Origin: Hoeflea ulvae
GTDB lineage: Bacteria; Pseudomonadota; Alphaproteobacteria; Rhizobiales; Rhizobiaceae
DNA: 64,000 bases
Direction: 5' to 3'
NCBI RefSeq assembly: GCF_026619435.1
Contig: NZ_JAOVZQ010000001.1
Location: forward strand, 4,471,501 to 4,535,500
A model generated the notes under the pieces. The model saw only the letters and a list, made by a program, of their open reading frames with translations, had not been told where the DNA came from and did not search any database. Of the stretch, positions 1 through 64,000 are shown one piece after another (within the stretch, counting starts at the first letter, position 1; each line of letters begins with the position of its first letter). Position numbers and translations under genes: made by a program.

Positions 1-596
1 TCGGGTACGCCCTGCTCGGCGGCCCTCTCGAAATAGGGCAAGGCCTCGAAGATACCGGCATCGCCGGGTTTCTGCGAAACCAGGAACTGCGCGTGATTGA
101 ACTGGGCGAAGGCATTGCCGGCATCCGCCGCCTTTTTCATCAGCTCTTCGGCGCGGGCGCGATCGGCTTCGACATATTTGCCCTCGAGCAGCATGACGCC
201 ATATTTGAACTGGGCGGAGGCATCGCCGCTTTCGGCGGCTTGCGCATACCAGAAGGCGGCATCGCTCATATTGCGCGGCACGCCCAGACCGGCGGCGAAC
301 AGCTCGGCCAGCAGGGTCTGCGCCGCCGGATCCCCGAGCCGTGCTCGCGGAAGCGCCAGTTCCATCGCCGTGAGATAGTAGCCCCGCTGGAAGGCGCCGA
401 ACGCCCGCACGGTCGCATCAGACGGCGACGGTCCGGCCTCGACCGGCGCCGGTGCTGCGCTTTCGGCATCCTGCGCCAGAGCGCCGCCGCCATGCAGGGC
501 CATCAGAACAGCGATCAACGGCATCCGCAATGAACGGCGTGACGCAGAACCGGTTCGCCGTGAAATCAAAGCTTCAATTTTGAACATCGGTCGCAT
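1..596 (-). CDS. Sel1-repeat (TPR-like) secreted protein, C-terminus cut by window edge
   Basis: The reading frame is open from an ATG at 596 to the window edge, so about 198 residues are visible. After a basic N-terminus comes a hydrophobic stretch ending in GGGALAQ, which looks like a Sec signal peptide cut near residue 40. The rest holds Sel1-type repeats (for example AAESGDASAQFKYGVMLLEG and AADAGNAFAQFNHAQFL), which form alpha-solenoid protein-binding scaffolds, here probably in the periplasm. The start overlaps the thiE-like stop by one base (TAATG), suggesting translational coupling. The partner is unknown. The signal peptide call is by eye. Confidence 0.75.
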   Translation of the reverse strand, partial: MRPMFKIEALISRRTGSASRRSLRMPLIAVLMALHGGGALAQDAESAAPAPVEAGPSPSDATVRAFGAFQRGYYLTAMELALPRARLGDPAAQTLLAELFAAGLGVPRNMSDAAFWYAQAAESGDASAQFKYGVMLLEGKYVEADRARAEELMKKAADAGNAFAQFNHAQFLVSQKPGDAGIFEALPYFERAAEQGVP

Positions 597-1249
597 TATC
601 GGCCGAAACGTGGCGCTTTTTCGTCAAGCAGGGCATTGATTTCGGCTACGATGCGCGGCGCCTCTGCAGGATCGGCAAAGACCGCCTTGCCGAAGGCGAT
701 GAACTCGGCGCGGGTCTGCGCCATCTCTTCGGCAAAGGCGGTGCTGGTGCCGCCCATCAGGATGCAGGGAATCTCGATCATGTCGGCCCACCATTCAGCA
801 AGCGCGATGTTCTTGGAATGTGGCTCGGGCTTGATGTCGCCGGCCACCGAGCCGAACATCACGTAATCCGGCTGCGCTTCCCCGATTGACAGCGCGGCGT
901 GACGTTCGCGCGCGTTGCCGCCACCGACGATCAGGCCCGGGGCATGCTGCTGAACCGCTTCCGCCATGGCCGTCGGCCCGACTTCAATATGCAGCCCGTC
1001 GGCACGCACCCGCCCCGCGACCCGGGTGTCGCCCGCCACGAGGGCTGCCGCGCCCGCTGCCTGAATGACCGGGATCAGCGCTTCGCAACGTCTCTGAAAG
1101 CTTTTCTCGTCAAGACCATGCTGCGGAATGATCACCGAAGCGACATCGCCGCCGCGCAACGCGTCGCCGGTTATTGCAGCGAGCTGCGCCGCATCTTCGA
1201 TATCAGGTGTCACCAATACGAGACGGCAGCGTTTGATCGGGTCTGTCAT
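596..1249 (-). CDS. thiE: Thiamine-phosphate synthase family protein
   Basis: The protein has about 217 residues and a TIM-barrel signature of the ThiE/TenI family: CRLVLVTPDIED at the N-terminus, ADGLHIEVG (the usual ADGVHLG position), IVGGGNARERHAAL, YVMFGSVAGD and a late ILMGGTS phosphate-binding turn. ThiE joins HMP-PP and thiazole phosphate to make thiamine phosphate. The start at 1249 is chosen because AGGA lies about 6 bases upstream; the longer frame has no such site. Some family motifs are divergent and there are no other thi genes or a TPP riboswitch nearby, so it may be a ThiE-like paralog rather than the main enzyme. Confidence 0.75.
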   Translation of the reverse strand: MTDPIKRCRLVLVTPDIEDAAQLAAITGDALRGGDVASVIIPQHGLDEKSFQRRCEALIPVIQAAGAAALVAGDTRVAGRVRADGLHIEVGPTAMAEAVQQHAPGLIVGGGNARERHAALSIGEAQPDYVMFGSVAGDIKPEPHSKNIALAEWWADMIEIPCILMGGTSTAFAEEMAQTRAEFIAFGKAVFADPAEAPRIVAEINALLDEKAPRFGR

Positions 1250-1341
1250 GGGAATTCCTGTCGGGTTCAACACTGAAAGCCGATATGGCCAATTGATTGC
1301 AAACGGGATAGACCGGCGCGGCACAAGGATCAACCACTGCG

Positions 1342-2118
1342 ATGATGACTGACCCGTTCTTCTATGCCACGGCCATTCCTGCCGTGATCCTGGTAGGGCT
1401 CTCCAAAGGCGGTTTCGGCGGCGCGATGGCGCTGCTCGGCGTGCCGTTGATGGCCCTGACCATTTCGCCGGTGCAGGCCGCAGCCATCCTGCTGCCGATC
1501 CTGATCGTCATGGACATGGTCAGCCTGTGGACCTGGCGCAGCCACAAGGACACTCGGACACTGGTGATCATGTTGCCTGGCGCGCTGGTCGGAATCGGCA
1601 TCGGCTGGATCACCGCCGCCTGGGTGACCGTCGCCATGATCAAGCTGATCGTCGGCGCGGTGGCGCTGTGGTTTGTCTGGCGCTATGTCGCGCAGAACCT
1701 CGCCGCCGCCCGCAATGGCGCCGAACATGCCGCCCGCGGCCACCGGCCGGTGCAGGGTGTGCTCTGGGGCACCTTGTCAGGGTTTACCAGTTTCGTCTCC
1801 CATGCCGGCGGCCCACCCTACCAGATGTACACCCTGCCACTCAGGCAGGACCCGAAGACCTATACCGGCACCAGCGTGCGGTTCTTCACGATCATCAATG
1901 CCGTCAAGCTCGCGCCCTATTTCGCACTCGGGCAGTTCGATTCAACCAATCTGTCGACTTCCCTGGCCCTCGCACCCCTGGCTCCGGTGGCGACGCTGGG
2001 CGGGGCCTATATCGTCAAGCGCATGAAACCGGACATTTTCTACCCCTTCATGTATGCGATGGTATTGCTGGCGGCGCTGAAACTGATCTGGGACGGCATG
2101 GTTTATCTCATGGCCTGA
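1342..2118 (+). CDS. TauE/SafE family sulfite/organosulfonate exporter
   Basis: A 258-residue, very hydrophobic protein with about eight membrane segments. The N-terminal VGLSKGGFGGAMALLGVPL loop and the mid-protein loop with SHAGGPPYQMY are the two half-repeat signatures of the TauE/SafE (DUF81) family. These inner-membrane carriers export sulfite or related sulfur anions; the substrate here cannot be told from sequence. Two adjacent ATG codons are possible starts. It runs divergently from thiE and is followed 65 bases later by the acyl-CoA synthetase gene. Confidence 0.88.
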   Translation: MMTDPFFYATAIPAVILVGLSKGGFGGAMALLGVPLMALTISPVQAAAILLPILIVMDMVSLWTWRSHKDTRTLVIMLPGALVGIGIGWITAAWVTVAMIKLIVGAVALWFVWRYVAQNLAAARNGAEHAARGHRPVQGVLWGTLSGFTSFVSHAGGPPYQMYTLPLRQDPKTYTGTSVRFFTIINAVKLAPYFALGQFDSTNLSTSLALAPLAPVATLGGAYIVKRMKPDIFYPFMYAMVLLAALKLIWDGMVYLMA

Positions 2119-2183
2119 TGACAGCCGGGCGTTGAGATGATTTGATGCCCCTCCGACGATCCACGAGGCACAGGAACCAGATC

Positions 2184-3839
2184 TTGAGCGCCAATCCCTA
2201 CGAAACAGATCTCGATCGCAATCCCGCCAATTACCAGCCGCTGACGCCGCTTGCCCATCTCGAACGCGCGGCACTGATCCATCCCGATCACGTGGCCATC
2301 ATCCACGGCAATTTGCGGGTGAACTACGCCAGCTTTCTCGAGCGCTCCAGACGCCTTGCCAATGCGCTGTCGGATCTCGGCATTTCCGGGGGCGACACCG
2401 TTTCGGTGATGCTGTCCAACACGCCGGCCATGCTCGAGGCCCATCACGGCGTGCCGATGACCGGCGCCGTGCTGCACTCGATCAACACCCGTCTCGACGC
2501 GCAGGCCATCGCATTCCAGCTTGACCACGCCGAATGCAAGGTTCTGATCGTGGACCGCGAATTCTCCGGCGTCGTCGCCGAAGCGCTGGCACTGGCAGAG
2601 ATGCGCCCCACCGTCATCGATTATGATGACACCGAATATCCCGAGGATGCGCCCTTTCCCAAGGGCGAGCGCATCGGCACGCTCGACTATGATGACTTCG
2701 TGTCCGCAGGCTCCGCCGATTTCAACCGTACCGTACCTGTCGATGAGTGGGATTCGGTCTCGCTGAACTACACCTCCGGCACCACCGGCAATCCCAAGGG
2801 CGTGGTCTATCACCACCGCGGCGCGGCCCTGATGGGCTATGCCAATGTCATCGCCTCGGGCATGGGCCGTCATCCGGTCTATCTCTGGACCCTGCCGATG
2901 TTTCACTGCAATGGCTGGTGTTTCCCCTGGACGCTGGGCGTTGTCGGCGGCACCCATGTCTGCCTGCGCTGGGTGCGCGCCAAGGCCATGTATGACGCCA
3001 TCGCCGATCATGGCGTTACCCATCTGTGCGGCGCCCCGATCGTCATGTCGACGCTGCTCAATGCGCCCGATGATGAAAAGCGCGACTTCTCGCACACCGT
3101 CAGCTTCAACACCGCTGCCGCCCCGCCGCCCGAGGCGGTGCTTGCCGGCATGGCCGATGCCGGATTCGAGGTGGTGCATCTTTATGGCCTGACCGAAACC
3201 TACGGCCCCGCCGTGGTCAATGAATGGAAAGACCAATGGTCCGAGCTCGAGCTCGGCGCCCGCACCACGAAGAAGGCCCGTCAGGGGGTGCGCTACCCGG
3301 CGCTGGAAGATCTGGCGGTGATGAATCCCGACACCATGGAAAAGGTGCCGGCGGATGGCGAAACCATCGGCGAGGTTATGTTCCGCGGCAATATCGTCAT
3401 GAAGGGCTACCTGAAAAATCCCGCTGCCAGCGACGAGGCCTTCCGTGGCGGCTGGTTTCACTCCGGAGACCTCGGGGTCATGCACCCCGACGGCTATTTG
3501 CAGCTCAAGGACCGGTCCAAGGACATCATCATTTCCGGCGGCGAGAACATCTCCTCGATCGAGGTCGAGGATGCGCTGTTCAAGCACCCGGCGATCATGG
3601 CTGCCGCCGTGGTGGCACGGCCCGACGACAAATGGGGCGAAACCCCTTGCGCCTTTGTCGAACTGCGGCCGGGACACACTTTGACCGAAGCCGAGGTGAT
3701 CGAACACTGCCGCGGGTTGCTGGCACGGTTCAAATGTCCGCGCACCGTGATCTTTCACGAAGTCCCCAAGACATCGACCGGAAAGATCCAGAAATTCCTG
3801 CTGCGCAATGAAGCCAAAACGCTGGGCTCGTCCTCATGA
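2184..3839 (+). CDS. Acyl-CoA synthetase (AMP-forming; DmdB/FadD-like)
   Basis: An ANL-superfamily adenylating enzyme of about 551 residues. The P-loop YTSGTTGNPKGVVYHHRG, the A5 motif YGLTETYGP, the hinge HSGDLGVMHPDGYLQLKDRSKD and the C-terminal lysine motif PKTSTGKIQKF are all intact, so it should activate a carboxylic acid to its CoA thioester in the cytoplasm. The N-terminus NPYETDLDRNPANYQPLTP is typical of rhizobial and marine proteins related to medium-chain and methylthiopropionate-CoA ligases; the substrate is not determinable. I prefer a TTG start at 2184, with AGGA upstream, over the ATG at 2142 because homologs begin at NPYE. Confidence 0.88.
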   Translation: MSANPYETDLDRNPANYQPLTPLAHLERAALIHPDHVAIIHGNLRVNYASFLERSRRLANALSDLGISGGDTVSVMLSNTPAMLEAHHGVPMTGAVLHSINTRLDAQAIAFQLDHAECKVLIVDREFSGVVAEALALAEMRPTVIDYDDTEYPEDAPFPKGERIGTLDYDDFVSAGSADFNRTVPVDEWDSVSLNYTSGTTGNPKGVVYHHRGAALMGYANVIASGMGRHPVYLWTLPMFHCNGWCFPWTLGVVGGTHVCLRWVRAKAMYDAIADHGVTHLCGAPIVMSTLLNAPDDEKRDFSHTVSFNTAAAPPPEAVLAGMADAGFEVVHLYGLTETYGPAVVNEWKDQWSELELGARTTKKARQGVRYPALEDLAVMNPDTMEKVPADGETIGEVMFRGNIVMKGYLKNPAASDEAFRGGWFHSGDLGVMHPDGYLQLKDRSKDIIISGGENISSIEVEDALFKHPAIMAAAVVARPDDKWGETPCAFVELRPGHTLTEAEVIEHCRGLLARFKCPRTVIFHEVPKTSTGKIQKFLLRNEAKTLGSSS

Positions 3840-4047
3840 GGCCCATGCCCTGAAATGGACGAAAGACCGGAGCCGGAGCTGACGGCGTGATGTCCGGCGC
3901 TTGAGGATCAGCACAGCAGTTTTTGGCGGTGCGGGTGCGATAGTCTTGCAAACCGCCCGGTTTGACTGTGCCTGTGCCGCACAATGTCTGCCGCTGCAAT
4001 GCACAAAAAAGCTTGCCCGGATAAACTCTTTGATTTAGCTTTGTTTT

Positions 4048-4305
4048 ATGACCACGGATGCTTTCCAAGCTATCGCCGATGCCAACAGGCGCTATCTATT
4101 GGAAGAGTTGCGACGCCATCCCCGGACCGTCAATGAACTGGCCGCCGGCCTGCCGATCAGCCGTCCCGCGGTTTCCCAGCACCTCAAGGCGCTTCTCGAA
4201 AGCAATTTGGTGACGGTCAGCAGCCAGGGCACACGCCGGATCTACGCGATCAACACCGCCGGTTTCATGCATCTCAATCTCTGGATCGACCAGTTCTGGG
4301 ATTGA
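4048..4305 (+). CDS. Small ArsR-family winged-helix transcriptional regulator
   Basis: An 85-residue protein made almost only of a winged-helix domain: IADANRRYLLEEL, then TVNELAAGLPISRPAVSQHLKALLESNLV (recognition helix SRPAVSQHLKAL), then a wing ending GTRRIYAIN. There are no cysteine pairs typical of metal-sensing ArsR proteins, so the signal is probably not a metal, or the protein senses through a partner. No Shine-Dalgarno sequence is seen in the AT-rich leader, which may mean a very short or absent leader. The 208 bases before it hold no gene. Confidence 0.82.
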   Translation: MTTDAFQAIADANRRYLLEELRRHPRTVNELAAGLPISRPAVSQHLKALLESNLVTVSSQGTRRIYAINTAGFMHLNLWIDQFWD

Positions 4306-4365
4306 TCTCCCGTTGCAGCCTGCACCCGGCCGTGGCGATGCCGTCCCGGCTCGAATTCCGGTCAC

Positions 4366-4394
4366 AAAAAAGGCGCGGGATGAAACCCCGCGCC
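4366..4394 (-). terminator. Intrinsic terminator of the DUF465 gene
   Basis: Read on the minus strand, an 8-bp GC-rich stem (GGCGCGGG pairing with CCCGCGCC) is followed directly by six T. It lies just downstream of the minus-strand DUF465 gene and converges on the arsR-like gene. Confidence 0.85.
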
Positions 4395-4422
4395 GTGTCA
4401 TCATGGTGTCACGCGAATCTGA

Positions 4423-4599
4423 TCAATGCTGGGTCTCGGACCTGAGGCGGTTGATCTGATCCTTAAGGCGTAATTTGCGTCGTTTGATGTCAGCGATCAT
4501 CTCGTCATGGACAGATGGCTGGGTTTGGACTGACCGAAGTTCAGCCTCCAGATCACCGTGCTTCTTTTCGAGTGTGGCAAGATGAGCATCAATCGACAT
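4423..4599 (-). CDS. DUF465 (YdcH-like) small coiled-coil protein
   Basis: A 58-residue, highly charged protein: LATLEKKHGDLEAELRSVQ, then IADIKRRKLRLKDQINRLR. The two helices with a turn are the DUF465/YdcH pattern. Its function is unknown. The start at 4599 is set by AGGAGA 8 bases upstream. A second, shorter-spaced DUF465 gene lies divergently at 4810, so the two may share the 210-base control region and perhaps pair as coiled coils (inference). Confidence 0.85.
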   Translation of the reverse strand: MSIDAHLATLEKKHGDLEAELRSVQTQPSVHDEMIADIKRRKLRLKDQINRLRSETQH

Positions 4600-4809
4600 G
4601 GGCGTCTCCTTTGTTGGGATGCGCCGGCGCCGGAACACCGGTGCAAATCACTTGTTGACGGCTGGAAGTGTGCCACGGCTTTTTCCTTTTGTCGAAGGTG
4701 ATTTCTATCTGGGGATAACTTCCCGTTACACCTGTTTATGTGGTAGGAGCGCGGCAACGACAAAAAGGTCGGGCACGCGCCGACAGGATGAATAAGACGG
4801 GGAAACTGC

Positions 4810-5013
4810 ATGTCCGATCAGGAACAGGCGGAATTGCGCATGTTGGTGGCACGGTTGCGCCATGAGCACGAGGACTTCGATGTCGCAATCAACGCCATGA
4901 TCAAGGTGGGTTGTGACCAGCTGCGCATCCAACGCATGAAAAAGAAGAAACTTGCGATCAAGGACAAGATCAGCAAGATCGAAGACCAGATCATTCCCGA
5001 CATCATAGCCTGA
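4810..5013 (+). CDS. DUF465 (YdcH-like) small coiled-coil protein
   Basis: A 67-residue helical protein with the DUF465 pattern: [20 protein letters not shown] then [19 protein letters not shown]. It is a divergent paralog of the gene at 4423-4599. It precedes purE by 16 bases on the same strand, so it is probably co-transcribed with purEK. Its role is unknown. Confidence 0.83.
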
Positions 5014-5029
5014 CCTCGCGGAGCTGCGC

Positions 5030-5530
5030 ATGACTGACAACCCGATTCCGAAGGTCGCCGTGATCATGGGGAGCCAGTCGGACTGGCCCACGATGAAACA
5101 CGCCGCCGATACCCTGGCCGAGCTCGGCATTGCCCATCAGCCCCTCATCATCTCGGCGCACCGCACACCGGACCGCCTGGTTGCCTTTGCAAAAGGCGCC
5201 CGCGCCGACGGCTTCCAGGTGATCATTGCCGGAGCCGGGGGTGCTGCCCACCTGCCCGGCATGACCGCGGCCTTTACGCCGTTGCCGGTGTTCGGGGTTC
5301 CAGTCGAGTCCAAGGCGCTTTCGGGACAGGACAGCCTGCTCTCGATCGTGCAGATGCCCGCCGGCATCCCGGTCGGCACCCTGGCAATCGGCAAGGCAGG
5401 CGCGGTCAACGCCGCCCTGCTCGCCGCAAGCGTTCTGGCGCTCAATGATGCGGCGCTGGCTGACAGGCTCGATGACTGGCGCCAGGCCCGCACCGATGCC
5501 GTGGCCGACGCACCGGTCGATCAGCCATGA
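5030..5530 (+). CDS. purE: N5-carboxyaminoimidazole ribonucleotide mutase
   Basis: A class I PurE of 166 residues. It carries [14 protein letters not shown] (phosphate and substrate loop), [10 protein letters not shown] with the catalytic histidine, [14 protein letters not shown], and [17 protein letters not shown]. It moves the carboxyl group of N5-CAIR to make CAIR in de novo purine synthesis and usually forms a cytoplasmic octamer. A GGAG site precedes the ATG. The end overlaps purK by four bases (ATGA), the usual coupled purEK arrangement. Confidence 0.97.
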
Positions 5531-6615
5531 GCGCGCAGCCGCTGGCGCCGGGCGCCATGATCGGCATCATCGGCGGCGGCCAGCTTGGCCGGATGCTGGC
5601 GATGGCCGCAGCGCGCCTGGGCTACAAGACCATCATTCTCGAACCCGATATCCATGCGCCCGCCGCCCAGGTCGCCAACAGCCAGATTGTCGCAAGCTAT
5701 GACGATCCGGAAGCCCTGGAGCAACTGGCCGAATTTTGTGACGTGGTCACCTATGAATTCGAGAACGTGCCGGTGGCAGCGGTTCAGTGGCTCGAAGCCC
5801 ATGTCGCGGTCAGGCCGGGATCCAAGGCGCTGGAGGTGGCGCAGGACCGGCTGCTGGAAAAGACCATGGCGCGGGACCTCGGAGCCGAAACGGCCCTGTT
5901 CGCCGCAGTAGCGACCCGCTCCGAGCTGGACACGGCCATCACCACCACCGGGCTGCCGGCTGTGCTCAAGACCACCCGTCTGGGCTATGACGGCAAGGGC
6001 CAGGCCAAGCTGGTCAAGCCGGAAGACGCCGATCCCGCCTTGGCTGCAATGCACGGCCAGATGGCCATCCTCGAATCCTTCGTTCATTTCGATTGCGAAG
6101 TCTCGGTGATCGCCGCGCGCGGCCTGTCGGGTGAAGTTCGCGCCTTTGACGTCGCCGAAAATGTCCATCGCAACCATATCCTGCACACATCCACCGTGCC
6201 CTCGACGCTTGGAGCCGAAGCCCGCGCCGAGGCGATCAGGATCGCCGCCGCGATCGCCGGTCATCTGGAGTATGTCGGGGTGTTTGCCGTCGAATTCTTT
6301 GCCGTTCGCGATAGGGAGCGGCACCGGCTGCTTGTCAACGAGATTGCGCCGCGGGTTCACAATTCCGGTCACTGGACGGAAGCCGCCTGCGCCATTTCGC
6401 AATTCGAGCAGCATATTCGCGCCATCACCGGCCTTCCGCTGGGCGACCCCGCGCGGCATTCCGACTGCGTCATGGAAAACCTGATCGGCGACGACATCAC
6501 CCGCGTGCCCGGCTTGGCGACCGAATCCGGCACCGTGTTGCATCTTTACGGCAAGTCCGACGCCCGCCCCGGCCGCAAGATGGGCCATGTCACCCGGATC
6601 AGCCCGCTGACATAG
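5527..6615 (+). CDS. purK: 5-(carboxyamino)imidazole ribonucleotide synthase
   Basis: A 362-residue ATP-grasp enzyme. The N-terminal [22 protein letters not shown] fold, the ATP-grasp core [13 protein letters not shown] and [18 protein letters not shown], and the metal-binding [14 protein letters not shown] match PurK. It uses ATP and bicarbonate to carboxylate AIR to N5-CAIR, which PurE then uses. Length is normal. It is translationally coupled to purE and followed by a hairpin terminator. Confidence 0.97.
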
Positions 6616-6702
6616 GCGCCAGGGGCCGGATTCAGGAGGGAAAAGGTCCCCCCGGAGTTGACAGCAAATGCCCAAGCGGCTACATGCGGTCCAACCGATG
6701 AG

Positions 6703-6726
6703 CGCGTCCCTTGGTGGCGCGTTTTT
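6703..6726 (+). terminator. Intrinsic terminator of purEK
   Basis: CGCGTCCC and GTGGCGCG form a 7-8 bp stem with a 3-base loop, followed by five T. It lies 87 bases after the purK stop and before rpmJ. Confidence 0.65.
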
Positions 6727-6774
6727 GTTTGAATGGGCAGCCTCTTTCGCCCGCATAACCCGCGGATCAGAACA

Positions 6775-6900
6775 ATGAAGATCAAGAATTCGCTTAAATC
6801 GCTCAAAGCACGCCACCGCGACAACCGTCTGGTTCGCCGCAAGGGCCGCGTTTACATCATCAACAAGCAGAACCCGCGCTTCAAGGCTCGTCAGGGCTGA
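6775..6900 (+). CDS. rpmJ: 50S ribosomal protein L36 (zinc-free type)
   Basis: This is a 41-residue very basic protein, beginning [20 protein letters not shown] and ending [13 protein letters not shown]. It is the C-minus form of bL36: the four zinc ligands of the usual form are absent (no Cys, and only one His at position 14), and the short insertion typical of the YkgO type is present. In rhizobia this form normally serves as the housekeeping L36. It stands alone between purK and the TPR gene rather than in a ribosomal operon. Confidence 0.95.
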
Positions 6901-6970
6901 AGCAGCAGGTCGCTTTGCGATCACTGAAATTTGCATTTGATCTTTGGCGCAGACGGTCTAGTTTTCCGTC

Positions 6971-7582
6971 ATGCGCCATTTTTCATTTTCAAGATTTTTG
7001 TTCCTGACCGTAGCTGTGGCCCTGTCCACGGCCATGGCCGGACATTCGGCTATGGCCCAGACCCGGCCCGAGCCGCTTCAATCGAGCGTCTCCGAGGCAC
7101 CGGCAGACACGCTCGACAGCCTGTTTTCCCAGCTCAAGCGCACCCGCGACGCCAGGCAGGCCAAGCGAATCAGCGAGCGCATCTGGACACGCTGGCGCGA
7201 TTCGGGAAGCGCCACCACCAACCTCCTGCTGCAATGGGCCGACAAGGCCATATCCGACCAGAAAAACGGGCTGGCGCTCGATCTGCTGGACCAGGTGATC
7301 GTGCTCAAACCGGATTTTGCCGAGGGCTGGAACCGGCGCGCCACGCTGCATTACATGATGGGCAATCATTCGAAATCGATGACCGACATCAACCGCGTGC
7401 TGGCGCTTGAACCCCGCCATTTCGGCGCCATCGCCGGCCTGGCCGCCATTCTCTCCGATTCCGGAAATGACGAGCTTGAGCTGCGCGCCTGGGAGCAGAT
7501 GCTCGAGATCTACCCGGCTAATCACCAGGCCCAGGAGAAGGTCGCGGACCTGACCGACAAACTCACCGGCAGCAAGATCTGA
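6971..7582 (+). CDS. Exported TPR-repeat protein
   Basis: A 203-residue protein. A signal peptide is clear: a basic N-terminus, then LFLTVAVALSTAMAGHSAMAQ. After a helical section (LDSLFSQLKRTRDARQAKRI), two to three tetratricopeptide repeats follow (ALDLLDQVIVLKPDFAEGWNRRATLHYMMG and ITDI-like NRVLALEPRHFGAIAGLAAIL). This suggests a periplasmic protein-protein scaffold. Nothing shows its partner. Confidence 0.82.
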   Translation: MRHFSFSRFLFLTVAVALSTAMAGHSAMAQTRPEPLQSSVSEAPADTLDSLFSQLKRTRDARQAKRISERIWTRWRDSGSATTNLLLQWADKAISDQKNGLALDLLDQVIVLKPDFAEGWNRRATLHYMMGNHSKSMTDINRVLALEPRHFGAIAGLAAILSDSGNDELELRAWEQMLEIYPANHQAQEKVADLTDKLTGSKI

Positions 7583-7699
7583 GCTCCCCCTGAAACTTTT
7601 CTCTCTTGAAACAGTAGCGCATGAAAGGGCCTCCTGCCCTCGCCTTCAGCCAGATAGCGTCGCCCCTTGATGTTGCCCCACAGACCGATCCTCACCACC

Positions 7700-8731
7700 A
7701 TGATCTATATTCTCGCCGCCCTGTTTCTGCTGATTGCCGGCCTTGCCATCTGGACCCGGATGAAGGCCCGCGAGATCGAGGCGCTCTATCCGCCGGTCGG
7801 CGAGATGATCGATGTCGGCGGGTACCGGCTTCACGCGGTCCACATTCCCCGCCCCGACACCGCCGACCTGCCGCCACTGGTGTTCATCCACGGCGCCAGC
7901 GGCAATCTCTTAGACCAGATGATCCCGTTCAGGCCGCAGCTCGAAGGCCGCGCCGAGATGCTGTTCATCGACCGGCCGGGCCATGGCTGGTCCGAGCGCG
8001 GCGATGCGGCCAATGATACGCCCGACGGTCAGGCCGCAGCCATCGTGCAGGCGATGCAGGCCAAGGGCATCTCCAAGGCGGTCATCATCGGCCATTCCTT
8101 CGGCGGAGCAATCGCGGCGAGCCTGGCGCTCGGCCATCCCGAGGCTGTTGCGGGCCTCGTGTTCCTGGCACCAGCGACACATCCCTGGCCCGGCGGCATT
8201 GCCTGGTATTACGGCCTGACCAGCACGCCGCTGATCGGCAAGCTGTTTGCCAATGTGCTGGCCCTCCCGGCGGGGCTGACACGGCTGGAAAGCGGCTCGG
8301 CCTGCGTCTTCGCCCCGAACCCGACACCCGCCGGCTACATATCTGAAACCGCACCGGCCCTGGTGCTCAGGCCACGGGCCTTTCGCTACAACGCCATCGA
8401 TGTCTCGAACCTGAAGCCCTATGTCACGCGCATCGCCCCGCGCTACACCGAGATCACGGCGCCGACGGTGATTGTCACCGGCGACAGCGATGCGATTGTG
8501 CTGGCGCACATACATTCGGAAGGTCTGGCGCGGGATATCGAGGGAGCGGAACTGGTCTGGGTTCGCAATCTCGGGCACAAGCCTGATCACGTCACGACGA
8601 CGCTTGCAGTCGCCGCCATCGAGAAGGTGTCCGGCCTCGAAGTGGATCTGCAGCAGGCTGCCGCGCGCGCCGAGACCGCGCTGGCCAATGACCATGCCAG
8701 CTGTCCCGGCGAAGTTTCCTCCGCCGGGTAA
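7700..8731 (+). CDS. Alpha/beta hydrolase, membrane-anchored
   Basis: About 343 residues. The first 22 residues (IYILAALFLLIAGLAIW) form a single membrane anchor. The fold is alpha/beta hydrolase: PLVFIHGASGN oxyanion region, nucleophile elbow GHSFGGAIA, acid in VTGDSDAIV, and catalytic histidine in RNLGHKPDHV. The substrate is unknown. An ATG at 7670 in the same frame is an alternative start; neither has a strong ribosome-binding site. It converges on the pyruvate kinase gene. Confidence 0.8.
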   Translation: MIYILAALFLLIAGLAIWTRMKAREIEALYPPVGEMIDVGGYRLHAVHIPRPDTADLPPLVFIHGASGNLLDQMIPFRPQLEGRAEMLFIDRPGHGWSERGDAANDTPDGQAAAIVQAMQAKGISKAVIIGHSFGGAIAASLALGHPEAVAGLVFLAPATHPWPGGIAWYYGLTSTPLIGKLFANVLALPAGLTRLESGSACVFAPNPTPAGYISETAPALVLRPRAFRYNAIDVSNLKPYVTRIAPRYTEITAPTVIVTGDSDAIVLAHIHSEGLARDIEGAELVWVRNLGHKPDHVTTTLAVAAIEKVSGLEVDLQQAAARAETALANDHASCPGEVSSAG

Positions 8732-8757
8732 GGTTTTACAGGCTGATCCAAAGTCGC

Positions 8758-10197
8758 TCAGATGCCGGTCATGCCGTCAGAGCCGATATAGGCAATGCGC
8801 AGCATGTTGGTCGAACCGGGGGTTCCCAGTGGCACGCCAGCCGAAATGATGATGCGATCGCCCGGCTTGCCGAATTCCTCGCGGAACGCGATGCGGCAGG
8901 CGCGGTCGACCATGTCATCGAGATCGGTCGCATCATCGGTCACCACGCAATGCAGGCCCCAGACGACCGACAGCCGCCGTGCGGTCTGGATCACCGGTGA
9001 CAGGGCAATGACCGGCACGTTCGGCCGTTCACGTGCCGAGCGCAGCCCGGTATTGCCGGACGAGGTGTAGCAAACAATCGCCGACAGATTGAGTGTTTCG
9101 GCGATTTGACGCGCCGCCAGCGAAATCGCATCGGCGCCGGTGGCGTCAGGCAGCGGGCGCTGGGAATAGATGATGCCGGGATAATTCGGATCACGCTCGA
9201 CCTTGCGGGCAATCGAGGCCATCATCTGGACCGCTTCAACCGGATAGTCGCCGGCAGCGGATTCAGCCGACAGCATCACCGCATCGGCGCCTTCGAACAC
9301 GGCCGTGGCCACATCGGACACTTCGGCGCGGGTTGGAACGGAGGCGGAAATCATCGATTCCAGCATCTGGGTCGCCACCACCACCGGCTTGCCGGCCTTG
9401 CGGCAGGCGCGGATAAGCTGCTTCTGGATGCCCGGCACCGATTCCACCGGCATTTCCACACCGAGGTCGCCGCGGGCCACCATCAGGGCGTCGGACAGTT
9501 CGATGATCTCGTTGATACGCTCGAGCGCCTGCGGCTTCTCGATCTTCGACATCAGCCCCACCCGGCCGCGCGCGATCTTGCGCACTTCCGCCAGATCTTC
9601 CGGCCGTTGAATGAACGACAGCGCCACCCAGTCGACATCGTCGACCGCCAGAACGGCGTCCAGATCGCTCCTGTCCTTCTCGGTCAGCGCTCCGCTTTCG
9701 AGCAGCGTGTCGGGCAGGCTGACGCCCTTCCGGTCGGAAATCTTGGTGCCGTTGACCACGGTGCAGGTGATCGAAGTCTTGTCGCTTTCAACAGCAATCA
9801 GCTGCAGCCGTCCGTCGTCGATCAGCAACCGGTGGCCCGGCTGTACCGCTTCGAGGATTTCAGGATGCGGCAGGAACACCCGCGTCGCGTCACCGGGAAC
9901 ATCCTTGTTGTCGAGCGTGAAGGTCTGGCCGGCAACGAGCGTCGCCGCGCCATCGGCAAATTTGCCCACCCGCAGCTTCGGGCCCTGCAGGTCGGCGAGA
10001 ATGCCGATCGGGCGTCCGCATTCCTTTTCCACCGCGCGAATGCGGGAAACCAGTGTCCGCATCATCTCATGGGTCGAGTGACTCATGTTGATGCGAAACA
10101 GGTCTGCACCTGCCTCATGCAGTTTCTTGATCATCGCCTCCTCAGACGACGCTGGTCCGAGTGTGGCGAGAATTTTTACGTTGCGTAGCCGCTTCAT
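8758..10197 (-). CDS. pyk: Pyruvate kinase
   Basis: 479 residues. It starts MKRLRNVKILATLGPASS and contains LFRINMSHST, ADLQGPKLRVG, ALSFIQRPEDL, the catalytic VGLMSKIEKPQAL, MVARGDLGVEMP and ATQMLESMI, the full pyruvate-kinase active-site set. It converts PEP and ADP to pyruvate and ATP. The start ATG at 10197 overlaps the stop of the DUF1036 gene by one base (TGATG), so pyk is the second gene of a two-gene transcript. Confidence 0.97.
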   Translation of the reverse strand: MKRLRNVKILATLGPASSEEAMIKKLHEAGADLFRINMSHSTHEMMRTLVSRIRAVEKECGRPIGILADLQGPKLRVGKFADGAATLVAGQTFTLDNKDVPGDATRVFLPHPEILEAVQPGHRLLIDDGRLQLIAVESDKTSITCTVVNGTKISDRKGVSLPDTLLESGALTEKDRSDLDAVLAVDDVDWVALSFIQRPEDLAEVRKIARGRVGLMSKIEKPQALERINEIIELSDALMVARGDLGVEMPVESVPGIQKQLIRACRKAGKPVVVATQMLESMISASVPTRAEVSDVATAVFEGADAVMLSAESAAGDYPVEAVQMMASIARKVERDPNYPGIIYSQRPLPDATGADAISLAARQIAETLNLSAIVCYTSSGNTGLRSARERPNVPVIALSPVIQTARRLSVVWGLHCVVTDDATDLDDMVDRACRIAFREEFGKPGDRIIISAGVPLGTPGSTNMLRIAYIGSDGMTGI

Positions 10198-10670
10198 CAA
10201 TCTTGGCTTCCTGGCGCTTCCGGGGCATCCGACAGCTGGACCATCCAACTTCCCTGCCTTCCGGTATCGTATTCCTTGAATCCCACGCGCTGAAAGCCGC
10301 GCGCGAAACAGTCTTCGACCCCGACGATCCGGAATTCATTGTCAGCGACGCACATGTTGATGTCACCGCCCCAGCGGCCACCGCCGCCGGCATCCTCGGC
10401 ATAGAGGTAATAATACCGCGACCGAATCTGACCTTCAATCAGCGTGGCGCAGGAATTGGCGGGAATCTGCCACCAGCCCTCCGTGACCCACCCCTCTTCG
10501 GTACGGTAACCGATCGCGCCCCCGACCAGGGACTGGGTGCCATTGCACACCCGGAAATCGGCTTTGGCCTCTCCCACGCCGGCAATCGCCAGCGCCCCGA
10601 GGGTCAGGGAAACGAGCGCAGCAAATTTGGCGATGGGGAAACAGGTTCGTGGCAACTCGCGAAACATCAA
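10197..10670 (-). CDS. DUF1036 exported protein
   Basis: A 157-residue protein with a signal peptide (hydrophobic stretch to GVGEAKA, cut near residue 37), then FRVCNGTQSLVGGAIGYRTEEGWVTEGWW, SRYYYLYAEDAGGGGRWGG, MCVADNEF and GSWMVQLS. This is the DUF1036 pattern; four cysteines (C at CNGT, SCATL, MCVAD, DCFAR) could form two disulfides in the periplasm. Function is unknown. It sits directly upstream of and coupled to pyk, an arrangement I recall from other alphaproteobacteria. Confidence 0.85.
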   Translation of the reverse strand: MMFRELPRTCFPIAKFAALVSLTLGALAIAGVGEAKADFRVCNGTQSLVGGAIGYRTEEGWVTEGWWQIPANSCATLIEGQIRSRYYYLYAEDAGGGGRWGGDINMCVADNEFRIVGVEDCFARGFQRVGFKEYDTGRQGSWMVQLSDAPEAPGSQD

Positions 10671-10891
10671 TTCCGGTCAGTCTCCGCTAAAGGCATGTGC
10701 GTTGCTTTTTGCGCCGCGAGGCCGTGAAAGTCAACGAATGCAGCCCGACTAAAGTCGAGCTTCGCGCGCTTTCCCCGGCAATTATATGCCACGGGCGAGG
10801 AAAGACCGGATCGTGACGGTTGCCCGTGGGGAACGGCTGTGCAATTGATCGCGCGGTACCGTCCTTTCTGCACTCTGTTCAAAAATCTGCG

Positions 10892-11674
10892 ATGTCCGGC
10901 TTCCAACCTTTTGAAATCATTCCCGGCGACCCGAGCCATTCACTGGTCCTGCTCGCCGATCATGCCATGAACCGCCTGCCCTCCGAATATGGCGATCTCG
11001 GCCTGCCCGCCGAGGCATTCGGCCGCCACATTGCCTATGATATCGGGGTCGAAGACGTCACCCGCGGACTGTGCGAACGGCTTGGCGTTCCGGCCGTGTT
11101 GGGGTGTTTTTCGCGGTTGCTGATCGATCCCAACCGCGGCGAGGACGATCCGACGCTGATCATGAAACTGTCCGACGGAATGGTCATACCCGCCAATCAT
11201 CCGTTGGCCGAAGCAGAGCGCGAGCGCCGTCTCAACCTGTTCCACCGCCCCTATCATGACGCGGTCTCGACGGTGATTTCAGAAACATGGCGCAAGTCCC
11301 GCAAGCCGCCGCTGGTGGTTTCCGTGCATTCCTTCACCCATGCCTGGAAGGGTGTGCCAAGACCGTGGCACGCGGGCGTGCTGTGGGACACCGACCCCCG
11401 GGCGGCGCGGATGATGATAGAGCAGCTGGCGGCAGATCCGGCCCTGATCGTCGGCGACAATGAACCCTATGACGGCGCACTCAGGGGCGACACCATGCAC
11501 CGGCATTGCTCGATGACCGGAATTGCCCATGCCCTGCTCGAGATCCGCCAGGATCTGATCGGCGATCAGGCCGGCGTCGAATCATGGGCCGACCGGCTGG
11601 CGCCGATCCTCGCCACGATGACCCGGCAGCCGGAACTGCACCAAATCGAATTGCACGGTTCCCGGGTGATTTGA
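10892..11674 (+). CDS. N-formylglutamate amidohydrolase family protein (copy 1)
   Basis: 260 residues. It starts FQPFEIIPGDPSHSLVLLADHAMNRLP, and carries RLLIDPNRGEDD, FHRPYHDAV, VVSVHSFTHAW, and the C-terminal VEIR-like ALLEIRQDLI, all hallmarks of the FGase (HutG-like) family that hydrolyses N-formylglutamate to glutamate and formate with a metal. No hut genes are nearby, so the true substrate is uncertain. A distant paralog lies at 46534-47454. It is divergent from DUF1036-pyk. Confidence 0.85.
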   Translation: MSGFQPFEIIPGDPSHSLVLLADHAMNRLPSEYGDLGLPAEAFGRHIAYDIGVEDVTRGLCERLGVPAVLGCFSRLLIDPNRGEDDPTLIMKLSDGMVIPANHPLAEAERERRLNLFHRPYHDAVSTVISETWRKSRKPPLVVSVHSFTHAWKGVPRPWHAGVLWDTDPRAARMMIEQLAADPALIVGDNEPYDGALRGDTMHRHCSMTGIAHALLEIRQDLIGDQAGVESWADRLAPILATMTRQPELHQIELHGSRVI

Positions 11675-11812
11675 GCGCATGATCCGGTAGCATCTCCACA
11701 GGATGTCGATTATTCAACCCCTATTCCGCAAACGCCCTTGACCCGACGGCCTCGTTTGGGCACTGAAGCGTCTTGCCATTGACCCCTCATCTGTCCTTTC
11801 AGGAGTGACCCC

Positions 11813-12079
11813 ATGTCTGATGCCGGCGCCGTCGCCCGCGACCAGCTCCGTTCCTTTGTCGAGCGCATTGAACGGCTGGAAGAAGAAAAGAAAACCATCG
11901 CCGACGACATCAAGGATGTCTATGGCGAAGCCAAGTCAACCGGCTACGATGTCAAGGTTCTGCGCAAGGTCATCGCCATCCGCAAGCAGGATGCCAATGA
12001 CCGGATGGAGCAGGAAGCCATTCTCGACACCTATCTGCATGCCCTCGGCATGGCTCCCGAGCCTGAAGACGCAAGCTGA
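11813..12079 (+). CDS. gapR: GapR-like nucleoid-associated protein (DUF2312)
   Basis: 88 residues of a DUF2312 protein: [48 protein letters not shown] and [14 protein letters not shown]. The family member GapR of Caulobacter binds overtwisted, AT-rich DNA ahead of replication forks and helps topoisomerases. The lysine-rich coiled-coil and the [14 protein letters not shown]-binding part are present. A clear AGGAG precedes the ATG and a strong terminator follows, so it is a single-gene unit. Confidence 0.88.
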
Positions 12080-12126
12080 GCCCTGCGCGCGACGCTTCGC
12101 GCACGCTGCAAGACCGTGACGCCATC

Positions 12127-12163
12127 ATGGCCGCTCGATCGCGCTGATCGAGCGGCCATTTTC
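12127..12163 (+). terminator. Intrinsic terminator of gapR
   Basis: A near-perfect 14-bp inverted repeat (12127-12140 pairing with 12146-12159) with a 5-base loop is followed by TTTTC. It lies 48 bases after the gapR stop and faces the end of the minus-strand DUF882 gene. Confidence 0.85.
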
Positions 12164-12211
12164 ATGGTCATGTCCTGGAGTGTGGCGGGGCAGCCGGTAC
12201 AGCCGGAAAAA

Positions 12212-14023
12212 TCAGTTTCCGAAGCGGGCGACGGAGATGAAGTTGACCGCGGATCCGGTGAACTCGTTGTGCGGAAGATCGCCGCCTGGCGCAAAGGCAT
12301 TGGCATAGACAACGGTCGGCGCGGCGCGCAACTGGTTGACGACAAACCGCCGTCCCTTGCCCGGCAAGGTCGACATCCTGTTCACCCGTTCCTGGGACAG
12401 CGCCCATGTCGAGATGATCGTGTCGGTCAGCTTCGGCTCGGTGCGGATCGCGCGTGGTTGCTGATCGACAACCGCGGTGGCGGTGGGCCGGTCACCCTTT
12501 CGGGATGCGGCCGCAGCGACAGAGGCTGCCTCAAGACGTGCGCCACGCTGCGCCGGGACCGGTACAGGCTCCAGCGATGCGAGTTCGATTGACGGACCAC
12601 GGTCCCCGGTACGGTTGGCCGGCCTGCGGATCGGCAGCGGCACGAAATCATTATCTAGGGGCAATGGCACGCTCGCACCGGCAGCCGTGGCCGCTGCAGC
12701 AAGCTCAGGCTCTGGCGCCGGTGCCGGCACATCCGAAACAGGCTGCGCAGCATCGGCGAGCATCCGGGCTCTCAGGATATCGGGAACCGGCGGATTGGGA
12801 ATCGCTAGGGCGGCGACCTCCACTGCAGGCGCCTCGGAGACATCCACAACCGGTTTTGGCGCAAGGGCGCGCTCGGCCAGCAGTTCCGGTATCGGCGCGC
12901 GAATTGAGGCCAGATCGATTTGCGCCGGCGGAAGCGTCGCAACATCCGCATTGGCGGCCGCAGCGAAGGCCTCGACCTCAGCCTGCGCCGGCAGCACCGG
13001 TTCCGGCGGGGCCAGCGCGGCCATCACCACCGGAGCCTCGGTTGTCGGCCGGGCGACGGGCATCGGTCCGCGGGCCGGAAGTGCGAAGGCCAGCTCGGCC
13101 GGCGGAGCATCTGCGGAGACGCCTGGCAGGGCCGCAATTTCGGTCTGCTTGGGCGCAGCCTTCGGAACCGGCGCTGCCGCGATTGCTTCTGGTTCCTCAT
13201 CCTCGTCGCCGCCGCCAAACAAGGCTGCCAGCAATCCGCCCGAGCGCTTCTTGTCGGAGCCGGAGTCGCCGCCGCTGGTCGTCACGATGGCACCGCCGCG
13301 CCGCTTGTAGTCGGCCAGCGCGACCTGGTAGCCGGGAAGCGGCTTGCCGTCCGGCGGAAGATGCAGGGTCTTGCCGTCAGGAAACAGCTTGCTGAGCTCC
13401 TGACGGCTCATCCGCGGCCAGGCGCGCACGCTCGCCACATCGAGATGGACGAAAGGCGAACCGGATTTGGGATAATAGCCGACGCCGCCCCCCTGGATCT
13501 TCATGGCGGCACTGCGAAGCGTGGAGAGTTTCACGCCGGGAATGTAGAAATCCATGGCCTTGCCGACCATGTGCTGGCTTTTCTTGGCCTGACCGCCGCG
13601 GGTCCGGCGCAGCATGTCATTGGTGGCGGGAGACCGGTAGGCGGAAATCACGTTGATATAGTCGCGACCGCCGACCCGGTTGTAGACTTCCCAGACCAGA
13701 TCAAACAGCCGCGGATCCATCTTGGTCGGCTCATTGCGGCGCCAGTCGCGCAAAAAACGGTTGAGTTTGTTCAAGCCGGCCTGATCATATTTGCCATTGC
13801 GCTTGAAAACGATCTCGGCCTTTTCCTTGGTGTGGATGTAGTAGAGTTTCAGCGAGCGGGTCTCGGCCGAAGCGCTGACGGTTGCCGCCAGCCCTGCAGA
13901 CGCCGCGATCAATGCCAGCAGGCAGATCCGCAACGCCGCAAACAGCGCTGCCCTGTGCGACCGCGCCAGTATGCGCGCAACTGCCGACCATGCGGCCAGC
14001 GCCAAACCTGAATGTGTTGTCAT
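12212..14023 (-). CDS. DUF882 (YcbK/M15-like) envelope protein with long disordered tail
   Basis: 603 residues. A long N-terminal basic and hydrophobic section looks like a signal anchor ending near ATVSASAETRS. Residues ~60-225 form the DUF882 domain related to M15 DD/LD-peptidases: ISAYRSPATNDML, SQHMVGKAMDFYIPG and PFVHLDVASVR give the H..D..HxD zinc set. So it may cut or bind peptidoglycan peptides in the periplasm. About 350 residues of Ala/Pro/Glu-rich, low-complexity sequence follow, ending in a more ordered, conserved-looking ~60-residue tail. A TTG at 14032 is an alternative start. Confidence 0.82.
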   Translation of the reverse strand: MTTHSGLALAAWSAVARILARSHRAALFAALRICLLALIAASAGLAATVSASAETRSLKLYYIHTKEKAEIVFKRNGKYDQAGLNKLNRFLRDWRRNEPTKMDPRLFDLVWEVYNRVGGRDYINVISAYRSPATNDMLRRTRGGQAKKSQHMVGKAMDFYIPGVKLSTLRSAAMKIQGGGVGYYPKSGSPFVHLDVASVRAWPRMSRQELSKLFPDGKTLHLPPDGKPLPGYQVALADYKRRGGAIVTTSGGDSGSDKKRSGGLLAALFGGGDEDEEPEAIAAAPVPKAAPKQTEIAALPGVSADAPPAELAFALPARGPMPVARPTTEAPVVMAALAPPEPVLPAQAEVEAFAAAANADVATLPPAQIDLASIRAPIPELLAERALAPKPVVDVSEAPAVEVAALAIPNPPVPDILRARMLADAAQPVSDVPAPAPEPELAAAATAAGASVPLPLDNDFVPLPIRRPANRTGDRGPSIELASLEPVPVPAQRGARLEAASVAAAASRKGDRPTATAVVDQQPRAIRTEPKLTDTIISTWALSQERVNRMSTLPGKGRRFVVNQLRAAPTVVYANAFAPGGDLPHNEFTGSAVNFISVARFGN

Positions 14024-14209
14024 TTTCGCCAAAGCTGTCCCCGAACGCCGGAAAACCGTGATCGATCATCATTTGATGACCAAATGCGGTGACACAATGG
14101 CAACACCTGCCATGTATCGCTGCGGCACAACTTATAGTGAATAATCACTTAACAAGGAATGAAGCAATTCGTCCGGAGAACAGCTTTTTTACTCCCGCAG
14201 GATCTTGGT

Positions 14210-15748
14210 TCAGGCGGCCTCGCGGTCCGGATCGTCGGGATTGATCGCGTAATCCTTGAGCTTGCGGTACAGCGTTGACCGGCCGATGCCGAGCCGCCGA
14301 GCCACTTCGCTCATCTGTCCGCGGTAAAACGAAAGCGCAAAACGGATGAGTTCTTCCTCGACCTCGGCAATCGGGCGCACTTCGCCCTCCGGCGTCACCG
14401 CGTTGACCGCAGGCACGCCGGCGCCCATCGGGGTGATCGGCGCCACGATGTCGGACGGTTCGAAACTCATCCGGTCGGCAGCCCGGGCCTGTTGCATCGG
14501 AGCCGCGACCGCGGTCCGCAGATCGGCCCACTCGGTCGGCTCCGGCTCATTGTCCGATGGCGAAAGCCGGTAACCGGGCACCTGGGCGGCAATCTGTGGA
14601 AACAGATCCACCGTCAGCGTGTCGCCGTCGCACAGCACAATCGCCCGGTGCATGGCATTTTCGAGCTCGCGGATATTGCCCGGCCAGTCATGTGCCGTCA
14701 GCAGCGCCATGGCATCCGGCGCGACGCTGCGCGCGCGGTTGCCGCCGATCGCATTCGAGAACCGTTTGGCGAAATGCCGCACCAGTTGCGGAATGTCTTC
14801 CTTGCGCTTGCGCAGCGCCGGGACATGGATCGGGAACACATTGAGCCGGTAATACAGATCCTCGCGGAACCGTCCTGCCTTGACCTCCGCGATCAGGTCC
14901 TTGTTGGTTGCCGAAATCAGGCGGATATCCACCTTCCTCGACAGCCGCGCGCCAACGGTCTCGATCTCGCCCAGTTGCACCGCGCGCAGCAGCTTGACCT
15001 GGATTTCCGGCGGAAGCTCTCCGATTTCATCGAGAAACAGCGTGCCGCCATCGGCTTCGGCAAACTTGCCGGCGTGGCGTTCATTGGCGCCGGTGAACGC
15101 GCCTTTCTCGTGACCGAACAGGATGCTTTCGACCAGGTTTTCGGGGATGGCACCGCAATTGACGGTGACGAATGGCTTGTTGCGCCGGCTGCTTTCCGCC
15201 TGGATGGCGTGGGCGATCATTTCCTTGCCGACGCCGGATTCGCCTTCCAGCACGACCGGAATGATCGATGCTGCCGCACGGCGGCCGAGCGAAATCACCC
15301 GTTCCATCGCCGGGCTGGCGGCAACGATATCCTGGAACCCGGTGTCCTTGCGCGACGGCCTGGGCACTGCGCCGATCCGGGAAGCCTTGAGAGCATTGGC
15401 AAGCGACAGCCCAAGCCGTTCGGGCGAGACAGGCTTGACCACGAAATCGAATGCGCCTGCGCGCATGGCCTTGACCACGGTCTCGATGCCGCCCTGGCCG
15501 GTCTGCACGATGATCGGAACGGAAATGCCTGCAGCATGCATGCGATCGAGCATTTCCAGGCCACCCATTTCGGGCATCATCAGGTCGAGCACCACCGCAT
15601 CGATGTTCTGCTCGGGGCTGGTCAACCGGGCGAGCGCCGTGCGCCCGTCCTCAAACAGTTCGGTCTCGTACCCGCAACGTTCAGCCGCGGCCTTGAGCAG
15701 GCGACGCTGAACCGGATCGTCATCGACTATTAAAACACGATTGGACAA
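14210..15748 (-). CDS. Sigma-54-dependent NtrC-type response regulator
   Basis: 512 residues with three domains: receiver (LIVDDDP, phospho-acceptor D55 in [10 protein letters not shown]105), AAA+ activator (Walker A GESGVGKE at 169-176, sigma-54 contact loop GAFTGA at 216-221, [17 protein letters not shown]), and a Fis-type helix-turn-helix at the C-terminus ([22 protein letters not shown]). It should activate RpoN promoters when phosphorylated. No sensor kinase is adjacent. The start is TTG, supported by GAGGAAG upstream. It is tandem with the DUF882 gene, with 186 bases between. Confidence 0.93.
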
Positions 15749-15918
15749 GGGTCTTGCTTCCTCACTCCCGATGATGCGGGCAACGCACTTTGGTTAGGAC
15801 CCGAGGTTGCCAGAAAAGGCTGAAAAACGGATTTCGAGAAATGTTTGCATTTTAATCGTCGCTGCCAGTAAAACCGGATTACAGCTTCGCGATCCCGATT
15901 TTGAAAGTGAGTGCCTTC

Positions 15919-17766
15919 ATGCCGAATTCAGTTCTGGGCCCTATGCCCGTCCACGCGCCCGCGACGTCCGGTGGACAGGATGCCGCCCTGGGTCAGTTGC
16001 CCGGATGGAACCTCGATGATCTCTACACCGGACCCGAAGCGCCCGAATTCAAATCCGATCTCGCCGAGGCGCTGAGCCGCGCCGAGGCATTCGAAGCGCG
16101 CTGGAAGGGCCGGATCACCGAGGCTGCAAGGACCTCCGGCGATGAAGGTCTGGGTGCGGCGATCGAGACCTATGAACAGCTCGAGGAACTGATGGGCCGC
16201 ATCATTTCCTACGCCGGGCTGGCCTATTTCACCGACACCTCCGACACCAAGATCGCCAAATTCTACGGCGACGTGCAAAGCGCGATGACCGATGCCAGCG
16301 CCCATCTGCTGTTCTTCGGGCTGGAGCTCAACCGCATCGAGGATTCGGTGATCGAGGACAGTCTGAGCCGCGATCCCCGCGCCGCACGCTACACGCCCTG
16401 GATCCACGATCTGCGGCTCGACCGGCCCTACCAGCTCGAAGACCGCATCGAGCAATTGTTCCACGAAAAATCGATGACCGGCCACGCCGCCTGGAACCGG
16501 CTGTTCGACGAAACCATGGGCAGCCTCGAATTCACCATTGACGATCAGGCGCTTCCGCTGGAAGTGACGCTGTCGATGCTGCAGAATTCCGACGGCGCCA
16601 AGCGCAAGAAAGCCGGCCTGGCGCTGGCCGCCACCTTCAAGGAAAATCTGCGCACCTTCACGCTGATCACCAATACGCTGGCCAAGGACAAGGAAATCTC
16701 CGACCGCTGGCGCGGGTTCGAGGACATTGCCGACAGCCGCCATCTGGCCAACCGGGTCGAACGGCCGGTGGTCGACGCGCTGGCCCAGGCTGTCCGCGAG
16801 GCGGCGCCGCGTCTGTCGCACCGCTACTACGCGATGAAAGCCCGCTGGCTCGGGCTGGAAAAGCTCGAGTTCTGGGACCGCAACGCGCCGCTGCCCGAAA
16901 CCCCGAGCGAGACCATTTCCTGGGATGAGGCCAAGAACACGGTGCTGTCGGCCTATCATGGCTTCGCCCCCGAAATGGCCGATATCGCCCGCCGGTTCTT
17001 TGACGAACGCTGGATCGACGCCCCCAGCCGTCCGGGCAAGATGTCGGGCGCTTTCGCCCATCCCACCGTGCCTTCGGTCCACCCCTATGTGCTGGTCAAC
17101 TATCTGGGCAAGCCACGCGACGTGATGACATTGGCTCACGAGCTCGGCCATGGCGTGCACCAGGTGCTGGCCGCGGACCAGGGCGCGCTGATGTCATCGA
17201 CACCGCTCACCCTTGCCGAGACAGCCTCGGTGTTCGGCGAGATGCTGACCTTCCGCGCGCTTCTCGAACGCACCACCGACCGCCGCGAGCGCAAGGCCAT
17301 GCTGGCTCAGAAGGTGGAGGACATGATCAACACCGTGGTCCGCCAGATCGCGTTTTATGAATTCGAGCGCCGGGTCCACACCGCGCGGCGCGAAGGCGAG
17401 CTGACCTCGGAACAGCTCGGCCAGCTCTGGCTGGATGTCCAGTCCGAAAGCCTCGGACCTGCGGTTGAACTGTCGGACGGTTACGAGACCTTCTGGGCCT
17501 ATATCCCGCATTTCATCCACTCGCCGTTCTATGTCTACGCCTACGCATTCGGCGATTGCCTGGTCAATTCCCTTTACTCGGTCTACGAAAAATCGCCCGA
17601 GCAGTTCCACGACCGCTATTTCGACATGCTCAAGGCCGGCGGCACCAAACATCACTCCGAACTGCTGCTGCCCTTCGGGCTCGACGCCTCCGATCCCGGC
17701 TTCTGGAACCAGGGTCTGTCGATGATCGAGGGCCTGATCGACGAACTGGAGGCGATGGACAGCTGA
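15919..17766 (+). CDS. pepF: M3 family oligoendopeptidase (PepF-like)
   Basis: 615 residues. The zinc site HELGH is at about residue 406 (LAHELGHGVHQVLA), with the third ligand in TLAETASVFGEML, typical of M3B oligoendopeptidase F. The N-terminal helical part (GWNLDDLYTGPEAPEF) and the C-terminal IPHFIHSPFYVYAYAFG substrate wall are present. It degrades short peptides in the cytoplasm. An in-frame TTG at 15901 is an alternative start; the ATG at 15919 is preferred. Length is normal. Confidence 0.93.
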   Translation: MPNSVLGPMPVHAPATSGGQDAALGQLPGWNLDDLYTGPEAPEFKSDLAEALSRAEAFEARWKGRITEAARTSGDEGLGAAIETYEQLEELMGRIISYAGLAYFTDTSDTKIAKFYGDVQSAMTDASAHLLFFGLELNRIEDSVIEDSLSRDPRAARYTPWIHDLRLDRPYQLEDRIEQLFHEKSMTGHAAWNRLFDETMGSLEFTIDDQALPLEVTLSMLQNSDGAKRKKAGLALAATFKENLRTFTLITNTLAKDKEISDRWRGFEDIADSRHLANRVERPVVDALAQAVREAAPRLSHRYYAMKARWLGLEKLEFWDRNAPLPETPSETISWDEAKNTVLSAYHGFAPEMADIARRFFDERWIDAPSRPGKMSGAFAHPTVPSVHPYVLVNYLGKPRDVMTLAHELGHGVHQVLAADQGALMSSTPLTLAETASVFGEMLTFRALLERTTDRRERKAMLAQKVEDMINTVVRQIAFYEFERRVHTARREGELTSEQLGQLWLDVQSESLGPAVELSDGYETFWAYIPHFIHSPFYVYAYAFGDCLVNSLYSVYEKSPEQFHDRYFDMLKAGGTKHHSELLLPFGLDASDPGFWNQGLSMIEGLIDELEAMDS

Positions 17767-17860
17767 GCATCTGATTTCGCTTTATTGTAACAACAAAGTA
17801 TGATTTACGCCGCCGCTACCGCCGCAGACGGCTGCAGCGCTTGTTAATGGAGCGAATGGC

Positions 17861-19312
17861 ATGACCCAGCAGGATTATCCCGTCTATGGCGAGATCACCG
17901 GACCGATCGTATTGATCGGCTTCGGTTCGATCGGGCGTGGCACGCTGCCGCTGATCGAGCGTCACTTCAAGTTCGACAAGAGCCGGATGGTCGTCATCGA
18001 CCCGCGTGATGACGCCGATGACATGGAAATCCTTGCCCAGCATGGCATCCGCCACATCAAGGCGCATGTCACCGGGGACAATTACAAGGACCTGCTCAAG
18101 CCGCTGCTGACCGAAGGCGATGGCCAGGGCTTCTGTGTCAATCTCTCGGTCGACACCGGTTCCGTCGACCTGATCAAGCTCTGCCGCAAGCTCGACGTGC
18201 TCTACATCGACACGGTGATCGAGCCATGGCTCGGCTTCTATTTCGACAAGAGCATGAAGAACTCCGAGCGCACCAATTATGCGCTGCGCGAGACCCTGCG
18301 CCATGAGAAGAACAAGAATCCCGGCGGAACCACCGCCGTCTCCACCTGCGGCGCCAATCCGGGCATGGTGTCCTGGTTCGTCAAGCAGGCGCTGGTCAAT
18401 CTTGCCAGGGACCTGGACATCAAGTTCGACGAGCCCGACCAGAACGACCGCGAAGGCTGGGCCAAGCTGATGAAAAAGGCCGGCGTCAAGGGCGTCCACA
18501 TCGCCGAGCGCGACACCCAGCTGACCAAGAATCCCAAGCCGCTCAATGTGTTCTGGAACACCTGGTCGGCGGAAGGCTTCATCTCCGAAGGCCTGCAGCC
18601 GGCGGAACTCGGCTGGGGCACCCATGAAAACTGGATGCCGAAAAACGCCAAGAAGCACAAGAAGGGCTGCAAGGCCGCCATCTATCTCGAGCAGCCGGGC
18701 GCCAACACCCGCGTGCGCACCTGGTGCCCGACACCGGGCCCGCAATACGGCTTCCTCGTCACCCACAACGAGTCGATCTCGATTGCCGACTTTTTCACGG
18801 TCCGCAACAAGGACGGCGACATCACCTATCGCCCGACCTGCCATTACGCCTATCACCCGGCCAATGACGCGGTTCTGTCGCTGCATGAAATGTTCGGCAA
18901 TGGCGGCACCCAGCAGCCAGTGCTGCACGTGCTTGACGAGCACGAGCTGGTCGAGGGTCTCGATGAGCTCGGCGTGCTGCTCTATGGTCACGACAAGAAT
19001 GCCTACTGGTACGGCTCGCGCCTGTCGCTGGAAGAGACCCGCCGCCTGGCCCCCTACCAGAACGCCACCGGCATGCAGGTGACCTCGGCGGTTCTGGCCG
19101 GCATGGTCTGGGCGCTCGAAAACCCCAAATCCGGCATCGTCGAGGCCGACGAGGTCGACTACAAGCGCTGCCTCGAAGTGCAGAAGCCCTATCTCGGCCC
19201 GGTCGAGGGCCATTACACCGACTGGACGCCGCTGACCGGCCGTCCCGGCCTGTTCCCGGAAGACATCGACGAGTCCGACCCGTGGCAGTTCCGCAATGTG
19301 CTGGTGCGTTAG
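17861..19312 (+). CDS. hss: Homospermidine synthase
   Basis: 483 residues. The N-terminal Rossmann motif VLIGFGSIGRGTLPLI binds NAD; DTVIEPWLGFY, TCGANPGMVSWFVKQAL and the later PTCHYAYHPANDAV are characteristic of bacterial homospermidine synthase. The enzyme makes sym-homospermidine from putrescine (and spermidine) in rhizobia, where homospermidine is a major polyamine. GGAG lies 10 bases before the ATG. It appears to be a single gene followed by a GC-rich hairpin. Confidence 0.95.
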   Translation: MTQQDYPVYGEITGPIVLIGFGSIGRGTLPLIERHFKFDKSRMVVIDPRDDADDMEILAQHGIRHIKAHVTGDNYKDLLKPLLTEGDGQGFCVNLSVDTGSVDLIKLCRKLDVLYIDTVIEPWLGFYFDKSMKNSERTNYALRETLRHEKNKNPGGTTAVSTCGANPGMVSWFVKQALVNLARDLDIKFDEPDQNDREGWAKLMKKAGVKGVHIAERDTQLTKNPKPLNVFWNTWSAEGFISEGLQPAELGWGTHENWMPKNAKKHKKGCKAAIYLEQPGANTRVRTWCPTPGPQYGFLVTHNESISIADFFTVRNKDGDITYRPTCHYAYHPANDAVLSLHEMFGNGGTQQPVLHVLDEHELVEGLDELGVLLYGHDKNAYWYGSRLSLEETRRLAPYQNATGMQVTSAVLAGMVWALENPKSGIVEADEVDYKRCLEVQKPYLGPVEGHYTDWTPLTGRPGLFPEDIDESDPWQFRNVLVR

Positions 19313-19333
19313 ACCGGCCACACAGGAGACAAA

Positions 19334-19358
19334 CCGGACCGGCCGTCAGGCCGGCCGG
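19334..19358 (+). terminator. GC-rich hairpin after hss (possible terminator)
   Basis: CCGGaCCGGCC and GGCCGGCCGG pair over 10 bp with one bulged A and a 4-base loop, 21 bases after the hss stop. There is no T run, so it may be a transcript-end stabiliser rather than an intrinsic terminator. Confidence 0.4.
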
Positions 19359-19447
19359 ACTGCCGTTGCCTTGCTTTCGCCGCGTGGTCGCGGCATTGTT
19401 GAAACCTTAGAATCGTATCTGCCATAGCTCGAGGGGAGCACCGCGCC

Positions 19448-19810
19448 ATGAAACTGCACCGCATCATCGCCATCGGCGCGCTTGCCGGCCTTTTGGCCGC
19501 CTGCCAGTCACCCTCCTACAGCCCGCGTCCTATCGCGGTCCAGCCTCAGGGCATCGAAGGCCAGTGGGTTGATCCCAACGGCATCATTTCGAGCTTTTCG
19601 GCCGGCCGGTTCGAGACCCGCACCACCGACACCAATTCGCTGCTGGCGGAAGGATCCTACCGTCACATCTCCGACCAGATGGTCGAGATTGAGCTGACCT
19701 CGTTGCTGCGCCAGACCACATCGCGGGTCAATTGCGCGCTTGCCGGATCGTCCCAGCTCAACTGCACATCTTCGACCGGCGCGCAGTTCACCTTGGTACG
19801 CCGCGTCTAG
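19448..19810 (+). CDS. omp10: Omp10-like outer-membrane lipoprotein
   Basis: 120 residues with a classic lipobox: hydrophobic LAGLLAAC, cut before Cys19. The mature part contains GIEGQWVDPNGIISSFSAG, FETRTTDTN, LLAEGSYR and RVNCALAGSSQLNCTSS, which I recognise as very close to Brucella Omp10, a surface lipoprotein and antigen. Two cysteines in the RVNCAL...LNCTS part may form a disulfide. It would be lipidated by Lgt/LspA/Lnt and sent to the outer membrane by Lol. Confidence 0.88.
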   Translation: MKLHRIIAIGALAGLLAACQSPSYSPRPIAVQPQGIEGQWVDPNGIISSFSAGRFETRTTDTNSLLAEGSYRHISDQMVEIELTSLLRQTTSRVNCALAGSSQLNCTSSTGAQFTLVRRV

Positions 19811-19867
19811 GCCACTGCAGGGCCGGACTGAACCATAGGGCGTTCCAAGCAAGCACAGGCCGCACCG

Positions 19868-21121
19868 ATGACCAGCCATTTCGACGATCGCGAAACCCGC
19901 ACGCCTGACAGGCGCGAACGGGAAACCTTCGAAAGCCTGCGGACATTGCTCGAGCGCAGCCACAAGCGGCTGCCTGCGCTTGATGCCTGGCTCGGACATC
20001 CCGACCCGACAGCCCTTGTGGACCGGGCCGCGCTGGCGAAACTTCCGGTCCTGCGCAAGCCCGACCTGATGCAGATGCAGGAGGCCAGCCCGCCTTTTGG
20101 CGGTCTTGCCGATCCCGACGCCCTGAAGGGCAACCGCGTGTTCATGTCGCCCGGACCTGTCTGGGAGCCGCAGGGGCTGGGCATCGACCCCTGGGCCTCG
20201 GCCCGCGCCCTGTTTGCCGCGGGCTTCCGCTCCGGCGACGTCGTGCACAATGCGCTCGCATACCACATGACCCCGGGCGGGTTTATCCTCGACGAAGGCG
20301 CCCGGGCGCTGGGATGCCTGGTCTTTCCCGCCGGCGCAGGCAACACCGAAGCCCAGATCGACGCCATGGTCCGGCTCAAGCCATCGGGCTTCACCGGCAC
20401 GCCGGACTATCTCAAGATCATCCTCGAAAAGGCCGACGAACTGGGCCACGACGTCTCCTCAATCAAGCGCGCACTGGTCTCTGGCGGCGCGCTGTTTCCG
20501 TCCCTGCGGCAATATTACGCTGACCGGCAGGTCTCGGTGCTACAGTGCTATGCGACAGCGGATCTCGGTGTCATCGCCTATGAGAGCGCCGACGCCGAGG
20601 GCGGCTTCCATCCCGGCATGATCGTCAATGAAGCAATCATCGTCGAAATCGTCCGTCCCGGCACCAATGATCCGGTGCCCGAGGGCGAAGTCGGCGAACT
20701 GGTCGTCACCACCCTCAATCCCGGCTATCCGCTGATCCGTTTCGGCACCGGCGATCTGTCTGCAATCCTGCCGGGCCAGTCGCCCTGTGGCCGCACAGGG
20801 CCGCGAATTCAGGGCTGGATGGGCCGCGCCGACCAGCGCACCAAGATCAAGGGCATGTTCGTCGACCCCAAACAGGTGGCCGAGCTTCTCAGGGCGCATC
20901 CGGACATCGCCCGCGCCCGGCTGGTCGTCAGCCGCGCCAGCGACGCCGACATGATGACGCTGATGGTCGAACCGGCACCGGGCGCAACACCGGACACAGC
21001 CGCAATCGAAGCAACATTGACGGCGCTGACCAAGCTGCGCGGCAAGGTCGAGATTGCAGCCTCGGCAAGCCTTCCCAATGACGGCAAGGTGATCGCCGAC
21101 GAGCGTGATTATTCCGCTTGA
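19868..21121 (+). CDS. PaaK-like (phenylacetate-CoA ligase family) AMP-binding protein
   Basis: 417 residues. The length and C-terminal motifs fit the phenylacetate-CoA ligase family: SGGALFPSLRQ, YATADLGVIAYE at the adenylate site, LVVTTLNPGYPLIRFGTGDLS, GWMGRADQRTKIKGMFVDPKQV, and a final KLRGKVEIA domain. The usual Ser/Thr/Gly P-loop is replaced by FMSPGPVWEP, a feature of a divergent subgroup. So aryl- or acyl-CoA ligase activity is likely but the substrate is unknown. There are no paa genes nearby. Confidence 0.8.
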   Translation: MTSHFDDRETRTPDRRERETFESLRTLLERSHKRLPALDAWLGHPDPTALVDRAALAKLPVLRKPDLMQMQEASPPFGGLADPDALKGNRVFMSPGPVWEPQGLGIDPWASARALFAAGFRSGDVVHNALAYHMTPGGFILDEGARALGCLVFPAGAGNTEAQIDAMVRLKPSGFTGTPDYLKIILEKADELGHDVSSIKRALVSGGALFPSLRQYYADRQVSVLQCYATADLGVIAYESADAEGGFHPGMIVNEAIIVEIVRPGTNDPVPEGEVGELVVTTLNPGYPLIRFGTGDLSAILPGQSPCGRTGPRIQGWMGRADQRTKIKGMFVDPKQVAELLRAHPDIARARLVVSRASDADMMTLMVEPAPGATPDTAAIEATLTALTKLRGKVEIAASASLPNDGKVIADERDYSA

Positions 21122-21262
21122 AAACCGCTGGAAACAGAGCCGCCCCGCCGCTTGGCTCTTGATGTTGTCCGCCGATAATGAAACCATCACCCAAAGCCTC
21201 TGGCAAGCTCCGCACATGGGGATTGCCAACAGGGTCAGAGCACCAAAACAGGGAGCCATTCC

Positions 21263-23317
21263 ATGAACACACTCATCAAACGGGCGCTTTTGTCCGCGTC
21301 CATACTGGGCCTGAGCTCAGGCGCGGCCTTTGCCGATTACACGCTGAACATCCTGCATATCAATGACTGGCACAGCCGCATTGAATCCAACAACAAATAT
21401 GAATCCACCTGTTCGGCAGAAGATGAGACCGAAGGCAAGTGCTTTGGCGGCGCCGCACGTCTGGTGACAGCCATCGCCGACCGTCGTTCCGCGCTCGACG
21501 GCAGCAATGTGCTGCTGCTCAATGGTGGCGACAACTTCCAAGGCTCGCTGTTTTACACCACCTACAAGGGCACCGTCGAAGCCGAGTTTCTCAATCTGAT
21601 GAAGTTCGACGCCATGACCGTGGGCAACCACGAGTTTGATGACGGCGAGGAAGCTCTGGTTCCGTTTCTCGACGTGATCGAATTTCCGGTGCTTTCGGCC
21701 AATGTCGCAGCCAGCGCCTCCTCCAAGGTCGGCGACCGGATCAAGCCGTCCATCGTCCTTGAGGTCGGTGGCGAGAAGATCGGCATCATCGGTGCGGTCA
21801 CCAACGACACTCCCGACATTGCCTCTCCCGGCCCCAATATCCTGATTGCCGACGACATCCAGACAATCACCGCCGAGGTCGAGAAGCTGCAGGCGCAAGG
21901 CATCAACAAGATCATCGCGCTGACCCATGTCGGCTATCCGCGCGACAAGGAATTGATTGCGAAGATCCCGGGCGTCGATGTCGTTGTCGGCGGTCACTCG
22001 CACTCGCTGCTGTCCAACACCGACGACAAGGCCGAAGGGCCTTATCCGACGATGATCGACAACCCGGACGGTTACAAGGTTCCGGTCACCCAGGCCGCGT
22101 CCTACTCGAAATATCTCGGCGAATTCACCGTGACCTTCGATGACAACGGCATCGTCAAGGAAGCCAAGGGCGATCCGCTGCTGCTCGACAGCTCGATCAC
22201 CCCCGATGAAGGCGTGCTGGCACGCATCAAGGAACTCGGCGCACCGATCGAGGAACTGAAGACACGTCTGGTCTCCTCCACTACCGCACCGATCGACGGC
22301 GGCCGCGACACCTGCCGCGCCGGCGAATGCGAAATGGGCAACCTGGTGGCGGACGCGATGATCGACCGGGTCGGCGATCAGGGCGTGACCATCGCCATCC
22401 AGAACGGCGGCGGTCTGCGCGCCTCCATCGATGCCGGTGAAATCTCCATGGGCGAAGTGCTCTCGGTGCTGCCGTTCCAGAACACGCTGGCCACATTCGA
22501 GATGAAGGGTGCCGACATTGTCTCTGCCCTCGAAAACGGCGTCAGCCAGATCGAGGATGGCGGCGGTCGTTTCGCACAGGTCGCGGGTCTTCGCTACACC
22601 TTCGACAAGAACGCCGAGGCCGGCTCGCGGATCGTCTCCGTCGAAGTCAAGTCGGGTGACGGCTTCGAACCCATCGATCCCGATGCCGTCTATGGCGTGG
22701 CCACCAACAACTACATGCGTGGCGGCGGCGATGGCTATTCCATCTTCGCGTCCGCCGGTATGAACGCCTATGACTTCGGCCCCGGCCTTGAACAGGTGGT
22801 TGCCGACTATCTGGCCAAGAACAACCCCTACACACCCTACACCGATGGCCGGGTGGTGGCCGCAGCAACCGAAATGGCGCCAGCCGCCGAACCTGAGGCG
22901 GAAGCGGCTCCGGCTGCCGAGGCAGCGGCACCTGCGGCAGAAACAGCTCCTGCTGCAGAGGCTGCACCTGCAGCAGAAACCGCCGCGGAACCGGCGATTG
23001 AAATGACCCCCGGCACGGCGCCGGTTCAGGTTCCCGAGCCGCTCGCAGGCTTCAAGGATCTCAGCAATTCCGCTCCGGTGATTGCCGAGGAGGCCAAGCC
23101 CGCCGAAGATGCGGCCATGACCAAGGAGGCGCCTGCAGCCACCGACGCCGCCATGCCGGCCGAGCAACATGTCGTTGCTGCCGGCGACACATTGTGGGAT
23201 CTCGCCAAGACCTATTATGGCGATGGCGCAATGTGGACGAAGATTGCCGAAGCCAATGCATCCGCAACGGCCACGGACCTGACGATCGGATCCACCCTGA
23301 CTATCCCCGCCAAGTAG
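21263..23317 (+). CDS. Periplasmic 5'-nucleotidase/2',3'-cyclic phosphodiesterase with C-terminal LysM
   Basis: 684 residues. A signal peptide (to GAAFA) is followed by a calcineurin-like metallophosphatase domain with LHINDWHSR, LLNGGDNFQGS, TVGNHEFDDG and VVGGHSHSLL, then the 5'-nucleotidase C domain with IQNGGGLRASI and ATNNYMRGGGDGYSIF. An Ala/Glu/Pro-rich linker of about 60 residues leads to a LysM domain at ~636-684 (HVVAAGDTLWDLAKTYYGDG). It probably cleaves external nucleotides for phosphate and nucleoside recovery while tethered to peptidoglycan. A good terminator follows. Confidence 0.93.
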   Translation: MNTLIKRALLSASILGLSSGAAFADYTLNILHINDWHSRIESNNKYESTCSAEDETEGKCFGGAARLVTAIADRRSALDGSNVLLLNGGDNFQGSLFYTTYKGTVEAEFLNLMKFDAMTVGNHEFDDGEEALVPFLDVIEFPVLSANVAASASSKVGDRIKPSIVLEVGGEKIGIIGAVTNDTPDIASPGPNILIADDIQTITAEVEKLQAQGINKIIALTHVGYPRDKELIAKIPGVDVVVGGHSHSLLSNTDDKAEGPYPTMIDNPDGYKVPVTQAASYSKYLGEFTVTFDDNGIVKEAKGDPLLLDSSITPDEGVLARIKELGAPIEELKTRLVSSTTAPIDGGRDTCRAGECEMGNLVADAMIDRVGDQGVTIAIQNGGGLRASIDAGEISMGEVLSVLPFQNTLATFEMKGADIVSALENGVSQIEDGGGRFAQVAGLRYTFDKNAEAGSRIVSVEVKSGDGFEPIDPDAVYGVATNNYMRGGGDGYSIFASAGMNAYDFGPGLEQVVADYLAKNNPYTPYTDGRVVAAATEMAPAAEPEAEAAPAAEAAAPAAETAPAAEAAPAAETAAEPAIEMTPGTAPVQVPEPLAGFKDLSNSAPVIAEEAKPAEDAAMTKEAPAATDAAMPAEQHVVAAGDTLWDLAKTYYGDGAMWTKIAEANASATATDLTIGSTLTIPAK

Positions 23318-23339
23318 GGTATTCCATCACGCGATTTGC

Positions 23340-23366
23340 AAGGGCCCGGTTCTTCCGGGCCCTTTT
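23340..23366 (+). terminator. Intrinsic terminator of the 5'-nucleotidase gene
   Basis: AAGGGCCCGG and CCGGGCCCTT pair perfectly over 10 bp with a 5-base loop and run into TTTT. It is 22 bases after the stop. Confidence 0.9.
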
Positions 23367-23478
23367 GCGTTGGAGCAAGCGCATGCACGGGAATTAGCCG
23401 CACCCCGGATGATTGATTTGTCCGATCGTGCCACTATGTTCCGACACAACGCATCAACGATCCTGCAAACCGAATGAA

Positions 23479-24555
23479 ATGGACACCATCTTGAACACTC
23501 GCGTGATCCTGTCTGACGAGGCCAGCCGCAGCGTGGGCGAACTGCCGCCCGAACATCCGCCGGTCAAAATCCAGAAGATCGGCGTTCTGCTGGTCAATCT
23601 CGGCACGCCCGACGGCACCGATTACAAGTCGATGCGGCGCTATCTCAAGGAGTTCCTCACCGACAGGCGGGTGATCGAATGGTCACGTGTGTTCTGGTAC
23701 CCGATCCTGTTCGGCATCGTTCTCAACACCCGGCCCGGGCGTGTCGGCAAGGCCTATGAGACGATCTGGAACAAGGATCTCGATGAAAGCTATCTGCGGA
23801 CCTATACCCGCAACCAGGCTGACAGGCTCGGCGCCTCGCTGGCGGCCCATCCCTCGGTCAAGGTCGACTGGGCAATGCGCTATGGCCAGCCTTCAATTCC
23901 CGACAAGCTGCAGGCGCTCAAGGATGCCGGCTGTGACCGCATCGTGCTGTTTCCGCTCTATCCGCAATATGCTGCCGCCACCACCGCTACGGTCAATGAC
24001 AAGGCCTTCCAGGCGATGATGGACATGCGCTGGCAGCCGGCGCTGCGAACCGTTCCGCCCTATCATGACGATCCGGCCTATATCGAGGCGATCGCCAATT
24101 CGATCGAGACCCATATCGCCGGTCTCGACTGGAAACCGGAAGTGGTTCTGGCCTCCTTTCACGGCATTCCGCAATCCTATTTCCTCAAGGGCGACCCCTA
24201 TCACTGCCAGTGCCTGAAGACCGCGCGGCTGGTCCGCGAGCGGCTGGGCTGGTCGAAGGAAAAGCTGGTCCCGACCTTCCAGTCGCGCTTCGGGCCGGAA
24301 GAATGGCTGCAGCCCTACACCGACAAGACCGTCGAGAAGATGGCCCAGGACGGCGTCAAGCGCATGGCGGTGATCAATCCCGGCTTCGTCTCCGACTGCC
24401 TCGAAACGCTCGAGGAAATCGCCGTCGAGGCAGCCGAGACTTTCCATCACAACGGCGGCGAGCACTTCACCCATATCCCCTGCCTCAATGATTCCGATGG
24501 CGGTATGAAAGTGCTTGAAACCATTGTCAGGCGCGAATTGCAGGGCTGGGTCTGA
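23479..24555 (+). CDS. hemH: Ferrochelatase
   Basis: About 358 residues. It carries IGVLLVNLGTPDGTD, MRYGQPSIPDKL, VLFPLYPQYAAATTATVND, SFHGIPQSYFLKGDPYHCQC (catalytic histidine in SFHG), TFQSRFGPEEWLQPYTD and NPGFVSDCLETLEEI, all ferrochelatase signatures. It inserts Fe2+ into protoporphyrin IX, the last step of haem synthesis, at the inner membrane. The start is uncertain; an upstream in-frame ATG at 23413 would add 22 residues. Confidence 0.95.
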   Translation: MDTILNTRVILSDEASRSVGELPPEHPPVKIQKIGVLLVNLGTPDGTDYKSMRRYLKEFLTDRRVIEWSRVFWYPILFGIVLNTRPGRVGKAYETIWNKDLDESYLRTYTRNQADRLGASLAAHPSVKVDWAMRYGQPSIPDKLQALKDAGCDRIVLFPLYPQYAAATTATVNDKAFQAMMDMRWQPALRTVPPYHDDPAYIEAIANSIETHIAGLDWKPEVVLASFHGIPQSYFLKGDPYHCQCLKTARLVRERLGWSKEKLVPTFQSRFGPEEWLQPYTDKTVEKMAQDGVKRMAVINPGFVSDCLETLEEIAVEAAETFHHNGGEHFTHIPCLNDSDGGMKVLETIVRRELQGWV

Positions 24556-24696
24556 ACCGCGTTCTCGCCCTCCGGCCCAAAGTCTGACAGTTTTGCCAAG
24601 ATAATCGCCCTGCGGGATCGTTAGGTCTTGCCGGACCGGCCGGCTGTGTGAAAGGGTCCGCGGAATCCGAGTTAAGAGGCTGAGGAGGCCTGGGGC

Positions 24697-25713
24697 ATGT
24701 TGGGACTGGATATCACGGTCATCGTCGTCGTCGTCATCGCAATTCTGGTGCTGTTTTCCGGGATCAAGACTGTGCCGCAGGGCTTTGCCTTCACAGTCGA
24801 GCGCTTTGGCCGCTACACCAAGACGCTGACGCCGGGACTGAACATCATCGTTCCCTTCGTCGACCGGATCGGCCGCAAGATCAACATCATGGAACAGGTG
24901 CTCGACATTCCCACCCAGGAAGTCATCACCGGGGACAATGCGTCGGTTTCCGCCGATGCGGTGTCGTTCTACCAGGTCCTCAATGCTGCCGAGGCCGCCT
25001 ACGAGGTCTCGAATCTCGAACAGGCGCTGCTCAATCTGACCATGACCAATATCCGCTCGGTGATGGGGTCGATGGATCTGGACGAACTTCTGTCCAACCG
25101 CGACGCGATCAATGACCGGCTGCTGCGTGTCGTCGATCAGGCCGCAGCTCCCTGGGGCATAAAGATCACCCGCATCGAGATCAAGGACATCGCCCCGCCG
25201 GTGGATCTGGTCGAAGCGATGGGCCGGCAGATGAAGGCCGAACGCGAAAAGCGCGCGGATGTGCTGGAAGCCGAAGGCTCGCGCAATGCCCAGATCCTGC
25301 GGGCCGAAGGCGCCAAGCAATCCGCCATCCTCGAGGCCGAAGGCCGTCGCGACGCCGCATTCCGCGACGCCGAGGCCCGCGAACGGCTGGCCGAGGCCGA
25401 GGCCAAGGCGACGCAGATGATGTCGGTCGCGATCGCCGAAGGTGATCCCGCAGCGATCAACTACTTCGTTGCGCAGAAATACACCGAAGCGCTGGGTCAG
25501 ATCGCCTCGGCAAAGAACCAGAAGGTCATCTTCATGCCGCTCGAAGCCTCCGCCCTGATCGGCAGCCTGGGCGGCATCGGTGCAATCGCCCGCGACGTGT
25601 TCGGCAGGGATGGCGACCCGTCACCGGCCAGTCCATCGTCCGCGCCGCGCCAGTCGCGCAGCACCACCACCCCCGGCATTTCCGCCGGACTGACCCCGGA
25701 GCGGGACGCATGA
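24697..25713 (+). CDS. qmcA: SPFH/Band 7 membrane protein (QmcA/YbbK-like)
   Basis: 338 residues. One N-terminal membrane helix ([19 protein letters not shown]) is followed by the SPFH domain ([38 protein letters not shown]) and a charged Ala/Glu/Arg coiled-coil ([15 protein letters not shown]), the flotillin/stomatin layout of QmcA. AGGAGG lies 9 bases before the ATG. It overlaps nfeD by four bases; QmcA/YbbK and NfeD/YbbJ form a conserved membrane-quality pair. Confidence 0.92.
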
Positions 25714-26165
25714 TTGCCGGACTGGCAGCCGAGCTCGGCCCGTGGATCTGGTGGATCATCGGGCTGGTGTTTCTCGGGCTCGAGATCCTGATCCCGGGCG
25801 TCTTTCTGCTCTGGATCGGACTGGCGGCGATCATCGTCGGCGCCCTGTCCTTCCCGCTATGGGGCACGCAAGTCTGGGGCTGGCAATTGCAGGTGCTGAT
25901 TTTCGCTGTGCTGGCGGTGGTGATGGCGCTTGTCGGCCGCAAGCTCACCGGATCGAATGCGGAAAGCGACCAGCCAATGCTCAACCGCCGCACCGAAGGA
26001 CTGGTCGGACGCACGGCAACCCTGCAAGATGCCATCAATGACGGCAAGGGCCGCATCAGGCTTGATGACACGACCTGGATCGTCGAGGGCCCGGAACTGC
26101 CCGCCGGCGCACGGGTGCGCATTGTCGCCGCGCAAGCCGGCAGCCTCACTGTCGAGCCTGCCTGA
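25710..26165 (+). CDS. NfeD-like membrane protein (YbbJ)
   Basis: 151 residues. Three membrane helices ([47 protein letters not shown]) precede a soluble OB-fold tail ([14 protein letters not shown] through [18 protein letters not shown]). This is the short NfeD1b/YbbJ type, which works with the SPFH protein encoded immediately upstream and coupled by ATGA. It converges tightly on the kpsF/gutQ-like gene. Confidence 0.9.
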
Positions 26166-26185
26166 CGCCTGCAAGCTGCCAGCGG

Positions 26186-27181
26186 TCAGGCCACGCCGAT
26201 CCTGAGCAGATCATGGAAATGGACGATGCCGATCGGCAACAGGTTCTGATCGGTCACGATCAGCGCGCCGATGGCATTCTGGTTGAGGATGGCCATGGCG
26301 GTGCTGGCAAGCGCTGTCGGCGCGATCGTCTTCGGCGCGCTGGTCATGATCGTGTCGATCGGCCTGTCGACCAGGTTTTGCCCCAGATTGCGCGCCACAT
26401 CGCCATCGGTGACAATGCCGATCAGCCGGCCATCGGGACCTGTCACACCCACACATCCGAACTTGCACTGGGAAAGCGTCATGATGGCTGCCTGCGCCGG
26501 CGTGCCCGAGGGCACCAGCGGCACCGAATCGCCGGTGTGCATGACATCGGCGACATGCGCCAGATTGGCGCCCAGCTGGCCGCCGGGATGGAAGGTGTGA
26601 AAATCGCCGGCTGTAAAGCCCTTGGCTTCCAGCAGCGCAACCGCCAACGCGTCGCCCAGGGCCAGTTGCATCAGGGTTGATGTGGTCGGCGCCAGGCCAT
26701 GCGGACAGGCCTCCTGCTCGCGCGGCAGCAGCATGACGATATCGGCTTCCCGCGCCAGGGTGGATTGCTCGCCGGCCGTGAACGCCACCAGCGGGATCTG
26801 GAACCGGCGGGAATAGGCAAGGATGCCCTTGAGCTCGGCGCTTTCGCCGGACCAGGACAGCACCAGGATCGCATCGTCGCGCGCGATCATTCCCAGGTCG
26901 CCGTGATTTGCTTCCGCCGGGTGGACGAAATGCGACGGTGTCCCGGTCGAGGCCAGCGTTGCGGCGATCTTCGCGCCGATATGTCCGCTCTTGCCGACAC
27001 CGGTGACAATCACCCGGCCGGTGATCACGCCCAAGGCCTCGACAGCCCGCACGAACGGCTCCGCCAGACCATTTTCCAGGGCTGCGGCGAGCGCATCCAG
27101 ACCATTCTTCTCGGTCCGGATCGTGCGCCCCGCCGAAAGCACGATATCTTGGGTCGGGTAGTTTTCCAGGATCTTCTTCAT
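26186..27181 (-). CDS. kdsD: KpsF/GutQ family arabinose-5-phosphate isomerase
   Basis: 331 residues: an N-terminal SIS sugar-isomerase domain (VIVTGVGKSGHIGAKIAATLASTGT, FVHPAEANHGDLGMI, LSWSGESAEL, TTSTLMQLALGDALA, FHPGGQLGA) and two CBS domains (MTLSQCKFGCVGV, GIVTDGDVARN). This family interconverts ribulose-5-phosphate and arabinose-5-phosphate, the first step to Kdo for LPS. The start is uncertain; ATG at 27217 and TTG at 27232 are in frame. Nearby galU and an outer-membrane barrel fit an envelope theme. Confidence 0.93.
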   Translation of the reverse strand: MKKILENYPTQDIVLSAGRTIRTEKNGLDALAAALENGLAEPFVRAVEALGVITGRVIVTGVGKSGHIGAKIAATLASTGTPSHFVHPAEANHGDLGMIARDDAILVLSWSGESAELKGILAYSRRFQIPLVAFTAGEQSTLAREADIVMLLPREQEACPHGLAPTTSTLMQLALGDALAVALLEAKGFTAGDFHTFHPGGQLGANLAHVADVMHTGDSVPLVPSGTPAQAAIMTLSQCKFGCVGVTGPDGRLIGIVTDGDVARNLGQNLVDRPIDTIMTSAPKTIAPTALASTAMAILNQNAIGALIVTDQNLLPIGIVHFHDLLRIGVA

Positions 27182-27319
27182 CAGGCGGGAATATCGCGTT
27201 GCCGTGGCCGTGTCCATCAAGCAGGCGATCAATCTGCCAAAAGCCGGACCGGAAACCTTGCGTTAACCACAAGTGTTTACGGTTTCACAAGATTTGGATG
27301 AGTCCGGACCCGACCACGC

Positions 27320-28906
27320 ATGCGCAATCCCAGCGACAAGATACAGACGAAAGCGACAGCGCTCCGCGCGGGCTATCGCCTGGGCGTGTCCGCGGCCTGC
27401 CTGCTGTCGGCGCTTGCTGCCGCTCAGGCGCAATCCGTCAATGGTTCGTCCACCCTCCCCGAGACCTACGACTTGCGCGGCACCACCACCCAGGCCTCCA
27501 CGCCGCAATCAAGGGCCGCAGCCACCCTGTATGGCGCTCTGCCGACAAGCCGCGATGACCAGGCTTCGCTGCCCGGCATTGAGGAGGCAATCGGCACCAC
27601 TCAAGCCGACGCACCGACGCAGCAGACGGATACGGCGCAGCCGCAAGACCAGACCGGCAGCATTGCCCCGCCCACCCAGCTGAGCCAGGCCGACCAGGAC
27701 TTTGCCGACAGTCTCGGAGCCCAGAATGCCCGGATCGGCACCGTCGACGGGCTGCCTGAAGCAGAGCAGCCCGATCCCTCTGCGGTTCCGGGCTTCATGC
27801 TCGGAACCTTGACGCTGCGACCGACAATTGATCAGAAGATCGTGCGCGAGACCGTCAGCTTCGGGGCGGACAAGACCAGCCGGACCTACAGCGAGACGAC
27901 CGTATCCGGCACCCTGCAGTCGGACTGGTCGCGCCATCAGCTTGCCATCGACGGTTCGGCGAGCTGGGAGGAAAACATTTCCGGCACCGGCACAGAATCG
28001 CCGGAGGCCGATCTCGATGCGCGTCTGAACCTTGATCTGGCAAATGACCTCACTGCGATCATCGGCGCGGGTTACAGCTATTCCCAGGAAAGCAGCACCG
28101 ATGCCAATGCCATCGCCGGTGCGGCAACACAGTCAGGCATCCACGATCTGCGCGCCAGCGTCGGCCTGCAGCGGGATCTCGGCCTGTTGCGCGGCACCAC
28201 CACTCTGGAAATGACCCGCACGCTCTATGGCGATGTCACCCTGCCCGATGGCGGCACGGTCGCCGTCAATGATCGCGACACCGTCGGCGCCGAACTCACC
28301 ACCCGCATCGGCTATGCGCTGTCACCGGCGCTGATTCCCTTTCTGGAAGCCTCGGTCGGGCGCGAGAAATACGACCAGCGTATCGACAGCACCGGCGCCG
28401 AGCGCTCCTCGAACACCTATGGCGTGCGTGCCGGCGCCGAGATCGACATGGGCGAGAAGCTCTCCGGGGAACTGGCGGCAGGCTATCTTCTGCGGGAGCT
28501 CGATGACGCCAGCCTGAATGATATTTCCGGTCTCACCCTGGACGGCACCCTCACCTGGTCGCCGCTTCGCGGAACCAGTGTCCTGCTGGGCGTGGCCACG
28601 ACGGTGGAAGCAGCCACGGCAGCCGGCGAATCGGGCGCGATCGTCTACCAGCTCAATTCCGGCCTGACCCAGCAGATCCACAGTGCCGTTGTGGCCCGCC
28701 TGGGCGGCACGGCGGAGTTTACCAATTACACCGCTGGCGGCGGCCGCGGCGACGAGCGCATCTATGGCGCCTCGGCCGGCCTGACCTGGAGCATCAACCG
28801 CTATCTCGACCTGGAGGCCGAGGCCAGCTACGAACTGACCCGCAACCCGGGCATTCCCGACGAGAAGACCACCCGCATCGGGCTCGGCCTGAAATTGCGG
28901 AGATGA
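27320..28906 (+). CDS. Outer-membrane beta-barrel protein (BBP2-like)
   Basis: 528 residues. A signal peptide ends near LSALAAAQAQ. Residues ~40-150 are Gln/Thr/Ala-rich and probably disordered in the periplasm. From ~170 on, alternating polar/nonpolar strands run to the end (TLTLRPTIDQKIVRETVSF, IGLGLKLRR), with aromatic residues and a basic terminal strand. This fits a 14-18 strand barrel of the kind seen in exopolysaccharide or capsule loci. Position between kdsD and galU supports, but does not prove, a polysaccharide link. Confidence 0.8.
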   Translation: MRNPSDKIQTKATALRAGYRLGVSAACLLSALAAAQAQSVNGSSTLPETYDLRGTTTQASTPQSRAAATLYGALPTSRDDQASLPGIEEAIGTTQADAPTQQTDTAQPQDQTGSIAPPTQLSQADQDFADSLGAQNARIGTVDGLPEAEQPDPSAVPGFMLGTLTLRPTIDQKIVRETVSFGADKTSRTYSETTVSGTLQSDWSRHQLAIDGSASWEENISGTGTESPEADLDARLNLDLANDLTAIIGAGYSYSQESSTDANAIAGAATQSGIHDLRASVGLQRDLGLLRGTTTLEMTRTLYGDVTLPDGGTVAVNDRDTVGAELTTRIGYALSPALIPFLEASVGREKYDQRIDSTGAERSSNTYGVRAGAEIDMGEKLSGELAAGYLLRELDDASLNDISGLTLDGTLTWSPLRGTSVLLGVATTVEAATAAGESGAIVYQLNSGLTQQIHSAVVARLGGTAEFTNYTAGGGRGDERIYGASAGLTWSINRYLDLEAEASYELTRNPGIPDEKTTRIGLGLKLRR

Positions 28907-28953
28907 CCGGCCGGACCAGCGGCCCGGCACGGTGATCCTGTCAGCAAAGAACG

Positions 28954-29838
28954 CTAGGCGCGGTTGATCAGGCTCTTCAGCGCGGCTTCGACGCGCGGCC
29001 GGATATCTTCCCGTTCAAGCGCAAAGGCGACATTGGCCAGGATGAAACCTTCCTTGGAGCCGCAGTCATAGGTTTCTCCGCCAAAGGGATAGGCCGAGAA
29101 GGATTGCTCATCGGCAAGCTTGAGCATGGCGTCCGTCACCTGGATCTCGTTGCCGGCGCCACGTTCCTGCCTGGACAGGATGTCGAAAATTTCCGGCTGC
29201 AGGATGTAGCGGCCATTGATGAAGAAATTCGACGGCGCTGTGCCGGCGGCGGGCTTTTCGACCATTTCGGTGATGCGGAAGCCGCCGTCGAGCTCCTCGC
29301 CCTTGCCGACGATGCCGTATTTGTGGGCGAGATCGGGATCACACTCGCCCACGGCGACGATATTGCCGCCAACCTTGTTGTAGAGCTCCACCATGCCCGT
29401 CATGCAGCCGACCCGGTCGCGCATCACCATGTCCGGCAGCAGCAGGGCAAAGGGTTCGTCACCGACGATGTCGCGGGCACACCACACGGCATGGCCCAGG
29501 CCAAGCGGCGCCTGCTGGCGGGTGAAGCTGGTGGCGCCCGCCTTTGGCAGCATGTCTTCGAGCGATCGCAATTCGACGGTCTTGCCGCGTTCGCGCAGCA
29601 TTGCTTCCAGTTCGAACTGGATATCGAAATGGTCTTCGATCACCGCCTTGTTGCGTCCGGTGACAAAGACAAAATGTTCGATGCCGGCTTCCATCGCCTC
29701 TTCAACGACGTATTGGACCACCGGCTTGTCGACAACGGTCAGCATTTCCTTGGGCACGGCTTTGGTCGCCGGCAGAAAGCGGGTTCCCAGTCCGGCAACC
29801 GGGAGAACTGCTTTTCTGATCTTGCGGAATTCGCTCAT
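28954..29838 (-). CDS. galU: UTP-glucose-1-phosphate uridylyltransferase
   Basis: 294 residues. It has [25 protein letters not shown] (nucleotide-binding loop), [45 protein letters not shown] and [11 protein letters not shown], a textbook GalU. It makes UDP-glucose for exopolysaccharide, LPS and cyclic glucans. It converges on the barrel gene and diverges from the transglycosylase gene. Confidence 0.97.
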
Positions 29839-29964
29839 ATTTTTCCCTCATTCTTCATCGATAAACCTGTCGGTTGCATCCTGGCCGCGCAATCTTGCAC
29901 GACTGCACAAGCATTGGGAACCGGCAAAGGCTGCATCGCGTGTCTTTATATGGTAAACGATTTG

Positions 29965-29994
29965 TTGACGGCTACGGGTTATGATTGCCTATCA
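29965..29994 (+). promoter_or_regulatory. Candidate sigma-70 promoter for the transglycosylase gene
   Basis: TTGACG at 29965-29970 and CTATCA at 29989-29994 are 18 bases apart, with the ATG 39 bases further on. Chosen by eye only. Confidence 0.4.
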
Positions 29995-30032
29995 GTCACC
30001 CCTTGAAGCCCCAACGACAGGATGCTTGGAAC

Positions 30033-31250
30033 ATGATCCGATCGCCCAGGAATTTTGCTCGCGCCGCCGGCCTTTGCCTCTTTGCCGGAATTCTGGCTCC
30101 CTTGCCCGCCCATGCTGACGCCGGCTTCCGGCAATGGGTCTCAAGCTTCTACAGCACAGCGGCAAAATCCGGAATCTCGCGCTCGACCTATGAGAAGGCC
30201 TTCAACGGCGTCACCACGCCGGATCCCGAGGTCCTGGAAAAGGCGCGCTACCAGCCTGAATTCACCACCAAGGTCTGGGATTATCTCGATTCCCGGGTCA
30301 ATCCCTACACCATTGCCAAGGGCCGTGAAATGGCGGCACGCCATGCCAAGACCCTGGCGGCCATCGAACGGCATTTCGGCGTGGACGCCTCCGTTCTTCT
30401 GGCGATCTGGTCGATGGAATCCAATTATGGCGAGATCCTCACCAAGACGGACCGGCTGCACTATGTGCCGCAAGCCTTGGCCACACTGGCCTATGCCGAC
30501 AAGAAGCGCGCCAAGTTCGCCCGCAACCAGCTGGTGGCAGCGCTGAAGATCCTTCAGGCCGGCGACATCTCGACCCGGGAAATGACCGGGTCCTGGGCCG
30601 GAGCGATGGGCCACACCCAGTTCATTCCCACAAGCTATCTCGCCTTCGCCGTCGATGCTGACGGCAACGGCCATCGCGACATCTGGAACTCCATCCCCGA
30701 CGCCTTGTCGACCGCGGCGAACCTTCTCAAGAAGAACGGCTGGAGACCCGGCGAGACCTGGGGTTACGAGGCCGTCACCCCACGCGGCGGCGCCAAATAT
30801 TCGGGCCAGACCAAGACCCTGTCGCAATGGACGGCACTCGGCTTCACCCGGCCCGACGGCAGGAATTTCCCCAACGGGGACAGGCGCGCCGAGCTGAAAA
30901 TGCCCGGCGGCGCCAATGGTCCGGCCTTCCTCATGAGCAAGAACTTCTTCGTCCTCAAGCGCTACAACAACTCCGATTCCTACGCGCTCGGCGTCGGCGT
31001 GCTGGCCGATGAGATCGCCGGCTATGGCGGCGTCGACCAGCGCTGGCCGCGGCCCGCGGGCACCCTCGACGTCAAGGAAAAGTTCGAGCTGCAGTCGCGA
31101 CTCAAGAAACTTGGCTATTATGACGGCGAGATCGACGGCAATTTCGGCTCCGGGTCACGCGCCGCGATCGCCAGCTTCCAGTCGCGTGCCGGCTTGACCG
31201 GCGAAGCGATTCCGTCGCAGAAGATACTGGAGGCGATCCGCCGCCACTGA
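30033..31250 (+). CDS. mltB: Lytic murein transglycosylase (MltB family)
   Basis: About 405 residues. A signal peptide ends at APLPAHA. The MltB/GH103 domain contains LLAIWSMESNYGEI with the catalytic Glu, TLAYADKKRAKFARNQLVAAL, GSWAGAMGHTQFIPTSYL and NNSDSYALGVGVLADEI. A C-terminal peptidoglycan-binding domain (LQSRLKKLGYYDGEIDGNFGS) follows. It cuts the glycan strand in the periplasm. Six bases separate it from the SGNH-like gene, so both are probably one transcript. Confidence 0.93.
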   Translation: MIRSPRNFARAAGLCLFAGILAPLPAHADAGFRQWVSSFYSTAAKSGISRSTYEKAFNGVTTPDPEVLEKARYQPEFTTKVWDYLDSRVNPYTIAKGREMAARHAKTLAAIERHFGVDASVLLAIWSMESNYGEILTKTDRLHYVPQALATLAYADKKRAKFARNQLVAALKILQAGDISTREMTGSWAGAMGHTQFIPTSYLAFAVDADGNGHRDIWNSIPDALSTAANLLKKNGWRPGETWGYEAVTPRGGAKYSGQTKTLSQWTALGFTRPDGRNFPNGDRRAELKMPGGANGPAFLMSKNFFVLKRYNNSDSYALGVGVLADEIAGYGGVDQRWPRPAGTLDVKEKFELQSRLKKLGYYDGEIDGNFGSGSRAAIASFQSRAGLTGEAIPSQKILEAIRRH

Positions 31251-31256
31251 TCACCG

Positions 31257-32471
31257 GTGAGCGCTGGGTCGCGACTGTTCCGAGGTCGAACCGGAGATAG
31301 ATCCCGCGTGTTTGCTCGTTTGCCAATCCTGCGCCTTGTGGCCGTCCTGCTGATCGCTGTCCTGGCGGGCGGGACGGTGCTGCAGGGTGCGCAGACGGCT
31401 GCGGCGCAGGAGCGCGTCGAGCGCAAATCCATCCTGCAATTGCTGTTTGGTGGCAACAAGAGCCAGAAACCCGCGGCCTCCACCGCCACGGCGCCGCGCA
31501 CCAGCCGGGTGAAGAAACCCGCACGCACCACCAGGGCAGCCGCCCCGCCGGAGCCGAAGGTGGAAAAGCTCGAAGACGCACGGAAGATCCTCGTGCTCGG
31601 CGACTTTCTGGCCAATGGCGCTGCAGACGGCCTGACCGAGGCCTTTGCCGAGGCGCCGGGCGTTGTGGTTGTCGACCGGACCAATGGATCATCCGGTCTG
31701 GTCCGTGACGATTATTACAACTGGCCCGAAAACGCGCCCGGTATCGTCGAAGAGGTCCAGCCGGCGATCATCGTCGTCCAGGTCGGATCCAATGACAGGC
31801 AGCAGCTCGTCGTCAATGGCGAGCGTGAGGCCGTCCGCTCGGTCAACTGGATGGCCGAATATGAGCGCCGCACCCAGCAGCTGATCAGGATCCTGCGGGC
31901 CGGCAACACGCCGCTTGTATGGATCGGCCTGCCGGCCTTCAAATCCCCCAGCATGACCACGGACATGGTGGCGCTCAACGGCGTCTACCGCAAGCTCGTC
32001 GCCCAGGCCGGCGGCGAATTCATCGACATCTGGGACGGCTTTGTCGACGAGGAAGGCAAGTTCATCTTCACCGGCTCCGATATCAATGGCCAGCAGGTCC
32101 GGCTTCGCGGCTCGGACGGCATCAACCTGACCAAGGCCGGCCGGCGCAAGATCGCGTTCTATGCGGAAAAGTCCGTGCGAAGGCTGCTTGGCGACGCTGC
32201 GGCATCCGGCGTGACCACGATGGATGATTCGGTATTTCCGGAACTGTTCATGCCGACGGCTCCCGGAGAGACTGCCGTCGCGGTGATGCGGACCATGCCC
32301 GTCGCCATGACCGATCCGGATCTGGACGGCGGTTCTGCCCTCCTGGGCGACATGCCGGCTTCAGCGAGCCTTGTCCGGTCGCCGCGCGACATGCTGGTGA
32401 TTGACGGCATTCTGCCAGACCCGCCCGAGGGGCGCGCCGACAATTTTGCCTGGCCCAGGGCCAATCGCTGA
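31257..32471 (+). CDS. SGNH/DUF459-family periplasmic protein, catalytic Ser and His replaced
   Basis: 404 residues from a GTG start. A signal-like helix (LRLVAVLLIAVLAGGTVLQGAQTAAA) is followed by a basic linker and a flavodoxin-like SGNH domain. The expected GDS motif reads VLGDFLANG (Phe in place of Ser), the Asn block is VQVGSNDRQ, and the C-terminal D..H block reads SDGINLTKAG (Asn in place of His). The family tail is otherwise typical. It may be a carbohydrate-binding pseudo-enzyme rather than an esterase. It follows the transglycosylase by 6 bases, hinting at cell-wall work. Confidence 0.82.
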   Translation: MSAGSRLFRGRTGDRSRVFARLPILRLVAVLLIAVLAGGTVLQGAQTAAAQERVERKSILQLLFGGNKSQKPAASTATAPRTSRVKKPARTTRAAAPPEPKVEKLEDARKILVLGDFLANGAADGLTEAFAEAPGVVVVDRTNGSSGLVRDDYYNWPENAPGIVEEVQPAIIVVQVGSNDRQQLVVNGEREAVRSVNWMAEYERRTQQLIRILRAGNTPLVWIGLPAFKSPSMTTDMVALNGVYRKLVAQAGGEFIDIWDGFVDEEGKFIFTGSDINGQQVRLRGSDGINLTKAGRRKIAFYAEKSVRRLLGDAAASGVTTMDDSVFPELFMPTAPGETAVAVMRTMPVAMTDPDLDGGSALLGDMPASASLVRSPRDMLVIDGILPDPPEGRADNFAWPRANR

Positions 32472-32500
32472 ATTCACACTGTGAGATTGCTTCTACTGCA

Positions 32501-32524
32501 GCTGTCCCCCCAGCGGGAGACAGC
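32501..32524. terminator. Hairpin between convergent genes (possible two-way terminator)
   Basis: GCTGTC at 32501-32506 pairs with GACAGC at 32519-32524, with three more C-G pairs inside. It lies between the ends of the SGNH-like gene and gltD. No T run is present on either strand. Confidence 0.35.
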
Positions 32525-32546
32525 CGAGATGTTCCGTGCTCGTCGA

Positions 32547-34001
32547 TCAGCGCGGCAGGTCGGTCGCGCCCATCAGGCTGAGATCGATTTCCCGCGCAGC
32601 CTGACGGCCTTCACGGATCGCCCACACCACAAGGCTCTGGCCACGCCGGACGTCGCCGGCCGCCCACAGCTTGTCGACCGATGTGCGGTAATCATCCTCA
32701 TTGGCGACAATATTGGTCGAGCCGCGCCGGTCCACGCTCAGCGACAGCTTGTCGCCAAGCTCGCTGATGACACCGGTCTGCATCGCGCCCCGAAAGCCGA
32801 TGGCGACGAACACCAGATCCGCCTTGATAACGAATTCGGATCCGGCAATCGGCTTGCGCTTTTCATCGACCTGGCAGCATTTCACGCCGCTCAGGACCCC
32901 GTTCTCGCCGATCAGTTCGAGCGTGCCGACCTGGAATTCGCGCACAGCGCCTTCGGCCTGCGAGGAGGACGTGCGCATCTTGGTTGCCCAATACGGCCAG
33001 ACTGCGAGCTTGTCTTCCTTTTCAGGCGGCTGCGGCCGGATGTCGAGCTGCGTGACCTTGACCGCGCCCTGACGGAATGCCGTGCCGACGCAGTCCGATG
33101 CGGTGTCACCGCCGCCGATCACCACCACATGCTTGCCGCCGGCCAGCACCGGCTCCGACGGCCAGCCGACATTGTCGATGCTCTCGCGCGCAACGCGCTT
33201 GTTCTGCTGCACCAGATAGGGCATCGCATCATGCACGCCGACAAGGTCAGCGCCGGGAATGCCGACATCCCGCGGCGTCTCGGATCCGCCGGTGTAAAGC
33301 ACCGCGTCATACTCGCCGAGCAATTCCTCGACACTCTTGTCGACACCGACATTGACGTTGCAGAAGAAGGTGACGCCCTCGCCTTCCATCTGCTCGATAC
33401 GGCGGTCGATGAAATGCTTCTCCATCTTGAAGTCGGGAATGCCGTAGCGCAACAGGCCGCCGGGCTGGCTCTCGCGCTCATAGACGTGAACCTCATGGCC
33501 GGCACGGCCAAGCTGTTGGGCGGCCGCCATTCCGGCAGGACCGGAACCGATCAGCGCGACCTTCTTGCCGGTCTTGCTGGTGACGGCCTGCGGCACGATG
33601 AACCCGAGCTCATAGGCCTTGTCGGCTATTGCCTGTTCCACGGTCTTGATGGTGACCGGCGCATCCTCGAGATTGAGCGTACAGGCTTCCTCGCAAGGCG
33701 CGGGGCAGATCCGGCCGGTAAATTCCGGGAAGTTGTTGGTCGAATGCAGGTTGCGGATCGCCTCTTCCCAATTGTTGTTATAGACCAGATCGTTCCAGTC
33801 GGGGATCTGGTTGTGCACAGGACAACCGGTCGGTCCATGACAATAGGGGATGCCGCAATCCATGCAGCGTGCCGCCTGCTTCTGCACCTCCTGGTCGCTC
33901 ATCCGGATGGTGAACTCGCGGAAATGGCGAATACGGTCCGACGCCGGCTGATACTTCGCCGTCTGCCGGTCGATTTCGAGAAAACCCGTTACCTTGCCCA
34001 T
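32547..34001 (-). CDS. gltD: Glutamate synthase (NADPH) small subunit
   Basis: 484 residues. The N-terminus has the iron-sulfur cysteines (CMDCGIPYCHGPTGCPVHN and CPAPCEEAC), followed by FAD-binding VALIGSGPAGMAAAQQL, and the NADPH-binding VVIGGGDTASDCVG. It takes electrons from NADPH and passes them to GltB for glutamate formation from glutamine and 2-oxoglutarate. It is last in gltB-ybjQ-gltD, 13 bases after the ybjQ-like stop. Confidence 0.97.
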   Translation of the reverse strand: MGKVTGFLEIDRQTAKYQPASDRIRHFREFTIRMSDQEVQKQAARCMDCGIPYCHGPTGCPVHNQIPDWNDLVYNNNWEEAIRNLHSTNNFPEFTGRICPAPCEEACTLNLEDAPVTIKTVEQAIADKAYELGFIVPQAVTSKTGKKVALIGSGPAGMAAAQQLGRAGHEVHVYERESQPGGLLRYGIPDFKMEKHFIDRRIEQMEGEGVTFFCNVNVGVDKSVEELLGEYDAVLYTGGSETPRDVGIPGADLVGVHDAMPYLVQQNKRVARESIDNVGWPSEPVLAGGKHVVVIGGGDTASDCVGTAFRQGAVKVTQLDIRPQPPEKEDKLAVWPYWATKMRTSSSQAEGAVREFQVGTLELIGENGVLSGVKCCQVDEKRKPIAGSEFVIKADLVFVAIGFRGAMQTGVISELGDKLSLSVDRRGSTNIVANEDDYRTSVDKLWAAGDVRRGQSLVVWAIREGRQAAREIDLSLMGATDLPR

Positions 34002-34014
34002 AAATCTGTCCTGT

Positions 34015-34350
34015 TCACCTGAGAACCACGGCCGTTCCCGAGGCTGAAACCATCAGCATCGAGGAATTGCCACCGGCGGAGATGTTTTCATAATCGAGAT
34101 CGATCCCGACGACTGCGTCGGCACCCATCCGGCTGGCCTCGTCCTGCATTTCGCGAAGCGCGATCTCACGCGCCTCACGCAAAGATTTTTCATATGACCC
34201 GGAACGGCCGCCGACAATGTCGCGAATGCCGGCGAAGAAATCCCGGAAGATATTGGTGCCGAGAATGGCTGCGCCCGTGACGATGCCCTTGTACTCGACG
34301 ATCTCCCGCCCTTGGATGGTGTTGGTGGTGGATGTGATCATAGATCTCAT
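34015..34350 (-). CDS. YbjQ/UPF0145 (DUF74) family protein inside the glt operon
   Basis: 111 residues (or 108 from ATG at 34341). The pattern [62 protein letters not shown] and [13 protein letters not shown] is the UPF0145 (YbjQ) family, a small pentamer-forming protein of unknown function. Its ATG overlaps the gltB stop by four bases (ATGA), and gltD follows 13 bases later, so it is translated with both glutamate synthase subunits. Confidence 0.88.
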
Positions 34351-37300
34351 TCCGCCGCCACGCCCATGCGCATCCGCTCCATGTCCTCAAGCGCACGCCG
34401 GTACTCGACCGGCATCACCTTGCGGAACTTGGGACGATAATCGGCCCAGTTGTCGAGGATTTCCTTGGCCCGCGTCGACCCGGTATAGTGCATGTGGTTG
34501 GAGATCAGCTGGAACAGCCGTTCCTCGTCATGCCGGGTCATGTCGCCGCTGACATCGACCCGGCCCTTGTGGGCAAGGTCGCCGCCATGGTGGTGCAGCT
34601 TCTCGAGAATGTCGTCTTCCTCGGGAACAGGCTCCAGCTCGACCATGGCCATGTTGCAACGGCTGGCGAAATCGCCGGCTTCATCCAGCACATAGGCCAC
34701 GCCGCCGGACATGCCGGCTGCAAAGTTGCGCCCGGTTTCGCCGATCACCACGACCAGGCCACCGGTCATGTATTCGCAGCCATGGTCGCCGACGCCTTCG
34801 ACCACCGCGATGGCGCCCGAATTGCGCACGGCAAAGCGTTCGCCGGCCACGCCGCGGAAATAGCATTCACCCTCGATGGCGCCATAAAGCACCGTATTGC
34901 CGACGATGATCGAGTTTTCCGCAATGACTTGCGAGTTTTGCGGCGGCCGCACGATGATGCATCCGCCCGACAGGCCCTTGCCGACATAGTCATTGGCGTC
35001 GCCTGCAAGATCGAAGGTCACGCCATGGGCCAGGAATGCACCGAAGGACTGCCCGGCGGTGCCGGTGAGCTTGACCGTGATGGTGTCTTCCGGAAGGCCC
35101 TTGTGACCGAACCGCTTGGCGATCTCACCTGACAGCATGGCGCCGGCGGAGCGGTCGACATTCTTGATCTTGACGTCGAACTCGACCTTTTCCCTGCTTT
35201 CAAGCGCAGGCATGGCCTTTTCGATCAAACGTCTGTCCAGTACATCGGCGATCGGATGGTTCTGGCGCTCGGTCCAGTAGGTCTTTTCCTTTGGCGCATC
35301 CGGCTTGTAGAAAATCCGGCTGAAATCGAGCCCGTTGGCCTTCCAGTGATCGATCATGCCATCCTTGGCCAGAAGCTCCGACTGCCCGATGATCTCATCG
35401 AGATTGCGATAGCCCATGGCGGCAAGCCATTCGCGCACTTCCTCGGCAACGAAGAAGAAGTAGTTTATGACATGCTCAGGCGTGCCCTTGAAGCGCTTGC
35501 GCAACACCGGATCCTGGGTGGCGACGCCGACCGGACAGGTGTTGAGATGGCACTTGCGCATCATGATGCAGCCCGCGGCAATCAGGGGTGCGGTGGAAAA
35601 GCCGAATTCATCGGCGCCCAGCAGCGCGCCGACGATCACGTCGCGGCCGGTCTTCAGCCCGCCGTCGACCTGCAGCGCAATCCGCGAGCGCAGCCCGTTG
35701 AGCACCAGCGTCTGGTGGGTTTCGGCAAGGCCGATTTCCCGAGGGCTGCCGGCATGCTTGAGCGAGGTCAGCGGCGACGCACCGGTGCCGCCGTCATAGC
35801 CGGACACGGTGATGTGGTCGGCGCGCGCCTTGGCCACGCCGGCCGCAACCGTTCCCACGCCAACTTCCGAGACCAGCTTGACCGAGATCGCGGCTTCCGG
35901 ATTGACGTTCTTGAGGTCGAAGATCAGCTGCGCCAGATCCTCGATCGAATAGATGTCATGGTGCGGCGGCGGCGAGATCAGGCCGACGCCCGGCGTCGAA
36001 TGCCTCGTCTTGGCAATCGTCGCATCAACCTTGTGGCCCGGCAACTGTCCGCCTTCGCCGGGCTTGGCGCCCTGGGCCACCTTGATCTGAATCATGTCGG
36101 CATTGACCAAATATTCGGTCGTCACGCCAAAACGGCCCGAGGCCACCTGCTTGATCGCCGAGCGTTCCGGATTGGCTCCGCCGCCATAAAGCGGCAGATA
36201 GCGATCGGGCTCCTCGCCGCCTTCGCCGGTGTTCGACTTGCCGCCGATCCGGTTCATGGCGACCGCAAGCGTCGAATGCGCTTCCCGGCTGATCGAGCCG
36301 AACGACATGGCGCCGGTCGAAAAACGCCGCACGATATCCGCCGCAGGCTCCACCTCGTCGAGCGGAACCGGCTTGCGGCCGCTGTCCTCACCCGTGCGGA
36401 TCTCGAACAATCCGCGTATGGCGTTCATCCGCAGGGTCGAGCGGTTGACCATTTCGGCGAACTCGCGGTAGCGATCCTGCGCATTGCCGCGCACCGCATG
36501 CTGCAGCGCTGCCACCGCATCCGGCGTCCAGGCATGTTCCTCGCCGCGCATCCGGTAGGCATATTCGCCACCGACTTCCAGCGAGGTCGCCAGCACCGGG
36601 TCGTTGGAAAAGGCCAGACGGTGACGTTCCGCGGTTTCGGTTGCCACCTCGGCCAGTCCGACGCCCTCGATCGTGGTCGCCGTGCCGGTGAAATAGGTAT
36701 TGACGAAATCGCTCGACAGTCCGATCGCGTCGAAGATCTGCGCGCCGCAATAGGACTGATAGGTCGAAATCCCCATCTTCGACATCACCTTGAGGATGCC
36801 CTTGCCGATGGCCTTGGTGTAACGCGCGACAACCTCGTATTTGTCGACTTCCGGCGGAAACTCGCCGCGATTGTGCATGTCGAGCAGCGTGTCGAAGGCC
36901 AGATAGGGATTGATCGCCTCGGCGCCGTAGCCGGCAAGACAGCAGAAGTGATGGATCTCGCGCGGCTCGCCGGATTCGACCACGAGGCCGACCGATGTGC
37001 GCAATCCCTTACGGATCAGATGATGATGCACCGCCGCCGTCGCCAGCAGAGCCGGAATCGCGATCCGGTCGGAACCGATCTGGCGGTCGGACAGGATGAT
37101 GATGTTGTAGCCGCCGGTCACAGCCTCTTCGGCCCGGTCGCACAGCCGCTCCAGCGCGGCTTCCATGCCGCCCGAGCCCTTTTCGCTGGCATAGGTGAAA
37201 TCCAGCGTCTTGGTGTCGAACCGGTCTTCGGTGTGGCCGATCGAGCGGATTTTCTCAAGATCGCCATTGGTAAGGATCGGCTGACGAACCTCGAGCCGCT

Positions 37301-39068
37301 TCTTCTTGGCAGCGCCCTTGTGATCGAGAAGGTTCGGCCGCGGTCCGATGAAGGACACCAGGCTCATCACCAGTTCCTCGCGTATCGGGTCGATCGGCGG
37401 GTTGGTCACCTGGGCGAAATTCTGCTTGAAATAGGTGTAGAGCAGCTTCGACTTGCGCGACATCGCCGAGATCGGCGTGTCGGTTCCCATCGAGCCGATG
37501 GCTTCCTGGCCGGTGGTCGCCATCGGCGCCATCAGGATCCTTGTGTCTTCCTGCGTGTAACCGAAAGCCTGCTGGCGATCGAGCAGCGACACATCCTTGC
37601 GCAGCGCGCGCGGTTCAACCGGCTTGAGATCTTCCAGAATCAGCTGAGTGCGTTCGAGCCACTCGCGATAGGGGTGCTTGTCCGCCAGTCCTGACTTCAC
37701 TTCCGCGTCGGAAATGATGCGGCCTTCCTGCATGTCGATCAGCAGCATCTTGCCCGGCTGCAGCCGCCACTTCTTGATGATCGAGCTTTCGTCCACCGGC
37801 AGGACGCCGGCTTCGGATGCCATTATCACCCGGTCGTCATCGGTGACGATATAGCGTGCCGGGCGCAGCCCGTTGCGGTCGAGCGTCGCGCCGATCTGGA
37901 CGCCATCGGTAAAGGCAACCGCCGCCGGTCCGTCCCACGGCTCCATCAGGGCTGCGTGATACTCGTAGAACGCCTTGCGGTCCGCGCTCATCGACGTGTT
38001 GCCGGCCCAGGCTTCCGGGATCAGCATCATCACCGCATGGGCCATCGAATAGCCGCCGCGAATCAGGAATTCGAGCGCGTTGTCGAAACAAGCCGTATCG
38101 GACTGGCCCTCATAGGAGATCGGCCACAGCTTGGAGATGTCGCTGCCGAACAGGGGCGACGAAACCGATGCCTGGCGCGCCGCCATCCAGTTGACGTTGC
38201 CGCGCAAGGTGTTGATTTCGCCATTATGGGCGACCATCCGGTAGGGATGGGCAAGCTTCCATGACGGGAAGGTGTTGGTCGAAAATCGCTGGTGCACCAG
38301 GGCGACGGCGGATTCAAACCGCGGGTCGCTCAGGTCCTTGTAATAGGCGCCGACCTGATAGGCCAGGAACATGCCCTTGTAGACGATGGTCTGCGTCGAC
38401 AACGAGACGAAATAGAAGCCGTTGTCGCGCCCGTCGGTTTCGGAATAGACCCGGTTGGAAATGACCTTGCGAAGCACGAAGAGCTGCCGCTTGAACACGC
38501 TCTGGTCTTCGACGCCCTCACCACGGCCGATGAAAACCTGGACATGGCGGGGTTCGGTCGCTGCGATTTCCGGCGCCTTGGACAGCGACGAGTTGTCGAC
38601 CGGCACGTCGCGAAAGCCGAGCAGGGTCTGGCCCTCGGCCGCCACAACCTCGGCGATGATGCCCTTGAGGTGATCGCAGAGCGCTTCTTCCTGCGGCATG
38701 AACACGAAGCCAACGGCGTAGTCGCCGGCTCCGGGCAGCGTCACGCCCTGGGCAGCCATCTCCTCGCGGAAAAACCGGTCCGGGATCTGCACCAGAAGGC
38801 CGGCGCCGTCACCCATCAGCGGATCGGCGCCAACGGCGCCGCGATGGGTGAGGTTTTCGAGCATGAACAAGCCGTCGCGCACGATCTGGTGCGACTTCAC
38901 GCCTTTCATATGCGCGACAAAGCCGACACCACAGGCGTCATGTTCGTTGCGCGGATCATAAAGACCCTGTTTGGCCGGCAATCCAAAGGTCTGCACGGTG
39001 ACAGGCTTGGTCTCGGCCTTGGCCGTACCAGCGCTCACATCCGTCCGAGATGGTGAAAGGTCTGCCAT
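34347..39068 (-). CDS. gltB: Glutamate synthase (NADPH) large subunit
   Basis: 1573 residues. A class II glutaminase domain starts at Cys46 ([14 protein letters not shown]), so a 45-residue propeptide is removed. Then come the FMN-binding synthase domain ([17 protein letters not shown] [32 protein letters not shown]), the 3Fe-4S motif [15 protein letters not shown], and the C-terminal beta-helix repeats ([17 protein letters not shown]). The start at 39068 is fixed by AGGAGG 7 bases upstream; the ATG at 39074 is too close to it. GltB with GltD makes two glutamates from glutamine and 2-oxoglutarate. Confidence 0.97.
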
Positions 39069-39655
39069 CTTCATTCCTCCTTCAAGACCGCCGCAGCGGT
39101 TGATTCCGGCTCGCCACCCGCCACCGCCGGGTGCGGCGACGCTTGCGTTCCGGATGCATCTGTCGTCTGGCCTCGCGTGCATGTTCTGCCTCACCCGGAA
39201 AGTCGCGGGCGCGCGGCGCGCTTTTGTATCATGAAGGGGCAAGACGGTCACCTTGAACCGGATGCTCGCGGAACAGCAATTTGCCATTCACATCCCCCTG
39301 CGCCCGCCTCGGCCTCAGCCAGGTGGCCAGAGCAGACACAAATAGGACAGTAAGGCTGTCCTATTTCGAGTGTTCTATGACAGAATGTATCCGCCTGCGC
39401 AAGATAGCGAAGCCAAAAACCTGATCGTCGCGACCGTAAATAATCGAAACGGGCGCCATGGCGCAAGATACTTACGTTGACATGCGGTTTTCCGGCGTTT
39501 TGCTGTTAAAGACCGAACCGGAGCGCTTTGCCGCTTTTTTGCACGCACGCCCTCTGGCGACGCACCGAAGACGCTTCAAGCCTGAAAGGTATTTTGAAAA
39601 CAGCGGCATTTCGTGCCATAGCCTGTGCAACACCAGCTTCGGAGATTTACCGGTC
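39069..39655. other. 587-base divergent intergenic region between gltB and the threonine aldolase gene
   Basis: No gene is supported here. The frame of the aldolase is open from 39458, but that upstream stretch has no homology I recognise. The region holds a 27-base palindrome (separate entry) and a smaller TTCT/AGAA repeat near 39372-39384. It must contain both promoters. Confidence 0.6.
39340..39366. repeat. Perfect 11-bp inverted repeat, possible operator
   Basis: AAATAGGACAG at 39340-39350 and CTGTCCTATTT at 39356-39366 are perfect reverse complements around a 5-base spacer. Neither strand has a terminator-like T tail beyond the stem. It lies about 270 bases before gltB and 290 before the aldolase, so it may be an operator or a hairpin in the gltB leader. 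Confidence 0.65.
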
Positions 39656-40705
39656 ATGATTTTCACTTCGGACAATTGGGCTGGCGCCCATCCTGCCATT
39701 TCCGCCTCGCTCTCGGCCCATTCAACCGGCTTCAGCGCGGCCTATGGCGCCAGCGATCTCGACCGCAAGGTCGAACAGACCTTCAATGATCTGTTTGAAC
39801 GGGAGGTCGCGGTCTTCTTCGTCGGCACCGGCACCGCCGCCAATTCGCTGGCGCTTTCAGCGGTCAACCGGCCGGGCGGCGTCGCGTTCTGCCATCGCGA
39901 GGCCCATGTCATTGCCGATGAGTGCGGCGCCCCGGAATTCTTCAGCAATGGCGCGCGGCTTGCACCGGTGGATGGCGCTGCGGGCAAGATGGATCCGGCA
40001 GTTCTGGAAACACAGATCGGCCGCTTTCCCCCGTCCTTCGTGCATGGCGGCCAGCCCATGGCCGTGACGCTGACCCAAGCCACCGAGGCCGGCACCGTCT
40101 ATACCGCCGATGAAATCCGCGCCATCTCGAAGATTGCAAAGGCCCATGGCCTGCCGCTGCACATGGACGGCGCCCGGTTTGCCAATGCCCTGGTGGCGCT
40201 TGACCTGACGCCCGCGCAAATGACGGTCGATCTCGGTGTCGACATCGTCTCCTTTGGCGGCACCAAGAATGGCTGCTGGTGTGCCGAAGCGCTGGTGTTT
40301 CTCGATCCCGCGATGGCCACCCAGGCGCCCTTCATCCGCAAGCGTGCAGCACAGCTGTTTTCCAAGAGCCGGTTCATCGCCGCCCAGTTCGACGCCTATT
40401 TCGAAAACGGCCTCTGGCTTGACCTCGCCCGTCACGCCAACGGTATGGCCGATCGCATCCGCAGCGGCATTGCCGCGTCAGGCCGGGCGCGGCTGGGCTG
40501 GGACAGCTCCGCAAACGAGATCTTCCCGATCATGCCCAAGTCCCTGTCCAAGGAGCTGATGGCGAAAGGCGCGATGTTTTACGACTGGACGCCGCCCCAG
40601 TCCGTATCCCATCTCGTCGGCGCAGACGAGACCATGCTCAGGCTGGTCACCAGCTTTGCGACAACTCAGGATCAAGTCGACAGGTTTGTCGAATTGATCG
40701 CCTGA
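39656..40705 (+). CDS. ltaE: Low-specificity L-threonine aldolase
   Basis: 349 residues, PLP fold-type I. It begins IFTSDNWAGAHPAISASL, then VFFVGTGTAANSLALSA, REAHVIADECGAPEFFSNG, GLPLHMDGARFANALVAL and VSFGGTKNGCWCAEALVF with the PLP lysine in GGTKNG. It splits L-threonine or allo-threonine to glycine and acetaldehyde. The start at 39656 is chosen because homologs begin here and GGAG is upstream; a longer frame to 39458 is unlikely to be translated. Confidence 0.92.
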   Translation: MIFTSDNWAGAHPAISASLSAHSTGFSAAYGASDLDRKVEQTFNDLFEREVAVFFVGTGTAANSLALSAVNRPGGVAFCHREAHVIADECGAPEFFSNGARLAPVDGAAGKMDPAVLETQIGRFPPSFVHGGQPMAVTLTQATEAGTVYTADEIRAISKIAKAHGLPLHMDGARFANALVALDLTPAQMTVDLGVDIVSFGGTKNGCWCAEALVFLDPAMATQAPFIRKRAAQLFSKSRFIAAQFDAYFENGLWLDLARHANGMADRIRSGIAASGRARLGWDSSANEIFPIMPKSLSKELMAKGAMFYDWTPPQSVSHLVGADETMLRLVTSFATTQDQVDRFVELIA

Positions 40706-40729
40706 TCATGCAGATCGGCATGACGCCCA

Positions 40730-40750
40730 GTGAAATGCGGGAGATTTCAC
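40730..40750. repeat. Hairpin after the aldolase gene
   Basis: GTGAAAT and ATTTCAC form a perfect 7-bp stem around GCGGGAG, 25 bases after the aldolase stop. There is no T run. It may mark the transcript end or be an operator for the downstream bufferin operon. Confidence 0.4.
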
Positions 40751-40890
40751 CGGGTTCTGGACGCATTTTGCAGCATTGTTGCGGATGATCATGTGCATCG
40801 ATTTCGTTCACGCCCAACTCACGCGCAAGTGATGCCGAATAACGCGCGCTTGATTTCCATGTTATTGTGCAATTTGCCATTCTCCACGGG

Positions 40891-40909
40891 CCGGAACGAA
40901 AAATTCCGG
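40891..40909 (+). promoter_or_regulatory. Inverted repeat and GGAAC box upstream of the bufferin operon
   Basis: CCGGAA (40891-40896) and TTCCGG (40904-40909) are a perfect inverted repeat 36 bases before the bufA start. The same block holds GGAAC (40893-40897), and GGTT follows 18 bases later at 40916-40919. This resembles the alphaproteobacterial EcfG-type pair GGAAC..CGTT, but the spacing is one base long, so an ECF promoter is only a suggestion. Confidence 0.35.
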
Positions 40910-40944
40910 AAATTGGGTTGAATAATACATTCAAGGAGAACAGC

Positions 40945-41250
40945 ATGACGCAGAAAACACTTATCGGTGCATCAGCACTTGCAGGCGCAGTGGCCATGGC
41001 CATTTCGGGCGCAAGCTTCCTCGCCTCCACCGATGGCGCTCTCGCAGCCACCGAAAAATGCTACGGCGTGGCCATGGCCGGCAAGAATGATTGCAAGGCC
41101 GGCGCAGGCACCACATGCGCAGGCACCTCCACCGTCGACTATCAGGGCAATGCCTGGAAGAGCGTTGAAGCAGGCACCTGCACCACCATGAGCCTTGATG
41201 GCGGCCGCATGGGTTCGCTGACCGAACTGGATCGCGACCTCCCGGCCTGA
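40945..41250 (+). CDS. bufA1: BufA1-type bufferin precursor (DUF2282)
   Basis: 101 residues. A signal peptide ([19 protein letters not shown], cut near ALAA at ~35) is followed by a core with four spaced cysteines: EKCYGVA, KNDCKAG, TTCAG and AGTCTT. This is the DUF2282 family, now known as BufA1: an exported RiPP in which the DUF692 enzyme changes core cysteines into thiooxazole groups that bind copper. Consistent with that, bufB and bufC follow. An excellent AAGGAGA lies 7 bases before the ATG. Confidence 0.9.
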
Positions 41251-41282
41251 ACCGGATCCACTTGTTAAACGGGAGTTTCGAG

Positions 41283-42203
41283 ATGACGCAGTCCGCCCCA
41301 CATTTGCCGATTGTCGGGACGTCCCGTTTTCCAAGCATCCCGCTTCCGCCTCGCGCGGGAGCGGGACTGAAGACCGAACATGTCGACGCCATTCTGGCGG
41401 ATGACTACCAGATCGGCTTTCTTGAAGTTCACGCCGAAAATTTCATGGGCGATGGCGGCCCCGCCCACCGCGCGCTGGCAGCCATTCGCGAGCGCTTTGC
41501 GCTGTCCATACACGGCGTCGGCCTCTCGATCGGCTCCGAGGGCGGCATCAGCAGCGAACATCTGGAACGCCTCGCCAGGGTCGTCGAGCGTTACGAACCG
41601 GCGATGGTGTCCGAACATCTTGCCTGGTCCAGCCATGACGCCGGCTATTTCAACGACCTTTTACCCGTCCCCTACAATGCCGAGACGCTCGAAAGGGTGG
41701 TCTCCCATGTCGGCCAGATCCAGGACCGGCTCAAACGCCCGATCCTGATTGAAAACCCCTCGACCTATGTGGCCTTCGAGCAGACGACGATGAGCGAGAC
41801 CGATTTCATCCGCGAGATTGCCCGCAAATCCGGTTGCGGCCTGCTGCTTGATGTCAACAATGTCTTCGTGTCGGCCACCAATCACGGCTGGAAGCCGATG
41901 CATTACATGCGCGATTTCCCGCTGGAACTGGTCGAGGAAATCCATCTTGCCGGCCATGCCGAGGATGTCGACGACGAGGGCGACCCGCTTCTGATCGACG
42001 CCCATGACCGACCGGTCGCCGACGCGGTGTGGAAACTCTATGAAATCGTCATCAGCCAGGCGGGTGCGATCCCGACGCTGGTGGAATGGGACAATGACGT
42101 GCCCGAATGGCCGGTGCTGCGCCGTGAGGCCCAGCTTGCCGACGCCATCCTCGCCCGTTTGGGACCGGCGTCCTTGCTCGGGTCTCGTCATGCCGCGGAA
42201 TGA
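41283..42203 (+). CDS. bufB1: BufB-type DUF692 RiPP-modifying metalloenzyme
   Basis: 306 residues, TIM-barrel DUF692/MbnB family. Likely iron ligands and active-site motifs are present: GFLEVHAENFMG, LSIHGVGLSIG, MVSEHLAWS, ILIENPSTYV, LLLDVNNVFVSATNHG and EEIHLAGHAED. Such enzymes use two or three irons and oxygen to turn cysteines of the partner precursor into five-membered heterocycles. It follows bufA by 32 bases with GGGAG before its ATG, and overlaps bufC by 14 bases. Confidence 0.93.
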   Translation: MTQSAPHLPIVGTSRFPSIPLPPRAGAGLKTEHVDAILADDYQIGFLEVHAENFMGDGGPAHRALAAIRERFALSIHGVGLSIGSEGGISSEHLERLARVVERYEPAMVSEHLAWSSHDAGYFNDLLPVPYNAETLERVVSHVGQIQDRLKRPILIENPSTYVAFEQTTMSETDFIREIARKSGCGLLLDVNNVFVSATNHGWKPMHYMRDFPLELVEEIHLAGHAEDVDDEGDPLLIDAHDRPVADAVWKLYEIVISQAGAIPTLVEWDNDVPEWPVLRREAQLADAILARLGPASLLGSRHAAE

Positions 42204-42993
42204 TGAACTCCCGCCGGCAGCGCAGCTCGGGTTCGGATCGGCCCTGCTGAATTCCGACCTTCCGGTGCCTGAAGGGGTGATCGGTCCGCGCGGCAAAAGT
42301 GCGACCAAACGGTTTGCAGTCTACCGCAACAACATGACCGTCAGTCTGATCGAGGCTCTTGCAAGCATTTTTCCAGCCGTTGAGCGGCTTGTCGGCGAAG
42401 ACTTCTTCCGCGACATGGCGCGGGTCTATCTGCTGGAAGAACCTCCGCGCACACCCTTGATGTTTGAATATGGCGGCGGCTTTGCCGCCTTCCTCGAAGG
42501 CTTCGAGCCGGTGGCCAAGCTGGTCTACCTGCCGGACGTCGCACGACTGGAACGCGCCTGGCTCGACGCCTTTCACGCAGCCGACGCTTCGCCATTGCCC
42601 CCCGGGGCGCTGGGCGCGATCCCGCCCGAGTGCCTGGGAGACGTGGTTTTCACGCCACATCCGGCGACACGCCTGGTGCAAAGCCGATACGCCTCCGTGT
42701 CGATCTTTTCGGCCAGCCGTGAAGAGCGACCGCTGGATGCCATCCGGCCGCTTGACCCCGAGGACGGCCTGATCACCCGGCCGCATTACGACGTGCAGGT
42801 CCGGCAATTGCCGCCCGGCGCCGCGGTGTTCTTCAAAGCCCTTATGGCCGGAACTTCGCTTGGTGACGCCGCCGGCCTGACACTGGAACAGCATCCGGGA
42901 TTCGATCTGCCGTCCGCCATTTCAGCCATGCTCGAAGCCGGCGTTTTTTCAGCCTGTTCTCCCGGTCGGGCCCATTCGGAGCACAGCGCATGA
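42190..42993 (+). CDS. bufC1: BufC-type DUF2063 partner protein
   Basis: 267 residues. The N-terminal half has the DUF2063 pattern (RFAVYRNNMTVSLIEALASIFPAVERLVGEDFFRDMARVYL), followed by FAAFLEGFEPVAKLVYLPDVARLERAW. The annotation 'putative DNA-binding' for this family is probably wrong here: in RiPP operons the same family, like MbnC, acts as the partner that docks the precursor on the DUF692 enzyme. The start at 42190 lies inside the bufB end, so the two are made together. Confidence 0.9.
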   Translation: MPRNDELPPAAQLGFGSALLNSDLPVPEGVIGPRGKSATKRFAVYRNNMTVSLIEALASIFPAVERLVGEDFFRDMARVYLLEEPPRTPLMFEYGGGFAAFLEGFEPVAKLVYLPDVARLERAWLDAFHAADASPLPPGALGAIPPECLGDVVFTPHPATRLVQSRYASVSIFSASREERPLDAIRPLDPEDGLITRPHYDVQVRQLPPGAAVFFKALMAGTSLGDAAGLTLEQHPGFDLPSAISAMLEAGVFSACSPGRAHSEHSA

Positions 42994-43556
42994 CATCCTC
43001 AATCAATTTTCTCACCGACCTTCATAACCGGGTCTTCGGTTTTCTCGAACGGATCGGCGACAGCTGGCTGCTCGGGCTGATTGCCCGCTTTGCCTTTGCC
43101 TCGGTATTGTGGATGTATTTTCTCAATTCGGCGAAAACCAAGGTCGGAGACGGCCTGCTCGGGTTCTTCTCGGTGTCCTCCGGCGCCTATTACCAGATCG
43201 CGCTGCCGGCTGTCGAAGCTGCCGGGGGCGATGTCGATGCGGTGTCCTTCCTGCCCTGGGGCCTGATCGTCATCCTGGGCACCTATGCCGAATTCATTCT
43301 GCCGCTGCTGATCGTCATCGGCCTGTTCTCGCGCCTTGCCGCGCTGGGCATGATCGGCTTCATCGCGGTGCAGACATACGTCGACATCACCGTGCATGAC
43401 ATCGGCGCCAAGGCCATCGGCGCCATGTTTGACCGCTTCCCCGACGTCGTGGTGGCTGACCAGAGGCTGCTGTGGCTGGTGCCGCTGCTGGTCATCGCCA
43501 TCAAGGGTCCGGGACTGTTGTCGGTCGATGCGCTGCTGGCAAAGCGGCGCGGCTGA
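42990..43556 (+). CDS. bufD: DoxX-family membrane protein (BufD-type)
   Basis: 188 residues with four membrane helices (LGLIARFAFASVLWMYFLNSA, LPWGLIVILGTYAEFILPLLIVIGLF, LAALGMIGFIAVQTYVDI, LLWLVPLLVIAIKG). DoxX proteins are inner-membrane, quinone-linked; one is a regular fourth gene of bufferin (gig) operons. Start and bufC stop overlap by four bases (ATGA). Its exact role in copper handling is unknown. Confidence 0.88.
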   Translation: MTSSINFLTDLHNRVFGFLERIGDSWLLGLIARFAFASVLWMYFLNSAKTKVGDGLLGFFSVSSGAYYQIALPAVEAAGGDVDAVSFLPWGLIVILGTYAEFILPLLIVIGLFSRLAALGMIGFIAVQTYVDITVHDIGAKAIGAMFDRFPDVVVADQRLLWLVPLLVIAIKGPGLLSVDALLAKRRG

Positions 43557-43601
43557 CGGACGGCCAGAACGGGACTCCGGGCCCCGACTTTGCTGAGATA
43601 C

Positions 43602-43631
43602 AAAAAATGGCGCCCAGTTTCCTGAGCGCCA
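43602..43631 (-). terminator. Intrinsic terminator of hsp20
   Basis: On the minus strand a 10-bp stem (43622-43631 with 43608-43617, one G-U pair) with loop GAAA is followed by six T. It lies 28 bases after the hsp20 stop and 46 bases after the convergent bufD stop. Confidence 0.88.
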
Positions 43632-43658
43632 CATGGCCTGCCCCGAAAGGGGTTGAAA

Positions 43659-44126
43659 TCAGGCCGTTGTTGCTTCGATCTGCTTGGGCTCTGCCCCGGC
43701 ATCGCTGGTAATGGCGATACGGCGCGGCTTCATGGCTTCAGGAAGCTCGCGAACCAGATCCACATGCAGCAGACCGTTGCGCAGCGAGGCTCCGGTCACT
43801 TCGACATGGTCGGCCAGCTGGAAGCGGCGTTCAAACGCGCGTTTGGCAATGCCGCGATAGAGGTATTCCGAGCCGGAATCCTCATTTTCCTCGACCTTTT
43901 CACCCTTGACCGTCAGCGCATGTTCGCGCGCTTCGATCGAGATCTCGGACTCTTCGAAACCGGCCACCGCCATGGTGATGCGGTAGGTGGTCTCGCCGGT
44001 CCGTTCGATATTGTAGGGCGGATAGGACTGAGCCTGATCCGGTGTGGCCAGGCTGTCGAGCATGGTCAGCAGTTTGTCGAAACCGACAGTGGAACGATAG
44101 AGCGGTGCAAAGTCAACGTGACGCAT
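43659..44126 (-). CDS. ibpA: Small heat-shock protein Hsp20 (IbpA-like, class A)
   Basis: 155 residues. It begins MRHVDFAPLYRSTVGFDKL, the class A rhizobial start, followed by the alpha-crystallin domain (PPYNIERTGETTYRITMAVAGF, ALTVKGEKVEE, YRGIAKRAFERRFQLADHVEV, LRNGLLHVDLVRELPE) and a short tail with PRRIAI, the I-x-I/V anchor. It holds unfolding proteins during heat stress in the cytoplasm. Control is likely at two levels: a sigma-32-like promoter and a ROSE-like leader (separate entries). Confidence 0.95.
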   Translation of the reverse strand: MRHVDFAPLYRSTVGFDKLLTMLDSLATPDQAQSYPPYNIERTGETTYRITMAVAGFEESEISIEAREHALTVKGEKVEENEDSGSEYLYRGIAKRAFERRFQLADHVEVTGASLRNGLLHVDLVRELPEAMKPRRIAITSDAGAEPKQIEATTA

Positions 44127-44227
44127 AAGTGTCCTCCTTGAGAGCGACTAGGGTTAAGCGTTCTGGCCCTTGGGCTGCCCCGCATTGGGCGGCATCCCGG
44201 CCAGCAGACCCGACAATCGGCGCCTGC
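44127..44227 (-). promoter_or_regulatory. ROSE-like RNA thermometer in the hsp20 leader
   Basis: The minus-strand leader is about 100 bases and well structured. GGCCAG at 44163-44168 pairs with CTGGCC at 44199-44204 around an inner GC stem. Just before the start, UCGCU (44143-44147, read on minus) can pair with AGGA of the AGGAGG ribosome site, leaving a bulged G. This is the U-Y-G-C-U anti-SD arrangement of ROSE elements, which melt when heated. Confidence 0.55.
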
Positions 44228-44233
44228 GAGACC

Positions 44234-44263
44234 AATGTGGGAATTGCCGAAGGCCGGTTCAAG
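44234..44263 (-). promoter_or_regulatory. Sigma-32 (RpoH)-type heat-shock promoter of hsp20
   Basis: On the minus strand, CTTGAA (44263-44258) is followed after 16 bases by CCCACATT (44241-44234), close to the RpoH pattern CTTGAA..CCCCATNT. Transcription would start near 44227, about 100 bases before the ATG. Together with the next 236 bases, in which I see no gene, this explains the 373-base gap to the lysophospholipase start. Confidence 0.6.
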
Positions 44264-44499
44264 ATCTTTTCAATGCAGATGTGAACCGCACAAGACGGGA
44301 TGAATGCGGGATGAACAGCAGGTTCCGGGAGCGTTCATCTGCCATCGGCAATGATCGCACCTGTCAGGCCAACACGGGCCTGTCCCGCCCGGAACATCCC
44401 GTCCCTTCTGTTCCAGGCACCTGTCCGGGGCCGCATCCGATGCGGCTCCGGACCTTTTTCCTTTTGACCTTGGCCTGGGGAAGCACTAATCCCGATCCC

Positions 44500-45489
44500 A
44501 TGAGCGATGATCCTCCCCAGCTGATCGAGACCGATGGCAATCCGGTGCCGGGCAACCATGTGGTTGGCTGGTTCAACGGTGTCGGCGGCAAGCGGCTGCG
44601 CTATGCGATCTTCAAGTCCGATGTCCCGGTGGCGGCCGGCACCGTGGTCTTGCTGCACGGCCGCAATGAATGCATCGAGAAATATTTCGAGACCATCCGT
44701 CATTTCACCGATCGCGGGCTCTGGGTGGCGACCTTCGACTGGCGCGGACAAGGGCTGTCGCAGCGGCTGCTGAAAAACCCCTTGCGCGGCCACCTGCGCC
44801 GGTTCCGGCACATGGAAGCGGATCTGTCGACTTTTCTCGAAACCATCGTATTGCCGGAAACAAGACTGCCGTTCTGCCTGGTCGCCCATTCGATGGGGGC
44901 GCTGGTGGCGCTGTCGATGGCGCCCCGGCTTGCCAACCGCATTGAACGCATGGCGCTGATTGCCCCCTTTGTCGAACTCTCCAACCAGCCGATCTCGTCC
45001 TGGACCACCCGGGTGATCACGCGGGCGCTTCGCCTGGCAGGTTTCGGCTGGCTCAGCTCCGGCAAGGATCGCTTCCCGCAGCCTTTCAAGGGCAATGCCC
45101 TGACCACCGACATCGACCGGTTTTCCCGCAACCAGGCACTCTATCTGGCCCATCCCGAATTGCGCCTTGGGCCGCCCACGGTCTGCTGGGTCAGCGAAAT
45201 GCTGGGCGCGATGGGGCGGGCCACCAGCTTCGAGCATCTCGACCAGGTCCATGTCCCGACCCTGCTGATCGGAGCCGGCAACGACCCGATTGTCGCGCCG
45301 CATGCCATCGAAGCCGTCGGCAACCGTTTCCGCGCCGGCCGGGCGATCATGATCGATGGCGCCCGCCACGAAATCCTCCAGGAGGCCGACCGCTACAGGC
45401 TGGCAGCACTGGCTGCGATCGATGCCTTCATCCCGGCCGATCAGATGTCGAAAGTGCTCACGAAAAAAGCCGTCAGCCAGCCCGGTTGA
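44500..45489 (+). CDS. pldB: Lysophospholipase-like alpha/beta hydrolase (PldB family)
   Basis: 329 residues. It has TVVLLHGRNECIEKYFETI, FDWRGQGLSQR (the G-Q-G-L-S PldB signature), nucleophile elbow VAHSMGALVAL, acid GAGNDPIV and the His in DGARHEIL. This monoacylglycerol-lipase/PldB family removes the acyl chain of lysophospholipids. An upstream in-frame ATG at 44440 (MRLRTFFLLTLAW) would add a short hydrophobic leader. Its end overlaps the convergent hisN gene by 17 bases. Confidence 0.88.
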   Translation: MSDDPPQLIETDGNPVPGNHVVGWFNGVGGKRLRYAIFKSDVPVAAGTVVLLHGRNECIEKYFETIRHFTDRGLWVATFDWRGQGLSQRLLKNPLRGHLRRFRHMEADLSTFLETIVLPETRLPFCLVAHSMGALVALSMAPRLANRIERMALIAPFVELSNQPISSWTTRVITRALRLAGFGWLSSGKDRFPQPFKGNALTTDIDRFSRNQALYLAHPELRLGPPTVCWVSEMLGAMGRATSFEHLDQVHVPTLLIGAGNDPIVAPHAIEAVGNRFRAGRAIMIDGARHEILQEADRYRLAALAAIDAFIPADQMSKVLTKKAVSQPG

Positions 45490-46252
45490 GCAGCTCCAGC
45501 GCCGCCTGGTGCAGCTCGGGCGAGCCGCTGGCGACAATGCTGCCGCCATGTTCGGGGCGATCGCCGCTCCAGGTCGTCATCACCCCGCCTGCCTGCTCGA
45601 CCAGCGAAATCAGCCCGCCGACATCATAGGCCTTGAGCCCGGACTCCACCACCAGATCGATATGTCCGGCAGCAACCATGGCATAGGCGTAGCAATCGCA
45701 GCCATAGCGGGCGAGCTGAACGGCATCTTCCACCCGCTTGTAGGCCGGCTCCAGATCGGCGGGGAAAATCGCGGGCGACGTGGTCATCATGGTCGCCTGG
45801 CTCAGCGGAACCCCCTTGCGGGTCTGCATCCGCGTTGACTTGCCATTGCGCCAGACGAAGGCGCCGTCGGGTGAGCCGATGAATCTCTCGCCGGTGAAGG
45901 GCTGGTCCATCATGCCCATCACCGCCCGTCCCTTGTGATAGAGCCCCACCAGCGTGCCCCAGACCGGCAAACCGGAAATGAAGGCGCGGGTGCCGTCGAT
46001 CGGATCGATCACCCAGACATAATCCCGGTCCAGGCCGATATCGTCCTGCTCTTCGCCGAGAATTCCGTGGTCAGGATAACGTTCGGTGATCACCTGCCGG
46101 ATGGCTTTTTCGGCCTCGCGGTCAGCCTCTGTGACCGGATCAAATCCGCCGACATGCTTGTTGTCGACGGTGACGGCCATGCGAAAACGGGGAAGCGTTT
46201 GCGTCGCCGCGGCTTCGGCGATGGTGTCGAAAAAGGCAATTTCAGGAAGCAC
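45473..46252 (-). CDS. hisN: Histidinol-phosphatase, inositol monophosphatase fold
   Basis: 259 residues. The metal-binding motifs are present: GGFDPVTEADREAE, GILGEEQDDIG, WVIDPIDGTRAFISG and SGLKAYDVGGLISLVEQAGG. The 'DGTRAF' plus 'LPVWGTLVGL' form is typical of HisN-type histidinol phosphatases in actinobacteria and rhizobia, the last phosphatase step of histidine synthesis. A GTG start at 46252 is chosen because GGAG is 6 bases upstream and homologs start with LP..AFF; the frame runs open upstream to 46429 without a good start. Confidence 0.88.
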   Translation of the reverse strand: MLPEIAFFDTIAEAAATQTLPRFRMAVTVDNKHVGGFDPVTEADREAEKAIRQVITERYPDHGILGEEQDDIGLDRDYVWVIDPIDGTRAFISGLPVWGTLVGLYHKGRAVMGMMDQPFTGERFIGSPDGAFVWRNGKSTRMQTRKGVPLSQATMMTTSPAIFPADLEPAYKRVEDAVQLARYGCDCYAYAMVAAGHIDLVVESGLKAYDVGGLISLVEQAGGVMTTWSGDRPEHGGSIVASGSPELHQAALELLNRAG

Positions 46253-46400
46253 AGCGAACTCCGGACTGGGACAGGATTGGGGGCGGGGCAAGGGATCCGT
46301 TTTTACGCATCTGTCCTGACCCGGGCCGGTATGAAAAGCAAGTGCGGCAAGCAAAGGCTCGACGGACTCTTCGCACATGCAAAATAATTCTTCGGCACAA

Positions 46401-46429
46401 TTGACTTTTGTGCAATGCAGCATTAACAA
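46401..46429 (+). promoter_or_regulatory. Promoter of the MmgR-like sRNA
   Basis: TTGACT (46401-46406) and TAACAA (46424-46429) are exactly 17 bases apart. No protein gene begins downstream on this strand, but an intrinsic terminator lies 60-75 bases on. Confidence 0.7.
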
Positions 46430-46435
46430 TTACTG

Positions 46436-46512
46436 ACAGTCTTTTGACTGCAAATGCCCTCCTTGGGCGTTTCCTCCCTAGATTTTGCCGCGCCTCGTGC
46501 GCGGTTTTTTTT
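46436..46512 (+). ncRNA. mmgR: MmgR/suhB-type trans-acting sRNA (alpha-r8 family)
   Basis: A free-standing ~76-base transcript unit lies between convergent-or-divergent minus-strand genes: promoter, a core with the CCCTCC..TTGGGCG..TTCCTCCC block (46458-46480), and a perfect terminator stem CCGCGC/GCGCGG (46488-46504) followed by eight T. I recognise the TTGGGCGTTTCCTCCC core as the suhB RNA motif (MmgR of Sinorhizobium), which controls polyhydroxybutyrate granules and sits beside a hisN-like gene there too. Hfq probably binds the U tail. Confidence 0.8.
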
Positions 46513-46533
46513 GGTCTTGCATCCCGGGATCAG

Positions 46534-47454
46534 CTATTCGGCGGCAAGGCGGTCATCACCGAGATCTTCGCGCACATGCGCCATCATCTCGCCGGCAAAC
46601 TCGCCCAGATCGGCTTTCAGCAGGTCGAAGCCAGCGGTCTTCTCGAGCGTATCCTCATTGACATAGAGTCCGCGGTTGATCTCGATCTGCAGCGCATGCA
46701 GGCCCCGCGCCGGCCGGCCGTAATGCTCGGTGATGAACCCGCCGGCATAGGGCTTGTTGCGCACCACATTGTAGCCGAGGCTCGACAGGATCGACACCGC
46801 GGCGTGCGAGAGATCATGGGCGGCGCTGACGCCGTAACGGTCGCCGATGATCATGTCCGGCCGCCGGTTGCCGCCGGCCACGCGGATATTGGCCGGCATC
46901 GAATGGCAATCGATCAGGATCGCCTTGCCGAACTGGACATGGGTCTGGGCAATCATCCGGCGCAAGGTGGCGTGGTAGGGCCGGTACACCCGCTCGATGC
47001 GCGAGAGCCCCTCCTCCACGCTGAGCCGTCCCCGGTAGATATCCATGTTTTCGGCCACCAGCCGCGGAATCGTGCCAAGCCCCCCGGCCACCCGCATCGA
47101 GCCGATATTGGCAAATGACGGCAAGGTGCCGTCAAACATGCGCGGATCGAGCTCATAGGGTTCGCGGTTGACGTCGAGCCAGGCCCGCGGAAACTGCGCC
47201 GCCAGCAGCGGCGCCCCCAGCTGGATCACCCCGGCAAACAGTTCATCGACATAATGGTCCTCGGACCGCCGGATCGAAGTCCGGTCAAGCCGCGACATCG
47301 CCAGAAACGCGTCCGGATAGACCCGCCCCGAATGCGGCGAATTGAACACGAAAGGCTCGGTCTGTTGCATCGGGCGGCGAATCTCGAAGGGCGCAACAGC
47401 GTGCGAAACTGTGTCTGGCGCGTTGTTCGCACCCGGCATATCAGCTTCGCGCAT
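46534..47454 (-). CDS. N-formylglutamate amidohydrolase family protein (copy 2)
   Basis: 306 residues. It carries FVFNSPHSGRVYP, RRSEDHYVDELF, PRAWLDVNREPYELDPRMF, YRPYHATLRRMI, AILIDCHSMP, and the late ALQIEINRGLYV, the FGase (HutG) signature set with metal-binding His, Asp and Glu. It should hydrolyse N-formylglutamate or a similar N-acyl amino acid. It is only distantly like copy 1 at 10892-11674. The start at 47454 has AGGGAAAG just upstream. It converges on the sRNA terminator and diverges from cpdR. Confidence 0.9.
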   Translation of the reverse strand: MREADMPGANNAPDTVSHAVAPFEIRRPMQQTEPFVFNSPHSGRVYPDAFLAMSRLDRTSIRRSEDHYVDELFAGVIQLGAPLLAAQFPRAWLDVNREPYELDPRMFDGTLPSFANIGSMRVAGGLGTIPRLVAENMDIYRGRLSVEEGLSRIERVYRPYHATLRRMIAQTHVQFGKAILIDCHSMPANIRVAGGNRRPDMIIGDRYGVSAAHDLSHAAVSILSSLGYNVVRNKPYAGGFITEHYGRPARGLHALQIEINRGLYVNEDTLEKTAGFDLLKADLGEFAGEMMAHVREDLGDDRLAAE

Positions 47455-47626
47455 ATCTTTCCCTTTGCTGCAACCGCTTGAATCACCATGCCATCTGCCT
47501 CCACAGCTGTCCAGTGCGTCACAACTTGACCGCAAAAGCGCCATCATTCACCTGATGTTTACCGGAATTGCACATAGATGACTCAGGCAGCGCTGCGAGC
47601 GCACGATGACAGGTTTGGAAAAAGAA

Positions 47627-47992
47627 ATGACGCCGAAGATCCTCCTCGCCGAAGATGACAACGACATGCGCCGGTTTCTGGTCAAGGCACTGGAAAAGGC
47701 CGGCTATGAAGTCCGATCCTTTGACAATGGCGCAAGCGCTTACGACCGGCTTCGTGAGGAACCCTTCAATTTGCTGCTGACCGACATCGTCATGCCGGAA
47801 ATGGACGGCATCGAGCTGGCGCGCCGCGCCACCGAACTTGACCCCGATCTCAAGGTCATGTTCATCACCGGCTTTGCCGCCGTGGCGCTCAATCCCGATT
47901 CCAAGGCGCCCCGGGATGCCAAGGTGCTGTCCAAGCCGTTCCATCTGCGCGACCTGGTCGACGAGGTCAACAAGATGATTCTCGCCGCCTGA
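47627..47992 (+). CDS. cpdR: Cell-cycle response regulator CpdR
   Basis: 121 residues, a single receiver domain with no output domain. LLAEDDNDMRRFLVKALEKAGY, acceptor D53 in LTDIVMPEMDGIELARRA, MFITGFAAVAL and VLSKPFHLRDLVDEVNKM are almost invariant in CpdR. Unphosphorylated CpdR helps ClpXP degrade CtrA and other cell-cycle proteins; the CckA-ChpT relay phosphorylates it. A single gene, followed by 211 bases that hold only the tRNA promoter. Confidence 0.95.
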   Translation: MTPKILLAEDDNDMRRFLVKALEKAGYEVRSFDNGASAYDRLREEPFNLLLTDIVMPEMDGIELARRATELDPDLKVMFITGFAAVALNPDSKAPRDAKVLSKPFHLRDLVDEVNKMILAA

Positions 47993-48160
47993 CGAACCGG
48001 CCGAACCTCGTTCCACCACCACCCCGCATGCCCCGTTTCCCGCGGGGATATACTGCTTTCCGATGCCGCTGACGCCGTTGCGACGCAGGCCGCGACGCCT
48101 CTCCGCGCCATCGCGCCGGCCAGCCCGCAAGGGGCATGAAAAAAACCGGTGGATTTCATG

Positions 48161-48189
48161 TTGACGCGACAGGGTATTGTGTGGTGTAT
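48161..48189 (+). promoter_or_regulatory. Promoter of tRNA-Val
   Basis: TTGACG (48161-48166) and GTGTAT (48184-48189) are 17 bases apart, and the tRNA begins 15 bases later. Confidence 0.6.
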
Positions 48190-48203
48190 GCGGCGCATCG
48201 GAT

Positions 48204-48278
48204 GGGCGTATAGCTCAGCGGGAGAGCACTACATTGACATTGTAGGGGTCACAGGTTCAATCCCTGTTACGCCCACCA
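48204..48278 (+). tRNA. tRNA-Val (GAC anticodon)
   Basis: A full cloverleaf is visible. Acceptor GGGCGTA (48204-48210) pairs with TACGCCC (48268-48274), the D stem is GCTC/GAGC, the anticodon stem CTACA/TGTAG encloses TTGACAT (anticodon GAC), and the T arm contains GGTTCAATCC. CCA is encoded at 48276-48278. The contractile injection operon begins 540 bases past its 3' end, and tRNA 3' ends are common integration sites. Confidence 0.97.
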
Positions 48279-48817
48279 TCCGATCCTCTCATTTCAATAG
48301 CCGACGCACACGCGCCTAGAACCGGCGTGATGTCTTGCGCGGTTCAGTCGCGCATTTCGGCCCCGCCCAAGGGCCGGGCGGCACGCTCAGCGCTAGGCCG
48401 ACGCTCCGGATTCCGCGGGAATCGCCTCGCGGCCCCATTCCCCCCGTTCCGCCATGCCCCCGATGCAGTTCAAGGCGCGGTCTGCAGCGGCAAGCCGAGC
48501 GAGGCACCGGCCTCAGGACTGACCCTATCAGAACAGATCCGTCGGCCCAAGGCAGGGCCCGCGCGACAACAGCGGCTGCAGCGCGGAAGCAACGCGCAGG
48601 GCTTCTCGCCCCCGTCCGCGCAACTAGTGCAGCGCAAAACAAGTCCTTAAAATGACTATTTCACACTACTTTGTTTGAATTCAGACATGTCGTTTTGAGA
48701 CAACCCATAGTTTCCGCGATTAAGAGAAAGCTAATATAAAGATAACAAGTCGAGATTTACAAACTATAATATTTGTTTAGTATTTCCTCCACGAGATGTC
48801 AGCTTGGGAGAAATAAT
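48279..48817. other. Gene-free junction between tRNA-Val and the injection-system operon
   Basis: 539 bases with no supported gene. The first ~370 bases are very GC-rich; the open frames there (about 48316-48655 on both strands) have Ala/Arg/Pro-rich composition and no recognisable domain. From about 48650 the sequence changes sharply to AT-rich with poly-A/T tracts up to the sheath start. No integrase and no second copy of the tRNA 3' end is visible in the window. A TGTC/GACA repeat (near 48689-48703) and a promoter (48756-48783) lie in the AT-rich part. Confidence 0.6.
48756..48783 (+). promoter_or_regulatory. Candidate promoter of the contractile injection operon
   Basis: TTTACA (48756-48761) and TAGTAT (48778-48783) are 16 bases apart, in an AT-rich tract. 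A start near 48790 leaves a short leader with GGGAG 7 bases before the sheath ATG. Confidence 0.45.
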
Positions 48818-50374
48818 ATGTCCATTGACGCGCCCGGTGTCGATATTCGTTACCCCACGGACGGACCACCACTAATTGCTGAGTTGAGCACCTCGGTTAC
48901 TGCCTTTGTCGGCCCGACCCGCGTCAAACCCGCCGGTTCCGGAGGCAACATGGTGGTGCAGAAAATCCGGAGCTCCGATGAGTTCCTGCAGTCCTTTGGC
49001 ACCCCGGGCGCCAATTACGGTCCGGTCTCCCTTTCCGGCACCGACAAGACCGACGTGGATTTGATGGGCCACAACATTCGCGGTTTCTTCGCCAATGGCG
49101 GATCGGAAGCCTATGTCATTTCGACGTCGGGCAACGGCGCTGCAACCGCTTCCCAGACCTATGCCTTTGACGGCGAGCCTCCGCTCAAGTTCAACGCAAT
49201 CGCGGCCTCCGGTGGGCTCTGGGGCAATCAGGTTAGCGTGAGGATCACCAATTCCGCGGCCGCCAACCGGGTAGATGTCGAAATAACCTCCACTCTCGCC
49301 GGAGATGACGGCGATGTGGTCCGCACCGAACGCTACACCGCGGTTGAGGCGACTGCCGCCTCGATGACGGCACTGGCCTCTCAATTCGTGACCTTTGTCG
49401 CAATCGCGGAGGATGAGGTCGTTGCCGGGGCGCGGACGCTGGATCTGACGGCTGCGGCTGCCGGGATAAGCTTCGATCTGACCGGTGGCGCCGATTCCGG
49501 CGCACCGGCCGCAGATGCCGTCAGCTCGGCGATTCCGGAACTCGAAAAGCTCGAGGATGTCAGCCTGATCGTTCTGCCCAACAATGCCTGGCGCAACACC
49601 GATCCGCTGACCGCCAATGATGACTATCTCTTGATGGTGTCCCATGCCGAGGAAATGCAGGACCGGCTGGTCCTGGTGCATGTCGATGATTCCGTCGCGA
49701 CCTTCGAGGCCAATGCTGCGGGCCTGCCGCTTTCCTCCTACATGGCCGCTTACTACCCCGCCGGCAAGATCGTGATCCCGCTGACAGGTGACGCGCTGTT
49801 GACGCAATCAAGCGGGCTGATCGGCCATGTCGCCGGAGTCTATGCCCGCTCAGACAACCAGATCGGCGCATGGCAAAGCCCGGCCGGATTGCAGGCCGAC
49901 TTACGGGCCGTCACCGAATTGAGCAAACCGCTCAACCGCAAACAGCAGGCGCCGATGAACCAGAACGGGGTCAACGCGCTGCGCATCGTCAACGGCATCC
50001 AGACCGTCTATGGCGCACGCACGCGCGATATTGGCGGCCTCTATCAATATGTTGCCGTGCGACGGACGGCCTTCCTCATCGGCGACAGCCTGAGAAGCGC
50101 GCTGCAGCGGGTTGTCTTCGCGCGCAACATCGAATCCACCTGGCAGAATGTGAAGACCGCGGTCAATGGCTTCCTGCGATCCCTGTTCAACCGGCAAGCA
50201 TTCCAGGGTGCGACGGCCGAGGAGGCCTATCAGGTACTCTGCGGCCTCGGCGAATCCATGACCCAGACCGACATCGACAATGGCAAGCTCATTGTCCGCG
50301 CCCGTTTCAAGGCCGCCAAACCCGCAGAGTTCATCACCGTTTCGATAGAGCAGATACTTCAGGGTGAGACCTGA
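48818..50374 (+). CDS. Contractile sheath protein (Afp2-4/Pvc2-like)
   Basis: 518 residues. It begins SIDAPGVDIRYPTDGPPLIAELSTSVTAFVGPT, the usual 'APGVYVEE..' sheath start leading into 'STSVTAFVG', and ends with the conserved handshake region YQYVAVRRTAFLIGDSLRSALQRVVF, STWQNVKTAVNGFLRSLF and LIVRARFKAAKPAEFITVSIEQIL. An insertion of about 180 residues in the middle forms the outer surface domain. It contracts around the tube on firing. The start at 48818 has GGGAG upstream. Only one sheath gene exists, while Afp and PVC clusters have two or three. Confidence 0.92.
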   Translation: MSIDAPGVDIRYPTDGPPLIAELSTSVTAFVGPTRVKPAGSGGNMVVQKIRSSDEFLQSFGTPGANYGPVSLSGTDKTDVDLMGHNIRGFFANGGSEAYVISTSGNGAATASQTYAFDGEPPLKFNAIAASGGLWGNQVSVRITNSAAANRVDVEITSTLAGDDGDVVRTERYTAVEATAASMTALASQFVTFVAIAEDEVVAGARTLDLTAAAAGISFDLTGGADSGAPAADAVSSAIPELEKLEDVSLIVLPNNAWRNTDPLTANDDYLLMVSHAEEMQDRLVLVHVDDSVATFEANAAGLPLSSYMAAYYPAGKIVIPLTGDALLTQSSGLIGHVAGVYARSDNQIGAWQSPAGLQADLRAVTELSKPLNRKQQAPMNQNGVNALRIVNGIQTVYGARTRDIGGLYQYVAVRRTAFLIGDSLRSALQRVVFARNIESTWQNVKTAVNGFLRSLFNRQAFQGATAEEAYQVLCGLGESMTQTDIDNGKLIVRARFKAAKPAEFITVSIEQILQGET

Positions 50375-50421
50375 TGAGTGCCATTTGCCGACACGACACC
50401 GCGCCCCAGGGAGATTGAGAC

Positions 50422-50925
50422 ATGGCTGAAATCGGACTCTTTGACCCGTTTCTCACATTCAAGTTCAAGCTGTATTTTGACGGGGGTGCCCAGCCTGTGG
50501 CCGGAATCCAGAAAGTGGGGCCCATCAAGCGCAAGACCGAAGCGATCATGTGGCGCGATGGCGCCCATCCGCACAATTCCCAATCGGCCATCCCCGGCGG
50601 CAGCACCTTTGAAACCATCGCATTCGAACAGGGTCTTGGCCTTGATGACGGGCGATTTGAGGACTGGGCGCTCTCTGTCTCTGACTGGAAGAACGGCGAC
50701 GGCGCTTTCAAGAAAGCCAATTACCGCCGGACATTGCGGATCGAGTTTCTCGACATGACCGGCCAGCTCGCCCAGACCACCGGAGGCAGGAAGCTCAATT
50801 ATGTTCTCGATGGTGCCTGGGTCTCCGAATACCAGGCGCTGCCCGAACTGGATTCCAAATCCATGAACACCATCGGAATCAGCTCGTTCACCGTGAACAT
50901 AGAGGGCTGGCATCGTCAGCAATAG
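50422..50925 (+). CDS. Inner tube protein (Afp1/5, T4 gp19-like)
   Basis: 167 residues. The pattern LFDPFLTFKFKLYFDGGAQPVAGIQKVGPIKRKTEAIMWRDG, GGSTFETIAFEQGLGLDD, FEDWALSVSDWKNG, YRRTLRIEFLDMTGQLA, WVSEYQALPELDSKSMNTIGISSFTVNIEGW fits the phage T4 gp19 / Hcp-like tube family. Hexamer rings would stack inside the sheath. The gene lies 47 bases after sheath with GAGA before its ATG. The other tube-like gene (55332) is probably the initiator rather than a second tube. Confidence 0.9.
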   Translation: MAEIGLFDPFLTFKFKLYFDGGAQPVAGIQKVGPIKRKTEAIMWRDGAHPHNSQSAIPGGSTFETIAFEQGLGLDDGRFEDWALSVSDWKNGDGAFKKANYRRTLRIEFLDMTGQLAQTTGGRKLNYVLDGAWVSEYQALPELDSKSMNTIGISSFTVNIEGWHRQQ

Positions 50926-50937
50926 GTGAGTGATAGC

Positions 50938-51735
50938 ATGAGGGCGGGCAGCAATATGGTTGGCGCATATCCGGAGCCCGCTCACAGCCATGTCCGGATC
51001 GACCTTCAGGCGCGTCTGGACTGCATCGCCGCCATGATCGCGGACGAAAACGCGGCCGCGAGAACCTCCAGACTGATTTCCGTCCTGTTTGAAGATATAG
51101 CGGAAAGCCAGGCCGACAGGCTTTCCTCGAACCAGAGGCAGGTGCGGCTGCTACAGAAAGCTCTGGAACTGGGCCGGTGGCCGGCGCATTTCGTCACAAC
51201 CTGCCGGCATTGCAAGGTTCTGTCCGATGTAACGGTCTCGCGGCAGGATTTTCAGGATTCGATCCAAAGCCAATGCCCTGCCTCCTGTCAGTTGACGCTC
51301 AACGGGCAGACGCTCACCTTCCGCGCCCCCACCGGCATCGAGGAAAAGACCGTGCTGGAGGACGCCGGCCTCGGCAGCGCCGCCTTGCTCGGCATCCTGC
51401 ATGTGCCGCGCGACGCATCGCCCGCGGCAAACGGGTGCGAGGATGGCGAAGCATTGCCGGCTGTATCCGATGAGGATGCCGACGCGCTGCTGGTGAAAAT
51501 CCTTGAAGAGTGCAGCCCCCCGGTCGGCGTTCTCAACCTCGATTGCCCCTCCTGCCAGAACCAGATCAGGTTCTGGTTCGACAGCATCGACTGGATTTCG
51601 CGTCATGTCTGGTCGGCCATCGACGAGGTGACTGTCCTGGCCCGGGCCTTCGGCTGGACGGAAGAAGCCATCTGCGCCCTGCCGCAATCGCGGCGTGAGC
51701 TTTATCTGAAAGAAGCGCGGGGGATGGTGCAATGA
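50938..51735 (+). CDS. Zinc-ribbon T4-baseplate/chaperone-like protein
   Basis: 265 residues. Two cysteine pairs, TCRHCKV and CPSCQN, with a further QCPASC, suggest a split zinc ribbon. The C-terminus (RHVWSAIDEVTVLARAFGWTEEAICALPQSRRELYLKEA) resembles the 'hY.WsE.EIlaLP..RR..YL' ending of T4 gp26/gp51 and tail chaperone proteins. So I propose a baseplate-assembly or chaperone role. The start at 50938 has AGGTGAG 7 bases upstream; a GTG at 50926 directly abuts the tube stop but has no such site. Confidence 0.6.
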   Translation: MRAGSNMVGAYPEPAHSHVRIDLQARLDCIAAMIADENAAARTSRLISVLFEDIAESQADRLSSNQRQVRLLQKALELGRWPAHFVTTCRHCKVLSDVTVSRQDFQDSIQSQCPASCQLTLNGQTLTFRAPTGIEEKTVLEDAGLGSAALLGILHVPRDASPAANGCEDGEALPAVSDEDADALLVKILEECSPPVGVLNLDCPSCQNQIRFWFDSIDWISRHVWSAIDEVTVLARAFGWTEEAICALPQSRRELYLKEARGMVQ

Positions 51736-52625
51736 GCGGCATGCACCTGTTCCGGGCAATCGCATCCCAGCGCCGCTTTGACGTGGATACAGCCATTCCC
51801 AAGCCGGGCGCGGGCATTCCCGAGAACCGGTTTGCCGCATCCGGAAACCCGGACGCGCTTCTGATCGTGGATGATTTCACTGAGCCGGAAGACCAGCCAT
51901 TGGCCCCGCAGGCGGACATGGACACTGCCGTTCACGGCACGGCGGACGGCATCAACGCACAGCTGGCGGACAACACGCGGAAAACCACGCCACTGGACTC
52001 AGAAAGGGACCTCACTCCCAGGACTGATGCCACGCGCGAGCCTCGGAATCACCGACCGGCTGCGCGCACCGTTGCACGAGATATTGCGGACGACGCGGAG
52101 CAAAACGCGTACCAGCCCGCCCAGGGTGGACCAGGCCGGACTGACGAGCCGGCGCCGGCCCTGCCCCGGATCGGCGACTTGGAACCGACCGAAACGCCGG
52201 GCACGCCCGGCAGCGACGTCATCCGTTTCCGCCGTCCGCAAACAATTCCGGAACAACCCGGTAGACAGCCTTCGATCGAGGAACGGGTGCTGCAGGAAAT
52301 GTCCCGGCTCTCGGGGCTGGAACAGGTCGAAGATAATGCTGCCCAGGATGTCTCCGGCTTTGACGGCTTTGTCGATCCGCCGCGGGCGCCGGTGCATGAT
52401 GTCCCGTCCGCCCCTGCGAGGGCGTCGGACACGCAACAGATGGCGTTTCCCGCGTCGGAAAAATTCGCCCCGTCCGGTTCCGCCGTGCAAGCCGCGCCGA
52501 GCCTTTCCATCGGCCGCATCACCATCAATGCCGAGACACCGCCGCCCCGGAAAACGCCGGAGCCGAAATCCCGGGCGCCGGATGTTGCAGGGCAGCTTCG
52601 CCGCGCCGGTCTGCAAAGGTTGTGA
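51732..52625 (+). CDS. Disordered protein with C-terminal IGRITI motif, injection-system cluster
   Basis: 297 residues, rich in Pro, Ala, Asp, Glu and Arg and lacking hydrophobic core for residues ~20-235, so probably mostly disordered. A short conserved-looking end (SLSIGRITINAETPPPRKTP, then VAGQLRRAGLQRL) resembles a motif I recall from other injection-system clusters at about this position, and the start of the 95-residue protein at 55048. It overlaps the previous gene by four bases. Role unknown; a tail-length, linker or effector-docking factor is possible. Confidence 0.6.
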   Translation: MSGMHLFRAIASQRRFDVDTAIPKPGAGIPENRFAASGNPDALLIVDDFTEPEDQPLAPQADMDTAVHGTADGINAQLADNTRKTTPLDSERDLTPRTDATREPRNHRPAARTVARDIADDAEQNAYQPAQGGPGRTDEPAPALPRIGDLEPTETPGTPGSDVIRFRRPQTIPEQPGRQPSIEERVLQEMSRLSGLEQVEDNAAQDVSGFDGFVDPPRAPVHDVPSAPARASDTQQMAFPASEKFAPSGSAVQAAPSLSIGRITINAETPPPRKTPEPKSRAPDVAGQLRRAGLQRL

Positions 52626-52628
52626 CCG

Positions 52629-53678
52629 GTGGCTTTCGCACCCAGCCATTTCGTAGATGTCATGGGCCGCATGCGGCAGGTGCTGATTGATGAGCTCGCA
52701 CCGCACATTCCCGATGTCCAGGTGGAAGTCGGATACCCGGCACAGTTCAAGGTCGGCTCTCGCCCGCTCATCACGCTGTTTCTCTACCGCATCGAGCGCG
52801 TTGGACAGGCGGTCGCGCCGGATCCCGGCCTGCCTGTGGGTCTGGCGCTGCACGTGCTGTTGACCGCAATGTCTCCGCCCATTGCCGGAAACGCCAGCAT
52901 CGAGACCATCGGCATGCAGGAACTGAAAATCCTTGCCCTGGCTGCCCGGGTCTTTGGCGGGGATTATGATCTCGGATCCGTTCCGATCGCCGATGTGCCG
53001 GAGATCGGCCTGCTCGCGAAGATGCGGCCCGAAGATCTGCACGCGAAAGTGTCGCTGCAGAATCTCGACAATGAGGACATCAATCACATCTGGATGACCC
53101 AGACCGACACACCCTATCGCACCTCGATCGGCTACACCGTGCGTTACGGCCTGCTCACGCCATTTCATGCGCCGGATGAAGGGCCGCAGGTTCTGTCGGT
53201 CGAGCAGGACATGCAGGCCTATGACACAGCCGCCACGCTGCCGCTGCCGACTGATCCCGCCGAAAGCGTCCCGCTGACCCGTGTCTCCACCATCAACGGA
53301 GCCTTCATGCTGCTTGATAACGGCAAACTGGCGACCTCGACGACGGTTGAGCGGGACACCGACGAGACCACCGACATAGACCTTTCCCTCATCACCAGTG
53401 CGCATGATGCCATGCCGGTGGCGCTGGAGCTGGATGTGCTCGGCGCCGACAATGTCTGGGCGGAAGATGACGAGGACAAGCTGTCTCTGGCCCTGGTCAA
53501 CGCGGTTGCAGCCCGTGATCTGCCGCCGGATCTCGCCGATGCGGCTGTCAGCGCCACGATATCTCCCTCGGGGACCGACACCGGGTTTCGCATCCGCGCA
53601 GCCCGGCAGGATGGCGCCGCCTTGCCATTGTTTCCTTCAATCGTTGTCTTGGTGGACCGCCCGCCCGGGGAGGCGTGA
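52629..53678 (+). CDS. DUF4255 (Pvc16/Afp16-like) tail terminator/cap protein
   Basis: 349 residues from a GTG start. Residues 1-190 match DUF4255: VMGRMRQVLIDELAPHIPDVQVEVGYPAQF, PLITLFLYRIERVG, LALHVLLTAMSPP, and TQTDTPYRTSIGYTVRYGLL. The C-terminal ~130 residues (SATISPSGTDTGFRIRAARQDG) look like an added beta domain. In Afp/PVC, this protein caps the tube and sheath at their far end. It overlaps the ATPase gene through GTGA. Confidence 0.88.
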   Translation: MAFAPSHFVDVMGRMRQVLIDELAPHIPDVQVEVGYPAQFKVGSRPLITLFLYRIERVGQAVAPDPGLPVGLALHVLLTAMSPPIAGNASIETIGMQELKILALAARVFGGDYDLGSVPIADVPEIGLLAKMRPEDLHAKVSLQNLDNEDINHIWMTQTDTPYRTSIGYTVRYGLLTPFHAPDEGPQVLSVEQDMQAYDTAATLPLPTDPAESVPLTRVSTINGAFMLLDNGKLATSTTVERDTDETTDIDLSLITSAHDAMPVALELDVLGADNVWAEDDEDKLSLALVNAVAARDLPPDLADAAVSATISPSGTDTGFRIRAARQDGAALPLFPSIVVLVDRPPGEA

Positions 53679-53680
53679 CC

Positions 53681-55051
53681 ATGCCTGACTTCGTCACACT
53701 GGACACGGGGAGCGGCGCCGATTCTCCTCTCATCAACCGCCTGGCGGCGGAATGGGAGCGGGCGTTCCAGCTTCTGCAGATTGCGGTCAGCCACCGCAAG
53801 GACAAGCCGGTCAGCCCCGACATGATGAACGCGCTGGCCCAGTCTTCGATACAGGTCGACACGCTGCGAAAATCCGGCGGATGGAAGCCGGTCGAGAATC
53901 TGACCGGGTTTCGCGCCGGCGGCAACCAGCTGCTGTTCGACCTGGTCGCCCTGGCAATCCTGCCCACCGTGCGGCCGTCCGCGGTCTTCGGCCTGATGAA
54001 TTTGCAGCACCCCGCATCGACCGACCCCGCCCCCACTGCGGCCGCCATCTATGACATCCTGGCTCTGGACGGTCGCGATGACGCGGATTTCGCCCGGGCG
54101 CTGGCCGACATCGATGAGCTCGCCACGCGCGGCATCATGCGGTGCGACGGCGTCGGGCCGCTGAGAAGCTTTCATCCCGGCGCCCTGCTGACCACGCTGC
54201 TGTCTGGCACCGACCAACCGGTTTCCACGCCGGGAGGCGTCGTCCGCATGCCGGAGGGCAAGCCGCTTGAGACAGTGATCCTGCCCAAACAGAACATTCC
54301 GCGATTGCTGGAGGTTCTCGACATTGCGCGCTTCAAGGATCACGCGCGCAAGAATGGCGAGCATCTGGGCGGCCCGCTGGTTCTGCTCGCCGGTGGTCCC
54401 GGCACCGGCAAATCCTACGCGGCAAGCGCGCTTGCCCGCGAACTCAAGCGTCCGCTCTACCGCGTCGATTTCGGCATGGTGATGAGCAAATGGGTGGGCG
54501 AGACCGAGCGCAATCTCAACAGGATATTCGATTCGCTGAGCGGTCTGGGCGCGGCACTTCTGATCGACGAGGCCGACGCCCTGCTGGGCAAGCGCGTCAT
54601 GGTCAAGGAAGGCCGCGACCAGTATGCCAATGCCACTGTCGGGCATTTGCTGGCCCGGTTTGAACGTCACGATGGCGCGGTCTTTCTCACCACCAATCTG
54701 ATGGAGAACATCGACGACGCCTATTTCCGGCGGTTCGATTTCGTCATCGGTTTCCCCCGTCCCTCGGAAAGCGCCCGCAGAAAGATCTGGAACAACCATC
54801 TGCCCGGCGAATGCACCGGCGATGATCGCTTCGCCCTGATCCAGATGGCGGGAACGGTCTCCCTCACCGGCGGCGAGATCGCCAATGCCGCGGCCATGGC
54901 GCGGGCCTTCGCCCATGCCGGAAACACCCATGTGTCCGCCGCCCATCTCGCCCATGCGGTGTGGCGCGAGGTGACCAAGACGCCTCGCACGGTGGCCCGG
55001 CGCGATCTGGCAGCTCTTGCCGACTTCCTGAAAGCGGAGGAAGACTTGTGA
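53681..55051 (+). CDS. AAA+ ATPase (Afp15/Pvc15-like)
   Basis: 456 residues. An N-terminal helical domain of about 230 residues precedes an AAA+ module: Walker A GGPGTGKS at 238-245, pore-loop-like MVMSKWVGETERNLN, Walker B LLIDEADALLG at 293-303, sensor 1 FLTTNLMENID and arginine finger region YFRRFDFVIGFPRP. Such ATPases are a mark of eCIS/tCIS clusters and may help particle assembly or effector loading. GGGGAGG 7 bases before ATG 53681 favours it over the overlapping GTG at 53675. Confidence 0.92.
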   Translation: MPDFVTLDTGSGADSPLINRLAAEWERAFQLLQIAVSHRKDKPVSPDMMNALAQSSIQVDTLRKSGGWKPVENLTGFRAGGNQLLFDLVALAILPTVRPSAVFGLMNLQHPASTDPAPTAAAIYDILALDGRDDADFARALADIDELATRGIMRCDGVGPLRSFHPGALLTTLLSGTDQPVSTPGGVVRMPEGKPLETVILPKQNIPRLLEVLDIARFKDHARKNGEHLGGPLVLLAGGPGTGKSYAASALARELKRPLYRVDFGMVMSKWVGETERNLNRIFDSLSGLGAALLIDEADALLGKRVMVKEGRDQYANATVGHLLARFERHDGAVFLTTNLMENIDDAYFRRFDFVIGFPRPSESARRKIWNNHLPGECTGDDRFALIQMAGTVSLTGGEIANAAAMARAFAHAGNTHVSAAHLAHAVWREVTKTPRTVARRDLAALADFLKAEEDL

Positions 55052-55335
55052 AACCCCTGTCTCCCAGCCGCAATGGACTGAGCATCGGCTCGATTTCGAT
55101 TGATGCCGGTCGCCTGAGCGCCGACGAAGCGCGTGCTTTCGGCGAGCGGCTGCGCATGGCGGTGGCCGGACTTGATGTGCCGAGCCTGACCAGACCCGTG
55201 CATATCGATGCCCTGTCGGTCCGGCTCCCCCAGTCCAAACGGCTGGCCACGCCCTCGATCAGGGCCGACGCGGTCCGCCACGCCCTCAATGACGCCATCC
55301 GGAACCATCTCGCCACCAAGGGAAGACTGTCATGA
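55048..55335 (+). CDS. Small conserved injection-system protein with SIGSISID motif
   Basis: 95 residues from a GTG start that overlaps the ATPase stop (GTGA), with GGAGGAAG upstream. The sequence NGLSIGSISIDAGRLSADEARAFGERLRMAVAGLD, then HIDALSVRLP and a helical end, has the form beta strand - helix - beta strand. The first part mirrors the SIGRITIN end of the protein at 51732. Function unknown; its place between the ATPase and the baseplate genes suggests an assembly or hub-adaptor role. Confidence 0.65.
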   Translation: MKPLSPSRNGLSIGSISIDAGRLSADEARAFGERLRMAVAGLDVPSLTRPVHIDALSVRLPQSKRLATPSIRADAVRHALNDAIRNHLATKGRLS

Positions 55336-55985
55336 GCGCTCCCAGCCGCGGCGTCCTGATCGAATACACTGCCGCGTCCGACGCGATCATCCTGCCGTTT
55401 CAGTACAATATGGAAACGATGACCCGGACCCGCGGGGCCGCGTTGAAGGTAGCGGGAAGCGCAAGCGTTGGCGGCAGTTTCGCATTCTCGACGCCGATGG
55501 AAACACCGCGCGTCATGCAGAGCGCAGAGCTGGAAGACGAGACCCTGTCGATGGAGCTGATCTTCAGCGCCGGCGATTACATGGACCGGGATGGCTGGGA
55601 GCTCGGCACCGCCGGGATCGCGCCGGTGCTCGACGCGCTGCGATCGCTGGTCGAGCCGCGGTCGCAAAGGCCGGGCAGCATGCGGATCATGGGGGAACTG
55701 GGGCTGCTCGGCGACCGCGCATTCCAGCGCGATGTCTCGCCTTCGGTCGTCCTGTTCGTGGCCGGCGCCTATGTGCTGCCGATGGCGATGAAGAGCGTCA
55801 GTTACACCATCGAGGAATTCTATCCCAACCTGGCGCCAACCCTGGCCCGCGCCCAGATCGCCATGCAGATCATCGAGGCGAACAATCCATTCATCTTCGC
55901 CGAACGGCTCCGCCAGCAACGCAGCGCGCTGCGGCTGAAGGAACGGCCGGAATCCATCATCCCCGACCTGAAGGACATCTTCTGA
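55332..55985 (+). CDS. CIS_tube-domain baseplate hub/tube-initiator protein (Afp7 N-part-like)
   Basis: 217 residues. VLIEYTAASDAIILPFQYNMETMTRTRG is the typical opening of the CIS tube N-terminal domain, followed by DETLSMELIFSAGDY, IAPVLDALRSLVEP and AYVLPMAMKSVSYTIEEFYPNLAPTLARAQIAMQI. This forms the first ring on the hub on which the tube grows. In Afp7 and its kin the same domain is fused to a LysM domain; here the LysM part is the next gene. Start overlaps the previous stop by four bases. Confidence 0.8.
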   Translation: MSAPSRGVLIEYTAASDAIILPFQYNMETMTRTRGAALKVAGSASVGGSFAFSTPMETPRVMQSAELEDETLSMELIFSAGDYMDRDGWELGTAGIAPVLDALRSLVEPRSQRPGSMRIMGELGLLGDRAFQRDVSPSVVLFVAGAYVLPMAMKSVSYTIEEFYPNLAPTLARAQIAMQIIEANNPFIFAERLRQQRSALRLKERPESIIPDLKDIF

Positions 55986-55992
55986 GGACGCC

Positions 55993-56340
55993 ATGGCAGA
56001 GAGACCGGAAAATCGCTACTCAACAACCGCGCCATTTGTTCCGCAGATCGGCGACCCCAACCCGTTTCGGGGATTGAAACCACGCTTGGTGCGGACCTTG
56101 CCCGGCTATGTCGAGCACACGCTCGCGCCCAGCGACCGCCTCGATACGCTCGCACTTTCCTATTTCGGCGACCCGCGCCTGTGGTGGGCCATTGCGCAGG
56201 CGAATCCGGCCGTCTTCTTCCCGGCCGACCTGGTCTATCGCGCCAACAGCGAGGAGGTTCCCGTCGCAGCATTCGGGACCATGCCCGCCAAGGCCGGCAC
56301 CAAGATCCTGATCCCCCGCAAGCCGGAGACATCGACATGA
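55993..56340 (+). CDS. LysM/gp53-like baseplate protein
   Basis: 115 residues: a short N-terminal segment and a LysM-like module (YVEHTLAPSDRLDTLALSYFGDPRLWWAIAQANP, through GTKILIPRKP). In T4 gp53, Afp7 and similar proteins, this domain staples the baseplate hub to the wedge rather than binding peptidoglycan. Coupled to the hub gene downstream by ATGA. Confidence 0.8.
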   Translation: MAERPENRYSTTAPFVPQIGDPNPFRGLKPRLVRTLPGYVEHTLAPSDRLDTLALSYFGDPRLWWAIAQANPAVFFPADLVYRANSEEVPVAAFGTMPAKAGTKILIPRKPETST

Positions 56341-57464
56341 TCCCGAAGCTGCCGTCGATCTTTCCCGAAGGTGCCTCCGGCCCGGCTTCGCCGAAGATCT
56401 TTCTCGGCTCGTCCCCGGTTGAGGCCTCCGATGTCTACGGCTCGCTGTCGACCATCAAGGTCAACACATCACGCAAGGGACCAGCGCTCGCGACGATCGA
56501 ACTGACATGTTTCCGGGATGAGGCCGGACGCTGGCCGATCATCGACAATGGCTATTTCCGACGCTGGAAGGCCATCCGGCTGGAAGTCGATTTCGAGGCC
56601 TTCAGCCAGCACTTGCTGACCGGCTACATCCTGAAAATGACGCCGGAATTTCCCGAGGATCGCGCCGAAGCCAAGCTGACCGTCGAAATCCAGGATGAGA
56701 CGGCCCTTCTCGACAGGCAGCAGAAGGAGCGCATCTGGCCAAGCGACGGCTCCGGGCAAAGTGTCAGCGACGATTTCGTCGTCCGCGCCGTTGCCAACGA
56801 CTACGTGCAGCCGCTGAGCCTGTCGCCCTACTCCGCCGAAGGCCAGATTTCCCGGACGCTCAATCAGTCCAAGACCGATTATGCCTTTCTTCTCGAGCGC
56901 GCCGACGCCAGCGCGTATGAATTCCGGATCGTCGACAGCGAGATCTATTTCGGCCCGCCCCGGCTGAGCAGCTCGGCACAACCGGCACTGCTGGTATATG
57001 CCGGTGGTGATACCAACACGACCGGTTTCAAGGTGGAAGACAGCGCCGACGCACCCGAGGCCGCAAACGCGGCGGCCACCGACGCGGCATCTGGCGCCGT
57101 CAACGACAACCGGATCACGCCGGACCTGCCGATTCTGGGTGATGTCGCGGTGGAAACCGGCGATGGCGTAGCGCCCTATGAGCTGCGGGTCGCCCCCCAA
57201 GGCGATCTGTCCGAATCCGCGCTGCGGGCGCTGGCACAAGGCCAGATCAACGAGGCCAGTCTGTCGATCCGGGCCGAATGCGAGATCGACGGCACGCTCT
57301 ATGGGCATGTCCTGCTGCCGGGCCAGCTGGTCGAGGTCGACGGTGTCGGCGACCGTTACGGCGGCGCCTGGTATGTCGACACGGTCGAGCATGAGCTCGA
57401 TGCACTGGGCTACAGGCAAAAGGCCGTTCTGCTTCGCAACGGCGTCGGAAGGGAGGTTGTCTGA
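56337..57464 (+). CDS. gpD-like baseplate hub protein (T4 gp27/VgrG N-part)
   Basis: 375 residues. KIFLGSSPVEASDVYGSLSTIKVNTSRKGPALATIELTCF, LLTGYILKMTPEFPE, VRAVANDYV, and the late SIRAECEIDGTLYGHVLLPGQLVEVDGVGDRYGGAWYVDTVEH are the late-control protein D / gp27 pattern. It would form the trimeric hub carrying the spike. An Ala-rich stretch with charged residues (~240-270) is an insertion. The following gene, the spike, is separate, while in Afp8 the two are fused. Confidence 0.82.
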   Translation: MIPKLPSIFPEGASGPASPKIFLGSSPVEASDVYGSLSTIKVNTSRKGPALATIELTCFRDEAGRWPIIDNGYFRRWKAIRLEVDFEAFSQHLLTGYILKMTPEFPEDRAEAKLTVEIQDETALLDRQQKERIWPSDGSGQSVSDDFVVRAVANDYVQPLSLSPYSAEGQISRTLNQSKTDYAFLLERADASAYEFRIVDSEIYFGPPRLSSSAQPALLVYAGGDTNTTGFKVEDSADAPEAANAAATDAASGAVNDNRITPDLPILGDVAVETGDGVAPYELRVAPQGDLSESALRALAQGQINEASLSIRAECEIDGTLYGHVLLPGQLVEVDGVGDRYGGAWYVDTVEHELDALGYRQKAVLLRNGVGREVV

Positions 57465-58282
57465 TGGCTGACATCGACATGTCCTCGATCAACGACGTAC
57501 TGTCGGAGCTGCAGACCAAGAAATATGGCCGCTACAAGGGCGTCGTGACCGACAACATCGATCCCGACAGACGCGGACGTGTGAAGGTTCAGGTCGAGGC
57601 CGTGTTCGGTGCCACCGAAACCGACTGGATCGAAGGCATCTTCCCCCTGGGCGGCAATAGCGACGAGAGCTTTGTGTTCGTTCCGGCCATCGGGTCGATC
57701 GTGACGGTGGAATTCATCGGCGGCGACATTTCGGCCCCGGTCTGGACAGGGACCTATTACGCCCCGGACGTCACCCACACCGAAGCGCTCGATGAGGCGG
57801 GTGATGTGCTGTCGCTGATCCGGACTCGCTCCGGCCTGGAGATACGAATCCGCGACGATGGCGAAAAACACTCGCTGAAAATCCTCACCGCAGAAGGCGC
57901 CGAGATCGGCGTGGACGAGGACGGCAACCTGAAAATGACCGACAAGAACGGCGCCGGTGTCGAGATTGCCGCCGATGACAAGAGCGTCAAGCTCCAGGGC
58001 CACGGCCAGGGCAGCCTCACCATCGATGACAGCACCGTCACGGCGACCGATGGCAGCGCGTCGATCGAGATCAGCAACGGCAACATCACGATGGATGCCA
58101 CCTCCATCAAGCTCAATGGCGACCAGGTCGACCTGGGCCGCGGCGCCTCCTCGCCCATCCTCAATGCAACGGCCTTCATGCAGCTTTACGCGGCGCATGT
58201 TCACACGCCGGCGCCACCCGGACCGCCGACCCCGCCGATTGTCCTGCAGGCCGTCAAACTGCTCAAGGTGAAGGGAGCATGA
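57464..58282 (+). CDS. gpV-like spike protein (Phage_base_V, Afp8 C-part)
   Basis: 272 residues. The N-terminal OB-fold (YKGVVTDNIDPDRRGRVKVQVEAVFG, WIEGIFPLGG, FVFVPAIGSIVTVEFIGGD, PVWTGTYYAPD) is the gpV/gp5 signature. A run of triple-beta-helix repeats (SLKILTAEGAEIGVDEDGN.. SLTIDDSTVTATDGSASIEISNGNITMDATSIKLNG) makes the needle, and the end HVHTPAPPGPPTPP resembles the iron-binding HxH tip of phage spikes. This may make a separate PAAR tip unnecessary. Confidence 0.88.
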   Translation: MADIDMSSINDVLSELQTKKYGRYKGVVTDNIDPDRRGRVKVQVEAVFGATETDWIEGIFPLGGNSDESFVFVPAIGSIVTVEFIGGDISAPVWTGTYYAPDVTHTEALDEAGDVLSLIRTRSGLEIRIRDDGEKHSLKILTAEGAEIGVDEDGNLKMTDKNGAGVEIAADDKSVKLQGHGQGSLTIDDSTVTATDGSASIEISNGNITMDATSIKLNGDQVDLGRGASSPILNATAFMQLYAAHVHTPAPPGPPTPPIVLQAVKLLKVKGA

Positions 58283-58283
58283 G

Positions 58284-58727
58284 ATGAGTCTGCCTGATCC
58301 CATCAATGCACCCGGCGCCTATCTCGGCTTCCCCCTGCGCATCAGCGGCGATGGGGCACGCCAGTCCGGGCGCAAGCTCCATCTCAAGGAACTGGTGATC
58401 CAGTCCTTGCTCACGGCTGCCGGCGAACGCGTGTTCGTGCCGAATTTCGGCATCGGCATCCAGAGATTTGTCTTCGCCCCGATGACCGAAAACCTGTGGG
58501 AGCGCATTGAAAACAGGCTGATCGGCGATCTGTCCGAAATCCTGCGCGGCGATGCCGACACCAACAGCATCAGCGTTTCGGCCCGGCCCGATGCCGGGCA
58601 ATCGGAAATCCTGCGCGTCGTGGTCCGCTACAGGCTGATTGCCATCGATCGCGAAGACAGTGTCGAACTGGCCATCAGCGGCGATGACATGATGAGCGCC
58701 GAAACCACCCAGAAGGAGCTTCGCTGA
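58284..58727 (+). CDS. gp25-like baseplate wedge protein (Afp9-like)
   Basis: 147 residues. GAYLGFPLRISGDGARQSG, HLKELVIQSLLTAAGERVFVPNFGIGIQRFVFAPMTENLWERIENRLIGDL and VVVRYRLIA give the GPW/gp25 family pattern, with the start of the sheath-like 'EFG' motif as PNFGIG. It nucleates sheath assembly on the baseplate. The start overlaps nothing but lies one base after the spike stop; the end overlaps the next gene by one base (TGATG). Confidence 0.9.
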   Translation: MSLPDPINAPGAYLGFPLRISGDGARQSGRKLHLKELVIQSLLTAAGERVFVPNFGIGIQRFVFAPMTENLWERIENRLIGDLSEILRGDADTNSISVSARPDAGQSEILRVVVRYRLIAIDREDSVELAISGDDMMSAETTQKELR

Positions 58728-59953
58728 TGGCCGAGCGCCCGCAACCCGAACTGGTCTGGGATGATGGCTGCCCCGATTGCGGCACCCGAAACACGGCTCT
58801 GCCTTCCGGCAGGGTTCCGGTTCTGGATGATTTCGACTGGTCGGTGCGCGATTTCGAGGGTTTTCGGCGCGTCATGCTCGAAGAGCTCGCAGCCGCTGAT
58901 CCCGCCCGGGAGAAATGGACCCAGGGCGATCACGAAATCGTTCTGGTGGAAGTGCTGGCCGCAGCCCTCGACCGGTCCAGTCACGCACTCGACGACATCT
59001 TTTACGAACGTTTCCTCGAAACCGCGCGGCGCCCGGCCTCCGTCGTCCGCCTGCTTGAAGCCATTGACGGACGTGATGCGGCCGAATGGGCAATCGAATC
59101 CGTCATCAGCGTCAAGGAGGCGGAGGAATACGGCTTTGCCTCCACCGGCGGCGGCGACCGGAGGCAGGCCTTGCTCAACGCACTCGCGGCACGCCCGGAC
59201 TTCATTCCGCTTGCCAAAGCCGCAGGTTCCTCGGCCCTGACCACCAATATCGCCCTGATCACCCAGGAAGACGTTGACCGGGCCCTGCTGGAATGCCCTG
59301 CCGTCGTGCAGTCGAGCACCCTGTTTTCGCTGGAAAAGGGCCTGCAGATCTATGGCGCGCGCATCCTGCTCAAAGGTTCCGGAGACCTGCTGCTGCACGA
59401 TCTGGCGGGCGGCCTGCAGGAAGACGATTTTACCGATTTCAGGGACTGGTACGACCGGCGGGAGAATCTGACGATTCCGCCTGCAACCGACGATCCTGAC
59501 AGCGGCAAGGTCGACGAAGACACCCTGAGGAACATGACGATCCGCACGGCCATCAAGCGGGTTCTAGAACCGCTACTGCCGGTAGGCTCGCGTTTCATGC
59601 TGACCGATGGCAAGCGGGTCGGCCTGTATCTGCGACTGTGCGTCAAGGTCGCGTCCAACCGCTACAAGTCGGAAATGCAGGCGGCTGTCCGCGCCGCGCT
59701 GCGTGCCTTCTTTGACGCCTCGTCCTGGCCCTTCGGCCTGCCGATCCGCGAAAGCGACGTGATCGAGGCGATTGCCGGGGTTGATGGCGTCGAGGGCATC
59801 ATCATCAGCCGGATCAACATCGTCGGGCGTCCGCAGCTTTCGACCCGCATTGTCGAACCCTTGCCGGATGAAGCCATTGTCTTCGATTTTGAAAGCCCGT
59901 CGCCGACCGACGGGTACCTCGTTCTCGAAATCAAGGGAGGACGGCCAGGATGA
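58727..59953 (+). CDS. Baseplate J-like wedge protein (Afp11-like) with N-terminal CxxC
   Basis: 408 residues. An N-terminal CPDCGT followed by WSVRDFEGFRRVMLEELAAADPA and GDHEIVLVEVLAAALDRSSHALDDIFYERFLETA (helical wedge start) leads to a C-terminal domain like baseplate J (SRFMLTDGKRVGLYLRLCVKV, VIEAIAGVDGVEGIIISRINI). It probably forms one arm of the wedge with the next protein, as gp6/gp7 or Afp11/Afp12 do. The CxxC may bind zinc or form part of a disulfide. Coupled on both sides. Confidence 0.78.
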   Translation: MAERPQPELVWDDGCPDCGTRNTALPSGRVPVLDDFDWSVRDFEGFRRVMLEELAAADPAREKWTQGDHEIVLVEVLAAALDRSSHALDDIFYERFLETARRPASVVRLLEAIDGRDAAEWAIESVISVKEAEEYGFASTGGGDRRQALLNALAARPDFIPLAKAAGSSALTTNIALITQEDVDRALLECPAVVQSSTLFSLEKGLQIYGARILLKGSGDLLLHDLAGGLQEDDFTDFRDWYDRRENLTIPPATDDPDSGKVDEDTLRNMTIRTAIKRVLEPLLPVGSRFMLTDGKRVGLYLRLCVKVASNRYKSEMQAAVRAALRAFFDASSWPFGLPIRESDVIEAIAGVDGVEGIIISRINIVGRPQLSTRIVEPLPDEAIVFDFESPSPTDGYLVLEIKGGRPG

Positions 59954-62805
59954 CCATGGCAAGGGATCTCACCCGCTGGAACCGGTCGGGCCTGTCCCGG
60001 TTCGACTATGTCAATGGCGGCGCGGCGGAGTGGCTGGAAGCGCTCAGGGTGCATTTCCTGCAATTGTCGGCCGGAAAGAACAATGGCAGCGTCCTGCCCG
60101 CCGCGCTGCCAAGCGATTCCGGCGAGTTTTCCGCCATGCTGGCGGGCGACAGCGCGCTCTCCATGGACGAACTATCAGCCCTTGGCGCCACCTGGCAATT
60201 TCTCGAAGCCCGCGAAACGGATCCGAAATTCAGGGGCTCGAACCGGGCGCGCAGTTTTGAAGAGGGGGTTCTTGCCCGCTACTACAACAATTCGCCTGAC
60301 CAGGCGCAGCATATATCCCGCGCATTCGCGCGCGCGGTCTATCTGCTGTCGCGCTCGCTCGATGCCTATGCGCAGGAAGGCTTCATAACCACGGTCACCC
60401 AGCCGGAAAACATGCGCCGGCTGCTGGCGATGACCGGCTTCCGGGCCACTCCGCCCTCATCCGCTCAGATGCCTGTCGCGCTGATCCTGAAAGCGGATTC
60501 CGCAGACGAGAGTTTCGAGGCCGGCCTGCAGATCGAACCGAGGGTGCCAGGCGAAAAGGCGCCGCTGACATTTGAAAGTCTCGATCCGGTTGACGCGACG
60601 CCGGTTCTGAACAAATTCGACGCGGCCGGTAAATTCGAGCCCAGCGTGGCCTGGTCCGGCAACAGGACATCCGAAACCCTGGTCCGCTTCACCACCCTTT
60701 CTGCAGTCGAGGGCGTTGCCCGGCGCTCGATCGGCCTTTTGCTTCGCAGCAATGGCGCGCCCTTGCCCTTGCGCGTTGTCGAGATAGACGGCCGGCAGAT
60801 CTCTGCGAACAGAATTCCCGCGGCAGCAAGTCCGGCCCAATCCGAAAGCCTGCTGCTGGCGCCATCCGTGTCGGCCGTGCCCCGGAAGACAGGACCGGGC
60901 TGGTATCCCTTGAACAGGGATCACGGATTGCGCATCGGCATGGCGGTGGCACCTTCTGCCTCGGCCACGAGCGGATACAGGATCTCCGCCGTTGCGGGCA
61001 GCGATGTCTATCTGACCGATCGCGACGGCGCGCCTGCCACCGCATCCATCTCGCAACTGTTCGAGGCCGTGCCCGAATCGGTGTTGGCGAATGCGAGCCG
61101 AAACGCGGCTGCCGTCCCGCCGGTGCCGACACTCCCCTTTCTGCTCAACACCTCGCCCGCGGATCTGAACGCGCTGACGGTCAGTCCGAGCGCCGGCCCC
61201 TTGCCGGTCAGCGACAGCATTCGCAACAGCCCGGAGAAACAGCTCTTCATCGACAATGTGGATGTGAAAGTGCTGGAACCGGGAGCGTGGCTGGTTGGCG
61301 AACTCGAGGATGGCGGGCTTGCAGCCTTTCTCATCATAGCCAGCGGCCAAGCCGATGACAGCACCTGGGTCGAGCTGGAGGCAGCCGACGGCCAGGACAC
61401 CATCCACGCGATCAGAACCATCACTGCCGGCTTCAACGCCTCGCCTGTGATCGCCCGTGAGAAGCGCTCCAACAGCCCGCTGGTCCAGGCTGGCGGCATG
61501 ATCAGGACCGGGCTTGCCCCGGACGCGATTGCGGAAACCATTCTGGGCCGCAGGCGAAATTTTCTCGTCGTTCCCGACGCGCCGGCCGGCGGTGCCGCCT
61601 ATGCCATCTCCGGACGGCTGCAAAGGCAGGGCCAGTTTCTCCGCATCAACATCGACACCGGCGCCGCGCTGCAGGACTTGCGCAACAGTGCCCTCACAGC
61701 GGGCAACGTCAGCATCCATGGCAATGTCGTCACCTTCGGGCACGGCAAGACCATGCCGCCGACACCGCTGGGGTCCGGCTCCGGCACGGTCGAGGGGCAG
61801 TCCTTCAGTTTTGCCGGCGGGCCGCTGGCAACACGTCTCTCCGCCTTTGACGAAGGCGGCGTCGCCCCCGATCTGACGGTGCATGTCGGCCAGCGGGAAT
61901 ACCGACGGATTTCCTCGCTGGACAAGCTCACGGGAGAGGATGAGGCCGTCTATGACATCCAGGTTGATGTCGACGGGCGAAACCGGTTCATCTTTCCGCG
62001 CCGATTGCCCACTGGAACCGACAATGTGGTGATCTCCCGGCTGCGCATCGGTGCCGGCGAAATCGGCAACAGGGTTCCCGAATATGCCGTCACCAAGCTG
62101 TCGAAGTCGAAGGGGAGCATTGCTTCCGTGGTGCAGCCGCTGGCGCCGCAGCTTGGCCGCGACCTTCAATCGATCGAGACCCTGAAAAAGGACAATGGCA
62201 GGGCCATTCGCAATGTCTCCCGGGCCATCACCGACGAGGATTTCGCCATACTGGCGGAACGCCACGCAGGGGTGTGGCAAGCCAGTGCGCGCTCGACCAT
62301 TGACGGCTTCGGCGGTGGACGCATCGTGGTTGCGGTCACCATCGTGCCGGCCGGCGGCGGTTCCATCGATAGCCTCACCGCGCCTCTTGCTGCCAGTTTG
62401 CAAGCCGCGGCCATCCCGTCGGTTTCGGTGCAGATATCGCGTTTCGTGCCGGTTCGGCTCACATGCAGCCTGACCTGCGTTTTGAAAAGCGGCTACACGG
62501 CCAGCGACGACATGGTGTCCGAAATCAAGGCCATCGTCCTGGCCCGCTATGGCCTGCAATATCGAACCATCGGCGACACGCTGTTCGTTTCGGGCATCGT
62601 CAGCGCCGTCGAGGCGCACCAGGCGATTGATTATCTGGATATGGAAACGGACCTCAAACCGGAGGCGAACGGAACCCTGCCTGCGGTGAAGGTGGTGCGC
62701 AATTCGGACGACAGCCTGCAATCCGTGATCGCCGGCAAGACCGAAAGCATCTTCATCGAAAGCGATGACCTGACCGTCGTCCTCACACCATCAACGGAGC
62801 GGTGA
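59950..62805 (+). CDS. Large baseplate J-like wedge protein (Afp12-like)
   Basis: 951 residues. The N-terminus (LSRFDYVNGGAAEWLEALRVHFLQL) and helical region (DSLSRSLDAYAQEGFITT-like) match the start of large wedge proteins; the middle is beta-rich and repetitive; the C-terminal ~250 residues have the J pattern (AITDEDFAILAERHAGVWQASARSTIDGFGGGRIVVAVTIVPAGGG, LAASLQAAAIPSVSVQISRF). Overlaps the previous stop by ATGA. It is the largest baseplate part and likely sets the wedge ring. Confidence 0.82.
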   Translation: MTMARDLTRWNRSGLSRFDYVNGGAAEWLEALRVHFLQLSAGKNNGSVLPAALPSDSGEFSAMLAGDSALSMDELSALGATWQFLEARETDPKFRGSNRARSFEEGVLARYYNNSPDQAQHISRAFARAVYLLSRSLDAYAQEGFITTVTQPENMRRLLAMTGFRATPPSSAQMPVALILKADSADESFEAGLQIEPRVPGEKAPLTFESLDPVDATPVLNKFDAAGKFEPSVAWSGNRTSETLVRFTTLSAVEGVARRSIGLLLRSNGAPLPLRVVEIDGRQISANRIPAAASPAQSESLLLAPSVSAVPRKTGPGWYPLNRDHGLRIGMAVAPSASATSGYRISAVAGSDVYLTDRDGAPATASISQLFEAVPESVLANASRNAAAVPPVPTLPFLLNTSPADLNALTVSPSAGPLPVSDSIRNSPEKQLFIDNVDVKVLEPGAWLVGELEDGGLAAFLIIASGQADDSTWVELEAADGQDTIHAIRTITAGFNASPVIAREKRSNSPLVQAGGMIRTGLAPDAIAETILGRRRNFLVVPDAPAGGAAYAISGRLQRQGQFLRINIDTGAALQDLRNSALTAGNVSIHGNVVTFGHGKTMPPTPLGSGSGTVEGQSFSFAGGPLATRLSAFDEGGVAPDLTVHVGQREYRRISSLDKLTGEDEAVYDIQVDVDGRNRFIFPRRLPTGTDNVVISRLRIGAGEIGNRVPEYAVTKLSKSKGSIASVVQPLAPQLGRDLQSIETLKKDNGRAIRNVSRAITDEDFAILAERHAGVWQASARSTIDGFGGGRIVVAVTIVPAGGGSIDSLTAPLAASLQAAAIPSVSVQISRFVPVRLTCSLTCVLKSGYTASDDMVSEIKAIVLARYGLQYRTIGDTLFVSGIVSAVEAHQAIDYLDMETDLKPEANGTLPAVKVVRNSDDSLQSVIAGKTESIFIESDDLTVVLTPSTER

Positions 62806-62806
62806 A

Positions 62807-64000
62807 ATGGCAAATGATGTCTTCGACAGCCGCGTTGGCGCCCTGCTCTACAGCGAAGTCCCGGAGGTCTATCGCCTGTATGACGACCGGATCGCTCCCG
62901 GCGATGCCGGCGAGGCCGGACGCAAGGGCGATCTGGAGGCCTATCTCTACGGTCTCGGGCATCTGCTCGATCGCTTCGATTCCACCCTGGTTCAATTCTA
63001 TGCCGATGGGTTTGCGGTCCCCGTCGAGGAGTTTGACGGCCGTTCCATGCAGCCTTGGCTGCTGTCCTATTACAGCAACCTGTTCGGTGTGGAGCTCCGG
63101 TCGCCGACACATGAAGGCCGGCTCAATGAATTGCGGCTGAGCAACTGGCTGGTGCGCCGCCGCGGAACAACCATCGGCATAGCAGAGGGCGCCCGCGCTG
63201 TCTTAAACCAGGCAAGTGTCGCGGTGCATGGCATGGACCGCATCTTGCGCGCGCCGCATCTCAAATCCGGCCTGACCACGCATTTTGAAGTCAGCCGCAT
63301 CTGGCACCCGAAGGACGCGGTCATCATCGCCAAGCCATTGCCCGGCGGCGCCGAGGAAGTGAAGGGACTGTCGGCGCGCCGTCCCCGGAATCATGGCGGA
63401 CTGCCAAACGGCACCCCGCATTTCGGAAAATTCATGCGCGCCCGCGCATCCGGCCTGGAAGCCTCCGACGCCGAAAGATGGCCGGCCGCGCTTTCCACCG
63501 GAACCACGGAGACGCCGGGTTTCGTGGTCAGGGACCGCCGCGGCTATCCCTGTTTCCCCGAGGGCTATGATGACCGTTCGATGCGCACCCCCGATATCCG
63601 CCAGGAGCGACGCAACCGCCGCAAGCATGTCGGCCAGACCAACCCGCGCACCCTGACGCTGTTTGTCAGGCCGCCGACAGGGATTTTCACCGGCGCGGAA
63701 ACGGTCGTAACCAGTTCGAACCCGATTGAGAAAATACAGAAAATTCCACCTGGAACACCTCCGGGCCCGGCGACGGTCGCTGTGAGAGCGCAAAGACCGC
63801 TGGTCGCCGACAAGGAGATCCTGCACCGGCGCAACCTCATCAAGATCAGCAAGAAAACCGCCAATGACGACAACGGGGGATTTCGCCAGAACGCCAACGA
63901 GCTTCTCATTCGCGATCTGAAGCTGGACGGCGAGATCCTCATCACCCAGACGGACGGATCGGGCGACAAGACGATCATTTTCGAAAACTGCGCCATCCGA
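62807..64000 (+). CDS. gpI-like tail/baseplate protein, cut by window end
   Basis: 398 codons are open to the last base. The opening (LLYSEVPEVYRLYDDRIA, GLGHLLDRFDSTLVQFYADG, PWLLSYYSNLFGVELRSP, RLSNWLVRRRGTTIGIAEGARAVL) fits the phage tail protein I family, which links wedge to fibres. After about residue 140 the sequence becomes a long, charged, less typical region, so the gene may be a fusion or a much larger protein. RBS GGAG lies before ATG 62807. No stop is seen. Confidence 0.75.
   Translation, partial: MANDVFDSRVGALLYSEVPEVYRLYDDRIAPGDAGEAGRKGDLEAYLYGLGHLLDRFDSTLVQFYADGFAVPVEEFDGRSMQPWLLSYYSNLFGVELRSPTHEGRLNELRLSNWLVRRRGTTIGIAEGARAVLNQASVAVHGMDRILRAPHLKSGLTTHFEVSRIWHPKDAVIIAKPLPGGAEEVKGLSARRPRNHGGLPNGTPHFGKFMRARASGLEASDAERWPAALSTGTTETPGFVVRDRRGYPCFPEGYDDRSMRTPDIRQERRNRRKHVGQTNPRTLTLFVRPPTGIFTGAETVVTSSNPIEKIQKIPPGTPPGPATVAVRAQRPLVADKEILHRRNLIKISKKTANDDNGGFRQNANELLIRDLKLDGEILITQTDGSGDKTIIFENCAIR

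What the first reader, a model, noticed from the sequence alone, without database searches (positions are those of the whole stretch)
48818..64000. Contractile injection system operon in a rhizobial-type chromosome
The sequence shows a continuous run of sheath, tube, cap, AAA+ ATPase and baseplate genes with tight start/stop overlaps. Established knowledge: sheath + gp19 tube + DUF4255 cap + Afp15-like ATPase defines eCIS/tCIS particles. Inference: this is a functional, host-encoded particle with an unknown target. Such systems are not commonly described in this group, and the target could be a eukaryote, a competitor or the cell itself.
Basis: partly seen in the sequence, partly recalled or inferred. 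Interest (0 to 1): 0.88.

Follow-up and report, generated by a model that had tools for sequence, protein, structure and literature searches.

The report
Phage-tail-like injector in a rhizobial relative
A bacterium of the Rhizobium family carries a complete, apparently acquired set of genes for a spring-loaded protein injector derived from a phage tail; the machine type is already known, but its likely cargo and one fast-changing part shared with many relatives are not explained.

Summary
It runs past the window end: 17 co-directional genes over 23.7 kb, ending in a DUF6519/beta-helix protein and a 1520-aa eCIS_core (DUF4157) protein. None of the 17 is a capsid, portal, terminase or integrase gene. 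Its sheath forms a clade with close eCIS-type sheaths that excludes the four phage sheaths tested; deeper branches are unsure. The host is probably Hoeflea (Rhizobiaceae). The operon sits between tRNA-Val and glgP, a variable site in the genus; its cap family was not found in 17 other genomes of the genus. The architecture (DUF6519 fibre, 'eBAP5') is already catalogued, with a Rhizobium example: a new member of a known kind. Two points are less ordinary. (1) The cargo protein joins eCIS_core, a module shared by all 42 homologues found, and a rare C-terminal domain of unknown fold. (2) Gene 4, a disordered protein without Pfam family, has counterparts in 60 of 62 testable eCIS loci (tallied with a profile built mostly from them; our gene was held out and found), beside a gene resembling T4 hub-assembly proteins. 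No tape measure was recognised. Function and target are untested.

The parts
48204..48278 (+). tRNA-Val (GAC), left border of the insertion; next to cpdR in all 14 same-genus loci fetched
48640..48817 (+). AT-rich leader (33% G+C) with sigma-70-like sites; possible promoter region (consensus match only)
48818..50374 (+). Gene 1: sheath, 518 aa (the only sheath gene of the operon)
50422..50925 (+). Gene 2: gp19-type inner tube, 167 aa
50926..51735 (+). Gene 3: 269 aa, two invariant CxxC pairs; predicted fold resembles phage baseplate hub assembly proteins of T4 type
   Evidence: moderate TM-scores, 0.36-0.50 for the best 11; PDB search gave nothing
51732..52625 (+). Gene 4: 297 aa, disorder-type composition; C-terminal stretch LSIGRITINA matches a profile of position-4 proteins of other eCIS loci; no Pfam family
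52629..53678 (+). Gene 5: Pvc16_N cap/terminator, 349 aa
53675..55051 (+). Gene 6: AAA+ ATPase (Afp15/Pvc15-like by position and synteny), 458 aa
55048..55335 (+). Gene 7: small protein (95 aa from the GTG overlapping the ATPase stop; 124 aa from the first GTG), unknown
55332..55985 (+). Gene 8: 217 aa, conserved at the same place in relatives; no family or PDB match; tube-initiator-like role is a guess
55993..56340 (+). Gene 9: 115 aa, PHROG baseplate wedge match; chance-level tail X and gp53 matches in Pfam
56337..57464 (+). Gene 10: hub (GPD-like), 375 aa; weak matches to three solved VgrG-type chains
57464..58282 (+). Gene 11: spike (OB fold, Phage_base_V), 272 aa
58284..58727 (+). Gene 12: gp25-like wedge, 147 aa
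58727..59953 (+). Gene 13: baseplate wedge, 408 aa; matches the C-terminal end of TIGR02243 (below its cut-off)
59950..62805 (+). Gene 14: baseplate wedge, 951 aa; matches the middle of TIGR02243 (below its cut-off)
62807..64000 (+). Gene 15: tail protein, 598 aa in all, cut by the window end (stop at 64603 if numbering is continued); adaptor position, no family match. Followed outside the window by gene 16 (1044 aa, DUF6519 + beta helix, 64615-67749) and gene 17 (1520 aa, eCIS_core, 67908-72470)

Best explanation
A complete, horizontally acquired eCIS, best placed in the DUF6519-fibre (eBAP5) class. Shown: the genes, their order, open frames, the insertion site and relatives. Inferred: sheath and tube assemble on the hub/spike/wedge baseplate with help of gene 3 (resembles T4-type hub assembly proteins), are closed by the Pvc16-type cap and filled with the aid of the AAA+ ATPase. 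The 1520-aa protein is the cargo: its eCIS_core part holds it at the spike; after contraction the hydrophobic module (conserved over about 401-840) enters the target membrane and passes the C-terminal domain (about 860-1520; invariant DHxPE and HHxxE motifs, fold unknown) into the cell. The beta-helix protein (gene 16) is the likely target-binding part. Target unknown; cell-free release is assumed, not shown.
For: Core genes and eCIS_core. Synteny with named relatives. Sheath tree: own plus eight close relatives one clade (97/95) that excludes four phage sheaths. DUF6519 above cut-off, plus beta helix. Modular cargo: residues 559-816 lie inside an alignment in 42 of 42 homologues; DHxPE and HHxxE occur in 17 of 17 close and 0 of 25 distant ones. 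Closest published analogue: Tme of S. davawensis, with DUF4157, transmembrane helices and a C-terminal nuclease (PMC11126660, passages). Insertion: cpdR-tRNA-Val in 14 of 14 fetched same-genus loci; a glgP match begins 258-297 nt behind the tRNA in 2 of the 10 where glgP was within reach.
Against: The sheath also matches phage sheath profiles strongly (PHROG, E 3e-35), and in the tree one cut, very long phage branch (S-TIM61) attaches nearest to the own clade while three phages fall among Streptomyces eCIS sheaths, so the tree separates phage from eCIS only near our protein. No tape measure recognised, and no Tail_P2_I match for gene 15 at E 10. C-terminal cargo domain: no shared Pfam family beyond eCIS_core in 18 members; model poor (pLDDT 65) without structural match. 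None of the 17 genes matched a lysis or export family. A self-directed use, as in Streptomyces, is not excluded.
Confidence: 0.8

Rival explanations
1. The particle acts inside the producer or on sister cells (as the cytoplasmic Streptomyces CIS does) rather than as a released weapon.
For: None of the 17 genes matched a lysis family; the closest published cargo architecture (Tme) is tied to the producer's own differentiation (PMC11126660, passages).
Against: The operon has a DUF6519/beta-helix fibre-like protein. Conventional fibres are reported absent from the S. coelicolor cluster (PMC10066040, passages; PMC12237407, section 6), although PMC10020575 (section 11) proposes sco4242 as a putative fibre.
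Confidence: 0.15
2. A prophage or tailocin remnant rather than an eCIS.
For: Gene order follows contractile tails; the sheath matches phage sheath profiles; the insertion lies next to a tRNA gene.
Against: The 17 genes include Pvc16_N, AAA+ ATPase and eCIS_core and no capsid, portal, terminase or integrase. Of 43 phage records with a sheath match none covers 80% of the query; the 12 listed cover at most 44%. The own sheath clade excludes the phage sheaths (with long-branch warnings).
Confidence: 0.03
3. An intact-looking but silent island, acquired and not expressed.
For: Pvc16_N was not found in 17 other genomes of the genus; nothing is known of its expression.
Against: Seventeen open frames, mostly overlapping or abutting, behind an AT-rich leader with promoter-like sites; metagenomic relatives keep 86% sheath and 81% cargo identity.
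Confidence: 0.15

Closest known systems
eBAP5 (DUF6519-fibre) eCIS class, e.g. the Rhizobium grahamii 'mega pectin lyase' fibre (PMC12923769, passages read)
   Same: DUF6519 part and right-handed beta helix in the fibre-like protein; a separate tail protein upstream of it in adaptor position
   Different: Our 598-aa protein does not match Tail_P2_I; two wedge genes with TIGR02243 matches are present, whereas the paper says this class largely lacks Afp12 homologues
Syntenic eCIS of Shimia, Paracoccaceae, Reinekea, Palleronia, Nitrosomonas marina, Aliiglaciecola, Ideonella (loci L013, L017, L016, L028, L021, L025, L030)
   Same: Same order of the recognisable genes from sheath to baseplate, about 22-47% identity in most matched parts
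   Different: Own sheath and its closest relatives form a separate clade; gene 4 finds none of them by plain BLAST
Tme-type effector of Streptomyces davawensis CIS (PMC11126660, passages read)
   Same: DUF4157 + hydrophobic helices + distinct C-terminal domain; largest frame of the cluster
   Different: Tme's C-terminus is an EndA-like nuclease; ours has DHxPE/HHxxE motifs and no family match; homology of the middle module to phage tape measures was not tested here
S. coelicolor type IId CIS (PMC12237407 section 6; PMC10020575 section 11; PMC10066040 passages)
   Same: Tube, sheath, cap and ATPase; no recognised tape measure although all particles analysed had one length
   Different: Cytoplasmic, no conventional fibre seen; our system has a DUF6519/beta-helix protein

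Membership tests
eCIS | Contractile sheath and gp19-type tube | tested here: met
eCIS | Pvc16_N (DUF4255) cap and AAA+ ATPase | tested here: met
eCIS | Hub, spike, gp25 and wedge baseplate genes | tested here: met
   hub GPD and the two TIGR02243 matches are below their cut-offs
eCIS | eCIS_core (DUF4157) protein in the operon | tested here: met
   49.7 bits, cut-off 22; HExxH seen
eCIS | No head, portal, terminase or integrase genes in the unit | tested here: met
   none among the 17 genes scanned; small frames between them were not scanned
eCIS | Tape measure (Afp14) | tested here: inconclusive
   no family match; gene 4 or the cargo protein might serve
eCIS | Released contractile particles | not testable with these tools
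   needs electron microscopy
eBAP5 class of eCIS | DUF6519 part in the fibre-like protein | tested here: met
   26.1 bits, cut-off 22.4; partial, model positions 265-382 of 593
eBAP5 class of eCIS | Tail_P2_I adaptor | tested here: inconclusive
   598-aa protein in the right place, no Pfam match at E 10
eBAP5 class of eCIS | Largely lacks an Afp12 homologue (PMC12923769, passages) | tested here: inconclusive
   two wedge genes match different parts of TIGR02243; not resolved into Afp11/Afp12
Prophage / tailocin | Head genes in the unit, or sheath closest to phage sheaths | tested here: not met
   (tree has long-branch warnings)
AFP/PVC lineage | Three sheath paralogues in the operon and an Afp14 tape measure (recalled) | tested here: not met
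   one sheath in the operon; no tape measure match
Type VI secretion (T6SS i-iii) | TssJLM membrane complex (recalled) | not tested
   none among the 17 genes; the rest of the genome was not searched

The most novel reading that the evidence does not exclude
Gene 4 is an unnamed core part of a broad eCIS group (proteobacterial, actinobacterial, chloroflexal, Bacteroidota and one archaeal MAG locus): a disordered polypeptide with a fixed C-terminal signature and a freely varying, sometimes tandem-repeat, middle. Working with gene 3, which resembles T4-type hub assembly proteins, it takes part in hub assembly or length setting in injectors that have uniform length but no recognised tape measure. 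Against a simple one-chain ruler: S. coelicolor particles (60 tube layers, 268 nm) are far too long for single chains of the 242-267 aa measured in ten Streptomyces loci here.
Probability: 0.15. Interest if true: 0.7.

Novelty: new member of a known kind. Interest (0 to 1): 0.42.

Why it matters
It documents a full, apparently acquired eCIS in a Hoeflea-like genome, with an empty site in two sister genomes, and so offers a natural with/without comparison. Its cargo protein has a conserved, rare, unassigned C-terminal domain. The comparison across loci points to genes 3 and 4 as widespread parts, which makes the open question of how CIS without a recognised tape measure fix their length testable by deletion in a laboratory model.

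Tried and rejected
Prophage/tailocin: rejected. Gene 3 as a transposase zinc ribbon (the Pfam hit, 25.3 bits, cut-off 25.4): rejected, because it follows the tube in 11 of 12 loci and its model resembles phage hub assembly proteins: of 11 BFVD matches at E <= 0.001, two are named baseplate hub assembly protein and three baseplate protein, the rest unnamed or uncharacterised; none in PDB. C-terminal cargo domain as a nuclease: considered from its HHxxE motif and dropped; beyond eCIS_core each family in the 18-member scan hit one member only, at E 0.017 or weaker (one a Cas9 PI domain, E 0.16), and the model of a natural 348-aa relative is weak and unmatched. Gene 4 as a one-chain ruler: weakened by published S. 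coelicolor dimensions. The cargo as ruler: weakened by intact particle assembly without sco4256-4258 (PMC10066040, passages). Border repeat: none found beyond a 10-nt match. Viral contigs encoding the cargo: none. An N-terminal gene-4 profile did not find our gene 4, and a first C-terminal pattern missed it too (54 of 58 matched, ours not among them). A 16S search of the genome found nothing, so the host name rests on plasmid similarity.
Full report
What is there. The window is G000:C1:4471501-4535500 of a 5.12-Mb, two-contig genome. From 48818 a tight + strand operon runs beyond the window end. Genes in window numbering: sheath 48818-50374, tube 50422-50925, gene 3 50926-51735, gene 4 51732-52625, cap 52629-53678, ATPase 53675-55051, gene 7 55048-55335, gene 8 55332-55985, gene 9 55993-56340, hub 56337-57464, spike 57464-58282, gp25 58284-58727, wedges 58727-59953 and 59950-62805, tail protein 62807-64603, fibre-like protein 64615-67749, eCIS_core protein 67908-72470, then glgP at 72708. 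Families. None of the 17 genes matched a head, portal, terminase or integrase family.

Host. The second contig carries replication genes 91.8% identical to a plasmid of Hoeflea sp. IMCC20628; the other matching plasmid records are mostly Rhizobiaceae by name.

An insertion. tRNA-Val(GAC) lies at 48204-48278. A search with the cpdR-tRNA stretch matched 18 of 18 genus genomes, own included. I fetched that place from 14 of the 17 other genomes. cpdR and tRNA-Val are there in 14 of 14; no operon protein matched at E 1e-10 in any of these stretches of about 19.5 kb. A glgP match lies within the stretch in 10 of 14: 258 and 297 nt behind the tRNA in 2, and after about 2-14 kb of other genes in 8; in 4 it was not reached. 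The site is thus a variable spot, occupied here by the eCIS. No border repeat was found. G+C of the operon inside the window (0.629) is like that of the rest (0.622), gene 16 is lower (0.566), so composition gives little sign of foreign origin.

How common. Pvc16_N was found in 3 of 121 related genomes (own; one strong; one below the family cut-off) and in none of the 17 other genomes of the genus, two of which are only 75-77% complete. eCIS_core at E < 1e-10 (my cut on the listed values) occurs in 11 of 394 family genomes and 11 of 397 order genomes, own included in both; at the tool's threshold it is 22 and 20, all over the family cut-off but the extra ones at E 1.8e-9 or weaker; two of these (E 4e-4 and 7e-4) are of the own genus. 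A sheath match at E <= 1e-20 was found in 17 of 385 class genomes, own included.

Relatives. The sheath search scored 7998 candidates and gave 147 hits; 18 of the 120 listed reach 40% identity over 99-100% of the query, the best 86%; named weaker hits include Shimia and Nitrosomonas. The cargo search scored 8000 candidates and gave 42 hits; two full-length or nearly full-length relatives carry the names Rhodobacter sp. and Falsihalocynthiibacter arcticus. In a tree of 33 sheaths, own and eight close relatives form one clade (97/95). Four phage sheaths lie outside it; one (S-TIM61, cut, branch 6.99) attaches next to it, three fall among other eCIS sheaths near Streptomyces rows, and the tool warns of long branches. 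So the tree shows that our sheath's own group is not a phage group, and no more. Seven named loci show the same order of recognisable genes (12 loci examined).

Cargo. The 1520-aa protein has eCIS_core at 237-305, a stretch conserved over about 401-840 and hydrophobic over about 521-800, of which residues 559-816 lie inside an alignment in 42 of 42 homologues, and a C-terminal part in which DHxPE and HH[LMIV][IV]E occur in 17 of 17 close and 0 of 25 distant homologues. A search with the C-terminal 561 aa, limited to proteins of 0.55-1.75 times that length and 8000 scored candidates, found one further protein, of 348 aa; among 385 class genomes it matched only our own and one weak place with a stop (E 8.5e-5). 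Fold and activity are unknown. Calling it the cargo rests on the published role of DUF4157 (PMC8213781, PMC11126660, PMC13277306; passages).

Fibre and class. The 1044-aa protein matches DUF6519 in part and a right-handed beta helix. [quoted passage not shown] Our 598-aa protein stands in the adaptor's place but has no meaningful family match, and two wedge genes are present, so the class is assigned on the fibre alone.

Gene 3 and gene 4. Gene 3 has four invariant cysteines and an invariant R-R-x-x-Y near its end in the 11 sequences aligned. Its model (pLDDT 82) matches 11 predicted viral proteins at E <= 0.001, two of them named baseplate hub assembly protein and three baseplate protein, with TM-scores (by query length) of 0.36-0.50; among weaker hits is the hub subunit of phage SP-15, and in SP-15 a gene so annotated follows the tube gene, as here. 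Gene 4 has no Pfam match, nor have ten relatives above cut-off. In 62 loci with tube, gene 3 and at least 1500 nt behind it, 60 have a frame matching a C-terminal gene-4 profile; L026 and L075 do not. Most of these loci helped build the profile, so this is a tally, not a test. The test is our own gene 4, left out of the profile: it was the best of 1356 sequences (window and neighbour frames, 200 shuffles; E 6e-4, next 0.29). An N-terminal profile did not find it. Lengths of 58 gene-4 proteins run from 215 to 462 aa, median 284; 284 of 1653 pairs are similar by BLAST, none with ours. From the rows I left out 17 frames under 200 aa, two loci without a frame, one wrong frame (L083) and one with masked letters (L064). 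In Halomonas the middle is a 39-nt tandem repeat, 10.7 copies; ours has none of note.

Why gene 4 is worth a look. In S. coelicolor all analysed particles measure 268 nm with 60 tube layers, and the authors note that a tape measure gene is absent (PMC12237407, section 6; the same absence for Streptomyces in PMC10066040 and PMC10286715, passages). Gene 4 follows a gene resembling hub assembly proteins, roughly where phages keep the tape measure (recalled). But chains of about 250 aa cannot span such tubes singly, so a simple ruler is unlikely; hub assembly, packing or another role is possible. Two searches of the held library (2 papers listed, none read; 9 listed, of which I read passages of six and a section of one of these) showed me no assignment of this gene; wider absence is not claimed.

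Verdict. A real, complete eCIS, new member of a catalogued class, in a probable host genus for which one search found no paper naming both the genus and contractile injection systems. Interest is moderate; the unassigned cargo domain and gene 4 carry most of it.

Noticed in passing
L005:9615-11117 (G000:C1:2795614-2797116): A second, solitary full-length sheath gene of another lineage (46.5% identical to a sheath on an Aureibacter plasmid). The genome has one gp19-type tube match only, in the window operon, and no other CIS gene was seen among the neighbours scanned. No match in the 17 other genomes of the genus.
   Followed up: partly
L004:5708-8315 (right border of the insertion): glgP is split into two frames here (longest 476 codons) while three sister genomes checked have one frame of 827-846; a real break or an assembly error.
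   Followed up: partly
L195-L208, between tRNA-Val and glgP: The same spot carries different genes in sister genomes, judged by eye from translations: ABC transporter-like genes (L195), nitrate/nitrite-reductase-like genes (L205), a run that may be phage structural genes (L200).
   Followed up: no
L020:13448-13867: The gene-4 counterpart of Halomonas ventosae holds 10.7 copies of a 39-nt tandem repeat.
   Followed up: no
L213 (Rhizobium sp. WYJ-E13 plasmid); Pararhizobium sp. A13 plasmid NZ_CP149511.1: Large plasmids of Rhizobiaceae carry more distant eCIS-like loci: sheath, spike, gp25 and cargo similarities in L213; a cargo-module match and a match to the solitary sheath in Pararhizobium.
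   Followed up: partly
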